NCBI RefSeq assembly: GCF_000003855.2
Contig: NW_003101657.1
Location: forward strand, 218,083-282,082
Source of the DNA: Blastomyces gilchristii SLH14081
Lineage: Eukaryota > Ascomycota > Eurotiomycetes > Onygenales > Ajellomycetaceae
DNA length: 64,000 bases
Reading direction: 5' to 3'
Shown: positions 1-64,000 of the stretch, in pieces
Numbering within the stretch: the first letter of the stretch is position 1
Layout: every line of letters starts with the position of its first letter
The notes under the pieces: generated by a model
The model's database searches: none
Seen by the model: only the letters and a program-made list of their open reading frames with translations
What the model was told of the DNA's origin: nothing
Position numbers and translations under genes: made by a program

Positions 1-1349
1 TCGCAAGGTTTCGTACATGTACATGTAGTACATGCACACGGATGTTTAGTTGCTGATCCTATGACATGTTACTTTTCAAGTTCAGGTCGATCATTACATT
101 GACTGGTGCAACATGTATGGAGTGGATCAGTTGATACAGCGGGAAGTTAGGTCCATTGTCAATAAAGCTGCGGGGATTTGCAACCAGTTTAATACTCGAA
201 AGCGACTAAGGAACGTTTCATGACAAGCTGCCAAATTGAAAAACAGAAAATATTGCTGTCTTATTTCATACCTGTTTTCCATCCTCGTTTCGTTGCCAAT
301 CTATGTCAACCAACCCCACCCCACCCTCAAACTTAGGAGTATTTCGCGACTTTAGATGCCCGAGCCCCTTAGAATATTTGCCTCGAAATATACACATCGT
401 CTGTATGGCACTCTTAATCTTGCACGTTCACCCATAGGGCTCTAATAGCGAGATTGCGTAACTCACATATTTCATGGTACCTCTGTTGCGCCTATTGTAT
501 CATTTGTGCCCATTTCACACCCCTTTTCTTTCACCATATTAATGGGTTTTTAGAGTCGAGGGACAACCTCCATTCGTCTTACGACTGAATCTACGGAATC
601 ATTGCTCTAGACACATAGCCCATAAAAGGGGACGTTTCTCCTTACATACAATACAAAGTCAACTATGTTGGATCATGCGTCACTTTTATAGCCACTGTGT
701 CTTCTTGAAGCTGTGAATTATCCTATCTTGCAAATCTGTCATTGCCAGACTGACTGTCAATCATTCTCTCTTTTCCTGTCCCATTCTCTTGCCCCTGTAT
801 ACACTTGGAGCAGGAAGAAATTTCAACAAGACAGACACTAAATTTTTTTTATTGAAAGCTTTTTGCTCTACAACATTGATATGTCTATATGTGAATCATC
901 CATTCTTCATTAACATCCTCCACTATTTTATATCACCTTTGTAAAAGATATGAGCTTTTTCCCTTCATAATGGGCTCAATGTACGCCCCATTTTGCTTCC
1001 AGTGAGGAGTAGTTTCCACTTGACAGTCCTGCTGGAGCAAGATACAGGCGGTAACATTATGCAACAGCGACAGACAAGGCAGGTAGGTGTGCAAGGTAAT
1101 ATAATAGAAAGAACAACAACTACTTTGGGCTGAGTGATGAATCTTCCTTCTTTTGACAATGGTATATATATATACTAGGTTGGGAACAACAGGTGTCTCC
1201 ATTGCTCTCCATCATTCACCTTGGGAGAGATATACTCCTGCAAAAAATTTCAAGGAAGTGATGTCAGACTTCTCAGACACAGGCTGCTGCACTGGGATAG
1301 TATAGAAAAATAGCTGGTGTGGTGGTGCAGCAATGTCAGAGATTCAGGA
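1..1349. other. Non-coding stretch, no gene recognised
   Basis: Only short uninformative reading frames are present. A TACATGTACATG-type palindrome lies near the start of the window, and pyrimidine-rich sequence runs through the middle. The right part grades into the decayed Flc-like gene. Confidence 0.5.
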
Positions 1350-3832
1350 TCATTCCATTTGTATTTGAGGGTAGATAGAGCATCCGAATGGCAGACAACC
1401 AGAAATGCCTTTGCTCTCATCTTCAATCTTAAGGCACCTTTGGACAGAATAAATGTGGAAAGATGGTTTCCTGGGAACCTCAGTGTCTCCAGAAGGTTTC
1501 TGGGGCTGAGGTGCTGAACACTGTGAAGCTCTTTCAATATGCATCATGTATGACTTGCGGATTTTTGGCTAAATGGGGTGAGATCCGATACATCATTGCT
1601 CAATTGTTCCTTGTGAAAGTGTGTGAGGGACAGATGGCTGGAAAATAATCCAATGGCAATGAATATAAGCAAGCATATTGTAAGAAACCCTTGGATAATT
1701 ACAATGACAAACCCAACAATGGTAGCAGTGATTCACCCCAGGTTGAATTGAGAGTCAAACAAGGAAGACAAAGGTACTGCAGACACCTTGCTGATTCTGA
1801 CCAAGTAAACCATCAAAGCATTTATTCAAGTAGATTCAAATGGCCTAAACCAGCCAATACAGAATAGAGCAATACACTCAACTGCTAGGAGGCCAAATAC
1901 TTGAGCTATTTAATAGGTCGTTTGAACCTGCTCTAACGAAGCACGCACGAATAAAATTCGTAGCCAACCCACGGCACAGACAACCACCAACGGGATTGAC
2001 GGAAACGAGCAGAGAGCCAGCCAAATCTCCGGAGAAATCTTCCATCTTCGTGGATTGGAGGAGGCTGAGAAGCATGAGGTGAATTCGGATTGTGTTCACA
2101 CGTCGTTCTCCACCAGGGAACAGATACTAAAATTTCCAGTCGTCGTCCTTCACACGACTTCTTCTAGACACTTGGTAGCAAGGGAAGCACCCAAAAATCC
2201 TGGTACGTATGACGAGTAGCTGATCTGGAGTAAACGTGGATCTGCCTGTCCTTGATGTGATAAAATAGGACGTAGCCCCCATCATTAAGCATATTCTGAA
2301 GAAGAACATGAGGAAAACAATGGAGCATATCCCAATGACTGTAGCCTGTCCACCTCGGGAAAGCTGGAATAGAGCAAGTGACGTGATCATGAAAAACCTG
2401 ACAAACTTTGCCCGTAGGACGTCTGATGCGAGAAAGATAGTCCAATTATTTCAGGAATAAGCACATCATTCACCCTTGGTAGGATTCAGTTTATAATATC
2501 CCGCAAAAATGGCATTCATGAAGTTATCACACTTGCCACTGTCATCACCAGAATAAGAAACCAGAAAAGCCTCTTAGGCAAGCATTTGATGCCGGAATTT
2601 TTCCAGAGGCTAGAGTTCCTGCAATCCACTGTTGTCTCCAGGTTAAGGAAGCCCAGGCTTAGAGCCGTTCCGTGCCATGTAGGACCTGTGGTTGTGTGCG
2701 GACTTTCTCGCTTTGCCAACAGGAATTCGAAACGTGTCTGGAGTTTGCTCAGATCATTCACTTTTAGGGACGCGTTTTGGCTATATATCTTGGAGATATT
2801 GAAATAAACACCCCTAGTTTCGACAACTCCAGCTAACTGCGCTGCGGACCATTTTGTATCTGCTCTTTCAGGTCCAATAATTGATCAATCAAGCTTGCAT
2901 CTTGTCATTGTAAAGCATACCGGAAAACCAAGCAAAATTCAACCAGAAGGTGACCAGAACGCTCGGGCAATTCATAGCCAGGGCACCAGTAAAGTATATA
3001 TGATGGAGGATGGAAAATGCCACAAAGGCAGATGGTGAATGAGCATAATGTGCCCGCGTAGAGGCTGGATCTGTTCCATATATCGCCAGTGAGGTTGACA
3101 AGAGGATAGCTAGAACAACGAAGAGCTCCACGATACTGCTTACTGCAAGGGGCTGTCCGAGGGTAATGCCGTTGGTACTCGCAGCAGAATAGCAGCCAAT
3201 CTCCGGCTGAGCTGAATTTGCGAACAGTCGAAGAACAGCTGTACCCTCAAAATGTGCTATCTTCAAAGCGATCCTCGGTATAACAGAAATGTCGGACTCA
3301 GAAAGAGCGGTGACTATGTTCGACCTGATTGGAATACTCGCATTCAGGGGGCATAAACTATTGATATAAGCCATGTTAGACCCCACTATGACTTAAATAA
3401 CGGCAAGGGAGGTGAGAGCCCGAATATATTCACCCTGAAAGGGTCAAAGACGAACTTGAATCGTTTTTTGCCGTACACAAACAAACCAAGATATATAGGA
3501 AACGCATTAGATAGCTGCCTGCCGAAATATTGCTAGACTGTTATGAAATTGCACATACTCATCGGATTCTCGTTCTCCATGGATGTGTTGCCGTGCAAGT
3601 TAAATACTGCGGTCATCTTATCCATATAGAGAGCAGCATCAAAACGCGTGACAGCTATTTGAGAATCCCCCAAACAGTCCCCAATGTCTTTCGTATATAA
3701 CGAAGGGTTTTGGTTATCATAGAGGGAAAGCGGATTTCTCTTGTTTCTCTCGTCTGAGCCGCTGCGGGATCTACGGCGCACAGTGCTGGAATGCCCAAGC
3801 GGGAGGAGAAACAAAAGAAAGGAAAAGCGCAT
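1350..3832 (-). pseudogene. Decayed Flc/TRP-like integral membrane protein
   Basis: This is a near full-length relic of the fungal Flc (flavin carrier, TRP-like channel) family. Intact members have an ML-like lumenal domain, a multi-pass TRP domain and an acidic C-terminal tail. The reading starts with a signal-like segment (MRFSFLLFLLPLG, 3832) and then the ML-like region around 3533-3660 and 2889-3386 (INSLCPLNAS, EIGCYSAA). A TRP part follows (FAWFSGMLY, WFLILVM, LSRIRR, RFGWLSARF, SRWWLSVPW, FIRACF). Recognisable family sequence continues through SKVSAV and SLFDSQFNL to a tail with VQRCLKIEDE near 1430. The copy cannot be read through. There are frame changes around 2130 and at a T-run near 1950, in-frame TGA codons at 1826-1828 and 1733-1735, and an unclear junction between 3386 and 3533. 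The stops sit where CGA (Arg) would fit, and 1560-1910 is CpG-poor, which suggests CpG deamination. It is probably a dead duplicate. Confidence 0.75.
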
Positions 3833-6413
3833 ATATACTGACAGGAGTGTCACGGCGTAAAAAAAAGTAGAAATGAGGACAGCACAGACAATCCCGACGA
3901 AGTAGCAAGTTTTGGTAGGGACTCTGGAGATTGAGGACACAGGGGTCTCTGGTCTAATCACACATCGAATAGCGGGCCATATACAGACGATACTTCTGGC
4001 GGGCCCACTTATTATATCAACTGTCGTGAATATGCAAGTATCCAGGCGTAAGAAATGTAGTAAAAGGAAAAAGGAAGAGAAGAATAAAGCTGACCCTCAG
4101 GCCAAGCAGGTTAAAGAAGCTCCCGTAAAACTGAAGGGGCAGAAGCCTTGAAGAGAGTGTGAAGTGAATGAGTGAAATGTGGAATAAGGAGGCAAGAAAT
4201 AGGTTGAGTGAAATGAACAGACAAGGAGATCCAGTGATGTAGTTGGGGTTGGGCTTGCGACCAGAAGCGGAAATGCTGAGGCTTCATTTGTTGGACCCTT
4301 CCATCCATGTTTATTAGAAACATTATTGAAGGTCCTATGACCGATATAGCAAACTGCCCACTGTCCAAAATACCCGTTAGTATACCACTGGTGCTGAAGC
4401 TAAAAAACCTTTTGGTCTGAAGGGATCAATAGGCTGTCGAGATGAGACAATAGTAAGTAATGGAGCTTCCGCAGCCTCAAGCATATTGCTGACAACATAA
4501 AAATAGGCATTATGATAGTGTGAATGTGTGAAACACAGCATCATATTGAACGAAAGCAGGATAGGGTCGACCCCTTCGCACTCAAGAAGTCAACAAGACT
4601 CCATGTCCTCTAATCATAAGGGAGAACAAAAACAAAATCGCAACTCGAAATTTTCAGTATTTAGGATTGGCTCTTTGACATCAAAAGATTCTGTGCGCGA
4701 TCTACCACACAAATAGTCGCCTTCATAGCATTCAACTCCCACCAACATCGTTTCAATGTTCGACATCACCGCCTTGTGGTAGGCAGCCGGGCGTTTAGAT
4801 GTCGAAGTTGCTAGAAAGTCGCTATACGAGGGTGCCAGTATCGATGATATTTAACTCCCGGACATGTCCCCACTTTTATATATTCCAAGAAGCCTTGTGT
4901 TCCGGATACACAACCAAAGGGCCGCCTATGCCATTTCACCAAGACGAGAATTGGAAGGAATATACTTCGCAGGTGCATAGTCTGCTCTGCGAGGAAAACA
5001 ATTCCCTGCTCTTGTTCTTACTTGAGTGATGCTGATAGCTATGGTACATGTACATGTATATGTACTGTACATCTGCCACTGGAGAAACCCACCTTTGTGT
5101 GCTGCAGTGAGCCTCCAGATCTGATCCTTGCAAGGCTTTTGATAGCCAATGGAGTGGGCATCAATTTTGCCAATGATGTTGGTAAACTATCTTACATTTA
5201 GCATCAACTAGCTGCAATGAGGAAGTTATCTGTTCTCCTCTTGCAAAGGGTGCAAGGGTTCATCCAAAGAATGTCATGATGCATGCGACATTGCATGAAG
5301 CTGTCAGAGAAAGATTGCCTTACCTGCTCTGAGCAGATATCAAACTGAGTAATTGTGGGCGGGCACCAGTTCTGATTCCAGTGCTGGAAGGTCTCACGAA
5401 TATGTGGTGCAGAACGACAGAACTGAGGACCTGTATGATGTTGACTTTCAATGTGAAGTGGTTTCAAATTTTGATTGAAAATAGAATAGATGTTCAAGCC
5501 AAAATGAACCGGGGCGCTTCTCCGTTGCTATTTGGAGCTTTAAACTGTGACAAGACAAGAGTAGAGGTCCCTCTTTGAAGAATGATAATATGTTGAACTT
5601 CGAAGACAACCTATGTACTATCACCCCCAATGGGTCTGGCGGAGCAAGGGTGCTTAAGAGCGTGTGAATTGTGTGATGCCAGCTAGAAACATTCATTCGT
5701 GAAGTTCAAAGCCATGTCCACTTTTTAATGGTAAGCTCGGGTCTATTGCTCGGTATATAATTCTGCGTTTTGTCTGTTTAAGGGCCACAAATCAATCATA
5801 GCCAGCTTGAAAAATCACCAAGCGAGCCACTTTGTAAGTTACACCCTGGTGATTTGGCTCGCTCGGCGATATTGTGACTGAGCAAGTTATATCTCCAAGG
5901 AGCAAAATAATAATATTAATATTTCTTGCGAGTCGACAGCCATCACAGCTCCAAGAGACAGACAGACGGCAGGAAACTCTCAATTGATTTAAAGGGATTG
6001 AGAAATCATCACTGGCCGAAATCCATATCCGCCTGTACTTCGCTGAACAAGAATGGCAGTATGCCAGGAACCTACTTATCTTCGTGCCATGATGACTTAG
6101 AAGCGTCTCAGGCATTCTGCGTGAAACTTGCACATACGTCTCACAGATATTATCATAGTGCGCCTGACTGCTCTTGTATTGAGATAAAGATATCAATTTT
6201 CCAGCGCTAGGCCTTGAGAACCGAGGTAACAACTGATGATAGAGGTGAAGGGCTAATTTAGGGTAGATAGAAGAGTTTAGATGATTGCAACATCGTGCTT
6301 CAGGGGGTCAAATGTTCCGAACACCCTTCCTGATAGTTGGCTTCTCTGGGAACAAGGAAAAGCTGAGTGACCTGACCTTATAACTTCATCTTATTACCTT
6401 GTGCTATGAATTT

Positions 6414-6438
6414 ACACACACACACACACACACACACA
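6414..6438. repeat. (AC)n dinucleotide microsatellite
   Basis: An uninterrupted run of about twelve AC units lies in non-coding DNA. Confidence 0.9.
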
Positions 6439-6608
6439 TACTAACATTCTCTGTATATGTCTCCGCCGCCGTTCTGCATACTGATTTAACTGTCAGTCTT
6501 TATCTGCCTTGATGTCTGAGGTACGTCTCGGATTCAGACTTGTCACAGATATGAAACGGATGTTGACCGTCTCCTACTAGAGCGCTGACTCTTTTTGTCT
6601 CTTACTAT

Positions 6609-7053
6609 TTGTTTGATAGGACCGTGTCTCCTTTAGATACGTCTCATATGTCCTTTCCTTTCCCTTTTAATTGGAACGGGTGGACAAAATCTGTCTCAGC
6701 GATGATGGCAAAACTCACTTCACTATCTCTTATTGTTTGTTGGAGCTGTGATCTTCACGTCCTTTCGAAGACACATATTTTTAATTTACACTTACGATGT
6801 ACAGAACTTTTTCGAAGCGAATATTGATATTCACTCCCAGACTTATAAGGTTTCTCCCTGTTTGAAGCACGCTGTTGCAGGGCAGACTCCTTCCTTGATT
6901 ACGCTAGGGATTGATGCTCCATTTAGCGTGGACATGGCGCTTGTTTGGAGAAGGTTTAAATGGGCGAATAAAGACAACGCTCTTGAAATCCACAACAGAG
7001 GAAGATATTATCCTGGAAATAAAACACTAATCCCTGCCCCAAGCGGGCATTAG
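6609..7053 (+). other. Possible coding remnant with one membrane segment
   Basis: Two overlapping frames can be joined into one sensible stretch. It has a hydrophobic segment (SLSLIV then VGAVIFTSF), then a longer soluble part containing the phrases AVAGQTPSLITLGIDAPF and VWRRFKWANKD. The soluble part ends at a TAG near 7053. No family is recognised, and the frame change inside the hydrophobic segment means it is either an intron-containing exon pair or a remnant. Confidence 0.2.
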
Positions 7054-9868
7054 CGGAGGAGGAATGTGACCAAAGGAACATGCCGAGTTAAAGACTAGCA
7101 AAATAGGGATACCTCAGCCAATCAAATTTAATATTCCTTTATGCGAATCAGGAGAATACCCATGTGAAATACACTGAGCAGGGAGCAGGATGATTCTTGA
7201 ATTCATCGCTGCGGGTAGTTGTGCTTGCTAGCTACCAGGGAGGCAAACTTCAACACTTCTCAACGTCACCTCTGGAAGAGGGCACGGTGGAAGTAAAAAG
7301 GGTAATCTGTGTAGTGATCATATATACCCGTTGCAGCTCCGCGAGGCTCTGAATACGCAATCTCTGTTCAGGTGGCTGTCCGTGGATTCTTCTGGAGTAC
7401 TGTGGGCAGTGTCTCTGTGACTTTCGCAGGCAGGGAGGGCTAAAGCAACGGACATAATGCTGTGCTGGGTTAAGAAGAAGGTCGCGTAGAAATTTAGTCT
7501 CAGGTCCGGATAGCGTCTCTCGCTGCATAACCACAGGAGGGTGTTATTTTAGGCTTGCTGGGTAGGTGCCCTGAGGATTTGCAGCTAAGCAGCTCTTTCA
7601 CTAGCGCGGAGTTTGGTGGTTGTGCATTATATAGACTAATAAAGATGCACTAGGTTGCTATTGCTATCAATCAGTGACCATACCCTTTGAGCTCCATTCT
7701 GGCAGATTTTCGCGAACTGGGCCTTCTCCTAAGCCTGTCGTTGTTACTAACTCCAGTGCGTGGTTGTTTTGAAGTGCCCTATGGTAATCGTATCTCCTCG
7801 TAATAAGTTCGGCAAGATCTGGTGTGACAGCGATGATCCGGTGGACAGCAACTTAATGCGTAAAAAAGAGCAAAAAATAATGCAATTGCGACTCTTGGCT
7901 GCTTTCCATTTGCCAATTACTTCTGGCACAGAAAGAACGCCTAGTTTTTTCAGACAATTTCTCGATCTAGTTTAGGCCATGTTGCATGTGCTATTGTTGA
8001 TATAGCAGGGGATAAACTCACGAGGAAGGGGCGTAACAACCCTACTCTCATCTGCGGCGCTTTCTTGGTACATGCACATGTGGCTGGGAACAAAGCACAG
8101 GCAAACACTGGAGATAGCCACGCCGGGATAGGACGTTGGTGAGCCCTGGCTGATCAATTTCAGGGTATATGCCTCCGCATATTCCTGCGTTTCACTGCCT
8201 GGACTAAATGGACCTCCAACCCTTCCTACCTGACACATGCCGACGCATGCGACAGGCGTCTTCAAACGCAAATGGATCACAAGTTTCGACCAATCGCTAA
8301 CACAAGAAAGTGTCAATAAATCCATTGCAATGGGCACGGTTATTTTCTCCTGCCCTGATTTGCCAATCAAACTTGAACTGTGTCTTAAGTAGCAAAGGCC
8401 GAAGGCTCTAAGTGAGTCCGATTGGATTGCTAATCGTAGTCCAGAACACATCAACAAGGTGGGTATTGTCAAGTACAACCTCAACCATGCCACCAAGGTT
8501 GTGGCCCAAATGCATCGTCTAACGAGGTTGGTGACATGCACATGATTTAGGAGTCCATAATCGATCCATCATCGTGCAGGTATTGCACGTCGAGAAACGA
8601 CAGAGGAAAGAGAACACTACCGCAAGAGTGTCTCATCGTGCCCACAAAAAACTTGATGCCTCCTAAGTTCAGAGGCTTGTCTCATTGGTAAAGCCTAAAC
8701 ACTGTGCGGAGGGTAGAGATCGGGTGAAATAATCGTCCGGAGTAGAATTTAACATTCCTTGCCCTGTCCTTTGCTCAGAAGGGGTCCTTCTTTCCCTTTA
8801 AACAACAGGTCATTATTTAGAGAACGCCATCTCGTAACCAAACGAGAAATGGCCCCGTGTTGATCAGCAGTCTGCTTCCTTTGATGAGAACGAATCCTGT
8901 GTGAAGAAACCGGGCGGACCACGGGGGAGTGTATTTGAGTTGTCATGCACCCCCCTTTTCTTCGACTTTTCAGACTCCATTTTACCAGCAAATCCACGCA
9001 GAAAAAAAGCGGCTCTGCATGATCTGCAGCCTAAATCCCTTCATGCAAGGACGGTCGAGGTGGAGTCGTAGAAAAGGGCCGGTGATAACCATACTTGAAT
9101 ACTTGCCTCGCAATTCGGTTAAGGCGGGTAATCGTCCCTTGATAGAGTGATCGGCTAGCTGCCCTCTGGGGTAGTAACTGTTTGAGATTGAGCGGTTCAA
9201 CGACCAAAGATGATATTTAGCACGAGAAGCAATATTAGAGTTGTTGCTCCGGTGCCAGTGCATGGTATTGTTGCCCGGCACTTGTACACCACAGGCTTGC
9301 ACGATTCCTTCATTTGATTTATTTTATTCTTCTTTGTCGACCTCGTTCGTCAGCCCCTCAGTGGCGCCGATGGACAATCCTGAATCCCTAGTAATTAGCC
9401 AGAGACGTTACCGTCTAGTCTTGCTTTCCCCACAAAGATGCAACAGCTCTTCTTGAGCGTGGCCAGAGTAGCTAGCGAAGTATGGCCTCCGCCTGATGCG
9501 TAATCCGCAACAGTTACGAAGTCAGCACAGATGGCCAACCTAAGACTAAGAGAAGCCACAGCGCCCACATCCCGCAGATCTATCAAGATCGTTTCCTGCA
9601 GCGACTTCAACGTCTCCATGATCCACGGTGCCAGGCCGAAATCGAAGCGTTGGCGGTTGGCTTGTTCGAGTTTAGCTTCTCAGGGGCTAAATCCAACCGT
9701 CCACGTGCCTTTGGCCAACTCGAGCTAACCGAGCTGGAGTCTTTCCCAATTCTGCCATGAGCCCTAACTTATTATTTCTTCCTATTCTCTCCTCCGGCAG
9801 AGTTATATATGCGTTTCGATGCATTCAGGGTGCGTCTACATGCCACATTGAGCTGGTTACCGTGTCAA

Positions 9869-12417
9869 ATGTCCCTCAACAGAGTCATGAAGCAGGCTTC
9901 CGAGAAGCAATTCAAATGCACTGTCTGTGACCGCTTGTTTACTCGTATTGACCATCTAAAACGTCATCAGCTCCGTCGTATGTGATTTTTACCTCCCCCC
10001 TTTCTCCCCCCTCCCGCAGTTTCTTCCCCTTTCCCCCAACTGTGACTGATGCCGTGACTCGCGGAGGGAATTATGCTTAAATGTAACATAGATTCTGGCA
10101 TAAGACCCTATTCTTGTATATTCTGCAGCGCTGCTTTCGCTCGCTGGTGAGCTCCATCGTGTGTCTCCGCCCTTTATACAGTTTCTGATTATTTCGTCTA
10201 AAGCGATAATTTGCGCGACCATTATCATGATTGCCCCCAGCGCGGGGATCGACTTATCCCGGAGACTAGCCAAAGAGGCAGGAAGCGTCATGCTTGTGAA
10301 TCTGTAAGTTCCCTTATTTTCCTAGCCTGAGAATGGCCGAATTTAGTAACGCTTTTCTTTTACAGTGCACTTCTATGAAGTTACGTTGCGATGGGGCTTG
10401 TCCATGTGGTGCGTGCCTGAAGAGAAATATTCCATGCACTCGTCAGAGTTCAAGGCCGTATGATGATAGTGAAACTCGGACCGGTATGTCATCATCCTTA
10501 ATTCTGGTGTGATCAACTTCTTCATTCCTGGATGCGCTAATCACCGGCATTATACTATAATACTCTCAAATAACAGATTCAACGAAATCTGACGATTTTG
10601 ATCAGACTTCTGAGCGGGGTTCAGTCAAATTCCTGCTCAATGGAGGCACGGATAGCTTTACAGAAGGCTTCCACCTCCCTTCCCGCCATGACAGAGCCCA
10701 AGTTCTTTCTTGGCCTGAGCATAATCATAATCATGTGGGAAACATGAGCCAAGCCATGAGCACGCGAGAGCCTGTGAATTTACCAGATAATGCTCACACC
10801 CATCATCCCGTTTCAGGAATTGAGAGCCAGCCTGTGGATGTGGCATTTTACAATGACGGGTTTCTTCAATTTTTTAATGGCGGATATAACACTGGCCCTC
10901 GATTCCAGCCTGACGAAACTCCAACTTCATTTGCTCACCCACCTGCGACTCCCATTCAAGGGCTTCCCCTAACATCTTCAGCAGAACCATATTTTCAACC
11001 AGAAAGCCCGTATTCGACGAACTTGATACAATCAATTCTATCAAAATCATGGGTGTTGGGATTGGATGAGATCTCGTCAATGGAACTCGCGCATGAGCTG
11101 CGATTTTTGTTAATGACCCAAAGAATCCAAAAGTTTGTCGCTCTCTATTTTCAGAGCTGGCACAATAACTGCCCAATGATACACCAGCCGAGTTTCAATC
11201 CTGAAACAACTGCTCCGACTCTGCTTGCTGCTGTCGTCCTTATGGGAGCTACTTATTCGGAGAACGCAAGCGAAAGGCTTGCGGCGAAAAAGATGTCCGA
11301 TGTAATAGAGATGTTCATCTTCTCTACCGAAGTGTATTCCCAAGAATTTGAAATTGCCCAATCATATAAAGTAGCCCATGACCGAGTCGATATAAAGACA
11401 GACTGGAGGAGCTTTGAAAATTTCCAAGCGGGATATTTGATGTTTTTGATACAGTACTGGGGAGGTTCTAGGGCTGCGAGGAATCGAGTGATAGAGGTTA
11501 GGTTTGGAGAAGTGGTCAGGGTAGGTCCAACCCGACGAATATCTTGAATTCTGTTTTCAGTGCAATGAGTCAACTAACCCATGGAAAAGGTTGCACGTCA
11601 AATGCAGCTGACAAAGTGTAGGCATGGCCTTGAAGATCAAATGAGCGAATACCTTTGGCTCCAGAAAGAGTGTCGGATACGGTTGGTCGGCCTTTTGCCC
11701 CTCACTAATTGTTACTTGATGTTCTCCTAACTGATATCATCAAGGACGATGATTCTCGTATCGATGATCGACTCCGCAATGCCATTTTTCCAGAACTATC
11801 CTTCACGATTGACGAACATCGAAATCCAATGCGATTTACCTTGCCACGAATCACAATTTGCGGCTAGACATCCATTTCTGGAACCAGACTTCCGGCTCAG
11901 CCGCGAGATGACGGTATACCAGGCTTTTCAAAATTTGTTCGTGGAAAACGGGCCTGTCCGCCCCCTTTTCGTTCACTGCGGCACGAACAAATTACACCTA
12001 GGAATAATGGATATGTTTCTTCTCATCCATCGTAAGTCCTACCCCATTAAAATATCAATTACCCAAGGGAAACAAAAGCTTACATGCAAAGAAATCTACG
12101 CCCACATCCATATGATCATAAACCTTGCAATGCCACAATTTGGAAACCGAAACATCAACAAAACAGATTGCGCAACTGTTAGTGGGATTAAGGTCGCTCT
12201 TGAGCACTGGCGGTCACTATGGATCTCCCTCCGCACCGAGCTTCCCAGTACTGAGTGGGAGCGCGTGGGATTCTTCAAGGGAGCGTACAACTACTGGCTC
12301 GTAGCGCAGTTGCTCATTAGCAAAAATGCCAGCGTGGATATTCTGATGAGAATGGAGATCAACTGCGAGGACAAACTGAGCCAGCTGAAGGTCCTCCTAC
12401 CAGACGACTATGATTAA
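9869..12417 (+). CDS. Transcription factor with C2H2 fingers, Zn2Cys6 cluster and fungal_trans-like domain
   Basis: This is a predicted nuclear DNA-binding regulator with two zinc-binding modules. My model has seven exons: 9869-9977, 10092-10146, 10204-10303, 10366-10483, 10577-11496, 11590-11681 and 11745-12417. It gives about 688 residues and phases agree at every join. Finger 1 has C17, C20, H33 and H37. Finger 2 has C45, C48, H61 and C65, so its last ligand is Cys. The Zn2Cys6 cluster follows (CESCTSMKLRC, then CPCGACLKRNIPC). The C-terminal two thirds resemble the fungal-specific transcription factor middle region, with FVALYFQSWHNNCPMIHQP as the typical entry motif. The start was chosen because it opens directly into finger 1. 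A further intron near 12031 cannot be excluded. Target genes are unknown. Confidence 0.8.
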
Positions 12418-13543
12418 GCTTTCCTTTCTCCCTATACGATTTTCTTAGTGTCATCTACGTGGCGTAAACTCGGAATTCATCTGGAGGTTAGATCTAGGAC
12501 GAGATCCTTTTGTTGTTTTAGCGAGTTACCCGCCAGTTCCTTTATTGCATTACACGCCAAGCAAGCCAGGCCCCATACCGGACAGATATGCGGGTTATAA
12601 ATCTTCCTGTGTACATTGCTCTCCCTTCCCATACTTTGTACATTTTTATTCCTCTCGTTTTCGTTTTGCTTTTCAGCTCATTTAGCCCCAGTCGTTCATT
12701 TGCACAGGTTAATTCGAAAACTCCTCACCTTTTAACTAGTTTTACCCCGTCATATTTTTTCACTCTTTCCGCCTGCTTGGATACCAGATGGATGTTGCAA
12801 TCGCATTGTTATTTTTCTTTCCCGATGGTCTTTGTATATACCCGCCGCAATGCTTGGGTCTCTTGCTCCCACCATACCGCGAGATATAGATATTCATCCA
12901 CTCAATGTATAAATAATACAATAATCCACCCTTCCCTCCCTTTTCATACCCCGTTCTGCGGGCGTACATTCTATTTTTCCCGCTTGTTTAGAAGAAACTC
13001 GCGCTTAAAATCCAAAATTTCTCAATCGAATTCTCCCTGCTATCCACTTCCGAATCGTGAGGTTAGGTTAAGCTCGACACTTTGTGCAGCCTAGCCTTTT
13101 ATAGACTGGCGTACTCAACTTTCGGATAATAATAGATCCGACATACCCGCTGACTAATCTGGCCGTCAGAACCACCCAGAGCCGCGACCACAAGCAAAAA
13201 CAATCGACGGCACGAATAAACCAGCAGCCATTCAGCTAATCCTGTTGTATACATCTGCTCAACGCTATCTTGTTCGGTACGTACCTCTACTGCTCTGCGA
13301 AGCCATATGCAAAGCGACCTTGTTGCGGCCCGCCTGCGTTGTTTGCTCGCCCCCACAAATCAGTCACCTTCCAATAGATAGTGTGTGTGCACTGTGTGCG
13401 GATGGGCTAATTAATTTCGCCGAATTTTCGTGCGCTGCTTTTTCCTGGCAAAAGACGGCTTGAACAGATTTACCATTCCTTCCTGACTCCTTCGTTCGTG
13501 CGGGTACTTGATTTTTTCTCTCCATCGCATTCAATTGCCCATC
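12418..13543. other. Intergenic region, 3' of the regulator and 5' of NAC-beta
   Basis: The sequence is pyrimidine-rich and contains a 168-codon open frame (12588-13094) of low complexity that I regard as chance. The right end is presumed to be the promoter and 5' UTR of NAC-beta. No other feature is seen. Confidence 0.5.
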
Positions 13544-14371
13544 ATGGATCAAGCGAAATTGGCCAGGCTCCAGCAGAGTGTGCGGATTGGTAAGTGTTGG
13601 AAAGCCCAACCTCCCCTCCCCCCATCTTTTTCCTGGGAGATACTATTGTCCGGGGAATATTAATTCTTTTTGAACGATTGGACGATCGCTGACTGCTATG
13701 GTGTTTTGTAGGGTACGTATCCTAATATTAGTTGCCGAGCTCCTCCTAGTCGCGTGACCGGGAAATGACCAGTTGATTCTTTATCTGTAAAGGGAGCAAG
13801 GTTGGGTTATATTAATTCGATGGCTAATGATTTCATGTCTTTCCTATGTATAGAGGCAAGGGTACCCCACGACGCAAGATGAAGAAGGTCCACAAGTCAT
13901 CCGGAACCGATGACAAGAAGCTCCAAACGTCGTTGAAGAAGCTGAATGTGCAGCCCATCCAGGCTATTGAGGAGGTGAACATGTTCAAGGAAGACGGAAA
14001 TGTCATTCACTTCGCTGCCCCTAAAGGTGCGTTTAGCGACCCCCTATTACTGGTATCTTTCGGCATTGGAATTTATATATCTAACGTTGGTTTTCTTCCC
14101 TTGCAATTTCCACAATATAGTTCACGCCTCCGTCCCCAGCAACACCTTCGCCATCTACGGCAACGGCGAAGACAAAGAGCTCACTGAGCTTGTACCTGGA
14201 ATCCTCAACCAACTGGGACCCGACTCACTTGCGTCTCTCCGCAAACTGGCCGAGAGCTACCAGAGCATGCAGAAGAGGGAAGGTGAAGATGACAAGAAGG
14301 ATGATGATGAGGACGATGACGATATTCCCGATCTAGTTGATGGAGAGAACTTCGAGAGCAAGGTTGAATGA
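13544..14371 (+). CDS. egd1: Nascent polypeptide-associated complex subunit beta
   Basis: NAC-beta pairs with NAC-alpha at the ribosome exit tunnel and shields nascent chains. Exon 1 (13544-13589) encodes [16 protein letters not shown]. The main exon (13854-14026) encodes the basic ribosome-binding motif [12 protein letters not shown] and the start of the NAC domain. The last exon (14121-14371) encodes [14 protein letters not shown] and an acidic tail ending in [13 protein letters not shown]. Length of about 155 residues is normal. The odd point is the first junction: the family sequence [11 protein letters not shown] is recovered only if a single G at 13712 is included as a one-nucleotide exon between introns 13590-13711 and 13713-13853. 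The alternative acceptor two bases downstream gives [10 protein letters not shown] with one Gly missing. Identification is secure; the splice model is not. Confidence 0.95.
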
Positions 14372-16040
14372 TTGTGGAGGACGGACATTGAACAAAAAAA
14401 ACACCGCAACCTATCCTAAATACGACCTAAAGGGAATCCATTTTAACAATTTTCATAAAATTATATTTGCGTTCTCTTCTTCCTCCCTTTTTGTTTTTAT
14501 TATTTGGCGGTTCATTTTGGTGTCCCTGATCGAAAGCCAGAAATGATCAGAAAAGGGGAAACTGGAAAAATTGAGAATTATTTAAGGCGCCCGTGGAACA
14601 AAATAAAGCATCCCAATGAAAAACACACAGATTTAAAGAAACAGGCCCCAACTGGTGCCGCGTTGAGTTTGATGATCATTTTTCTTTACGATTTTCCCTC
14701 ATTACTTTGCGCTCTCTGCCTATGACCCCTGATCTCTACTTCCTGTGCACAAGCATAGCCATGTGCTATGCGCAACATAGGCAAAGTAGCGTGCCTTGTA
14801 AGTCCTGGTTTATATCTCTCAACATACAAGCATCCATTGATCCTCATACCATGACGTCGCTTGCCACATTTACCCCTCATGGTTCATTACATGCTGCAGG
14901 GCATGAAATTCGACCCCCTATTTCAGAGGGCTGGGTGAAGGAAGACAAGAGTTGACTGACTACATTGGCGGTTTGTGCGCGAAAATAGCCTCCGCAGATG
15001 AACGGATTTTAGCGTTGGAATTCTATATGCTTCACACTAAGCAGGGTTAAATGTTTTGTATGCCTTTTTCTAATGATACTTTGTGTTGTTGTATCGATAT
15101 CTCTCATTCGGTTCCTATCTGATCCAAAAAACCAACCTTGGTTGCCAACTAGAGATGCATTGGCAATCACAAGAAGGGGAAGAGTTACGGGAAGGGCTCC
15201 ATCAACAGAGAAAAGGGAGACAAAATAAAACTTGGCGCTCAACGCAAGGCATTTATTTCTCTCTATGGATATGAGTCTTCAGGTACAGTAGTTCCAAGAG
15301 GACATCCAGTCATAAAGGGGGAATAAAACCGAGAGAAATTGCTTAAATAGGAGAGTAAAATAAATACATTAAGCAGTGGCAACATCTAGTGAATCATGTC
15401 GAAAGAAATGCCAGGCTCTGCTCTTCACCCGCCAGATCTCGGGGGAGAAGGGTCAAAGACGCAGGAGGGCGAAACGCGACAGGTGATGAAATAGGTACCT
15501 GCGAAATTTCGAACGCCATACATGACCCTTGTGTGACAAAACACTAAAACCTAGTAAGCTCATAAACGCACGAAGATAAAAAGGTATGGCAAAGGAAGAT
15601 GTGTTTGTCATTGCACAAGTAAATATAACATATCGGGGGAAATATATCCCATGCTGGTAGACAAACGGCAAGGCGGAAACGATGGATATCAAAGCGCTTT
15701 AGTACTGTGTCATTTCAGATCGATAACAAAGCTCAAGTATGAAGTGTGTTCATTACTTTGGAGTGTATAAATACAGGGCCTTGCCAATGCAGCCGTAAGT
15801 TTATGTTCTGTGGTGCGAGTGATCACACATTTCCACGACCCTTGCTAAGCCATACCACGACCATTGCAGACGACCTTGGTCGCCATGAAACGTCGTCGTT
15901 CGAAGGGAGACATAACGGCTATCCAAAGCAGGGTCGAGAGGAATATGCAGCCGGATGTTGCATTTTGAGAGGGAACGCAGTAAGCGCGTCGTTGATGGTG
16001 ATATGTATAAAGGCGACAGGTTGATATGGCAGTTGCGGGG
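14372..16040. other. Intergenic region between convergent genes
   Basis: These are presumed 3' flanks of egd1 and NUP53. Only short frames without recognisable content are present. Confidence 0.5.
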
Positions 16041-17484
16041 TCAGGATTCTTCCTTCAGGGCGCACAAGTCAGTTCCAAGCAGCCTGTCTATCATGTACCA
16101 GAAGCGCCAGTAAGCGTTTGATTTGTCATGATCGAACGTTCCATCTTCGCCAAGTACAGGCCCATCACCAACGATGTCCCCAGTAAACCAGCTTAAAATT
16201 GGAATAGACCGAAGGATCCGTTCAATGACAGTTGGTTGGGGAGGTAGCGCTTCAGAGATTGGCCGTAAAACGGCACGACGAACTGTGGGAATATGGGTCA
16301 TACATTCGGATTCAGGTTTTCGTGGAGGTTCGGATTGGGACTGCAGTTGAGTTTGAGTTTGGCGCTGGCGCAGAGTGCTCCCTGAGCCTAAATCAGTGGC
16401 TGTCGCAGAGCTGGCAGTTACAGTGGATCCCTGAGAAGCAACAGAGTCATCTATAGTTCCGTCCGTCGAGATTGTATTGGTAATGAAGGAGCGAGGAAGG
16501 GTAGATCTGTCGAGATCAGATGGTTTTTGAAGGAATATGTTGGACTGAGACAGAGTTAAAGTATGTGGCTTCAGTTGCAGTCGAATAGATTCGGCAGAGT
16601 CTTTGGGAATCGGAGCATCATGTTGTGGACCCTGACCATGGTATGGTTCACAGAATACTAGGAAACCGTCTATATCTTGCGGGGAGAAGAAGCAGGCACG
16701 ATCAGCGGCAACGGCTGAGTCAAATGTGACCTTTATCCAGTGATCTCCTCCAGCATATCGTTTCGCTTTCTTATTGGCATCAGCTGATAAAGTCGGGTGA
16801 ATAACGACGTCACGACCGCTTAGTAGCTGGGGATATTTTGGTGTCAAATCAGGGTCGGTTCTGGAATAATCCTCGCATATCATGCCGTGAGATATTCGCT
16901 CGAATTTGTCAATGACTTTCCATTCAGAATCTTTGGTCTTGTAGCCATAAAGGACGCACTCCGTAGCAACTTTTTCAATAGACTTTCGGGGTGGATCGTT
17001 ACAATTATTGGTAGTGGACGGAGGTAGGTGCTTTAATTGAGCCTGTTCTTGTTCCTGTTGCTGCGCGAAAAGCTTGCTGAACTCTGCCACGTTTGGGTTT
17101 TCTTTTCTGGCTGGAGTCCCCGTTCGAGTTCCCGATCGAGTAGAGTTGTAACGCGCATTCCGCCTCTTTCCAAAAGGACCACTCTCTTCTGGGGGCCGTC
17201 GTGGATTCCGCGACTCGCTAATAGATAGGTTAGTTTTGGTAGGGAAGCGGCGGGCATTGTAAACGAGGAGTAACAAAGATGGTGACAGCATCCAACAAAG
17301 CGAGAGTGAGGTGAAAGTGAATAATAATACATATATAATAATACATAAAACATAGCAGCAAAAAGAGAATAAAGCAGACGGATGTGGGGAGAATATCTTA
17401 CTCTTTGTAAACATATCCCCAAGGGAGAATATTTCCTTTCTCGTCTCTGGCGCGTTCCTCTAAAGGAACAGCGTGGTACTCCAT
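16041..17484 (-). CDS. NUP53: Nucleoporin Nup53/Nup35 with Nup35-type RRM
   Basis: This is a scaffold and membrane-proximal component of the nuclear pore complex. I place exon 1 at 17484-17402, the intron at 17401-17218 (GTAAGA...TTAG) and exon 2 at 17217-16041, giving 419 residues. Residues 1-28 (MEYHAVPLEERARDEKGN...) lead into a low-complexity basic region. The Nup35-type RRM spans about residues 112-235 (TECVLYGYKT, FERISHGMI, YAGGDHWIKVTFDS, VFCEPYHGQGP). The C-terminus ends in a helix (YWRFWYMIDRLLGTDLC) typical of membrane-binding Nup53 tails. Reading straight through the intron gives an alternative start at 17414 with a spurious hydrophobic N-terminus. I reject it because the spliced model restores a polar N-terminus in phase. 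Confidence 0.88.
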
Positions 17485-18242
17485 AGCAACGGTAAGCTCT
17501 CAGAAGTACACAATACGAACGGGCATAATAGCGGCGGCGATCAGCAACCGCTGGACTTAAGTACGATGAGAGCGGTGTTGATTTGCACAGCGGCGGCCTG
17601 TTTGTTCTGGTTGAGCTCTTTTTCAGGACGCAAAAGTTTGAAGCTGTATTTAAAACAATAACTACATATCACGTGTTTGACCAGTCACGTGTATCATCCG
17701 CCAAGCGAATCTATATCGATTGACACGACGACGACAAACGATAGCAAACTTGGGTGGAGGAACTGACCTGCAGTTTGGATCATCGATACATCTCTACGCG
17801 AACCGGGGAAGCTCCCGAATTGCCTGCTGTAGCAGTTCGACCTTATTCGATCCCTTAGACAAGTTTTTTTTAAGTCCGCCATTAGACGCCACTCCCGTGT
17901 CGATGCTAGATTGCAGCACCATCCTGCAAGAATCAGAATGTTTTCAAGGGCGCATTTGTCGTGCTCCATTTCTTCCGATTGCCATTGCTTGATACACCTG
18001 GGGAACAAGTCCTCATTTCCATCAAAGATTGACTCGGCAATGGGCTCCAGGAATTCCCCTTCCTGTCCTCCGAGTATCGTGTACAGAGCAGGCGCCTCAG
18101 CAGCACATTGTTCGCGAATATCCTACAAAGCCCAGTTCCACTCCCAATTTTGGCCCTTGAGAATTTCCTGAGCTTGTTCGTTATATCCGAGGTGTGCGCG
18201 TGGGTGTCTACCCTCGCTAAAATACACCCCCACCAGGATTTC
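17485..18242. other. Intergenic region
   Basis: This region lies upstream of NUP53 and downstream of the next minus-strand gene. A CACGTG E-box-like site occurs near 17670. No gene is recognised. Confidence 0.5.
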
Positions 18243-19105
18243 TCACAGCTGTGGATGATCTCTGGAAATGGCGAGCAGGAAGTTAACAGCCTCAACTTCC
18301 TGCTCCTTCGTCTGCCCTACCGGAGGCGGGATCGGGGCTCTCGGAGCTAACCAAATTGTGTAGGGCTCAGGTTTGGTTTCGAGAGGTGGCTCTAAAGGTT
18401 GCTGGATGCGTGGATACGGACTCGGAACCCCTGACCATTCCCAGTCCACTTTCTCCTCCTCTAGTATTTCTACTGGTTCGCAGCCTATCATCTCAATGTC
18501 TTCGGATATGCAGAATGAGTCCAGGCCCTGCAAAGGATTTAGACTCCCGCATCCTTGCTCAAAGGCCGCCATCAAGGTAAGCCCTGTGTCATCCTCTGCA
18601 GGTGTTTGAGCGATGAACCAGTCACCTTTAGGAAGGGAATCATCGCCCAGGGCAGCAGAGTCAGGTGCAGTGTTTCGGTTACCTTTTGAAGACCTCCGAT
18701 CGACGAACTCTTCATCATCGGGGTGGGAATCTTTTTCGACGGATGTCGTAGAATCGGATAGCTCGGCCTTGCCCGACATATAATAAGATTTTACCTATGT
18801 ATCTGGACATCTGACTTCTTGTGCCCATCGGGAAATCCATGGGAAAGTCGTTGGGCCTTGGATTTGTTGTGGATCTTTAGGGTCATCGGCCCGTCCCCCC
18901 GTCGACGAAACATCCGGCTCCTCACCGGCTGGACAGACGTATGATTAGAATTAATCACTTTGAAGAGTCTCTAGCATGTTTCTTGCATGATTTTGTCACC
19001 AACAGCCCACTTACTCTTCTCGTCTTCTTCTTGCCAGCCAGCAGGCCCGTTCCATTGCCATTTACCCCAGCTAGTCGGTTTTAGCAAAGGGTATATGGCG
19101 AGCAT
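18243..19105 (-). CDS. Unrecognised protein, model interrupted by an in-frame TAG
   Basis: No family is recognised. A spliced 5' part can be built: exon 1 at 19105-19015 (MLAIYPLLKPTSWGKWQW...), intron 19014-18929 (GTAAGT...CCAG), then exon 2 from 18928. Exon 2 is continuous in one frame to the stop at 18243, except for a single TAG at 18797-18795. Downstream of the TAG the frame continues through VKSYYMSGKAEL and 178 more codons. That part is rich in acidic and proline residues, with the phrases DWFIAQTPAEDDTG and EPYTIWLAPRAPIPPP. Either translation starts at the Met at 18779 (178 residues), or the longer gene carries a nonsense mutation, readthrough or base error. No intron of normal length removes the TAG in frame. 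No signal peptide is apparent. Confidence 0.5.
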
Positions 19106-20327
19106 TTCTGCTTGTATAAAGTGGCAGCGTCCATATTTGGCCTGCGTGGTTGGAATGATGTTTATGGGTCGATGTTTGTATGGCTAGGGCGAACAAGTGT
19201 GTACGACCGTGGAAGTTGTAAGAAGAATAATGATAACTGGAGAACAAGAGGTTGTTATAATGAAAGAGGTGAAGGACTACGAGAAGGAGGGAGATGATGG
19301 TATGAAGAGGGGCAGGAGAAGGAGAGGGAGAAGGAAAGGGTTAGAAGTAGAATATGCGGTCATAAACTCTAGTAGACGACGTACTTATCAAACATGCACT
19401 GCTTCTACCGTACACTCCTGTATATGAAGATTCGAAAGTGAATTTTCACAAATGCTCAGCATGTAAATGTACCAGTCAAGGTAGCCGGGTAGGATACACG
19501 TAAGTCCATTTTATTCGATCCTATGTCTCGAAACAAGAAGAATAGCATCGGCACATATGCTCATGTTCTCTACTCCCCACCCCTAGAGCAAACAAGCCGA
19601 CAGGGGTTTTCAGAAACAAATAAATTAAGAAAAAAAAAGCAGGCGGTGGAAAGATCCGGCTTTGCCTCACTTTTCATACACTTTCCTTTACATTAGTAAA
19701 ATCTTTCAGAAAGATATTTCATCATTCTGTATGTTTGAAGACATTATAAGGTCCACCATCTTCTTCCTTCCACAAATATTTCTCCTGAATTCAATTTCCG
19801 GTCTTTGAATCCACCCCAGGATGGGCAACATAAGTTAACATAGTTTATTTCCGCATCGTTCAACCATTTGAATCTTCACTCCTCCGCTCCGAATTCAATG
19901 CAACAAACCACCCCTGATTGTTTGCATCCCTCGTAATGATTGATAATACCATGTCCATCACAAGTTGCCAGCTTTTTGAGTTCTGTAGAGTAAACTGCGC
20001 TTAACATGGAGGGGAAATGAGGCGCGGAATTTACAAGGGGAAGTGGAAAAAGACGGGAAATGATATCAAGAGTAAATGGAGTCAGTCACCTGCCGAACAC
20101 GTCTAAAATTTGAAAGTTATAGAACATACAAGTGACAAAGCAGAGAACACAGACCAAGCGAGTCATCCATTAAATATCTACTAAACAGTAGCAAGAATCC
20201 CGGTGACAGCCAAGAGAAGACTGGTCCATACCGGCGCAAAAAGGGAGAAAAATATTAATACGATATATCTAAACATCTCTTTCATCTTCATGTACGCGGG
20301 GACTGCCCCAAACAGCTCTGGTCAAAC
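19106..20327. other. Intergenic region
   Basis: A purine-rich stretch lies near 19290-19350 and short A-runs near 19620. No gene is recognised. The right end is the 3' flank of the short-chain dehydrogenase. Confidence 0.5.
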
Positions 20328-21732
20328 TCAAATCCAATCCCTAACCTCCCCCTCAGCCCACCTCCACAACCCATTCCCGACGGTTTCATCCTCGGCAAAC
20401 CAATTCCTCGCCCAAACTCCAACAGGGTTGAAATACGCCCCATTCGTCAACATCTTCTTCTCTACCCCGGCAGCCCACAAATGATTAAGCGCCCCTTCCT
20501 CCTCACCTGTCAACAGGGGCCCCGCCGCAGCAGTTGCATACCTCACAAGCGGATTAGAGAACTTCGTCGGTGAGTATAGGTTGGTCAAGATTAGACCTGG
20601 ATGGAGAGATACAGAGGTTATTTGCGGGTAGAGGCGGGCTAGTTGCGCTGCGAGCGCGACGTTGGCGGCTTTAGAGCAGCCGTAGCGCGTCCAGGTGTTC
20701 TCCGTTAGAAGCTTCGCTGTGGATGTCATGGTCTCCAGTGGATTGTAGGCTGGAGCTAGTTGCCAGGCGAGGGATGAGACTGAGATTACCCGCACGTCTG
20801 CTGTTGCTGGCTGGCGGGGGACATTCGAGGCTTTTGCAGTTTCGAGGAGGATAGGTAATAGGAGTTTTGTAAGGAGGAAGTGGCCGAGGAAGTTTGTGCC
20901 GAATTGGATCTCGTAACCGTCCTCGGTAGTGTCTGGCGGTAAGGCCATTACGCCAGCGTTGAGGATTAGGATATCGAGCCGGCTGTTTTCGGACTTGAAG
21001 GTGGATGCGGCAGTTTGGATGGACTGGAATGATGCGAGGTCGAGGGGTAGGAAACGGATGTCAGTAGCTGAAGTTTGTTCGGTGCTCAGGGAAGATTTGA
21101 TATCTGTTATGGCTGCAAGCGCTTTATCTTCGCTGCGCGCGGCCAGGTAGATGCGGGATGGGCCGTGTTTGGCGAGTTGGAGGATAGTTTGTTTGCCGAG
21201 TCCAGTATTTCCTGGTGATATAGTTAGACACACACGCTAGGTGATCAGCGCACTTCGCACCGTCTACAGGAGACCATGGGCCCTCTATTATGTGATGAAA
21301 GGGGTAAAGAGAGCAAGTTGTCCGGAACATACCTCCTGTGAGAAGTATAACCTTGCCTCTTAGATCCCCCATATCTCTCTCCGGCGCAAACACTCTTCTA
21401 CCCAATAGTTTTGAGCCGATATGGCTCACCGTCGATGCGAGATACATCAGATTCTCTACTGGGTAGTGCAACATGCCAGTTATAAACCGGGCTGTGGATA
21501 TCACCTCCTGCCAAGCGCTGGGAGTTTTTCTACCATGAGTCGATGGGGTAGCTGAAGCTGAAGCTGAAGCTGAGAGATTCATGGTGGTTTTTCGACACTC
21601 GGCTACTTCACTGTTATCGATGCTACTATTAGTTTCGTTGCTTCTGCTCCCAGATTCTGGGGGAGAAGATGCGAAAGTATCATTTCCCTGAAGCATTTTG
21701 GGTTGTTCAAAAGTAAAATTCTTGGGAATCAA
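20328..21732 (-). CDS. Short-chain dehydrogenase/reductase
   Basis: This is an NAD(P)-dependent oxidoreductase of the classical/extended SDR type, close to retinol-dehydrogenase-like fungal SDRs. The substrate is unknown. Two exons (21732-21333 and 21211-20328) with one intron give up to 427 residues. The intron splits the cofactor loop, which reads TGGNTGLGK after splicing. Further motifs are LNAGVM, the catalytic Ser in VISVSS and the YGCSK active site (Tyr and Lys). The N-terminal 130 residues before the Rossmann fold are variable and include a SASASASA run encoded by a small AGCTGA-type repeat. Several in-frame Met codons make the true start uncertain; 21696 and 21582 are alternatives. 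A membrane-associated N-terminus is possible. Confidence 0.88.
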
Positions 21733-22577
21733 ACTTTCGATCTTGCTGCTGGGGACGCTGGCCCATAAACCTCAGGGGATTGAAAGAATATCCTTGATCC
21801 GCTTGATGGTTCTGTACTTCAAGATTTTAAGCTTGAGTTGGCGCTTTAGTCTCTGGATCTTTGCCTTCGAGTATAATCTGGCTTTATATGCGCCAAGGGC
21901 AGCAGATATCTTCTTGTTTCCTCCTTTCTTTTTCCTCCGCAAAATCGAGAGATGGAAAGAAGAACTGCCCACGTATATAGATGTGAAGTTAATGTACGAA
22001 AACGAAACCCGGGAGACCGATGCAAGTAAGGAATAAAAAGTAAACCAATGGACAAGCAGAAGGAATATTTATGACTTCCTGAAATGTTAGGAATGTGCTA
22101 ACTTGAGATTAGCAAGCGCGGTAGGTGTCTGGACCGCAACGAATGGCAAAGATAATCGGTGTATATAAGTCGTCGATATCAATACTTTCCCCTGCGCTTG
22201 GAATCCCTGTGATGAGGTTGTTGCTGATTGTCGTCAGTGATTTGAAGATGCGCCAGTTGAGCACGGACCATGCAGCTCCGGCTACGGAAGTGTCATCTGT
22301 ACTATTTTTGTAACTAGAAAAATTCCGAGTTCATCTTAGCTCAGATAGATGTTATATACGGAGTATAGCCTCTTGACTACATACATTTATAAATTGAAGA
22401 AGAATATATTATCTAGGAATAAAAAAAACAGAGAGAGAGAAATAAAAGTATCGTAGCTGATGTCAAACACCAGATATCCAGCCTATGCTTAACGTTCATT
22501 CTAGAGAAAAGGTGCCAATGCTGTCCCAAGATACATACAGAGACTCGAAAATCCAAGAAGTCGAAGAAAAGGAGATA
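21733..22577. other. Intergenic region
   Basis: This contains the promoter of the SDR and the 3' flank of the reductase gene. A 112-codon frame at 21698-22036 has no recognisable content. Confidence 0.5.
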
Positions 22578-24866
22578 TTAGAACTCAAAACTCTCTACAT
22601 GTAAATATATCCCTTGGGCCCCCGTACCCTTATGGACTGCCCGCTCGTCACTTAGCGACACGATACTGCCACGTACATCACTATTAAGCCCACGTGGGCC
22701 ACATACCACGACGCCGCTCTCGCCTTCAGCCACCTCGAGGACTTTGCGGATTATGCCACGCGAGTCGGGCCGGCCCGAGAGAATTCGGACACGAGGGTCG
22801 AGTACTGACTTTGGGAGTGGGTGGGAAGTGAGCTCTTGTGTGGTGGCGGTGGTGGTTGTTGTTGGGGAGGGCTTTTGTGGTGGAGTTGGGTTTGAGGTGA
22901 GGGTTGATTTTTCTTGGGTTATCGTCTGTTCTCGTTCTGATAGAGGAGTTTGTGGTGAAAAAGATGGGCCTGAGCAGTTGCAGGGTGGGAAGGAAGAATT
23001 TTCGTCGGTGACTTCGCGCGTGCAACAGCATCCGCCATCTGGTTGGCACTCGTTACGTCCCGTTTGTGGGCCGGATTCATCGGTTGTTGAGGCGGAGGTG
23101 ATGGAGATAGTTTCAATGTTTTTCTCCAGGATTTCTTCTCTGGCTAGTTCACTTTTTAGCAAAGTAGGGTTGGTAATTTGCAGCTTCACTGATTGTGGTG
23201 ATGGCAACTGCGGTTCGGATTTTGATGTTGAAGCCATCTCCTCGTCGCATGTAACATAGATGCTGATCTCGAGCTCCCCCTTAAAGGTAGGGTTACGCTG
23301 CTGGCATGCATCTATATCTTGTAGGGCGGCATCTAAATGCTCAGAGAACCAGCTGAGTAGTGATCGGGATCTAATTACCCAGATAAAGCGGATCCGTTTG
23401 GTAACTGACCGGTTGGGAGATGAGAGGAAAGACCCACGCTGGGGGGCTTTGACTAGACATTCGCTCTTCCAGCCCTCCACAACATCACGCATTAGGGGCA
23501 TGGTGAATGTGGCGCCCATACCCCCAGCAAGTAGCACCAGGCTATCGAACTGCCGTAGCGGCCTTATCCTTCCGTACGGGCCTTCTACTCCGACAAGCTT
23601 AACATTCCCGGAACTAGTGCAGCGCCCGCCCAGAAGGTCATGATTTTTTGACGCATATGAGAAAAATTTCTTCGTTCCCCCCTTTTGTGCGCGCACTAGG
23701 AATTCTAGTTTCTTGTCCCCCGGAATCGAAGCTATGGTAAGAGGATGGCTTTGAAGTGGGACCAGGCCATGACATGATAGTAAAACATGTTGTCCAGGCT
23801 TCCAGGATATCACTGGGTTCGGCACTGTAATTCGTGTAACATTTCCGGGGAGAGGGGTGAAGGTGGCCTCGTGGGCCCAAAGGCGTTGTGCGGTTGTTGC
23901 GTTCCGACGCGGATGAAAAATTGAGAGGTTGGAGCATAATACCAAGGCATATCTAGCGAGTCGATCAAAGACGAGTAATCCAATCGGTATCCACACCCAC
24001 TCTCTCACCTCATCCTGAGCATGATACCACACAGCTACGAGGAAGCCAACAAATGTAAGAACATGCACCAACACAAAGATCTCGTAGCTGAGTTTCCGCA
24101 CGGGCGCCACCGAGACCAAAACAATGAAGGTCAAGATACACCAGGCAGCGAATCCTCGCTGTGTTATGGGGTCTGTAGTCAACTTTACTGTAATGTAATC
24201 ATATCTGGCCCAGGAGCGGAACCAGAACCCCATATGGATGGTTGCGGTGAGCCACATTGTCCTTGCAACCCACCGATGAAGCCAATTTAGTCTCTCATAG
24301 CTCGACCCGATGAGGAGGCCAATGATATTAGTTTTGTTAGAGAGGAGTATCACTAGAGGTAGCTGTGCGAAAGCGACAAATCCAGTGCGATAGCCCACAC
24401 TCTCCCAGCTCCATTCGTCCAACATGTTCATTTTGTATGAGCAGAGGACCATAACCACGATTAGATTGGCAAGCATAAGCATCGTCGGCCCGAGAGGGGG
24501 TAGATGAAATTCGGCACGGCCTATAATGATCGGGGCAAGGGGGTAATTGGAAACCTCTCTCATCATGGCCGTAATGGTAGCATATATGCTAAAGAAAAGA
24601 GATTTCGGTTTCGACGGGGTCGGGCTCGAATCAACAAGTCTGCCAACTCGTTTCCGTTAGCAGTGAGATATCCATCATTGAGCGATGAGCGCAAGATGCA
24701 TAACTCACCTCTGGGCTGCTACAATCTTGTTCAGGACATTGCCCACGGTGGCTACCCCGATGGCGCTCCCCACCACCGCCCAGTACATCTGTTGCATATA
24801 GAAGTAGCTGGGAGCATCTCCTGTAGAGGCACCTCCCCCTCCCCCTCCATGCCCGGCATGGCTCAT
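22578..24866 (-). CDS. Ferric/cupric-chelate reductase (Fre family)
   Basis: This is a plasma-membrane flavocytochrome b that reduces extracellular Fe(III) or Cu(II) with NADPH. Exon 1 is 24866-24709 and the intron 24708-24640. Exon 2 is 24639-22578. Together they give 739 residues. The N-terminus is His/Gly-rich (MSHAGHGGGG) and is followed by a first membrane segment. The ferric-reductase transmembrane domain has heme-ligand histidines in LHRWVARTMWLTATIH and in VLVHVLTFVGFLVAVWYH. The FAD-binding motif is HPLTIAS and the NADPH-binding motif LLAGGMGATFTMPL. A long low-complexity insertion with a Cys cluster (GGCCCTR, PCNC) separates it from the final VVVCGPRGL. It is divergent from a Ctr copper transporter across 1.6 kb, so cupric reductase activity is the better guess. 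Metal specificity cannot be read from sequence. Confidence 0.9.
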
Positions 24867-25418
24867 TGTGCTGGTTGTTTACCCCAAAATGGGGGTATGG
24901 TATGTTCGACAGATAAAAAGTGTCCGATATACGAATATGAAAATATAAGGGATCAATGATATCTTTTGATGTCTCTAATTGCTGGGAGAAAGAAAGGCGT
25001 CCAATGTTGCTTTCTTTATGTTCCTCCCATTGCTGACAACAGACTAGAGCAGAGAAACATCTACCGTCGCATAAAAACAAGCAACACAGGAACGACAGGA
25101 ACGAGAAGTTATGAGAACCGATTGTTCCGCTCAGCGCTTGAGAGCGGGGCAGGGTCCTTGGATAGGAAGCACAATGTGGAAGCACAGATGTCACAGATAA
25201 TAATACACAGACAGCCGTTCTCCGCGAGGGCTGGAATCGCTCACGGTGGTAATTTTTTATTATCAGCAACTCAAAGCCCAGAGGCAAAATGAGCATAATA
25301 TTACGCCATTATCAGCAGGAATTTGCCGGCAATATTCCAGCAAACATCTCAGACCTTCTCGGCGGGCTTTCTTTTTTTTTTCTTAGCCGCTGCTGTTGGA
25401 GTCAGCATACATTGAAAA

Positions 25419-25426
25419 TGTGCTCA
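25419..25426 (+). promoter_or_regulatory. Candidate copper-regulator (Mac1-type) site
   Basis: TGTGCTCA is identical to the motif I recall as reported for the A. fumigatus low-copper activator AfMac1. It lies between the reductase and Ctr genes. The assignment is by sequence match only. Confidence 0.45.
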
Positions 25427-25854
25427 AGCGCGCCCCCGCCGCGTGGGCTAAACCGTATCCAGCGCAAATCTGGCCTATCCCCGTGGCCCCGCGACCAGGA
25501 TGCGAGAAGCGAAGATAGAACGGCCTGTGCAGATATCGGATCTGGCGGGCGATTTCCTGAGAACCCTCGTGCCGGGTGGTTTGACTCAAGGGGTCATCAT
25601 CATGCTTGGGTGCCACAGGGGAGCCCCACGCTGAGTCTGATACAAACGAATGTCTGGACTCAAAAGAAGGTGATGGACGGGGGGGGGTTTGGTGAGACAT
25701 AGGAAACTTGAACCCTTCCGGCGGCGCCAGATCATCTCGTACATCCGTATCTGCGACCAGCGGGGATCCAGTGTACCATTATAGCTCCCGGTAATCGTTG
25801 GGATCTAGCTCAAAAGTGCTCCTAAAAAGCACTCCGCCTTCTTCTCGTACTCTT

Positions 25855-25862
25855 TTTGCTCA
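25855..25862 (+). promoter_or_regulatory. Candidate copper-response element (TTTGCTCA)
   Basis: TTTGCTCA matches the yeast Mac1 copper-response consensus TTTGC(T/G)C(A/G). It lies 635 bp upstream of the Ctr start. The same octamer occurs elsewhere in the window without copper genes (near 10928 and 50536), so the weight is modest. Confidence 0.3.
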
Positions 25863-26496
25863 CCACCCCTCCAGGGCATATACGAAGACACCACGCCTCA
25901 ATCGTTTCCTGCAGGTATATACATACACCAGGTCTCGCCCGCTTCGGCTTCCCTCTTCTCTCTTCCACTGCATAGTTGTCTTCGTGACCTGTTGCACTTA
26001 GTCCGTCCGACCTGTCGGGGTCAACTCTGCCCTTTACTGATTTCAAGGCCTGCCGATATAACAGATCTTCAAGCCTGGCGTTTGAAGTGCCGTATCCACC
26101 GCGCCCTTGGGCTAATTTTCCCGTCTGCTTTTAAAGAGGCATCCAAGGGCCAGCTTGGGACAGAGTTACTGCTTGTATCTGCCTCTCTGCTATACGCTCA
26201 TTTTTATTTTATTTATTTTATTATTATCTTTCGAACCCATTCTTGAAAGATATATCATACTCTAGCGAACTGGTGATAGGAAGACAGAACATACGTGTGC
26301 GACGAACTCGCTGTTTTCATATATACTTCGTGTCCTTGGATACTTTCTCAAGGAAAGCAGAAGGATTTAATACCTCTTTCAATCGGCCCTGGTGAACACA
26401 ATATACAACTAAACTCGCCTACGGATCGACATACACAGTGGAACTCCTCACAAACAAATCAACCAAAAGAAAAATCACGAAACCAATTACAGCAAA

Positions 26497-27171
26497 ATGT
26501 CTCCCTCCCCTCAACATGGTGGCCACGGCGTATCCTCCCATCCCTCTGGCGGGGAACTGCATATGATAATGGCCTTCCAAAACGTCCAAGCAACTCCCCT
26601 CTTCGCGATCGCCTGGACCCCGAACTCCGCCGGTGCCTACGCCGGGACCTGTATATTCCTTCTTCTCTTCGCCGCCATATTCCGGGTCCTGATCGCTGTC
26701 AAAATCCAACTAGATCACCGATGGACCGCCGCGGCCTATTCGCGCCGATATGTTGTTGTTGCGGGCCATACGCCGGAAGCAGAGCGGATGCAGGATGACC
26801 CCAACGCGTCCACGGCCACGCTGATTACGGCGCATGGCGTCGAGGAGAAAGTTAAGGTTATCAAACGGCCGCTGAATCGTACACCACCTTTCCGGTTTAG
26901 TGTTGATTTACCGCGGGCTCTATTGGTGATGGTTCTTGCTGGTGTGGGATATTTGCTGTAAGTGTTTCGCCCTGTTCTTTCGTTGTTGGATGGATATTGG
27001 AAGAAAACAGTGAAATAGATATATAAAAGATGTGAAACTAATATGGTATTTTTATATAGCATGTTGGCTGTAATGACTATGAATGTTGGCTACTTTATGT
27101 CGGTTCTGGCTGGTGTCTTCGCTGGTGACCTTGCTGTTGGCCGATTCGGGAGTTCTGCTGAAGCCCATTAA
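26497..27171 (+). CDS. Ctr-family copper transporter
   Basis: This is a trimeric plasma- or vacuolar-membrane Cu(I) importer. Exon 1 is 26497-26957, the intron 26958-27059 (GTAAGT...TATAG) and exon 2 27060-27171. They give 190 residues, normal for low-molecular-weight fungal Ctr proteins. The N-terminus is His-containing, with a single Met pair (HMIM). TM1 is at about residues 46-68. TM2 ends in MLAVM, the conserved MxxxM pore motif. TM3 carries GVFAG-type GxxxG packing (VLAGVFAGDLAVG). The intron falls directly before the MxxxM motif, and joining the exons restores it in phase, which supports the model. The divergent reductase upstream and the X325 protein downstream indicate a copper-uptake locus. 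Confidence 0.92.
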
Positions 27172-29205
27172 AAATATGTTTCATTTTTCTTTGCTTTGCT
27201 TTCAGTATTACGAATGTTCTATGGCACGATACATCTTATTTTATTTGAGCAGTGCCTTGGGGAGGGTCCGCTCTTCGTTCTGTACATATTCCCCATTCTT
27301 GTTTATTGTCTTTTCTCTTCTAATGGATGTAGCATTATGGAATAGAATTCCGCTTCCATTCGCACCTACAGTCCATTTACATTTCCCCGTATCACTTCTG
27401 CAGGCCGCCCTCCTTTGTACGAGGGCGGGATAAAAATGACTTGACAACTTGACACACAAATATACAACGTGTCACGTATCATGAGCCAACTATTGGCTAT
27501 TCCCCTTCCGACTGTTGCCTTATACCCCGTTTCGATTAACATTTTCCGTTATACCTCTCACAACGTATCCAATGACCTTCGGCGAGTTTCCAACCTTGGT
27601 AACCCTACGGATTGCTGCTCAAGGACATGACCGTTCACATCATAGCAACATCCCTTCATGCGTCAACCGAGCGCGGATGCATGGGCATTGCAGATCTAGC
27701 TGGGTAATTGATATGTAAAATGTGCATTACCTTCTGAGTATATAGCATATATTCCCAGCCGAGTGGAGTTTGATGGCTTACCTATCTTCACTTTACAGAG
27801 GTGTACATATATCGGCATGTTAGTATTAGGCTTAAGCCGCACCAGAACCCGGCGGGAGAGGGATTAAGGCAATGATATCCATTTGATAATCTGGATGAGA
27901 AATGTGGTACATGTTAAAAGTTGGTTTCCGGCGACGCAAACGAGATGAATAGATTATCTATGGTAATTTACACTGCTTTTCAAAAAGCCAATCGCGGGAT
28001 TGGAGATGGCTATTCCAAGGTTTGACTTGACATAACCAAGATAGTTCAAGACAATATCTGCTACTTCCTGTAAGTCACATTCTATATAAGAGAACCTTGC
28101 TAGCTAGATTATAATACACACAACATGAATTATATCTTAGTTACCCGCCTTTTTTGGTTCTTTTTTTCCCCCCCCATCTATATATTATTTATTTATTTTA
28201 TTTATTCTTCCTTTTATTAACTTTCCTCAATTCTTCATCCCCCCTGCTCTTTTGCTTGGCGTCGTGCTAAATCCCCCGCCACGAGGCAATCAATCAACAA
28301 AACAAAACGCTAAGTAGGTGGGCTTCTTGTGTGGGTTTGTGACTCCACGCTTTGAGCACAATTGAGCAGATTCTTCTTGTTCTTTTCTTTTTCTTTTTCT
28401 TATCGTCTTGTGTGTGTATTTGTGTGTTTTTGTTGATCGTGGGCGTGTGTCTGTTTGCGATAGTGTAGAGAAGTTACCGAGCATTCTTTTATCAATTCGA
28501 TCAGACATGTGGAAACTTGCTGTTCTTCTTTTTTATGTACTCTAGGGCCAGATATATGGCGTAAAGATAAGTGTATCTAAAATATTCTGATGATTCAAGA
28601 GTTGTTTCTCTCCACTTGGAGCGTCGTAGGAGCATTATTATTGCATAACTAGATAACCAACGAATATGACCGCTGAAAGAGGGTGGTATGGTATACGTAT
28701 TACAGGCACATCATTATTTCAGAACTCCGGCGGTGGAGCATGCGCACTCCACGCCCGAGCCATCTGGCGATCAGCCCGTGGTGGAGGAAGAATCACCTTG
28801 GCGGCATATCCCAGCCGCCTCTGCCGTGTGCTGCCGTAGGGCCATAAGCGTAGCTTGCTTTAAATATTAATTGGCATGCCCCTCGCGAGTGTTTTCTATT
28901 ATTTATTGTGACTCCGTATATGTTCATTTTCGAAGCAAATCCGCTTGTTGGTTGATACCCACAGGTTTCACGTTTTCACGAGCCACCGTGCTGACCGTCC
29001 TGTTTTTTAGCCTCTGTTCCTAGTATGTATAGGATCTTCAATGTGTTTGACTTGAGCTGCGCAGTTTCCCTGTCCCTAGCTGATTGGGGTTTACGTTTAC
29101 TCCGTCAACGTTGTCCATCATTGTTCTCATAGATTATTAGTAAACTGACGCCGATTGCAAAGGCCCCAACCCGCATAGAGAAGCAACCACGCAGCGGCCG
29201 CAAAC
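27172..29205. other. Long intergenic region upstream of the BIM1-like gene
   Basis: No gene is recognised in 2 kb. A CT/T-rich tract (28150-28260) and a TTTTTCTTT tract (near 28385) are present. TGAGCACA at 28353-28360 is the reverse complement of the Mac1-type motif seen between the reductase and Ctr genes. Confidence 0.5.
28353..28360 (-). promoter_or_regulatory. Candidate copper-regulator (Mac1-type) site upstream of BIM1-like gene
   Basis: TGAGCACA on the plus strand equals TGTGCTCA on the minus strand, the octamer also found at 25419-25426. It lies about 850 bp upstream of the BIM1-like start codon. The assignment is by sequence match only. Confidence 0.4.
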
Positions 29206-30003
29206 ATGCAGCTCCCAACCAGCCTCCTCCATCTAACCTACCTCCTTACCCTCGCGTCCGCTCACTTCGAACTCATCAAACCAGAGTCTCGCGGCACCGA
29301 GTATGACAAACTCACAGAATACCCCTGCGGCGGCCTCCCCGTCTCCAGCAAACGCACGAGAGTCTCCCTCATGGACCCAGAGCTCAACGTCGCCCTGAAA
29401 ATGGGCCATGACCACAGCGCCGTCCAGGTCCTGCTAGCCATTGGCCCGGATCCAGGCACGAATTTCAACGTCACCCTGGTCCCGACTTTCATGGAAATAG
29501 GCCTGGGTGACTTCTGTCTGCAGGACGTGAAGTTGACCGAGGAGAAACTCGGGACACAGTTGACGGAGGGTCTGGAAGCGACTCTGCAAGTTGTGACGAA
29601 TGGGGATCCCAACGGCGGGTTGTATAACGTGAGTACCTCCGTTCTCAGATGGTAGATATATATCTGGGTATGCAAGGCTTAAGGATTAAAAGGCCATGAG
29701 CTGACAATTTCTCTCTCCTTACTTGTCAATCAATAGTGCGCAGACCTCGTATTCACCGCCTTCTCTTCCGATGACGACGATGCTTCCTGCAGGAACGGCA
29801 CTGGTGTCACTGCCAAGCCTTTCCCAGAGTCAGTGGGCCGCATCAACGCTAATGAATCTACTCCAAATGGAGAGAGACAGGGTGGATCGGGAGGTAGAAA
29901 TGGCGGCGACCAAGGTGGTGAGAACAATTCTGCAGCATCGTTGGAAGCTGCTGCGTGGGGAGTTTTGGGTGCGGCAGTTCTGGCCGCCGGTGCGCTCCTG
30001 TAG
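29206..30003 (+). CDS. BIM1: BIM1-like copper-binding protein (X325 / LPMO-like), GPI-anchored
   Basis: X325 proteins resemble lytic polysaccharide monooxygenases but bind copper for uptake rather than cleaving glycans; Cryptococcus Bim1 works with Ctr1. Exon 1 is 29206-29628, the intron 29629-29736 and exon 2 29737-30003, giving 229 residues. The signal peptide covers residues 1-19. Cleavage after ASA would expose His20 (HFELIKPESRG) as the N-terminal histidine of a His-brace. The family phrases EYPCGG (about 38-43), MGHDHSAVQVLL (His68 as second ligand candidate), NVTLVPTF and GLGDFCLQ follow. The mature domain is followed by a Ser/Gly/Asn-rich linker and a hydrophobic C-terminal tail (WGVLGAAVLAAGALL), a GPI signal. 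Ctr and reductase genes lie immediately upstream. Identification is strong; the copper-uptake role is inferred from family and context. Confidence 0.88.
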
Positions 30004-30210
30004 TTAATTTGGTTTGCATGGTTTTTTTTTTGTTATGTTATTTATTTCTCCCATCGGTGCTCAGCTTCTTTTTTCTTTCTAGGATTATTTCTTCGGGTAG
30101 CGAAATGTTTCTTGCTTTTTTTATGATATTGGAAATGCCTCCTAGAATGAGTGCGCAGATTGAGCAGCGTATATATCCTGAATGAAATGCCATCGGTTGT
30201 CCCTCCAGCT

Positions 30211-30214
<4 letters not shown>

Positions 30215-30244
<30 letters not shown>
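30215..30244 (+). repeat. Poly(A) tract of 30 bases
   Basis: An uninterrupted A30 run lies about 210 bp after the BIM1-like stop codon. It is a simple repeat, possibly a retroposition scar, with no other supporting feature. Confidence 0.9.
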
Positions 30245-30246
<2 letters not shown>

Positions 30247-30468
30247 CATTAATGTTTCCGCGTAGGTTAATTCCCGTCCCAAAAGTATTTATTTATAGTT
30301 TTGAGTCAAACTTCCACCGCAACCAATAAAGGCGGTGAATCCGAGCAGAATAACTACCTCAGTGCGCCAAGACGTTCCTTTTGTCGAACCATATCGCATT
30401 GAGGTAAACTTGTGCTCGTATGATTATATCTTTTCTCCCTGTTGTCACAAGAGTTTACTTTACCGATC

Positions 30469-31768
30469 ATGGCTGCACCGCTCGTTGTTCCCGCCCTGAC
30501 AAGGCACACTGCCACCGTTATCATGGCCCATGGATTGGGTGATAGGTTCGTCTGCGATCCCTGTAAATGTCTCCAGGGGCTCTGCATTGATTAGAGGAGG
30601 ATGGAAAAGAGCTGAAGGGAAAGGAAAGAGACTATTTGCTGACTTTTTATCTTCTTTATTTGTCAATGTACAGTGGTGCGGGCTGGTACGTTCCGTATCT
30701 CGCGCGACCTTCCCTTGCCTCGTCCTCTTTCTCCCCTATAACTACAATTCGCGCTGTGACGCGAAATGCAACAACAGACAATTTCGGCCATTCAACTGAC
30801 GTACCGAATTTCATTGCTTTGGACATGTAAAGGATTATGCTAGCCCATAATTTCCGGCGTCGTGGCTTATTCAATGAAGTCGCGTTTATTTTCCCCAATG
30901 CGCCTGCTATTCCCATTACAATTGTACGAAAATATCCCCACCCACCAATAGAGAGGAACCAGAGAGAGAGCAAACCAATTGGATAGAATCTTTATGAATA
31001 GAAGTTCGCTGATGTGCAGGTGTGATGGTTGAATATTAGAACTTTGGCATGTCGATGCCCGGTTGGTATGATATCGTGAAGCTGGGAGTGAATGTTTGTT
31101 TTCCCGTCCAGCCGCCCTGCCTCAGGATCCTGCCGTTCGAGTGATAGTTGCTAAATAAAAAATGGCCGCCTGCAAAATCACAATACCAATAGGTACCCGT
31201 TGAAGAATTCTCTAAAGCCCAGGATGAGCGCGGAATCCTGAAATCACGCGACTATTTCAACAGCCTCATCAAAGCAGAAATGGACAAGGGCATAAGCCCT
31301 TCACGCATCGTGCTGGGAGGCTTCTCGCAGGGAGGTGCCATGTCACTTTTCACTGGCATCACACAGAAAGAGAAGCTGGGCGGCATCTTCGGTCTGTCCT
31401 GTTATTTACCACTCGGCGAGAAGATATCGACGTTCATGCCGGACGGGTTTCCGAATAAGCAGACTCCGGTCTTCATGGCGCATGGCGATGCTGATTCTAC
31501 AGTGCTATTTGAATGGGGCCAGAGGTCAGCTGATAGTCTGAAGGCACTGGGAATGTCGGTGGACTTTAATAAATATGCGTATGTTTTCTTTACACTTTCT
31601 CCATTCCTCTTTCATTCTATTCAGACTTTTACATGCCCTGACGGGCGCGATAACGCTAATTCCAAATATAGTGGTATGGGCCATTCGGCGGACCCGGGGG
31701 AGATGGCGGACTTGGAGAAATTCCTGCACAGGGTGATCCAGCAGAGGATGCAAAGACAGACGCACTAA
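30469..31768 (+). CDS. APT1: Acyl-protein thioesterase 1
   Basis: This is a cytosolic alpha/beta hydrolase that removes palmitate from S-acylated proteins. Six exons were built in phase: 30469-30545, 30674-30685, 30833-30923, 31040-31087, 31193-31578 and 31672-31768. They give 236 residues, the usual length. The N-terminus contains VIMAHGLGD, and the second exon is only 12 nt and completes the family phrase GLGDSGAGW. The third encodes NFRRRGLFNEVAFIFPNAP and the fourth NFGMSMPGWYDI. The nucleophile elbow is GFSQGG. The catalytic Asp lies in HGDADSTV and the catalytic His in GMGHSADP, so the triad is intact. Confidence 0.93.
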
Positions 31769-32346
31769 ATCGTGACTATGGACACCCTCAGGTAGTAGTC
31801 AGCGGTGTCTTAGTACGTCGATATTGGCCTTGTTCATCTTGCTCGTCGTGTTGATCGCTTCAAAGCGATTCTCACGATCAGCAGCAAGCAAATGAAAGGC
31901 GGACGTAATCGTTAATTGGACATGGGGATAATAAAGCCGTTGTGGGGTCTATGTGCATACCTACCCGTAGAACCAACGAGCTTAGATATATATATTTGGA
32001 TTTTTTTACTTTCTGATATTGTTGTTTTATATATCTCTTTTACATCATGAATCTGTTTAACTAACCATAGTCATTTCTAGCACCTATTTTACTGTTTATT
32101 CTTGTACACAATCTCAATTAATTACCTGGAATTGAATTGCTTGGTATGTTCGACCAGTAACTAAAACAGTGACGTAATTATGTTCACCGAGTTAGCCAAG
32201 CCGGCAAAGCTCACAACTCTGCATGTCATCATCTTCATCATCTTCATTACAACCCATTTCCACTCAACTGCCTACAATCCCAACAATATATAAAATAATT
32301 ATACACCCTCTCTTAAATCTAACGACCAAGAAAAAATATCCTCAAA
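31769..32346. other. Intergenic region
   Basis: This is the 3' flank of APT1 and the promoter of FMP46, with an ATCATC-rich stretch near 32225. Nothing else is seen. Confidence 0.5.
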
Positions 32347-33016
32347 ATGTTCCGCTTCGTACGCCAAACCGCATCCCCATCCCCGTCTCCCATTTACACA
32401 CTCCCAGTCCAACTGACCAAAAATAACACAGCACAAAACCCTCGACGTAATAACCCTCTTCCACAAACCCTCCCTCCCAGCCTCCACTCGTGTCCTCACC
32501 CTGCTCAAACAAGCCAACGCCGACGCCGCCGCCGCTGCAACCCTCGACCAAGCCTCCGACGCCCCCGCCAGCCGCCGCTCCGAGTTCGAGCTGAACGTGA
32601 CAGAAGACCCGCCCACGCCCGACCAGCTCAAGAATATCTTGGACTACGTGGGTGCCGGAGTGGGCGGGGAGGTGGCGAAGACGAGGGGCGGCGCGGCGAT
32701 GGCGAGGCCGGGTGATCTTGTGCGGGGGGCGAGGGATCGGTTGGATGCGCTGAGGAGGCTGAAGGAGGATGGAGGGCGGTTTGTGAGGCCTGTGGTGAGT
32801 TTGGTTTATGTTTTACTACTGTTGTTTTTGTGTTTTCTTTTCCATCACCGGTACGCAGTATATCTCGGATGGCCAGGCTGATTCATTCATTCTCTTTTTG
32901 AACGACCAAATGAGAAGGTCGTCGATTGGAATAACGGTACAGCAGTGATTGGCGATAATGAATCCGAGATTCTAAAGCTGGTGCGCGAGATTCCCGCGGA
33001 TACGTCGCCGCAATAA
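32347..33016 (+). CDS. FMP46: Fmp46-like mitochondrial protein (DUF1687, thioredoxin fold)
   Basis: The family comprises putative mitochondrial redox proteins with a thioredoxin-like fold. Exon 1 is only 12 nt (32347-32358, MFRF). The intron is 32359-32431 and exon 2 is 32432-32794 (HKTLDVITLFHKPS...). Exon 3 is 32918-33016 and encodes the family C-terminal signature VDWNNGTAVIGDNESEIL. The total is 157 residues. Reading straight through the first intron shifts frame, so the micro-sized first exon is needed. The model contains no cysteine at all, so a dithiol redox role is unlikely for this copy. The middle part (TRGGAAMARPGDLVRGARD) is arginine-rich and longer than I expect for the family. 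Confidence 0.85.
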
Positions 33017-35391
33017 AATAGGGAGGCAAAAACGAGTTCGACGATTGGTATCATATCATGATGGATGATTATTCGAGATTTGTTTCAGGCGGTAGGCGGC
33101 CTGTTCGGAGAGGAGGTTGGGGGATAACTAGGCACGGGGACGGGGACGGAGGTGGCGAGGAGAGGCATTAAAGCGTATAATTGCCCGGTTAGCATCCATA
33201 CATTGTACTGTATATATATAATATTTTGGCTACGACGTGGGTTTTCCACAAAGGGGAAAGAAAAGGATCACGACACTTGGGCGCCGATGACCATTGAAAC
33301 TTTTATCCGGAATCCAGGGGGCAAAGCGCTGGCTGCCATGCACGCGCCTCTGGGTGCATAACTACGTTTGCCCACACACGGCATTGAGCGAACAAAAACG
33401 GAAACAGGCATCTTCTGTATCATACTATCAAGTCATTCCTATTTTTATTTTTATTTTTATTCTCTACTTTGGTTGATACTTTCTCTGGCCGTCATGAGAA
33501 CATGTCCAGGACTGGAACAAAACTGTGTATTTCGCCCTCCTCCGTTATATAACTACCTAGGTACATATACTGGGCATACATATTCAAAGTACATACATGC
33601 AGTAGACATATCCAGCACAATCATCCTGAGGTCCCTACACCCCACGAGATACAGACATATAATTAGAATATTTGATCAGCAGTTCTATTGCCTATAATAA
33701 GAGTCTCATAATCTATAGAAGAATCAATGTTCTTGATCTTATAATCTAGTCCGCAAGGCTTTCTATATGGATAGAATGTGGGACACATGACTGCAACAGT
33801 ATGTGTGAGATGTGTACACGGCGGCAGCAGTGTGTACTTCAGAGGGAGAGCTAAAGTTGAACATGTGCCCAGAAAAGTGATCAGTTTGTTGGCACCATGC
33901 TCACTCAACTGTTACCCGGTATATACTTCTCCCTACTGAATCGCGCTTCGACATACTGTACTCCCACGGCCTGCATGTCATACCATCTGACGGAAGGAAA
34001 ATCCATCTCCTTCCAGTTATCATTCCGTCTCATTCCATCCCATCTTCGATTTAATATAAAGACCTGTAATCTCTTTCTAGCTACTCCACAAACAAGTAAG
34101 TCCCCGGAGGGTCAGGGGAGGTTGGGGGGGGGTTGTTTACTTGTGCGCCCGCTGTATTCTTGATGGATATATAGAAAGAGGGCTTGTGGGGTCTATGTTG
34201 GAGAAAAGACGGAGACGTAAGTTATCTAATGCAAACGTGAGAGAGAAAGCATACTTCTATTTTGCATCAAAAGAAAAGAACACGGAAGAAGAGAAAATAA
34301 AAAAAAGTAATAGAAAGCATTGATGGAAACTCGTGTAATTAACAAAAGCTAAAGTACGGAACGCCGGACAGGGAAGCACTAGAGATTTTTTTTAAAAAAA
34401 ATTAAGAGGATAGAATAGGACCAGGGAACCATGATGTAAACATTAAAGACAAACCGAGTGCACGAAAGAAGAAATACAAATATCCTCTGTCAGAAAAGCT
34501 TAGGGGGACCAGTTGTCTGTAGGGTAAACCGTGCATGCCGAAACGAGGATAAGGGCGGGGGAAAGGAATATACAGCAGAGGAGCGCCCCATGATCGGATA
34601 TAAAGTATGGAAGAAAACGGGGGCAAAAATAAGTTATGATAGTTTGAGTTGTTGTGGTAAGGAACATACAATGCGTGTTGACAATATCTAATTATAAAGA
34701 TGGAAGCAAGGAAAAGCAATCGTACGCAAATGGATAGCAAAGAGATGACAGAGAGAGAGAGAGAGTCCTTAGGCGCATAACAGGCATTTATCGCGGAACA
34801 AGGAATAATAGGCCATAGAACGTCAAGGAGAGAGTGCTGGCGGGATATATAGGCAATTTTGTTATTGTCGAGCAGAGGCCCAGCCACTAACTATTAGGCG
34901 TGGAATCTAAATTGATAATCCTCCCATTCGTGGGCTTCAACTCCTTTATAGTTTCGCATGGACCGGATGATCGCCCCCCAAAATCAAAATAAAAATAAAA
35001 AATAAAAAAAGGCGCAAGATATTCAGTGGAAGAAGCCTGGAGAAGGAGAAACTCCTGGCTCATAACAATGGTGATAAAAAGAAAAGAGAGAGAACAAAAA
35101 AAGGAAAATCATTCACAGGGTCACCGGCTCTCGGTAGCGATATTTGGGGGGAAATATTAAAACAAAGTAAACTGGCAAGAAGCAAGACCGCGATCTCTTC
35201 CACTTCTGTGAGGAGTTATGAATTTTGAAAACCAGTCGACGAAAGAAAAACGAGCTAGCTCTGAAATTCAGGGAAAAGAACTGAATGGAGAAGGCTATGG
35301 TAGTATGCGTCAATGAGGAAATGGGAAGGAGGTGCAATGCAAGTACTCCACACCAGGAGCATTTTGAAAGTGCATGGTTAGTCAGATACAT
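33017..35391. other. Long intergenic region
   Basis: These 2.4 kb contain only low-complexity frames: (ATTTTT)n near 33434-33464, GA repeats near 34750-34766 and A-rich tracts near 34980-35010. A 161-codon minus-strand frame at 34402-34887 looks spurious. No gene is recognised. Confidence 0.5.
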
Positions 35392-37537
35392 TTAGAAGAT
35401 GGTCCCAAATCCTCCGTCGTCGGTGAGGATGGGTTTGCGAGGGGTGCTCCGACCATCGCTGTCAACGGCTGGTTTGCGGTGTCTAAGCGGAGAAAACGTT
35501 AATACACATGGTATTCAGCCAATACGCCGCGAGAATTGGGAAAGATTATCAACGGAATCATACCTGAAAGTGAAGCCCACAAATAAACCCTTGCCCATTT
35601 GATCTTCCCTATCCGCCATCTGCTCAAGAGCTTTCTGCTTATCATGTACCTCCTTATACTTGGCCATGTCAGCCTCACTCCCGAAATCATCGAAGTAGCC
35701 TGCGTCAGTCTCTGAGTCCAACTCAGGCACAAACGGAGCTTTCTGCTCTCGCAATGTGCTGAAATCCACCTCTGCGAAGTAGTCGTGCTCATGGATCTCC
35801 TTGATATTCTTAAATCGTTGTTCTTTGGCAGCTACCAAGCGAACGATGAGATCCCAGGTGCGCCTTGACAAGAAGTAGTTGGGATCCTCATACTGCGGCT
35901 TGCGCAAGACCTTCTGCCACCGCTTGAGATTCTGCCAAGTTTCGTCGACAGTTGCTCCCGCAAATGGAGGGTATCCAGCTAGAGCCTCGAAGAGCATACA
36001 GCCCAAACTCCAATAGTCAACTGTGAAATCATACTCCTCTCCCTTGAGGACTTCCGGAGCCATGTAATCGGGCGATCCGACAATAGATTTCGCGTAGTTA
36101 ACTTCGCGTTTTCGTAGTGAGCGATACCCCTCTCGCCTTTCTGCAGCGCTACGCTGCTCCATTGGTCTACCAAACGGCACACTTGTGTTTCCAACCTCCG
36201 CTAACTTGATGCGCATTGATTCAATTTTGCCGGGGTTGAGCATTCCAGCAGCTAATCCGAAATCTGTTAATTTCACATGTCCAGTTGAATCGATTAAAAA
36301 GTTCTCCGGCTTGAGGTCACGATGAATGTATCCTAGAACGTGAAGGGCATCGACACATGAGAACATTTCAGCGATATAAAAGCGGGCATGGCGATTATGA
36401 AGCACGCCGGTATTGTTAAGCAGCGTACGGAAATCACCGCCAGGAACGTACTCCATAGCTAGATAGATCTGATCATCGTCTTGGAAAGCGTAAAGGAGTT
36501 TCACTAGCCACTCACTCTTGGCAGCCGTGAGGATATCTCTTTCTGTCAAAATGTGTCTGATCTCGTCTAATTTAAACAAGAGCTTCTTGCTCATCACCTT
36601 CAATGCGCACACTTCACGGGTATCTTTCTTCTGAGCAAGATACACCTGTCCATATCCGCCCTGCCCAACCTGTGTAAGAATTTGGAAATCATTATGCCGA
36701 AGTCTGGTCCGACGTTTGCGTAGATTAGCGCGCTCACGACCAAGATATTTTTGTAAAGCGGACTCGTATTCTTCAGTAGGGGTTTCTGGTGGTGGGGGAT
36801 AAGCGGCTTTGAATTGAGCATGGCGGGTCTGGCGGTTATGCACGTAGCTCAGGATATCAAAGTAATGATCAAGGAAGTCTATCACGAATTCATAAGAGAA
36901 TAATTAGCAACAACAGGCCTCTAACACAGCTGGCATTGACAAAAAATGGATTACACTGACAAAGTTGGGTCACATTTGCAAGCCGTTTCACATTGGGAAG
37001 CTGTAGCTTTTCTAGTTCCTCTGGAGTGAGACCACGAAGGTGTGATTGGCCCCTTCTGCTTGTTTCTCTGGTTTGATACGGTTCCTGACGCGACACCGCA
37101 GCCTGGTTTGTATTGACAGCCGAGTCTCTGCCAAACCGCAGTGCGCCAGGGGGCGTGTTCTCCTTATTTGATATCCGAGGCTGGTTCGCGCTGTCTTTGC
37201 TATGAATGACACTTTCGCTAAAAGATGGCAAATCCTCATCACCACCTAATGCTGCCCCTTTGCCTGGAGATAATGACGGCGCATTGAACGCTGACTTGGA
37301 CGGGGAAGACGGTGTAAGTTTCAAGGCATGGTCGAATACGCTGGGAAGATCTCTTGCGCCGGGAGGAAGACGATTCTTGCTTGGGCTCCCCTGAGGGGTG
37401 CTGTAGGGGCTTGTGAAACCGCGTTGAATTGGTGTCTGCGGGCGATCGTAGAACTCGTTGCCGGAACGAGTGTGCAGGAGAGGGGGGATGCGTAAGTCCT
37501 GCTTTCCAGCAGGAGACGGAGGGATATTAACCGCCAT
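35392..37537 (-). CDS. sidB: Dbf2/SidB-type NDR kinase of the septation initiation / mitotic exit network
   Basis: This serine/threonine kinase acts with Mob1 at the spindle pole and septum. Three exons (37537-36961, 36878-35564, 35482-35392) join in phase to 660 residues. Residues 1-190 are a Ser/Pro-rich tail with Ser-Pro sites. The Mob-binding region (LDHYFDILSYVHNRQTRH) begins right after the first junction. The kinase domain has a Gly loop (VGQGGYGQV), catalytic lysine (CALKVM), HRDLKPEN and TDFGL. A long insert precedes the activation segment (KSIVGSPDYMAPEVL); GSPDY is typical of Dbf2 rather than of Cot1/Orb6. The C-terminal hydrophobic motif is GLFVGFTF, where the Thr is the usual regulatory phosphosite. 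The last intron splits the Arg codon just after it. Confidence 0.93.
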
Positions 37538-38222
37538 CTCAGGGTTTTAGAGTGTGAATTGATTTGCGCGTGGGCAGTAAATGAGGTTGCTAGTATGTCG
37601 AGGTATCTAAATAAGTATGCGATTGAGTGTTATCGGGCCGCCTTGTTGATAGCGGCGTTGGGCTGTGATGTATTTAGTTACCCCGCCAAAAGCTGTCAAC
37701 AAGCAGGCGCGCTGTGGTCAACCCTGAAGTGCAACACAACGGCGATGTACGCAGAGAGAGGAGAAGAGAATATATTGGTGGTATAGACAGTGGAAAAAGT
37801 CGCTTGGGCATATGGAATGGGAGATTGAAGCAACAAGCAACAGCTGGGCAGAAGAATTGTTCTGGGCTCGTTGGTATGGTATGTAAGGGTAGTAAGGGGA
37901 GCGGAGTTTAGCGCTGTGATGTTGATTGTCGGCGTTGTTAGCGGTGGCGGGCGATGCTTGCAATGCTCCCGGCGCGCCTAACGCAATCGGGGGCCGTTGC
38001 TGCAGCAACGAATCAAAAGGCAACAAACTGGATTTCGTGCAGCAGATTAAGCTTCCCGCGGCTGGCCAATTGGCTTCTGTTGCGAAGGGTTGGCGATCTG
38101 CAATATGCCAAAAATAAAATAAATAAATAAATAAATAACTTAAATCATCACTCTATGCAAAAAAACTCTGTAATGTGACATCACGTGCACCTCATCAAGA
38201 ATATGTAGTGGCGCCTCATCGT
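37538..38222. other. Kinase promoter region
   Basis: The sequence has normal CpG content and a small (AAAT)n tract at 38110-38138. No gene is recognised. Confidence 0.5.
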
Positions 38223-38845
38223 CCTAGTTAGTAGCAATTGCTTCTATCTCACTTCTTACAGATTCTTTATCTCTATTTCTATCTCTTATATAATTAATAG
38301 AGTTAGCAGCTCTTGACTATATACAACTATATAGACTGAAGTTTGTGACTACTATTCATAACTTAGCTTAAATACTATTATATATTTAATCTCTATATTT
38401 ATCTTTCTATTGTGAATACTTCTAGTAGCTATTAGTATATATTACATCAAGCTGTGAATCACTAAATAATTGTCTGTGAGTACTTATTCTTACACTTCTC
38501 TACATTTATTACAATCTATACATTCATTAATATACTTATTTCATGCACTGCTGCTCAGTGTGTGAAAATTCTCATTCTCTCAGTACATTTAAACAGTTTC
38601 AATTCATTTATTATCTCTTTATTTATTATAGAAAAACCTCATCAAAAATATTTAAATACTCTGACTTATACAGCTCAGATCAATCTTCAAATCTTCATTC
38701 TTTTTTTTCATTCTGCTCTTTTCATACATTCTTTACAGTATTTACATTTCTTATACATTTCTCTATATTCACTTTTGATCTCTGTGTTCATAGCATGCAC
38801 TGCTAAATTCTCTGTAACATGATCTCATATGATGTCATGTGCATT

Positions 38846-39492
38846 NNNNNNNNNNNNNNNNNNNNNNNNNNNNNNNNNNNNNNNNNNNNNNNNNNNNNNN
38901 NNNNNNNNNNNNNNNNNNNNNNNNNNNNNNNNNNNNNNNNNNNNNNNNNNNNNNNNNNNNNNNNNNNNNNNNNNNNNNNNNNNNNNNNNNNNNNNNNNNN
39001 NNNNNNNNNNNNNNNNNNNNNNNNNNNNNNNNNNNNNNNNNNNNNNNNNNNNNNNNNNNNNNNNNNNNNNNNNNNNNNNNNNNNNNNNNNNNNNNNNNNN
39101 NNNNNNNNNNNNNNNNNNNNNNNNNNNNNNNNNNNNNNNNNNNNNNNNNNNNNNNNNNNNNNNNNNNNNNNNNNNNNNNNNNNNNNNNNNNNNNNNNNNN
39201 NNNNNNNNNNNNNNNNNNNNNNNNNNNNNNNNNNNNNNNNNNNNNNNNNNNNNNNNNNNNNNNNNNNNNNNNNNNNNNNNNNNNNNNNNNNNNNNNNNNN
39301 NNNNNNNNNNNNNNNNNNNNNNNNNNNNNNNNNNNNNNNNNNNNNNNNNNNNNNNNNNNNNNNNNNNNNNNNNNNNNNNNNNNNNNNNNNNNNNNNNNNN
39401 NNNNNNNNNNNNNNNNNNNNNNNNNNNNNNNNNNNNNNNNNNNNNNNNNNNNNNNNNNNNNNNNNNNNNNNNNNNNNNNNNNNNNNNNNNNN
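38846..39492. other. Assembly gap (N run)
   Basis: 647 undetermined bases inside the AT-rich island. Any reading frame crossing it is meaningless. Confidence 1.
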
Positions 39493-39615
39493 ACGTGGTC
39501 GGGGGGAGGGTGGAAGTGGTGGTAGAGGGGGTAGGGGGTGGAAGGGGTGGTAGGGGTGGTAGAGGTAGGGGGGCTGCAGGGCGGTAGAGGCGGTGGAAGT
39601 GGTAGAGGGGGCTGC
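39493..39615. repeat. G-rich GGT/GGGGG minisatellite at the gap edge
   Basis: Imperfect repeats of GGTGGTAGAGG and GGGGG units run from the gap edge for about 120 bases. The repeat probably continues into the gap and may explain the assembly failure. Confidence 0.75.
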
Positions 39616-40182
39616 GCAAGCAGCAAAGCGAGCGTAAGCGAGCATTTGATGCTTTTTATTATTAAGATGTAACTATGTAATTTATTAGTTATTACTATAG
39701 AAGTGTAAAAAATTATTGCCTCTATTATTTTAGTAAATTTACTGTAGGCTACTGGGGCAAAAGAGCTCAGTCACCACCAGGTAGAAGGGCCGATCAACCC
39801 GGGACCCTCAACATTTACATTATAAATTCAAGTATAAATTAGTAATAAACTAATATATAATTAGATAACTGCATCATTAATTTCAAGAAAAAAAAGAAGA
39901 AAAAAAAACTTATCACAGTTATTAAATAGAATTTTCTTTTCTGTAAATGATTCACTGCTGCTGTTACAGCTTTAGTCTCAGCCTGTTTTATCAAATATCA
40001 GATCAGAAATGATAGCATTGAGTTATTTAATATCAAAAATATTGAGATTGAATGTCTGCACTGTAGTCTGTAAGAACATCTCTTTTCAGAGAAAATTGAA
40101 TCATATTCAGTGTCTCTTGAAAAATAACTGTTGAATTTCTTAAAAATAATTAGATATCTTGTGAGTCATGTAGACAGCAGAT

Positions 40183-40183
<1 letters not shown>

Positions 40184-40222
<39 letters not shown>
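40184..40222 (+). repeat. Poly(T) tract of 39 bases
   Basis: An uninterrupted T39 run lies in the CpG-free island. On the minus strand it is a poly(A), as might end a LINE-type element, but no element body was recognised. Confidence 0.9.
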
Positions 40223-40223
<1 letters not shown>

Positions 40224-40428
40224 AAATTAATTATTACAGAGCAATTAAACTAATGATTCACAGAGAAGAATGATGATAATGATGAAAATATTCAATTCTA
40301 CTATACTGCAGTCTGTCTGTAGAATCACTGTTTTCTAATGTGAACTAGTTCTGCTGCTCTGCAATAATTAGCACACCAAGGCTTGTGTGCTACAAAAACA
40401 TTTTATAACATAGCTAGCTCCTCCCACA

Positions 40429-42908
40429 CGAATACAAGAGATTAACCATCCTACAGATCCCTCTATTAAATACAGCCAGGGTATTTCTGCCTGGCAGCCA
40501 ACCTCCATTTTGCCAACAGCAAACAGAATGGAGTAGCTCGTCGTGCCAGCAGGTACAGGAGTTGCGCTGGCGCCTTGTGCATGAGCAGCAACTACGAGAG
40601 CTAGTTAGCTGAACGATCTCAGATCTAAGCTGAGGAGCAGGCTCAAACAAACTCAAAACACTACACTTCCTGAATACCTCGACTCCTGTGTACCTATTTC
40701 TCGGCCTGGCCATCCAGAAAGATAAAGACTTGTCCAAAATGGCGACCCTGCGAACGCTGACCGTAAACTCCGCCCGGTTAAAATTCAGGCGTCAATATGG
40801 GAAGTCCTACGGAGTTCTGAATGATGTTGACTTGCGAACGAACGCCATTTCACACCATTACTGGCACTAAAGGAATAGGAAAAAGAGGTCCGAAAGTAGA
40901 GGGTAAGCTCAGGGCTGGACTTACTCCCAACGACAAACCATCGAGTCACGCGTCCCCCCGGTCGTTAAACAGCTACAAGCAAACCCCTCGGCTTCGGCAA
41001 CCCTTCGCTTGAATGGAAATGTGACTATTATTCACTTAGTTGCGTTGTATGATTGAGATTAGTACTTTGCACGTCTGGGTGTTGCTCTAATTGAACCTTA
41101 AATGCAGTTTGCGTGAAGGGAGAAATCTCAGTCCTAAGGCTCGAGGATGCAAATGATAATGTCACCGGTCTCGGTCTGCGTGTTATGCGTATACATAAGA
41201 CCAAATACCACTTCATTAGCCCGTTATATGGCCACGTCGGTCAACAGTCCAAATGACCCAGGCGGAAGACACAAAGGTCAGACAGGCAAGCTTGCAAACG
41301 GCGTCGACTTCCCTCTACGTCTGCCGTCAAGGAAGCATTCCTTTCGCGCCCTTCGTTCTCACTTCGTGTCTCTACCACTCGATAGCCGTTTGCAATTCCT
41401 GTTGTGGCTATTTGAAGGGGCTCTACTACATTGCATATCCGACTCTTCGCCCACATCATATGAAGCCGGACATGTCTGCTGCTGGGATGCTAACCAGACG
41501 AGTTGGAACCTTGCTGGGTGTGCGAAATAAGTTACATGGTGCAATAGGGTGAGAATTCGAGAACATCTAATTGTGTGCATTGATCTAAGAACAGATTATA
41601 TACGCACCAGCCCTCTCTTCCATCACTGCCATGGATGGAAATAAAGCTTTCCCAACCAGCGAGGTGCTAGGCAGGGGTGGATGAAACGTATGCGAGAGTA
41701 TTTGGAAACGGCGAGAGTATAACCAAGTAACCAAATGGCTGAAAGGATAGATGTAGACACCGGCAATTTCGTTTATCAGGGAAAGGGAAAACGGCGAAAA
41801 GCAGTAAATTAGCTGAACCGCTAAAGGATCAAATGGAACAGGGGGAGATGGGCCTAACACTGAAGAAAAGAAGTAACCACAACAGCAAAGAAAAAAGAAA
41901 ATCAAAAAAGTCAAAATCCATCCAAGTCCAAATCGAAATCAAAATCCGCGCCAATTTGCCTTTGCTCTTTTTGTTCCTTTACCAACGCCCTCATCCCATC
42001 CGGTATACGATTGCGCGAAAAGATATACATCAAGAAAAAGAGCCCCAACAATGAAGCCAAAACGGAAACACCTTGAATACAACAACAAAAAACTAACTGG
42101 AAGAAAAAAGTAAAAATTGAAATAAAAACGAAATAAAAATGGGGTGCAAACAATTCAATCCATAAAAAGCGGAAAGCCCCAAGACATTGATGGCATTTTT
42201 TCATTCATTTCATCGTAAATAGCAATTATAGATTAGAAATAGGAGATCCCGGCGGAGGGGGAACGAGGACAAGGTGAGTGAAATCTCTGAACGGGAATAT
42301 ACCTAGGTATGTTCGAGATTTTTTTGTCTCATTTGTGCTCTGCTACATTTGGTCTCTAAGCGAAATCGACAGAGCGCGATTATTTATTCAAAGGGAATCA
42401 GGTAGAATCTTCTTTAACTCTTGGGGGTGATTAATAATAGCATAGGGTTGAAAAGAAGCTCGTTCAGGATAAGGAAGGGAGAGAAATCGTTGTAACAAAT
42501 GGCTATGTGTTCAGTTGCGCCGCTTGTATTTCTCGAGGGCTGATATGTTCGATATTAGGTGTATGGGTCTGATATTCGAGCCCGCTTGTAGTGAGCAATG
42601 GAAGAAATAGGCTGTCGATTATCGGTTCGTAGAACGGTGCGATACATTATGGGGTAAAGTGTATTATCGTTACAAAGTCGTGGGATTAAATATTTGAAGT
42701 ATAGTAAAAGGAATCCGTGAACTGCGAGAAGTGAAAGTCGTTATGGTGGGTCGCAAACATTGTATGCAAGAGAAATGGAAACGAAGGATGAAGTAACGGC
42801 GGCAACAGCACAACCATATCCGCGACGTTTTCGGCTAGTTGGTGCATTAGCCAAGGAGGACTGTGTGATGCAAACGTTAGTATGTATATTTTCGATAATG
42901 CGATGTCA
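40429..42908. other. Intergenic region between the AT island and the Zn2Cys6 gene
   Basis: A Cys-rich 107-codon minus-strand frame (40414-40737) and several other short frames lack family signatures. TTATAAAA occurs near 40400 in the minus orientation. The right part is the 3' flank of the regulator gene. Confidence 0.4.
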
Positions 42909-45429
42909 TCAAATCAAATTGAGATGGTAAGGGCTGTAAATACCTTCCCAACCCCAATCCCTCATGACGCCAACCCAATGCAATCTTCCCCGCACTGTAC
43001 TCTCGATGTCCCTATCATCCAACCAGGGAATAAAAGAGCCTCTTCTAATAGGACTAACTGGCGATGAGAGGGAACGATATGTTTTAATTTTTTTTCCTTT
43101 ACCTGCGATAGCCGGGTTGCTTTTGGACCCGTCCGAAAGCTCGAATATCGCAGAACTTTCCTCCATATTCTCGTCATTATCCACGGTGGGAGGTTTACTA
43201 ACCCCGTAAATGCTTTTCCGTTGAGTCGTATCGACAGGTTGCGCGAAAGATGCTTGTGGAGAATTCTTATTCCTTTCATTGAACGAGTCCCTACGACGCC
43301 ATACCTCCCGAACGACCTCAAGGCACCGATCGATGTTTCCAATCATTAGCCTCGACTGCATCGCAGCCCACCGCTCCTTGACCCAGTTTCGATCCTCTTC
43401 ACTTTCCACCTCGCAGCTCGCGGCGAATAGGGGATATATGTGGACAATTGTTGCTCTGGAACTTGGTGGAACAGTAGCTAATAGCACAAGAACGCGTTTG
43501 GCGAGTTCAGCACCCGATTCAGATGGAACTTCGGGAACGGCTTGGTGTAGATAGAGTAGAATCGCCCAACGATACGCTTGGGCGGTTTGGAAACTATGTT
43601 GAACATTGGAAGTTGGATCCTCTGGAGGTTGGAAGTACTTTGGAACTTCCCATTCTTCAATGAGAGTTTTAAGCTCCAAAGCTTGTGATATGAGCGGAAT
43701 AGAGTTACTTTTGGACTTGCGGACTTTCTGAACCAAACTGGCAACCCGGCTTATTAGTGGAAATAGAGTCGTTGCACATCCCATCAGCGGATCAACCTCG
43801 TGGATAGGCGAGCGTGGAAGATAGGGATTCAAATCCTGGAGTAATAAAGCTTCGTCAACTTCGCCGTCTTCTAGTGAGATGAGTCTCGCGACAACATCTG
43901 TGTATAGCCAAGTATTGTACAAGAAATGTAGGCGTGCTATATCCTTTGCTGGCGGATTGGTACGTTGACGATGCTGCGCCAGAGCCTGATTCAGCAGAAC
44001 CCGTGCACCTCGGCGATGCTGCATGCCAGTGGATATGTGTCGGTCCCAGGACTCTGCAAATACAAGAGCTAGGGTTGTAGTCAATGCCTCATCCATTTTC
44101 ATAGTTTCAATCCCAGTGGCAAGCATACTCATACTCTGATGCATATGATCCATACCATGGACTCTCAGGCGAGGATTTTCTTTGACACAGTGAAATGCGG
44201 ACAGGCAGCATATTGCATGGAAGAGCGCGGGGCAATCTGCTGCCAGGGGCCACACCAAGGTACGCCAGGGGTTTTCAGATATCCCGTCCTTTACAGACAG
44301 AATACCACAGGTCTGCCGGTCGTACCGAGAGAGGAGCATTGCTGGAGATTCCGGATGCAAAGATGGCCCGTAAGATATAGACCTTTTTAGCAGGTTCTTG
44401 AAGCAATCCACTGATGCAGACGAAGCATCCCAACACGATGGCAAGCTCACTTCCGGGTTGGACTGTCGGACTATTTCTTCCACATCTTCATCTTCGAGAT
44501 CTATAAGATCTGGGGTGGGCGGTGGGGCCGATGCTAGCCATTCAGAAGGGCATTCCAGCTGGCCTGTGGTATCATTCGCCAGGAGACTTTCTGCTAATTT
44601 CGGAGATTGAGTTAAGGAGATATATGATGAGTCAGGGATAATTTCTGCACAGTAATCATCCAAATAGTGATCCTGTAGGCTTAAAAGCGACGGAAATAGA
44701 TAATGCGGGTAAATATCATATGCAGGAAAGGATGTAACACCCTCAAGAGAAAGGTACGGGCTCTGGTACTCTTCCACGGTATCTTCCTCAGGTGAATTTG
44801 AACTATGAGGAGTTAGTGGGCTCAGTGTTAAGCGGATTGGCTTACGAGCAGGTACTGTGGGAGAAGGGGGTGGTGCACTAAGGGGAACTATCCACGCGCA
44901 AAGTTAGTATAAATGTCTGTTTATATATGTTCGGTAAATTATATAACCTTTTTTCCCTTTAGGAGCAGATTTGTTCGTAAAACGGGTCTCCTTGAATGGT
45001 CTCCACTTAAAGTCCTTTTTATACCCTCCACAGGTAACATTTCGTTTATGACATTGCTGGCATGTCGGCTTCGTCTCATCGCACTTGAGCCTCTTGGTTT
45101 TGCACGTCACACACCCTGATCAATCACTCACACAAAGGTCAGCTGCTCCTGCCGGCCCACTTAAATTTACTTTGATCCCTGTTGAGGATCCTTATAATGT
45201 TGAATGAATGAAAACCCATACCATTTCGGCTTTTCGACTGTTTGGGTTTGTTAACGCCGCCCGCAGCATGGCTAGGTGGCTTACCCGCGGATTGTTTACC
45301 AGGCTGAGAAGCTGGAGCCACTCTAGATGAAACTACTGGCGGACTTTGTGACCCTTGAGTGCGGATACACCCCTTGGGTTGTACAGCGCCAGTAGACGAT
45401 ATGGCATGCGGGCTTTGACCAGTTTCCAT
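42909..45429 (-). CDS. Zn2Cys6 transcription factor with Fungal_trans_2-like domain
   Basis: This is a predicted nuclear regulator. Exon 1 (45429-45222) encodes a Ser/Pro/Lys-rich N-terminus starting METGQSPH. Exon 2 (45115-44948) encodes the binuclear cluster GCVTCKTKRLKCDETKPTC, followed by QQCHKRNVTC and GGYKKDFKWRPF. Exon 3 (44887-42909) carries acidic stretches and a long helical domain of the Fungal_trans_2 type (ALFHAICCLSAFH, WDRHISTGMQHRRGARVLL, LHFLYNTWLYTDVVARL). Phases agree and give 784 residues. The intron between residues 69 and 70 falls just before the first cluster Cys. A more distal start at 45471 is open, but its extra residues look like 5' UTR. Closest characterised relatives are UGA3/ARCA-like factors; targets are unknown. 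Confidence 0.87.
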
Positions 45430-47264
45430 GCCGAATTGGGAAATAAGCTTTCTCCAAAGTTGCACTCCCACCTCAGATCGAGATAGATCACGACAGCAGC
45501 AACGATTAAACAGACATCAGGAATAAGCAGAACAAATATGGCCGATAATCAAAATCAAAACAGAGAATCGATAGAATCCCAAGGAAAGAATGATGAATCA
45601 GCGGAAGAGGGTAAAATAAATGATCTCAAAAAACACAACGTTGGAGTTGATAAACAGAATTGAAAACAAAGGTTTATGAGAGAATAAGATCGAAAGGTGA
45701 TCTCAGCGCAATGAGGTTGGAGATGACAGTCATAAAGCTGACGCCAGCCCTGACTCTCGCACACAAGAAAGCGAAGCCAATGCGGGGATGAAAACCAAGG
45801 CTAGGACAAATCGAAATAAAAATGGCAATGCAGAGTCAAGAGGTTTTTGTTTTCCAACAGCGCAGTCCACCCCAAGTTGGAAGCAGAATATTAATATACG
45901 GTAAGAGATAAGCGTAGAAACCCAGAGTGAGACACCGATGTGGACGACGGTGACTGATGAAGAGGAGACAAGAAATTGGAAGATAAAAAGGCGAATATAT
46001 GACTTGCCGTAGGCAGAGATGTTATGGCGAAACATGTAATAATAATACCGTACAGACCGATAGGGTAGCGAACAAATCATTGCGCGTACGTTGTAATGAG
46101 CGACCTGTCATGTGCTCCAACCTCCGGCCATCTTGCGTAGTTTTGGCGCCAGATTCCTGCCACCCGACTCGCTGCGAAGGATGGCCAGCATCCCCCGGCG
46201 AATGGGGACAAGGGGAGATTTATTAGCTTACCGTGCCAATGATTTCTTGATTAGTTGTGCCCCTGGGTCTAGAGCGTCGTAGGATGCAAATCACGGTGTG
46301 TTCGATCAAGATCACACAGATCGAGATTCCCGACTGAGTCTTAACTTCGTCTGAAGGAGTCAATACAAAGCCAATATTGTTAGAGCAGTGGTACCTGAAT
46401 AGAGCTCCATTATTCCGAAGTTGTGCCCTTTACAGACAATTCACGCCTAGCGATGGTTATTCTTGGGTTTCTAGCTTGGGCGGTGTCCTCAGAGTAATTC
46501 TAAAGGCGCTGAAGAATATTCATCTTTGTTATCTCGAGAATTGAAATGGTACCTCTATGCTATTTGAAAATCAGCGGCTCAAGGAGGAAGACGGCACACT
46601 CTAGTAATCGAAATGAAATAGTTTCAAAAGGGAAGAACGGCTTCAGTAGCTGCTTTAGTGGCAATGGCATGGAACTAACCCCCACCAGCTGACATGCTGA
46701 CTGTGTATCAACAATGTTGTGAAACGAACCAAGCATTTGCGACAATATCCTTTGTTGACGTTGAGGTCGAGAGAGCAGCAGAGAGGAATATCGGGGGATG
46801 CTGATATTGCGCTAGACTGAAAGGAGTTTAGCGAGACTCATCTACTAGTTACAGCTGCTCAACGAACCTCAAGGCTCTATCCTATCCCCAACTCTTCAGT
46901 TTCACGCCTAACATTGGTTTCCACTCAGAAAGGGTCGCGGAGAGTGCTTATGTGTTGCTCTAGAGGAATGCGCCACTCCGGTTCCGAACCTTATACACGA
47001 AGTCCAAAAAGCAGTTAGGCTTAAGAATTGTTCTTTGCTTCGATGTTTTGTTCGAGTCGTAATTGCGAAATTAAGTAACAAAGTTAAAGAACACACACAT
47101 ATTTCAAGGAACCCCGTTATTACATCTACCACCCAACTATTATATACCTATATTTTCCATCGGCTACGGGTATTGACAAAGGAAACGCCGAAAATACCAT
47201 GATCCAAATGGCCTAATGCGCTTCGTCATCGATTTGTGTCCTGTGAAAACCGCTACATTTTATA
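45430..47264. other. Intergenic region
   Basis: This holds the promoter of the Zn2Cys6 gene and the 3' flank of the glutamate decarboxylase gene. Several short frames have no recognisable content. Confidence 0.5.
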
Positions 47265-49477
47265 CTAACAGACGCCTCGATGGATTCCCTTGTGATGATG
47301 CTTTTTGCCTTTCCATTTTAAACCCGTTTCCTTCTCTGCATGGCCATGTCTCGAGATCATACGTCGCCTGGCGACCGAGGTAGGGCCTGTTTGAAACGCT
47401 GCCATATCCATGGGCTCTGTGGCCATAAGCCTCTCAGTCACAGCCACGATGTCCGCTACAAGTCGATCAATGAGATCTGCAGACATACTTTCACGCACGA
47501 CTATCCGCAGTATCTCAGTCTTGTCCTCCGATGGTGGAAGTGGGTAGTCTATGTTGTGGTTCCCTTGGTTAGCTTCTGCGCGCTCCAATATCTCTCGCAG
47601 TTTATGATAATTGCAACGTAGCAAAGCGAGCCGGAGAATATGGAGTGACATACTTGGGATGATATACTGTTTCGCACGCAGCAACAAACTGACGCTGTCC
47701 TGCTTCACGTCTGGGTACTCTTTCTGAAACTCATCAGAGAACCTAAAAGACACTACAGGCAAGCCGGCATTATAATCCGCCGATGTCTCGCCTCCATGAT
47801 ATTTCGACAGGCCTTCGACCTGCTGAAACTTGAAAGTCCCTTTCTTCCGATGGATGTCGCTGACGCAAATGAACCAGCCCGTGTTTTCAAGCGCGGTGCT
47901 TAGCAACCGGGCATTTGCTAGGCAATTTTCCATGATTTCGCGGTACCCATTGAAGCCCAGGCGAACAAGATTGTAATACTGTCCTATCACCTGCATTCCA
48001 GGCCGGGAGAAATTTAAGGTGAACGTCTCTTCGGTTCCACCAAGATAATGGAGCTCAAAGATAAGGTCGCTTGGCAGATACTCTCTATCCCGCCAAATGA
48101 TCCAGCCAAGACCGGCGTATACCAAGCCGAATTTGTGGCCCGACACATTGATGGATTTTACGCGAGGAAGTGAAAAGTCCCTATATTATGTTTGTTAGCT
48201 TGCCCTTTTTTTTTATTTTATTTTTATTTTTATTTTTATTTTTTTTGGATTGCCTGAGGTTATTACCATTTTGGACCCCCAGCTTGGGCATATGTGAACG
48301 GAGCAACAAATCCCCCGCTTGCAGCATCAACATGGATAGGCACATCTATCCCTGTCTTCGCTTCGAATTCATCGAGAATTTTCGAGATCTCTTCCACTGG
48401 TTCGTAGTGGCCCGTGTATGTACTTCCTAGAATGACAAAGACGCCGATCGTGTTCTCGTCTACATTCTTTCTGACAAGCTCTGGGTCAAGCCTAAACTGG
48501 CTCTTCTGAGAAACGTCTAAAATTCGCGCCTCGACATCAAAGTACCTAGCGAATTTAAGCAGTGCGACCTGTGCATTCGCACCCATGATGATGTTTGGTT
48601 TCGAGCTGTCTTTCCCCTCCTTTTTCCTTCTCTCCTGCCAACGTTTTTTCATTGCTAATCCACCTAGGTGGATAGCTTCTGAAGACCCGGTGGTCGCAGA
48701 TCCAGTAGCCTGCTCTCCCGGTTGCGCGTGCCAGAGATTCGATATCATTGAGACGCAATGAGCATGCATTTCCATCAAGGCCGGATATTCATCAGCATCA
48801 GCCAAATTCTTGCTGATATTCTCGGATAGAAGTTCTTCAGCTTCGCGCTCCATGTAAGTACCGACGAAACTATGAACATTCAAGCATTTTCGTTAACATA
48901 ACATTTGCCAAAGCCCCCTTTGGGTCATATTCTTTTTTTCCCAAGTGAATTCGCAAAAGCTGCCCAGGGCTTCAGAAGATATATTACAAACCTTGCCAGG
49001 TTCAAATTTGGAATCCCATCCAAATTCAAGTCATCCTTCAACATCCGACGCACTGCCTCTGCCGGAGCGCCCTTCTGGGGTATCTGGAACTTAGGAATTT
49101 CCTCACGACTAGCATACCGTGTGGAATACGGAGTCATGGACCCAGCGACATTCTCAGTCCATATGCGTTCACTTTTTCTACGCCCCGGATCCTTGCGGAG
49201 TTCCTCGACGAGCTGGTTGGCGTCAACCTGCACTCGTGGAAATACCGGTATAAGTCAGCAGATAATCATTTAAAATAGTTATAGCAAGACAACATGACGT
49301 AACGAGCATATGGGTTGATAATTCCCAGAAAAAAAGAGGAAGCCTCTAAAATGCATGAAGCTTGGCAACGCAGTTTGTGTATAGACATAGCCCTCTCCGT
49401 TGATCATTGGCTGTTCTACCCTTCGACGACGAACAACCCCTATGCGGAATCCCACTTACATGCGATGCAAGGCTCAT
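47265..49477 (-). CDS. GAD1: Glutamate decarboxylase
   Basis: This PLP-dependent enzyme converts glutamate to GABA and CO2 (GABA shunt, acid and oxidative stress). Five exons join in phase: 49477-49460, 49227-48992, 48869-48267, 48180-47654 and 47548-47265. They give 555 residues. The first exon encodes only MSLASH. The N-terminal region contains STRYASREEIPKF. Family phrases include FVGTYMEREAEELL, ATGSATTGSSEAIHLGG and HVDAASGGFVAPF. The PLP-lysine motif is SINVSGHKFGLVY, encoded in exon 4. The C-terminus is basic and His-rich (KWKGKKHHHKG), where plant enzymes have a calmodulin site; no claim is made for this one. Confidence 0.93.
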
Positions 49478-50681
49478 TTTTGCGGTTTTGGTGTCACAAC
49501 TTGATTTCCTCAATGTAGATCAACAATATCCGGGGTCGAGATAGCGGCGGATTCCAGCGATTTAAACAATCCCTATCCTATTTTTTATTACTGTTCACGA
49601 AGCTTTCTTGGCCTATATTCCTACACGTAGATGTAGTCCGTCATGTTTCACATTTTATATTTCAAGGAACTGACTGGCCTGGAATGTATGTTAGATGCGT
49701 CGGGAGTGACGTAATTACCCTCCCTGTCCGGACGTCATCGTCATTGACTTTTCACCTCCGAAACCTCTTTTCTCTACTAAGTAATTGGCTGTTATTTACC
49801 ATGTAAACCATAAAATTTGGAAACGAAGTCAATATAGGTAGGTACCTAGGTATTGAAAGAGGTTGTTTTTGCTTCGTCTCGTTTCCTGGGTTAAATCGGT
49901 TGCGTTGGTTAACTAGTGATAGCACTCGAGGTAGCTCCTAGGTTGGAGTCCATTAGATTGGAGTCCAATCAATTCTCATCATCTTCTGCTGCAATTTCTA
50001 TACAAATCTAGTATGTTTTGATAATGATTTATTATCCTGCCTACTCTGTTGAATGAAGCTGTGCTGATTTCTGAATTTAGCAATAGAGCTGGTAGGTAGG
50101 TGTGGAAGGGGTGTCTTTCGTGGTCAAAATTTGTTTAGAAGGCACAATGATATATATACAGCCAAAATTTCCAAATTATGAAATGAGTATAGCTTCATTT
50201 AGTAGAGGAGATGGATAATATATTGCAATCAGAGAATATCAGATCTATATAGAAATTGTGGCAGAAGTTGCTGAGAGTTTTCAACGCTAAAATATGTTTG
50301 AGACAAGACACTTTGGCTTGGGCTCGATTTATTCCTTACCCAAGACAGCTTAGTCGAAAGGTGGCAAAAAGAAAAAACAAAATAAATAATTTATATAACA
50401 GTGGAATCGATTGTAAGATAGTTAGAAAGTTCAAGTACTTTTAATCCACGTCATACTCTGTAAAAGTCCATTCGAACTTAAAAGGTTGAAGTGATTAGTT
50501 TTGCATACGGAGTACTACAAGGTCCACACAGTATGTTTGCTCAGGATAACCCATACATCATCTTAGTCTACTCAACGTCCTCATTTTAGTTCAAATTGAT
50601 AGACTCCCCCTCAAAGTCCAGCCTGCCCTTCCTCGTAGAGCGCAATTATAAATAGTCCGGCTCAATTTCTGTCCTCAGTGC
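49478..50681. other. Intergenic region
   Basis: This is the promoter of the GAD gene and the 3' flank of the LysM gene. It is AT-rich with repeated GGTAGGTACCTAGG-like phrases near 49838. No gene is recognised. Confidence 0.5.
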
Positions 50682-53016
50682 TCAAGCCGGTAGCGAAGGG
50701 GAACTGTGTTTGCCTACGCAAAGTTGAACGAAGCCATCCGGTGACAGCTCACTCCACAGGCCCGTGTCGCAGTCTGAGCCGATCCAGGGGTTAAGAGACG
50801 CAACTGTTGCTACATCGACACCGAACAAATCGGAGAACATCGAGCATTTGAAGATTGCTAGGTAAATTTGAGTTAGTTTCCGGTCAGAATTCAATCTCTT
50901 TCAATATGAGGATCAAGGACGCCGTTTACCCTTATCAGCTGCTCGAAACTGGACATAGCAATCACAGTCCGATGGCTGGACAGATGTCGGCGGTATTAAA
51001 TTTGTATTTGGCGCCATACAATGGTCTTGTGGGCCGGTATAGATGGCTGCAAAAGGAAATCCATTAGTTTCTTGTTGAACAACGTGGGAGTGGAAAAATG
51101 GTCCAGGTCGGATCCAAAATACTTACGTCGTTGCTCCCAGAGTCGAATACAGTAGCTATATTCAACCTGGAAAAAGCAATCCTCCCGTGAAAGACTTGGG
51201 TTCCACTCTAGCAAGTCATCGACTGTCACGTCAGCCACCCATGCCCAGTTTTGACAGCGGTTCATCGTCTTCAAGTCATCGCCGAACCCTGCGTGTTCGC
51301 TGAAGGCGTCTTCGTATATGAGGCAATCCTTGAGCGTTCCTGGCGCTGCAGGCTTCAGCGGAGGGAATTCGATTGGGCTTGGAACAAACGACTCTGCAGG
51401 AGGGTGGGTGAATGTGGCTGAAGGTGCTTCAACGGGATATCCACTATATGTTGCAATGTTTCCGACAGGTTGCACACAGTACGACGTATTTCTCCATAGG
51501 TTGGTGCAGTTGTCGTCAACCTGGGGGTTAAGGAAATAAAAGTCCTTGAGGGATATGCCAAACCTCAGCGAAATCATGGAGCAATAATCGCCATCTTCGA
51601 TCTGTCGCGAGTTCTGTTAGCTCGGATCCCTTGCTTTGCTGCTTTTCCCTTTTCCTCCCTTTTCTTCCACACTTGTGGATTGACCAGAAAGAGGGCGAAG
51701 TACCATATACCAACGGTTGCAGTTGGTGTTTGATTGTCCTTGGGCGTTGGGGGGCACTGGCACTGCTGTAATCATATTCCCCCCTTCTCTCACTGGAACG
51801 GTTGGCGTTGGGGAACTGCGGCGGCCTTGTTAGTTAATTTATATTGGAATCCTAGCAAGATGATGGTTACTTCTCGCCTTGCACAGAAATACCAGCCGGT
51901 ATATGCAGCCAGATTAGAGCAACCGCTGTTGATATGAGGATTCCAGGCTAGGAGTTGTGCCATTGTTATGTTCAAGTCGCGCACCAATGTCTGGCATGTG
52001 TCAGCCAGTTGTAATTGGCGGGTTTCGCATTCCCTTGGTAAGCAAAGGGACTTTCCTGCTGCGGGCAAGAGACTACAGTTGATATCGATGGAATTCTCTA
52101 TAATCAGCCTATATGTCGAGACATTATTATCTCGAGAAATCGTCACACAAGTGTCGCCCTCCTTGATTACGTATTGCTTAGCACAGGTTGGTGCTGGTGG
52201 AGCTGTTGTTGAGTTGAGAGCATACGATGCAGGGGTAGAATAGTCGTAACCATCAGCGTTACAACTTGATGTTAGGGATGAGAAGTCTGCTGCTCCCTCT
52301 TCGGAATAACCAAAGGGTGATGAGAGTTGAAGCTTTTGCAGGCCAAGTTCACAAAACGAACAATCCCGAGCCGGCGCGGAGGTCCCGTTCCAACTGGCGG
52401 CAATGAGGTCACAGTACTGGCCCGTTGATCTAACGAAGTTGTCAATTATAACCTTGACAAACTGCTCCCGCCTAAATCTACCACTGCCACTTACCGGTCC
52501 TCCAGACAGGATAGGCTGGCGGCATAGAGAAACCGGTCCACGAGATAGGTTGCTCAATGATTACGATCAGCAGAAGAGAACACAAAAACACTCAGGCTTC
52601 ATTCATACCTGGGTATGCTATGCTTCCACCAGGAACAATCACATCACTTGGGCCTTTGCACGCGTCCATAATCGAATTTCGAAGATTGTCCAGATCCTTG
52701 CGACACGAAGTTCCGCAGAGAAGTTCGAGTTGCTCCTTTGGAAGTATTTCAAAACTCGCCTGCCTATCTACCGGGTTAACATACAATACAATGAATATGG
52801 CCTCAGGGGTATGCACTCTACTTACGCCATGCCGGAATAACTCCCGAGCCAAGCAGGGCATGAGCTCAATGTGGTGTTGAGAGCAACAAAGCAGGAAGCA
52901 CTCAACCCCAGCTCTTCAAATGGTAGTATATAGCCTTCAAGCTGTTGGCTCCATATAGTTGGAGCCAAGAGAACCAGCACCAGGACAATTGGAGAAAGAA
53001 TTAGTTTGTGAGACAT
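50682..53016 (-). CDS. Secreted multi-LysM protein
   Basis: LysM modules bind chitin or related N-acetylglucosamine polymers. Eight exons were built in phase: 53016-52826, 52763-52609, 52552-52495, 52429-51878, 51815-51704, 51601-51127, 51046-50930 and 50857-50682. They give 611 residues. A signal peptide (KLILSPIVLVLVLLAP) is followed by a Cys-rich non-LysM region (CGTSCRKDLDNL, ATYLVDRFLYAASLSC). Five LysM-like modules come next: CAKQYVIKEGDTCVTIS, TRQLQLADTCQTLV, CNRWYMIEDGDYCSMIS, a poorer one at CQNWAWVADVTVDDLLEWNPSL, and a last one with FKCSMFSDLFGVDVATVASLN. Each has the Asn-Pro or equivalent turn and paired Cys. No transmembrane or GPI signal ends the protein. Intron 51877-51816 appears to be GC-AG. 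It is transcribed divergently from a chitinase. Confidence 0.85.
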
Positions 53017-53979
53017 GCCGCCTAACCGATACTTATGCCTCTCGGGATAGGTAAGGAGCGAAGCGTGCGTGTAACTGTCTCCCTGGTACTGTTGAAAAGT
53101 CAATTATTTGCTCCAACGCAAACTTTTCTACCCTGGGAATTAGTAGTCAATACTAATACTCCGTACTGGCTGTAGAGTTAGGTATCGAATTGGGAGCTTT
53201 GGATGCACTGGGACGCGGAGTTCAGACAAGCCCTTCTCTAGCGCGCAGTGCTCAAAACATGGAGATCTTCCGGGTTCCGAAGCAATGGCGGAAAGTATTT
53301 AAAATATCTGTCAGGGCGATATCCCTTATGGCTGACTTTATTCTCCAGAGCTCATATACAGCAGCTTCCTGCCGGAACGCGTGTTCAGAAAAAAGGGGTT
53401 GATCATGTGTGCTGACTAAGCGCCAGGCCAATCAACTATTTTTGCAGGACATCATATCAATGACCAAGGGCTATATTCCTGAACAACGGTCAATATGTAC
53501 AGTTTTAAGCTTAAGGGTCATATTCTCAGCCACCATAATCTGGAATATGGGATCTTACCTGTTCTACTCTGTATCGTTCCAGCCCGGAATAGCAGTTCCC
53601 CGACCTGGGCTTTGAAGTCTTTGTGTTTTTTCCACCTTGACAGAGTGGACGGCAGTAGATTGTCAGTGAAATTATATCAAAGGCATATAAATATTGTTCT
53701 ACTTTCCATAAATGTCATATACCCTTTGATGTCTGCTATTGTTCATCGGAGCATAGAGAATATGTCAATGGTTTTGCGGATTTCCCAAAAGGGGTTGAGG
53801 CTCTGCTCTTTTGAGCGCAAGAAGAGACTTCATCTTCCCACAGATAGAGTCTCTGCGGACGACTTCATTCCAACCAGGCGACGTCGTTTACTTTGATCCC
53901 AGAGCACCCCTTTCATGAATCAATCCGTAATAGTTTGAGATAAGGCCTGTTTCATTGATCAACTGTCAGCCTTATCAGC
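53017..53979. promoter_or_regulatory. Divergent promoter of the LysM protein and chitinase
   Basis: These 963 bp lie between two head-to-head start codons. Short frames inside it (53190-53402, 53495-53896) have no family content. Co-regulation is inferred only from the arrangement. Confidence 0.5.
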
Positions 53980-56900
53980 ATGTTGCTCTTGTTCTACTTG
54001 TTCTTGTCCTTTGTATCTGCTTCTCTTTACCAGGGCGTTGGGATACATTTCCTCAAACCACCTCTAGATGCGGTTCCAATCGGGCGACACAGGCGACATG
54101 CGTCTAACTTGGTTCAGCCACCTCTGCGAGAGTTAAACACATCTCTGCTGCGTTGGGATGATTATTCCTGCGGCCCAAGCAGTATGTATCCAGAGTTCAA
54201 TGGAATATTCTACCTTTACTGACAATCCTCATTTCCTTCCCAGAACTGTGTAGTAATGGTGCATGCTGTGGCTGTGAGTGTGTTAATGCCCCCTATCGAG
54301 GATACTGAATTGATGATTGTAGCTGGTGGGTACTGCGGGTATGGCCCCGATTATTGTGGCGAAGGTTGCGTTAGCAATTGCGATGCTGGTGCCGAATGTG
54401 GGGAGTTCGCGAAGCCGGTGAACAAGACATGTCCTCTGAATACCTGGTATATATTATATAAAGACCAATAAGCGTAATCTCTAAAATGTCTTGCTAATCA
54501 TGGTTTCCTCCAGTTGCTCACAATATGGCTTCTGTGGCATAACTGAAGGCATGTCTCCCTTCCTATCCTTCAACTACCCTGACTAACACGTACTCTGCAT
54601 AGAATTCTGTGGGAAAGGATGTCAATCTCACTGTGTTCTACACCCAAAGCCCCCGGGCGGCTCAGCGAAGGGCAAGACATTGTCCAGAGGTAGGCATCAC
54701 CGAAAGCGTACACATCTTCTAGATGGTAACCGGGACTAGTCATTGGCTATTATGAAGCATGGAATGCTCGATCTAAATGTCACAAAGCGTCGCCCCTAGA
54801 TCTTCCGGGTAAGTCTATTCATAGTAAACGTACAAACGCATACACGCTTACCTTCATTTTAGTTGGTGGCCTCACGCACCTCAATTATGCTTTTGCATAC
54901 ATCGATCCTACAAGCTTTGAGATTACTACCATGGACGCCGCAACACCGATTTCTCTTTTTGATGAAGTAGCGGCCCTCAAAATTGTCAAGCCCTCCCTCC
55001 AACTATATGTCAGTATCGGTGGCTGGACTTTCTCCGATAACAATACCATCACTCAGCCCATTTTCGGCAACATCGCGAGATCACCTGCAAATCGACGAAA
55101 ATTTGCAGACAACATCCTCAGCTTCTTAAACCAATATGGCTTTGATGGAGTTGACATTGATTGGTGAGATATTTTAATCACCTGCTCACCACAAGATCGC
55201 TGATTTCCGTGAAGGGAATATCCAGGTGCCCCCGACAGAGGTGGGAAGGAGGAAGACACGGGGAATTTTGTACTTTTAATGAAAAAAATACGTGAAACAT
55301 TCGATAAGTCGGGACGAAAACTAGGCATCACTTTCACAGGCCCATCCTCATACTGGTATATGCGATGGTTTGACCTGCCCGGATTGCTCAAATATTCAGA
55401 CTGGATGAACCTCGTGAGTCAAAAAGAAAATGATTTTCCGCAGCTACCCTGGGGCTGAATTATTCTAGATGTCGTATGATCTACACGGTGTCTGGGATAG
55501 GGATAATCCCATGTAAGCCCTATGTTCCAAAAAGTCAATTCTCCACCCTCAACTAATAAGGCAACTTGACAGTGGCTCCATCGTTCAAGGACATACAAAT
55601 CTAACTGAAATAAAAACCGCCGTGGAACTTCTCTGGAGGGTAAAGGTGCCTCCTTCCAAAATCGTGATTGGGTTCGGTTTCTACGGCCGTGCTTTCACGC
55701 TTCAAAATCCCAGCTGCGGCGAACCTGGATGCCCTTTCAGCGCGGGCGCTAAACCTGGAGTTTGCACAGGCCAAAGTGGATGTTAGTGTTCACCCTTTCA
55801 AATTGTCCCTCAAAGAATTCCGACAGCTGATATATTGTAGATCTTTCTCAATATGAAATCAGAGATATTCTAAACAAAAACAGCAACTCAAAAAGGAGTA
55901 CAACAAGTGTCACTCACGACAAGGAGGCGGCAGTCAAATACTTTTCATGGGACTCCAATCAGTGGATCTCATATGATGATGAGGATACTTTTAAGCAGAA
56001 AGTTGACTGGGCTGATGAAGTGGGCTTCTCTGGCTCCTTAATATGGGCATCGGATCTAGGTTTGATAGAAATTCTCTTGCGTTGTCCGGAATCCTGGAAA
56101 GCCTAACATTTAGTAGATGACTACGACTTGACTGCACACAAAGCTTTAACAGGAAATAGTAAGCTGGTGACCGCACGAAGCTTCCGGAGAGATCAAGCGC
56201 AAAAGCCTCTTGTAGATGACCTCAATGATTTCCTTGGACGAAGATGCTTCAAGTTCAAAGATACGGTGGACCTAGAGAACCCTCAGGTGGCGAGCTGTTC
56301 GCCATATGTCAAGATGGGCTATGACAAGGCGGGCTGCAAAGGTAAGGATGTAAGTGAACAATCAAAGTATGCTTGACTCAATAATTACACAATGAGGCTA
56401 TCTAACTTAATCCCTAGGGCGAGTGCGGCAAACCCATATGTTGTCCTATGAATAGCGGGCTTAAAGACTGTCAATGGCGCGGTTCTGGAGGTGATTGCAA
56501 TGGCAGATGCCACGCTGGTGAAGTCCACATTGCGAGCTCGAGTTGGGGTGGCACCCCCGGTCAGTCCGGAACTGGGAGATGTTCAAGAGGTGGAAAGGCT
56601 CTGTGCTGTAAAATGGGGATGTTCGACGATTTCAACGAAAACTGCTACTGGAGTTCTGGAGTGTATGTTATCTGCCCCCGAGAATGCTTCATAACCTAGT
56701 GGATCCTAACCCTACCCAGCGGCAGCTCGTGCAAGGAAGATGAGGAGAGTCTAGCCTATATGTGGGACCGCACCGGATGGGGAACTGTGTTTAAACATGG
56801 AAATCATTTCTGCTGCCCTAAGAGCCAGCCCATGCCCTACAAGAACTGTCATTGGGTGGGCGAAGGCGATTGCGCTGATAATACCTGCAATGAGAATGAG

Positions 56901-58371
56901 GTGACTCTTGAAGCTGATTCTCGCGGTGACAGTTACATTGGGTGCAGTTGTAGGTTTCCTTCGTTTGCATTTCAGGAGATATACTAATAGCCTGCAAGGG
57001 TATCGTGAAAAGTCACTGTGCTGCACCCCTAATCTCGATGTTCTCAAGACACTCAAATGTGATGTTGACACATGCACTGATAATGAGGCGTGTGATGATG
57101 AATCGGGCCTTCCGGACAGTAGCGATGTCCTATATAAGCGTTCCTACCAGGACGGTCAGGGAAGAACACTGTGGAGCTATGGTGAATCAGGGCTTCCAGA
57201 ACTAATCCTAGTACCCCCAAGGCCTGGGAGTCCCCGTGCCATGTTTCTAGATATACCCAAACTACTGGGCACCAATGTTTATGGCGCACTCAAGATGGTA
57301 AGCCGACCTTATAAACCAGGGCTTTCAGTGGCTTCGGGCGATGGAGCGTCCACCTTGCCTCTGCGAGGAGGCTTTAGGTAATCGCAACCCCCATCACCTT
57401 ATTTTCTTTTGAGGACCAGACGCTTACCTTTACTTTCTCTCTACAACTAGAATGTTAAAAGACGTTTGCGGAAGTACAGCGGTGCAATACGTCAAGCTTT
57501 CTGATCTTCCAATGAAGGGTTTCCACGCGGAGCACCTCCAAGAGGTAGGTCATAGCTCCTGACATCGCATTCGCGTAGGTGGAAATATTTAGCTGCTCAT
57601 GACTTAGCAGATCCAAATGGTCAAAAGATTCCTCCAGACTGCGGTAACGGGTTATCTACCATCTGGGGCAAAGATGAAGTCAGTTACCATTGATCCGCAG
57701 AAGCTCCTTGATGGCTGGAATAAGCTGTACGATGTCACGTTACCGCGAATCGGAGCTATAGTATCCGACAAACCTGACTGGACGCCTCCATTGACACCAA
57801 ATGATCGTGTATTTGAGATCATTGGATCCTATGCTTACCGCACTGGCATGTCTATACTCCCACGTGATATGAACTACATCAAGAAGAACCTCGTAGGCGG
57901 TGCTCAACCAATGGCGATTTCAACCTTTAACACAGCTCTGAGAGATGTGGCGAAGGGAGATATGGAAGCTGCAAAGCTTGTTGCTGGCAAACTTCAGAAA
58001 GTCAGTCCTATGTTTCTATAGCGTGGATCGATTGCTAACTCCCATAGACAATTGGCATATTCAACTACTTGAATGATGGAGTTCTCAGGGGCGGCCTCGA
58101 TAAAGCAAGGAGAGACCTCGCAAAGGAAATTGCGATTATTGGTCAATTCATGCCTGGCCTTGAGCCTTTATCCAGCATATGGAAAGAATTTGAAACCGAT
58201 TTATACGCGGAAATGGTGGCTGTTGGTACCGCTTTCGTGCTCGACAGCGTCGGTCGAATTAACAGCAAATTCTACGACAAAAACACGATGAGCAACCCTG
58301 CAGCAGTCGCCTTGATTGCTCAGGCTAATCTACTAAAGAAGGCGATAGATAAAATTCGATTCGATCCGTAA
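53980..58371 (+). CDS. Large GH18 chitinase (subgroup C) with CBM18 modules
   Basis: This secreted endo-acting chitinase family shares its architecture with the chitinase subunit of yeast killer complexes. Many short introns give about 1,200 residues. A signal peptide (MLLLFYLFLSFVSA) is followed by CBM18 chitin-binding modules (ELCSNGACCG-like, GGYCGYGPDYCGEGC, CCSQYGFCGITEEFCGKGC). The GH18 domain then follows with VIGYYEAWN, LYVSIGGWTFSD and DGVDIDWEYPG. An intron after 55166 splits the Trp codon, and splicing restores the catalytic Glu. MSYDLHG and GFGFYGRAF come next. The C-terminal half is Cys-rich (CCKMG, FCCPKS, CCTPN) and ends in a helical region without a known domain. Intron 54549-54602 is GC-AG. 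No LysM module is present before the CBM18, unlike many family members. Confidence 0.88.
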
Positions 58372-58626
58372 GCAGTTTGATGACATATTACGGAGGATAA
58401 TGAGAGATGATATAATGCAGAAAGGAAAAGGAAACGATGACGAAATGAATATTAATATTCTACACATCTATACTTAGTTATGCTTTTTTAGAGCAAATAT
58501 AGCTAGCTGGCTTTCTAACGTCCTTACTGCCCAGCGCGTTCCAACTTCCAAGTGGCTACCTACCCCCTGAGTGTCATAGCTTCCAATTGTGCCCAACTAT
58601 TTCGATGGACAATAGTAAGATATATG

Positions 58627-58722
58627 TGTGGAAGGTGTAAAGCTTGTGTGATTGAAAGGTTGCTAGCTTTGTGGAAAGTTATATGGTGGAAGGATTAGTA
58701 AGCCAGATCACGTGACCTGACA
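58627..58722 (-). repeat. 3' LTR of the Copia element
   Basis: It is identical to 61339-61434 except at one base (CGTGACCTGACA here, CGTGATCTGACA there). In element orientation it begins TGTCAGGTCACGTG and ends CCACA. Confidence 0.92.
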
Positions 58723-58856
58723 CCCCCACTCACCAGAGTAACTATACACGATGCTATATACAAAATTCGCCTTCAAATCAAGTACAGGTACAAAAAATGA
58801 CTGGAAAATGTGTAGTAATGAAAAACCAGTCATGAGATACATCATTTTTTATCCCT

Positions 58857-59660
58857 CTATCCCCCTATCTTCTTTATTTTCTCTTTCCAACGCGTATATT
58901 TCGAACGGTTGACCTCTTTAACACAGGCCTTGTAATAATACTTCCATTCCATGGAAGCTTTGGCGCGCGTGAGGTTTTTCGGGATCGGAAGTGCAGCGAT
59001 CTCGGGATCGGTGGGTAGGTCTTCAAGACTGTCCCCCACTGAAGATTCCCCCACTGTAGATTCCCCCACTATAGTGATATCCCTTGTAGATGTCGGAGGG
59101 TCATCAGATTCAACTGTGGGTTCTGGGGAGTTCAGTGTATTCTGCACTAAAAGGGTAGGTATTCTCGCGGAGATATCATAGTCAATCCACCAATTATTAG
59201 TGGGTACGAGAAATAATGGACACTCAGGTTGGATTTCCTCATCAATGAACAGATCATCAATTGATGGATCAGGAATCGCCGAAGGAATCGTTGCGGCGGG
59301 TAGGCCTGGTGTCGCCGAAGGAATCGCCGCAGCCGCTTTACGGGCCGCATTGGGTAGGACCTTCGGGTTGTGCGTAGTAGTTGGTATCGATGGATCGGCA
59401 AGATGGAGGTCCTCCTGGAAGATGACGTCCTTTGATATGTATAAACGCCCGTTGGAGGGATCCTTGTGGGGTTCCATGAAACAGGCTGGCACATTGATAA
59501 CCTCTGCGAGGTTTGCCATCTGATAGGTCTCTGATCCATCTGTAATGAATAGTTGGGTTCTACCCTCACTATTCTTTTCCTTCTTTTCTTTGAATTTCTT
59601 TATCCTTGCAGTGTTGTAGATCCTCCAATTATCTGGAGCACTGTCCGAATTGGCCAATCA
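58857..59660 (-). pseudogene. Copia pol remnant
   Basis: About 265 codons follow the gag zinc knuckle. The stretch starts with the usual post-knuckle segment (NWRIYNTARIKKFKEKKEK) and passes through GRLYISKDVIFQEDLH, which resembles the integrase C-terminal end of Copia elements. It has a Ser/Thr/Pro linker and ends in a segment (ASMEWKYYYKACVKEV) resembling the very start of the reverse transcriptase domain, then stops. The catalytic regions are absent, so this is a deletion product. Confidence 0.65.
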
Positions 59661-61052
59661 ACAGGTGTCAAAGTGAGATCTCTCGCATTCAGGACATGTA
59701 GGTGGATTTCCCGATCCTTGATGGTTTCAGGAGCCCCCTTGTGAACTACCACGACCATGTCCATTACAGCCTCCACGGGCCGAATTCGATGTATTGTTGT
59801 TGGTAGTTGTTATGGCCGTTGTAGCTGTCGTAGCTGTTGTAGCTGTTGTAGCTGAGTTGGCCGCAGAATCTGTATTCTGCAGATTCTTTTTATCTTTTGA
59901 AGGATCAAGCCGCGAGCGGATCTCCTCCATGAGAAGATCAACATCCAATACCACAGCTGTGGATTTGGAATCCTGTATCTCCTCTATCTTCTTCTGAACA
60001 TAATCCCTCCAATTGTTGGGTAGGACTGAATAGAAGGTATCAAATATCCATGCATCTGGTGGGGAAGCATCCAACATCTCCAACTTCGTGATGGCGGACT
60101 GGAACTTATCAAAGAATGTGTGTAGATTGGTGACCTGTGTGCCACCAAGAGACATGAATTCCAGAACTGCCTCACGGCGTAACTGTGTTTTGAGGACAGA
60201 GTATTCCTGTTTGATCGCATTCCATAGGGTATAAGCAATCCGATTTTCATCATATTTGGAGAAATGTGGTCTGACACCTGCACCCAATGAGTTCGAGATG
60301 AATGTGTAGAGCCACCGGTTTCTGGCGTCCCAGAATGGTGCTCATTCATCATCTCTTTGTAGAGGGTTCTGAGTCTGTCATTTCTCTATCATATACCAAC
60401 ACTGTGCATCAACCAGTTTCGATTTCATGAAGATGCTCCATGTGATGTAATTGAATGTGTCAGTTAGACTGTTTGATCTCACAGTATTCTTGACATCTTC
60501 CTTGAATTGGGAGATTGCCTTGTCAACACGGCTATCCAGTTTATAAAGGTTGAATTCCAACCTTTCACTGAGATTAGGATCCCATGTGGCTGTACAGGCT
60601 GTTGAGGTGGTGACAGGATGATTGTTGACATTCTGTGATCGATCCGTAGAGAATCTCTGTTGACAGAGTTTTTCCAGTTGTAATTCGAGTTCTAGGACTC
60701 TACGCCTCTCCTTCTCCATCTCAAATGTCATCTTGAGATGTTTCATCTGTTGGTCTGATATTGCCTCGCCTGAATGGTAGACACCTGGGTGTTCATTATT
60801 CTCATCAAGAGAACCAGCATCAAGCTGTTGAGTAGATCGGGGGGCCGGCCTGACCGTGTCAGGAGCTGTATTCAAACCAGCTTCAAATCAAGAGGGTGTT
60901 TCGGGGCGTTCATCAATGGAGCTTTCAAAGGCTCCAGGAGGATGTCCACTGGCAGAGCGTGAGTGTGAAGAATCATCACCATCAACTGATCCAGTGGAAA
61001 GGACGCGAGATCGCGAATGTGTATGTGGGCGAGATCGTATTGAATCCGCCAT
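59661..61052 (-). pseudogene. Copia gag with in-frame stops
   Basis: The start is at 61052 (MADSIRSRPHTHSRSR). Gag reads through a coiled-coil-like stretch (MKHLKMTFEMEKERRRVLEL) and a central domain (YITWSIFMKSKL, ENRIAYTLWNAIKQEYS, LEFMSLGG). It ends at a zinc knuckle CPECERSHFDTC (59661-59696). It is broken by a TGA near 60890 and a stop with frame change near 60375. A 9-bp GTAGCTGTT-type tandem repeat at 59816-59850 encodes a Thr/Ala run. Confidence 0.75.
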
Positions 61053-61326
61053 CTTGATATTCATTTATTGAATTCTTGATATTCATTTATTGGATCCTTG
61101 CCAATATTGTTCTCTTTTTCTTGCTTTTTTGCAATGTGGTGCGTTTTCTGCAAGCCTCTTTTTTTTAAGTGAGCAGTAGTATTATTGATCATCAAGATCT
61201 CAAACACATCAATACTGATAGAATAAGACGATTTTAACTCCTGATGGGTGTATTGAATGAAGCAGTAGTTAAATAATGATTATATCAACAAGGAATCCTG
61301 AATTGGCAGCGATTTTGCGCAAAACA

Positions 61327-61338
61327 GGTCTCATAACC
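61327..61338 (-). other. Primer-binding site matching the tRNA-Met anticodon arm
   Basis: The 12 bases directly inside the 5' LTR read GGTTATGAGACC in element orientation. The complement, GGTCTCATAACC, looks like an anticodon stem-loop with a CAT anticodon in a CTCATAA loop. This suggests priming by an internal tRNA-Met fragment, as known for Drosophila copia. Confidence 0.7.
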
Positions 61339-61434
61339 TGTGGAAGGTGTAAAGCTTGTGTGATTGAAAGGTTGCTAGCTTTGTGGAAAGTTATATGGTG
61401 GAAGGATTAGTAAGCCAGATCACGTGATCTGACA
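61339..61434 (-). repeat. 5' LTR of the Copia element
   Basis: This is the 96-bp partner of 58627-58722. It lies 198 bp upstream of the start codon of the next plus-strand gene. Confidence 0.92.
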
Positions 61435-61632
61435 ATATGTCTATAAAGTCTAAAAATATATCTCACATAATTGAGTAGACAATGTATACCTTCTATTTGT
61501 CTGCAATGCAACTATGTGCTGACTAAGCTGGTGTTCCTTCCATAAACGCAGCCCTACGAGCTCATGCAACAACTTGAAATCATGACGCGCCATTGAGATA
61601 GAATGCAGACAAGAAAATAGTATACATTCACC

Positions 61633-62628
61633 ATGCACTGGAGATCTATTGCTAGCTTGGCTAGACTGCGAATCTCCGGCACGTACATAAGGAGTTTGTC
61701 ATCGTGCCTCCTTAATACCAGGAAACCTAGGCCCAATGCTCAAGCACATTACAAAATACAACGAGCGAAAAAAGAGCAAAAGCAGCAGTTGTCCTATTCT
61801 ACAAAGCTTCTTTACTCCGAGGAAAGAATACCGAACCAAACTCACACTGCGAGATGGGCAGATAAACCTGAATATGGGTTTGGGGTTTTGTGGGACGACG
61901 AGTCCCAACCAGTCGTGGCGATTGAAGAGTCTCTCAAAGATGACAAGCTGAAGAAAGACAAAACCTGGGGCTTCGTCGTGTTCCGGTGTACGTATAGTGA
62001 TCAGGATGCATGGGAGGAAATGCTCGATCTCATCTGTAGCCATATGGAGGGCTACCTGATGATGGAGGGCGGGGAAGAATTCTGGAGCCGCCACGAGTTA
62101 ATTGTCATGGATGACAGGACTCAACTAGACGGCGCTTCATCGCATGTTGTTCGTGACCACTTCAATCGCTTCGTTCAAAACGAAATGGATAAGCTACCTA
62201 AGCTACCCCAGTCTGAACGTGAGGAGGAAGAGCTGCTTCGCAAGCATATTGCCAGCGCAACCCGGTACAACTTCTGTCTCTTTGTTGATGATATCTCGCT
62301 TGAATCTATGAAGCATATGCCCGAACCTGTGATCAAGTTGCTTTGCAGGGAATGGGATCCGCTCTTTGTTCAGGAGAGGGACTATACTGTCCACCCAAAT
62401 GTTGAGGACGGGAAGACTGCGGACGAAAAGGAGGATGTCAGCTGGAGGTATATCTACGTTCTTTCTTGTTTTGAATTCTATGACAAGCTCCACGGCCAGG
62501 AGAAATGGAAATTACATTACGAGAGGCCACCCTACTGGTCTTGCCAGAACATTGATGAGGTTCCGGGCTTCTGGCGCAGGAAGGACGAAGGTGGGACTGG
62601 TGGTTCGCAAGATTCAGGAAAGCTCTAA
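61633..62628 (+). CDS. Unrecognised 331-residue protein
   Basis: This single open frame has good coding character. Residues 1-45 are Arg/Ser/Leu-rich without acidic residues, as in a mitochondrial targeting peptide. The rest is soluble and acidic, with the phrases TWGFVVFRCTYSDQDAWEEML, ATRYNFCLFVDDISLESM and WRYIYVLSCFEFYDKLHG. I believe related hypothetical proteins of the WGFVVFRC type are widespread in ascomycetes, but I know no function. The Copia 5' LTR lies 198 bp upstream and may have displaced or supplied promoter sequence. Confidence 0.65.
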   Translation: MHWRSIASLARLRISGTYIRSLSSCLLNTRKPRPNAQAHYKIQRAKKEQKQQLSYSTKLLYSEERIPNQTHTARWADKPEYGFGVLWDDESQPVVAIEESLKDDKLKKDKTWGFVVFRCTYSDQDAWEEMLDLICSHMEGYLMMEGGEEFWSRHELIVMDDRTQLDGASSHVVRDHFNRFVQNEMDKLPKLPQSEREEEELLRKHIASATRYNFCLFVDDISLESMKHMPEPVIKLLCREWDPLFVQERDYTVHPNVEDGKTADEKEDVSWRYIYVLSCFEFYDKLHGQEKWKLHYERPPYWSCQNIDEVPGFWRRKDEGGTGGSQDSGKL

Positions 62629-64000
62629 GTTCTGCGGCTGCCCCAGTCGATTCTACTGTGAGACTTGCCCAGATGTATGCGGAATAAATTAAGTATACAG
62701 GCGTGTGCTACATATGATAAGCACCCCCCTCCCCAGTGCGGATCACTGTATGACATGTTTACACTTCTTAGAAGCCGCTTGGATGACTGTCTCCTGATAC
62801 TCTGGCCGTTTCCGAACGAAAATTTCATGGAGTTTGCCGTAGGATCGTTCTGGAGAAAGTGCAAAGTTTTGTCCGGAATTTGTGCTAATGCTGGCTATGC
62901 ATAATTTATCAAGATGGCGTTGTTATTACATACAGGGCTGGCGTCAAAGTCCCCTTGCCGCGCGCATGGAAAATGTGCGGTATGACTCTAGCTTCGAATG
63001 AAGCGAGTCGGAGGAGTAGAGGGAAGGGTCTTGAAAACGTACATATTTTTGTGGAGTCGGGAAGATTTGTTGTTCGTGCTAAATGTATGAAACGTGCGTC
63101 CTGGTTGCTGCCGCTTGAGAAATAAAGTGATATGAGACAGTGGTAAACACAGACTATTCAATGATTTGAATGCCCTTTGCTCTGAATTATCAATTCAGAT
63201 AGAGTAAACTTCACTGAGGTAAAATCTAGTAGAGTGTTCACTATGAATGACATGAAGGTGTTGACAGCACACTTTTAGCTTTTCAGGGGTTATTGTTTAC
63301 TTCTTGGTGCTTTCATTCAGTTCAGTATGGTTCAGCCAGGATTTATAAACATGACACATAAATACTTATACATGTACATACAAGGGAGTAAAAGTGAGGT
63401 CAATCAAAAGGAAACGTTGCTAGGATGCCAAAAAGGTGACAAGTGTTGAAAAATAATATGATGGTGAATATGAGGACAAACAAATAACTTGCTTCAACAA
63501 CCAATAGGAAAATCCTATGGTAGAATAAGGTGAGAGCATTTGATCAAAAACAGACAGGGTTTCAAAGCAAGATAAAATGTGCTGAGTGAATGGGCAAAAA
63601 GTTATTGCTCAAGAAGGGGACGAAGAGGATGGAACGCCTAAATATGATGAATAAAAGGTAAAAGGTAGCATTATGGTAAGCAAACATTTCTCCCCCAGAA
63701 ATACAAAGGGACCAGACCACAAACATGTCAAAGAGCAAAAAAGAAAAAAAAAGATCGGTTAAGGTAAAAATATTTCCGATAAATTAGACCCAAGGACACC
63801 TCAACTCTACCCTATTGCCCATATTTCCAAGAAAATGCCAAAACAACGTGAGAAAGAGCAAGTATGAGGAAGTACGAGGAAGTATGTGCTGTTCCCCCCA
63901 AAAAACAAACAATAGCGGAAATAATAATCCCAAAAAGGACGAAAAACCGGGGCCTGATTTTCTCAATTATGGGTAAGCCGGCAAAAATTGACATAGAACA
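62629..64000. other. Non-coding right end, CpG-poor in part
   Basis: Only short frames occur. The stretch 63121-63410 contains no CG dinucleotide by eye, again suggesting mutated repeat DNA. No gene is recognised. Confidence 0.45.

What the first reader, a model, noticed from the sequence alone, without database searches (positions are those of the whole stretch)
22578..30003. Copper-acquisition cluster: reductase, Ctr transporter and BIM1/X325 LPMO-like protein side by side
Seen: a Fre-type metalloreductase divergent from a Ctr transporter with an intact MxxxM motif, followed by a GPI-anchored protein exposing His after ASA and carrying X325 phrases (EYPCGG, MGHDHSAVQVLL). Known: X325/Bim1 proteins bind Cu and aid Ctr1-dependent uptake in Cryptococcus, and Fre enzymes reduce Cu(II). 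Inference: the three form one physical uptake module (reduce, capture, import). I do not know of this exact three-gene linkage being described, but cannot check.
Basis: partly seen in the sequence, partly recalled or inferred. Interest (0 to 1): 0.82.

Follow-up and report, generated by a model that had tools for sequence, protein, structure and literature searches.

The report
Conserved fungal three-gene copper-uptake cluster
Three neighbouring genes in the fungus Blastomyces encode a probable copper reductase, a copper importer and a copper-binding surface protein; they lie close together in most of the related fungi that could be checked, and the surface protein is the counterpart of a Coccidioides vaccine antigen that was not linked to copper in the papers seen here.

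The parts
22578..24866 (-). Fre-type metalloreductase gene (exons 24866-24709, 24639-22578; 739 aa)
   Evidence: Gene model; Pfam PF01794/PF08022/PF08030; 100% to P0241 'metalloreductase [Blastomyces dermatitidis ER-3]'; haem His174/188/245/259 invariant in 59 aligned sequences, own included
24807..24866 (-). N-terminal His/Gly tail of Fre (MSHAGHGG...), Met-rich in most relatives
   Evidence: Of 120 listed Fre sequences 83 have a recognisable tail; 81 of these hold at least 3 Met (start excluded) plus His; Met is 22.4% of tail residues (start Met counted) versus 1.3% of the rest
22974..23030 (-). Fre Cys cluster CCC-x13-CxC in a variable insert of the NAD-binding domain
   Evidence: C[CYS]C...CxC in 116 of 120 listed sequences, own included; not found in open frames of 60 aa or more at the 6 other NAD_binding_6 loci (a motif split by an intron would be missed); 10-residue pLDDT means 57/83/66 between stretches under 50
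24867..26496 (.). Shared divergent Fre/Ctr promoter region
   Evidence: 1,630 bp between the two start codons
25419..25426 (+). TGTGCTCA, candidate Mac1/MacA site
   Evidence: A. fumigatus MacA site reported in PMC6514546 (passages)
25855..25862 (+). TTTGCTCA, candidate Mac1 CuRE
   Evidence: yeast/Candida consensus quoted in PMC11563359 (passages)
26497..27171 (+). Ctr copper transporter gene (exons 26497-26957, 27060-27171; 190 aa)
   Evidence: PF04145 2.2e-36; MxxxM and GxxxG invariant in 32 aligned sequences
28353..28360 (-). TGTGCTCA, candidate Mac1/MacA site upstream of X325
29206..30003 (+). BIM1/X325 gene (exons 29206-29628, 29737-30003; 229 aa), counterpart of Coccidioides expression library immunization antigen 1

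Best explanation
This is a conserved copper-scavenging gene cluster. In low copper a Mac1-type copper-fist regulator would switch on the divergent Fre/Ctr promoter and the nearby X325 promoter. X325, secreted with His20 as its first residue and tied to the surface by a GPI anchor, holds Cu(II) in a histidine brace with an Asp ligand; Fre passes electrons from NADPH across the membrane to reduce it; Ctr imports the Cu(I). Shown here: the three genes, their families and conserved residues, an LaX325-like predicted fold, conserved linkage, and candidate regulator sites. Inferred: Mac1 binding, low-copper induction in Blastomyces, the GPI anchor, copper binding, and the hand-over from X325 through Fre to Ctr.
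Against: No Blastomyces expression or binding data. The main text of the Histoplasma Mac1 study holds 'reductase' and 'BIM' 0 times; 15 genes are Mac1-dependent there. The main text of a Paracoccidioides copper-deprivation study holds neither PADG_04649 nor PADG_04650. The C. immitis data compare life stages, not copper levels, and Fre is not in that table of the most induced genes. P. destructans has Fre and BLP2 adjacent but both its Ctr genes elsewhere, and BLP2 is detected in all conditions. Capronia coronata has X325 and Ctr on different contigs, and in Penicillium cinerascens they are 10 tags apart. Two of the six copper-gene promoters lack the site. The shorter core TGCTCA is only mildly over-represented in the two regions (7 of 61 versus 3.5 expected), and shuffles of the window give 2.1 TGTGCTCA by chance, at least 2 in 66 of 100 shuffles. 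Candidate sites lie 560-1078 bp from the start codons, farther than the functional CuREs of Histoplasma CTR3 (176-273 bp).
Confidence: 0.7

Rival explanations
1. X325 is mainly a cell-wall protein under copper control; it is linked to the uptake genes for shared regulation but does not hand copper to Ctr.
For: P. destructans BLP2 is detected under all copper conditions tested and its authors suggest it may be a core extracellular-matrix component; they also cite a cell-wall role of C. neoformans Bim1/Cbi1 (PMC13208438, passages). PMC9258870 (title and start of abstract in a search listing) concerns the cell wall and copper.
Against: His1, His2 and the Asp are kept in 66-68 of 68 sequences, and the linkage seen is to Ctr and Fre; linkage to wall genes was not searched for.
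Confidence: 0.19
2. Fre serves iron rather than copper, and its place beside Ctr reflects general metal reduction.
For: Database names for relatives include ferric reductase and ferric-chelate reductase; family models cannot tell copper from iron.
Against: Divergent sharing of a promoter region with Ctr; candidate Mac1 sites; the P. destructans Fre next to BLP2, VC83_03096, rises under copper withholding.
Confidence: 0.07
3. The three genes are neighbours by chance.
For: The finding was picked by eye from one window.
Against: 0 of 200,000 random placements and linkage in 15 of 16 species judged.
Confidence: 0.02

Closest known systems
A. nidulans AnfreC-AnctrA pair (PMC7705104, passages)
   Same: Fre-type reductase sharing a Mac1-site promoter region with a Ctr gene; its authors report a reductase beside the AnctrA ortholog in 110 of 127 species
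   Different: BIM1 occurs 0 times in that paper (listing); its authors find no significant match of A. fumigatus CtrA2 in A. nidulans, whereas two relatives of the Ctr here are named ctrA2 (P0144, P0149), so the pairs may not be orthologous
F. oxysporum fre12/ctr1b and fre9/ctr3 clusters (PMC11563359, passages)
   Same: Divergent Fre/Ctr pairs bound by Mac1 and induced in low copper
   Different: The third gene at fre9/ctr3 is listed as a SAM-domain protein; BIM1 and LPMO occur 0 times in that text
C. neoformans Bim1/Cbi1 with Ctr1 (PMC7924993, passages)
   Same: His-brace protein of the same family that takes part in copper uptake with Ctr1
   Different: Basidiomycete; gene linkage not stated in the passages seen
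P. destructans CTR/BLP/metalloreductase set (PMC12113139, PMC13208438, passages)
   Same: Same three protein kinds, induced by copper withholding; BLP2 and a Fre have consecutive locus tags (VC83_03095/03096)
   Different: Both Ctr genes lie elsewhere; the words adjacent and neighbor occur 0 times in PMC13208438 and adjacent and synten 0 times in PMC12113139
A. fumigatus Afu6g02800/02810/02820 (PMC8425704 passages; PMC2481287 search listings only)
   Same: ctrA2 (02810) and a metalloreductase (02820) have consecutive numbers; the A. fumigatus match given for BLP2 is XP_747797.1 and for its neighbouring Fre XP_747795.1, so the same trio is likely
   Different: Order inferred from numbers; the 2008 paper naming all three was not read
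Coccidioides ELI-Ag1 vaccine antigen (PMC10301004 passages; PMC8150946)
   Same: P0012, named expression library immunization antigen 1, is 54% identical over the full length to the X325 protein here, with a BIM1-like domain and His after TA
   Different: Treated as a protective antigen, not as a copper protein, in the passages seen

Membership tests
BIM1/X325 (PF20238) | BIM1-like domain above curated cut-off | tested here: met
   107.9 bits against 27
BIM1/X325 (PF20238) | N-terminal His after signal-peptide cleavage, second brace His, Asp ligand | tested here: met
   Residues present: H20 68/68, H68 67/68, D144 66/68. The cleavage site is read from the ASA-H sequence, not predicted by a tool; D144 as the ligand is inferred from its alignment to LaX325 and the aspartate ligand reported for X325 (PMC10952591 passages)
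BIM1/X325 (PF20238) | LaX325-like fold | tested here: met
BIM1/X325 (PF20238) | GPI anchor | tested here: inconclusive
   Hydrophobic C-terminus in 68 of 68; no anchor-site predictor was available
BIM1/X325 (PF20238) | Copper binding | not testable with these tools
   Needs purified protein
Ctr copper transporter (PF04145) | Ctr domain, TM2 MxxxM, TM3 GxxxG | tested here: met
   126.1 bits against 25.3; M155/M159 and G172/G176 invariant in 32 aligned sequences; the motifs' names and roles are recalled and, for MxxxM, also in PMC7705104
Fre metalloreductase | Ferric_reduct, FAD and NAD domains; four haem His; HP FAD motif; CGP | tested here: met
   the roles of the His, HP and CGP positions are recalled
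Fre metalloreductase | Reduces Cu(II) | not testable with these tools
   Needs an enzyme assay
Mac1 regulon | Mac1 site in the promoter and copper-fist regulator in the genome | tested here: inconclusive
   Sites present and two copper-fist genes; binding and expression not tested
AnfreC-AnctrA pair | Ctr of the AnctrA type | tested here: inconclusive
   Two relatives are named ctrA2, which PMC7705104 does not find in A. nidulans; no tree with AnCtrA was built

The most novel reading that the evidence does not exclude
The cluster encodes a surface copper relay with its own brake: X325 presents bound Cu(II) to Fre, whose Met/His tail catches the reduced ion and passes it to Ctr, while the CCC...CxC island in Fre's predicted cytosolic domain binds incoming Cu(I) and slows the reductase when the cell has enough. 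The Coccidioides protective antigen ELI-Ag1 would then be the capture part of this relay.
Probability: 0.15. Interest if true: 0.85.

Novelty: new variant of a known kind. Interest (0 to 1): 0.6.

Why it matters
It would put copper capture, reduction and import in one conserved, probably co-regulated block in fungi, several of which face copper limitation in hosts. It gives a known vaccine antigen a testable biochemical role, and it points to a conserved cysteine feature, not mentioned in the passages seen here, that may let a copper reductase sense its own product.

Tried and rejected
Chance adjacency was rejected (and the linkage count). The promoter scan and the Cys scan read minus-strand loci on the wrong side or strand; they are superseded and not used. 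The shorter core TGCTCA and the F. oxysporum consensus were tried; the two cluster regions hold 7 of 61 (3.5 expected) and 5 of 32 (1.8 expected), a mild excess. An idea that only the clustered BIM1 gene carries the site was dropped: the C6 paralog has TGTGCTCA at -440. The 130-kb background is the window outside the cluster promoters plus eight loci that hold the other Fre-like and the copper-fist genes, so it is not free of possible copper genes; it held 0 TGTGCTCA and 8 TTTGCTCA. Whether the Ctr here is Histoplasma CTR3 was considered; a different gene on C2 with two TTTGCTCA sites (distances counted from its main open frame, not from a start codon) looks more like it, by recalled sequence resemblance only. 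Six open frames at 38.8-39.8 kb turned out to span a 647-base run of N.

Linkage count, rows dropped: of the 120 listed X325 rows only 16 species were judged: B. gilchristii (window), B. silverae, Emergomyces pasteurianus, P. brasiliensis, Helicocarpus, Emmonsiellopsis PD_5 (5 tags), C. immitis (5 tags), Emydomyces, A. sclerotialis (shared 12,151-base contig only), Myotisia, Polytolypa, Penicillium DV-2018c, P. cinerascens (10 tags), P. taxi, Exophiala oligosperma (linked) and Capronia coronata (not linked). B. percursus and Emergomyces africanus were dropped because the genes sit on separate short contigs; Histoplasma, Emmonsia crescens, Onygenales PD_10 and Ophidiomyces because the listed records come from different strains or contigs; Uncinocarpus, Thermoascus, A. 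karnatakaensis, Xylona and Aulographum because they share only a long contig without ordered tags; the rest because I saw no partner listed from the same strain or because the source is unnamed. Tags were compared by eye and taken to follow gene order. Only the best 120 relatives per search were seen (of 153, 1202 and 908), so close relatives are favoured.

Papers: passages only of PMC12113139, PMC9040751, PMC6514546, PMC11563359, PMC10952591, PMC6277122, PMC7705104, PMC7924993, PMC8425704, PMC10301004, PMC7243461, PMC12077801, PMC7430155 and PMC13208438; passages and the figures-and-tables section of PMC8150946. PMC2481287 and PMC9258870 were seen in search listings only. The two 2020 papers that I recall as defining X325 and Bim1 are not held. 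That I found no description of the trio as a conserved cluster rests on searches; that I found no tie of ELI-Ag1 to copper rests on searches. Both are weak, as most subscription papers are missing, the listings were cut at 15-20 papers, and PMC2481287 holds all three A. fumigatus gene numbers together with metalloreductase, copper transporter and GPI-anchored.

Full report
What is there. The window lies in a 74.8-Mb genome (C25:218083-282082). Its three proteins are identical to Blastomyces records, X325 to one named B. gilchristii SLH14081 and Ctr and Fre to ones named B. dermatitidis ER-3. Fre (minus, 24866-22578), Ctr (plus, 26497-27171) and X325 (plus, 29206-30003) each have one intron and an intact frame. 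Pfam assigns them clearly. Neighbours are a short-chain dehydrogenase at 20328-21236 (minus) and a phospholipase/carboxylesterase family exon at 31193-31768 (plus).

Linkage. Locus tags from three protein searches and one table show X325, Ctr and Fre consecutive in Emergomyces pasteurianus (AJ78_01503/4/5), Polytolypa (AJ80_06351/2/3) and Myotisia (FQN57_003127/8/9), close in Helicocarpus (AJ79_07172/70/69), and pairwise close in others, including Eurotiales (Penicillium, Aspergillus sclerotialis) and Exophiala oligosperma (PV06_00134/00133). Of 16 judged species, the window's included, 15 are linked within 10 tags or on one 12-13-kb contig, and 14 within 5 tags or on such a contig; Capronia coronata is not. 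Dropped rows are listed under Tried and rejected. In Pseudogymnoascus the Fre and BLP2 genes have consecutive tags but the Ctr genes lie elsewhere. In A. fumigatus ctrA2 is Afu6g02810 and a metalloreductase is Afu6g02820; accession numbers suggest that X325 is next to them.

Regulation. TGTGCTCA is the site bound by A. fumigatus MacA (PMC6514546 passages). In 64 kb it occurs at 25419 and 28353 only; shuffles of the window give a mean of 2.1, and 66 of 100 hold at least 2, so the number is ordinary and only the places are notable. Genome-wide it occurs 894 times in 74.8 Mb, against 353 for the reversed control; that rate predicts 0.04 in the 3.66 kb of the two cluster regions, and the shuffle rate predicts 0.12. 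A local background of 130,344 bases had none. Among six copper-gene promoters, four carry T[GT]TGCTCA, including the BIM1 paralog on C6 and the Ctr on C2; two (BIM1 on C2, Ctr on C3) do not. This is suggestive, not proof. Two copper-fist genes exist in the genome.

Expression in relatives. In C. immitis young spherules, CIMG_10032 (ELI-Ag1, 224 aa) and CIMG_10037 (copper transporter, 193 aa) stand 4th and 5th in the table of up-regulated genes at log2 7.092 and 7.072. Their lengths match P0012 and P0136, the C. immitis relatives of X325 and Ctr found here. The authors list one as an antigen and one as a transporter and remark that high up-regulation does not imply a functional relation. In P. 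destructans, neighbours BLP2 and Fre rise by log2 3.57 and 3.59 under copper withholding. Against this, the main text of the Histoplasma Mac1 study holds 'reductase' 0 times, although Histoplasma CTR1, CTR2 and CTR3 all rise in low copper (PMC6277122 passages), and a Paracoccidioides copper-deprivation study holds neither PADG_04649 nor PADG_04650 in its main text.

Unexpected features of Fre. Its tail before the first membrane helix is Met/His-rich in 81 of the 83 sequences (of 120) with a recognisable tail, like the Mets tail of Ctr proteins. A five-cysteine motif sits in a poorly conserved insert of the NAD-binding domain in 116 of 120 sequences and was not found at the six other NAD_binding_6 loci of this genome. 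In the model (mean pLDDT 71.5) it forms a short island (10-residue means 57, 83, 66) between stretches under 50. Which side of the membrane the N-tail faces is inferred and uncertain. Four of 120 sequences lack the motif, two of them from Arthroderma and Trichophyton.

Judgement. Fre-Ctr pairs and BIM1-Ctr cooperation are known, so this is a new variant of a known kind; a 2008 A. fumigatus paper names all three gene numbers and may have noted the trio. The most useful new points are the identity of ELI-Ag1 as a BIM1/X325 protein near a Ctr gene, and the cysteine cluster in the reductase. A physical complex is not shown.

Noticed in passing
G000:C6:2181792-2182235 (L020) and G000:C2:2623388-2623699 (L021): Two further BIM1-like genes, both with His at the expected end of the signal peptide; the C6 copy has TGTGCTCA 440 bp upstream, the C2 copy has none within 1.7 kb.
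   Followed up: partly
G000:C2:6787348-6787743 (L022): Another Ctr gene with two TTTGCTCA sites upstream of its main open frame; possibly the counterpart of Histoplasma CTR3.
   Followed up: partly
window 38846-39492: 647-base run of N, which explains the low G+C and six overlapping open frames there.
   Followed up: yes
window 51793-52560 (-): Open frame with a LysM domain.
   Followed up: no
window 10561-11544 (+) and 42912-44903 (-): Two open frames with fungal-specific transcription factor domains.
   Followed up: no
window 16044-17459 (-), 58860-59657 (-), 61621-62625 (+): Long open frames without a Pfam match at E 0.001.
   Followed up: no
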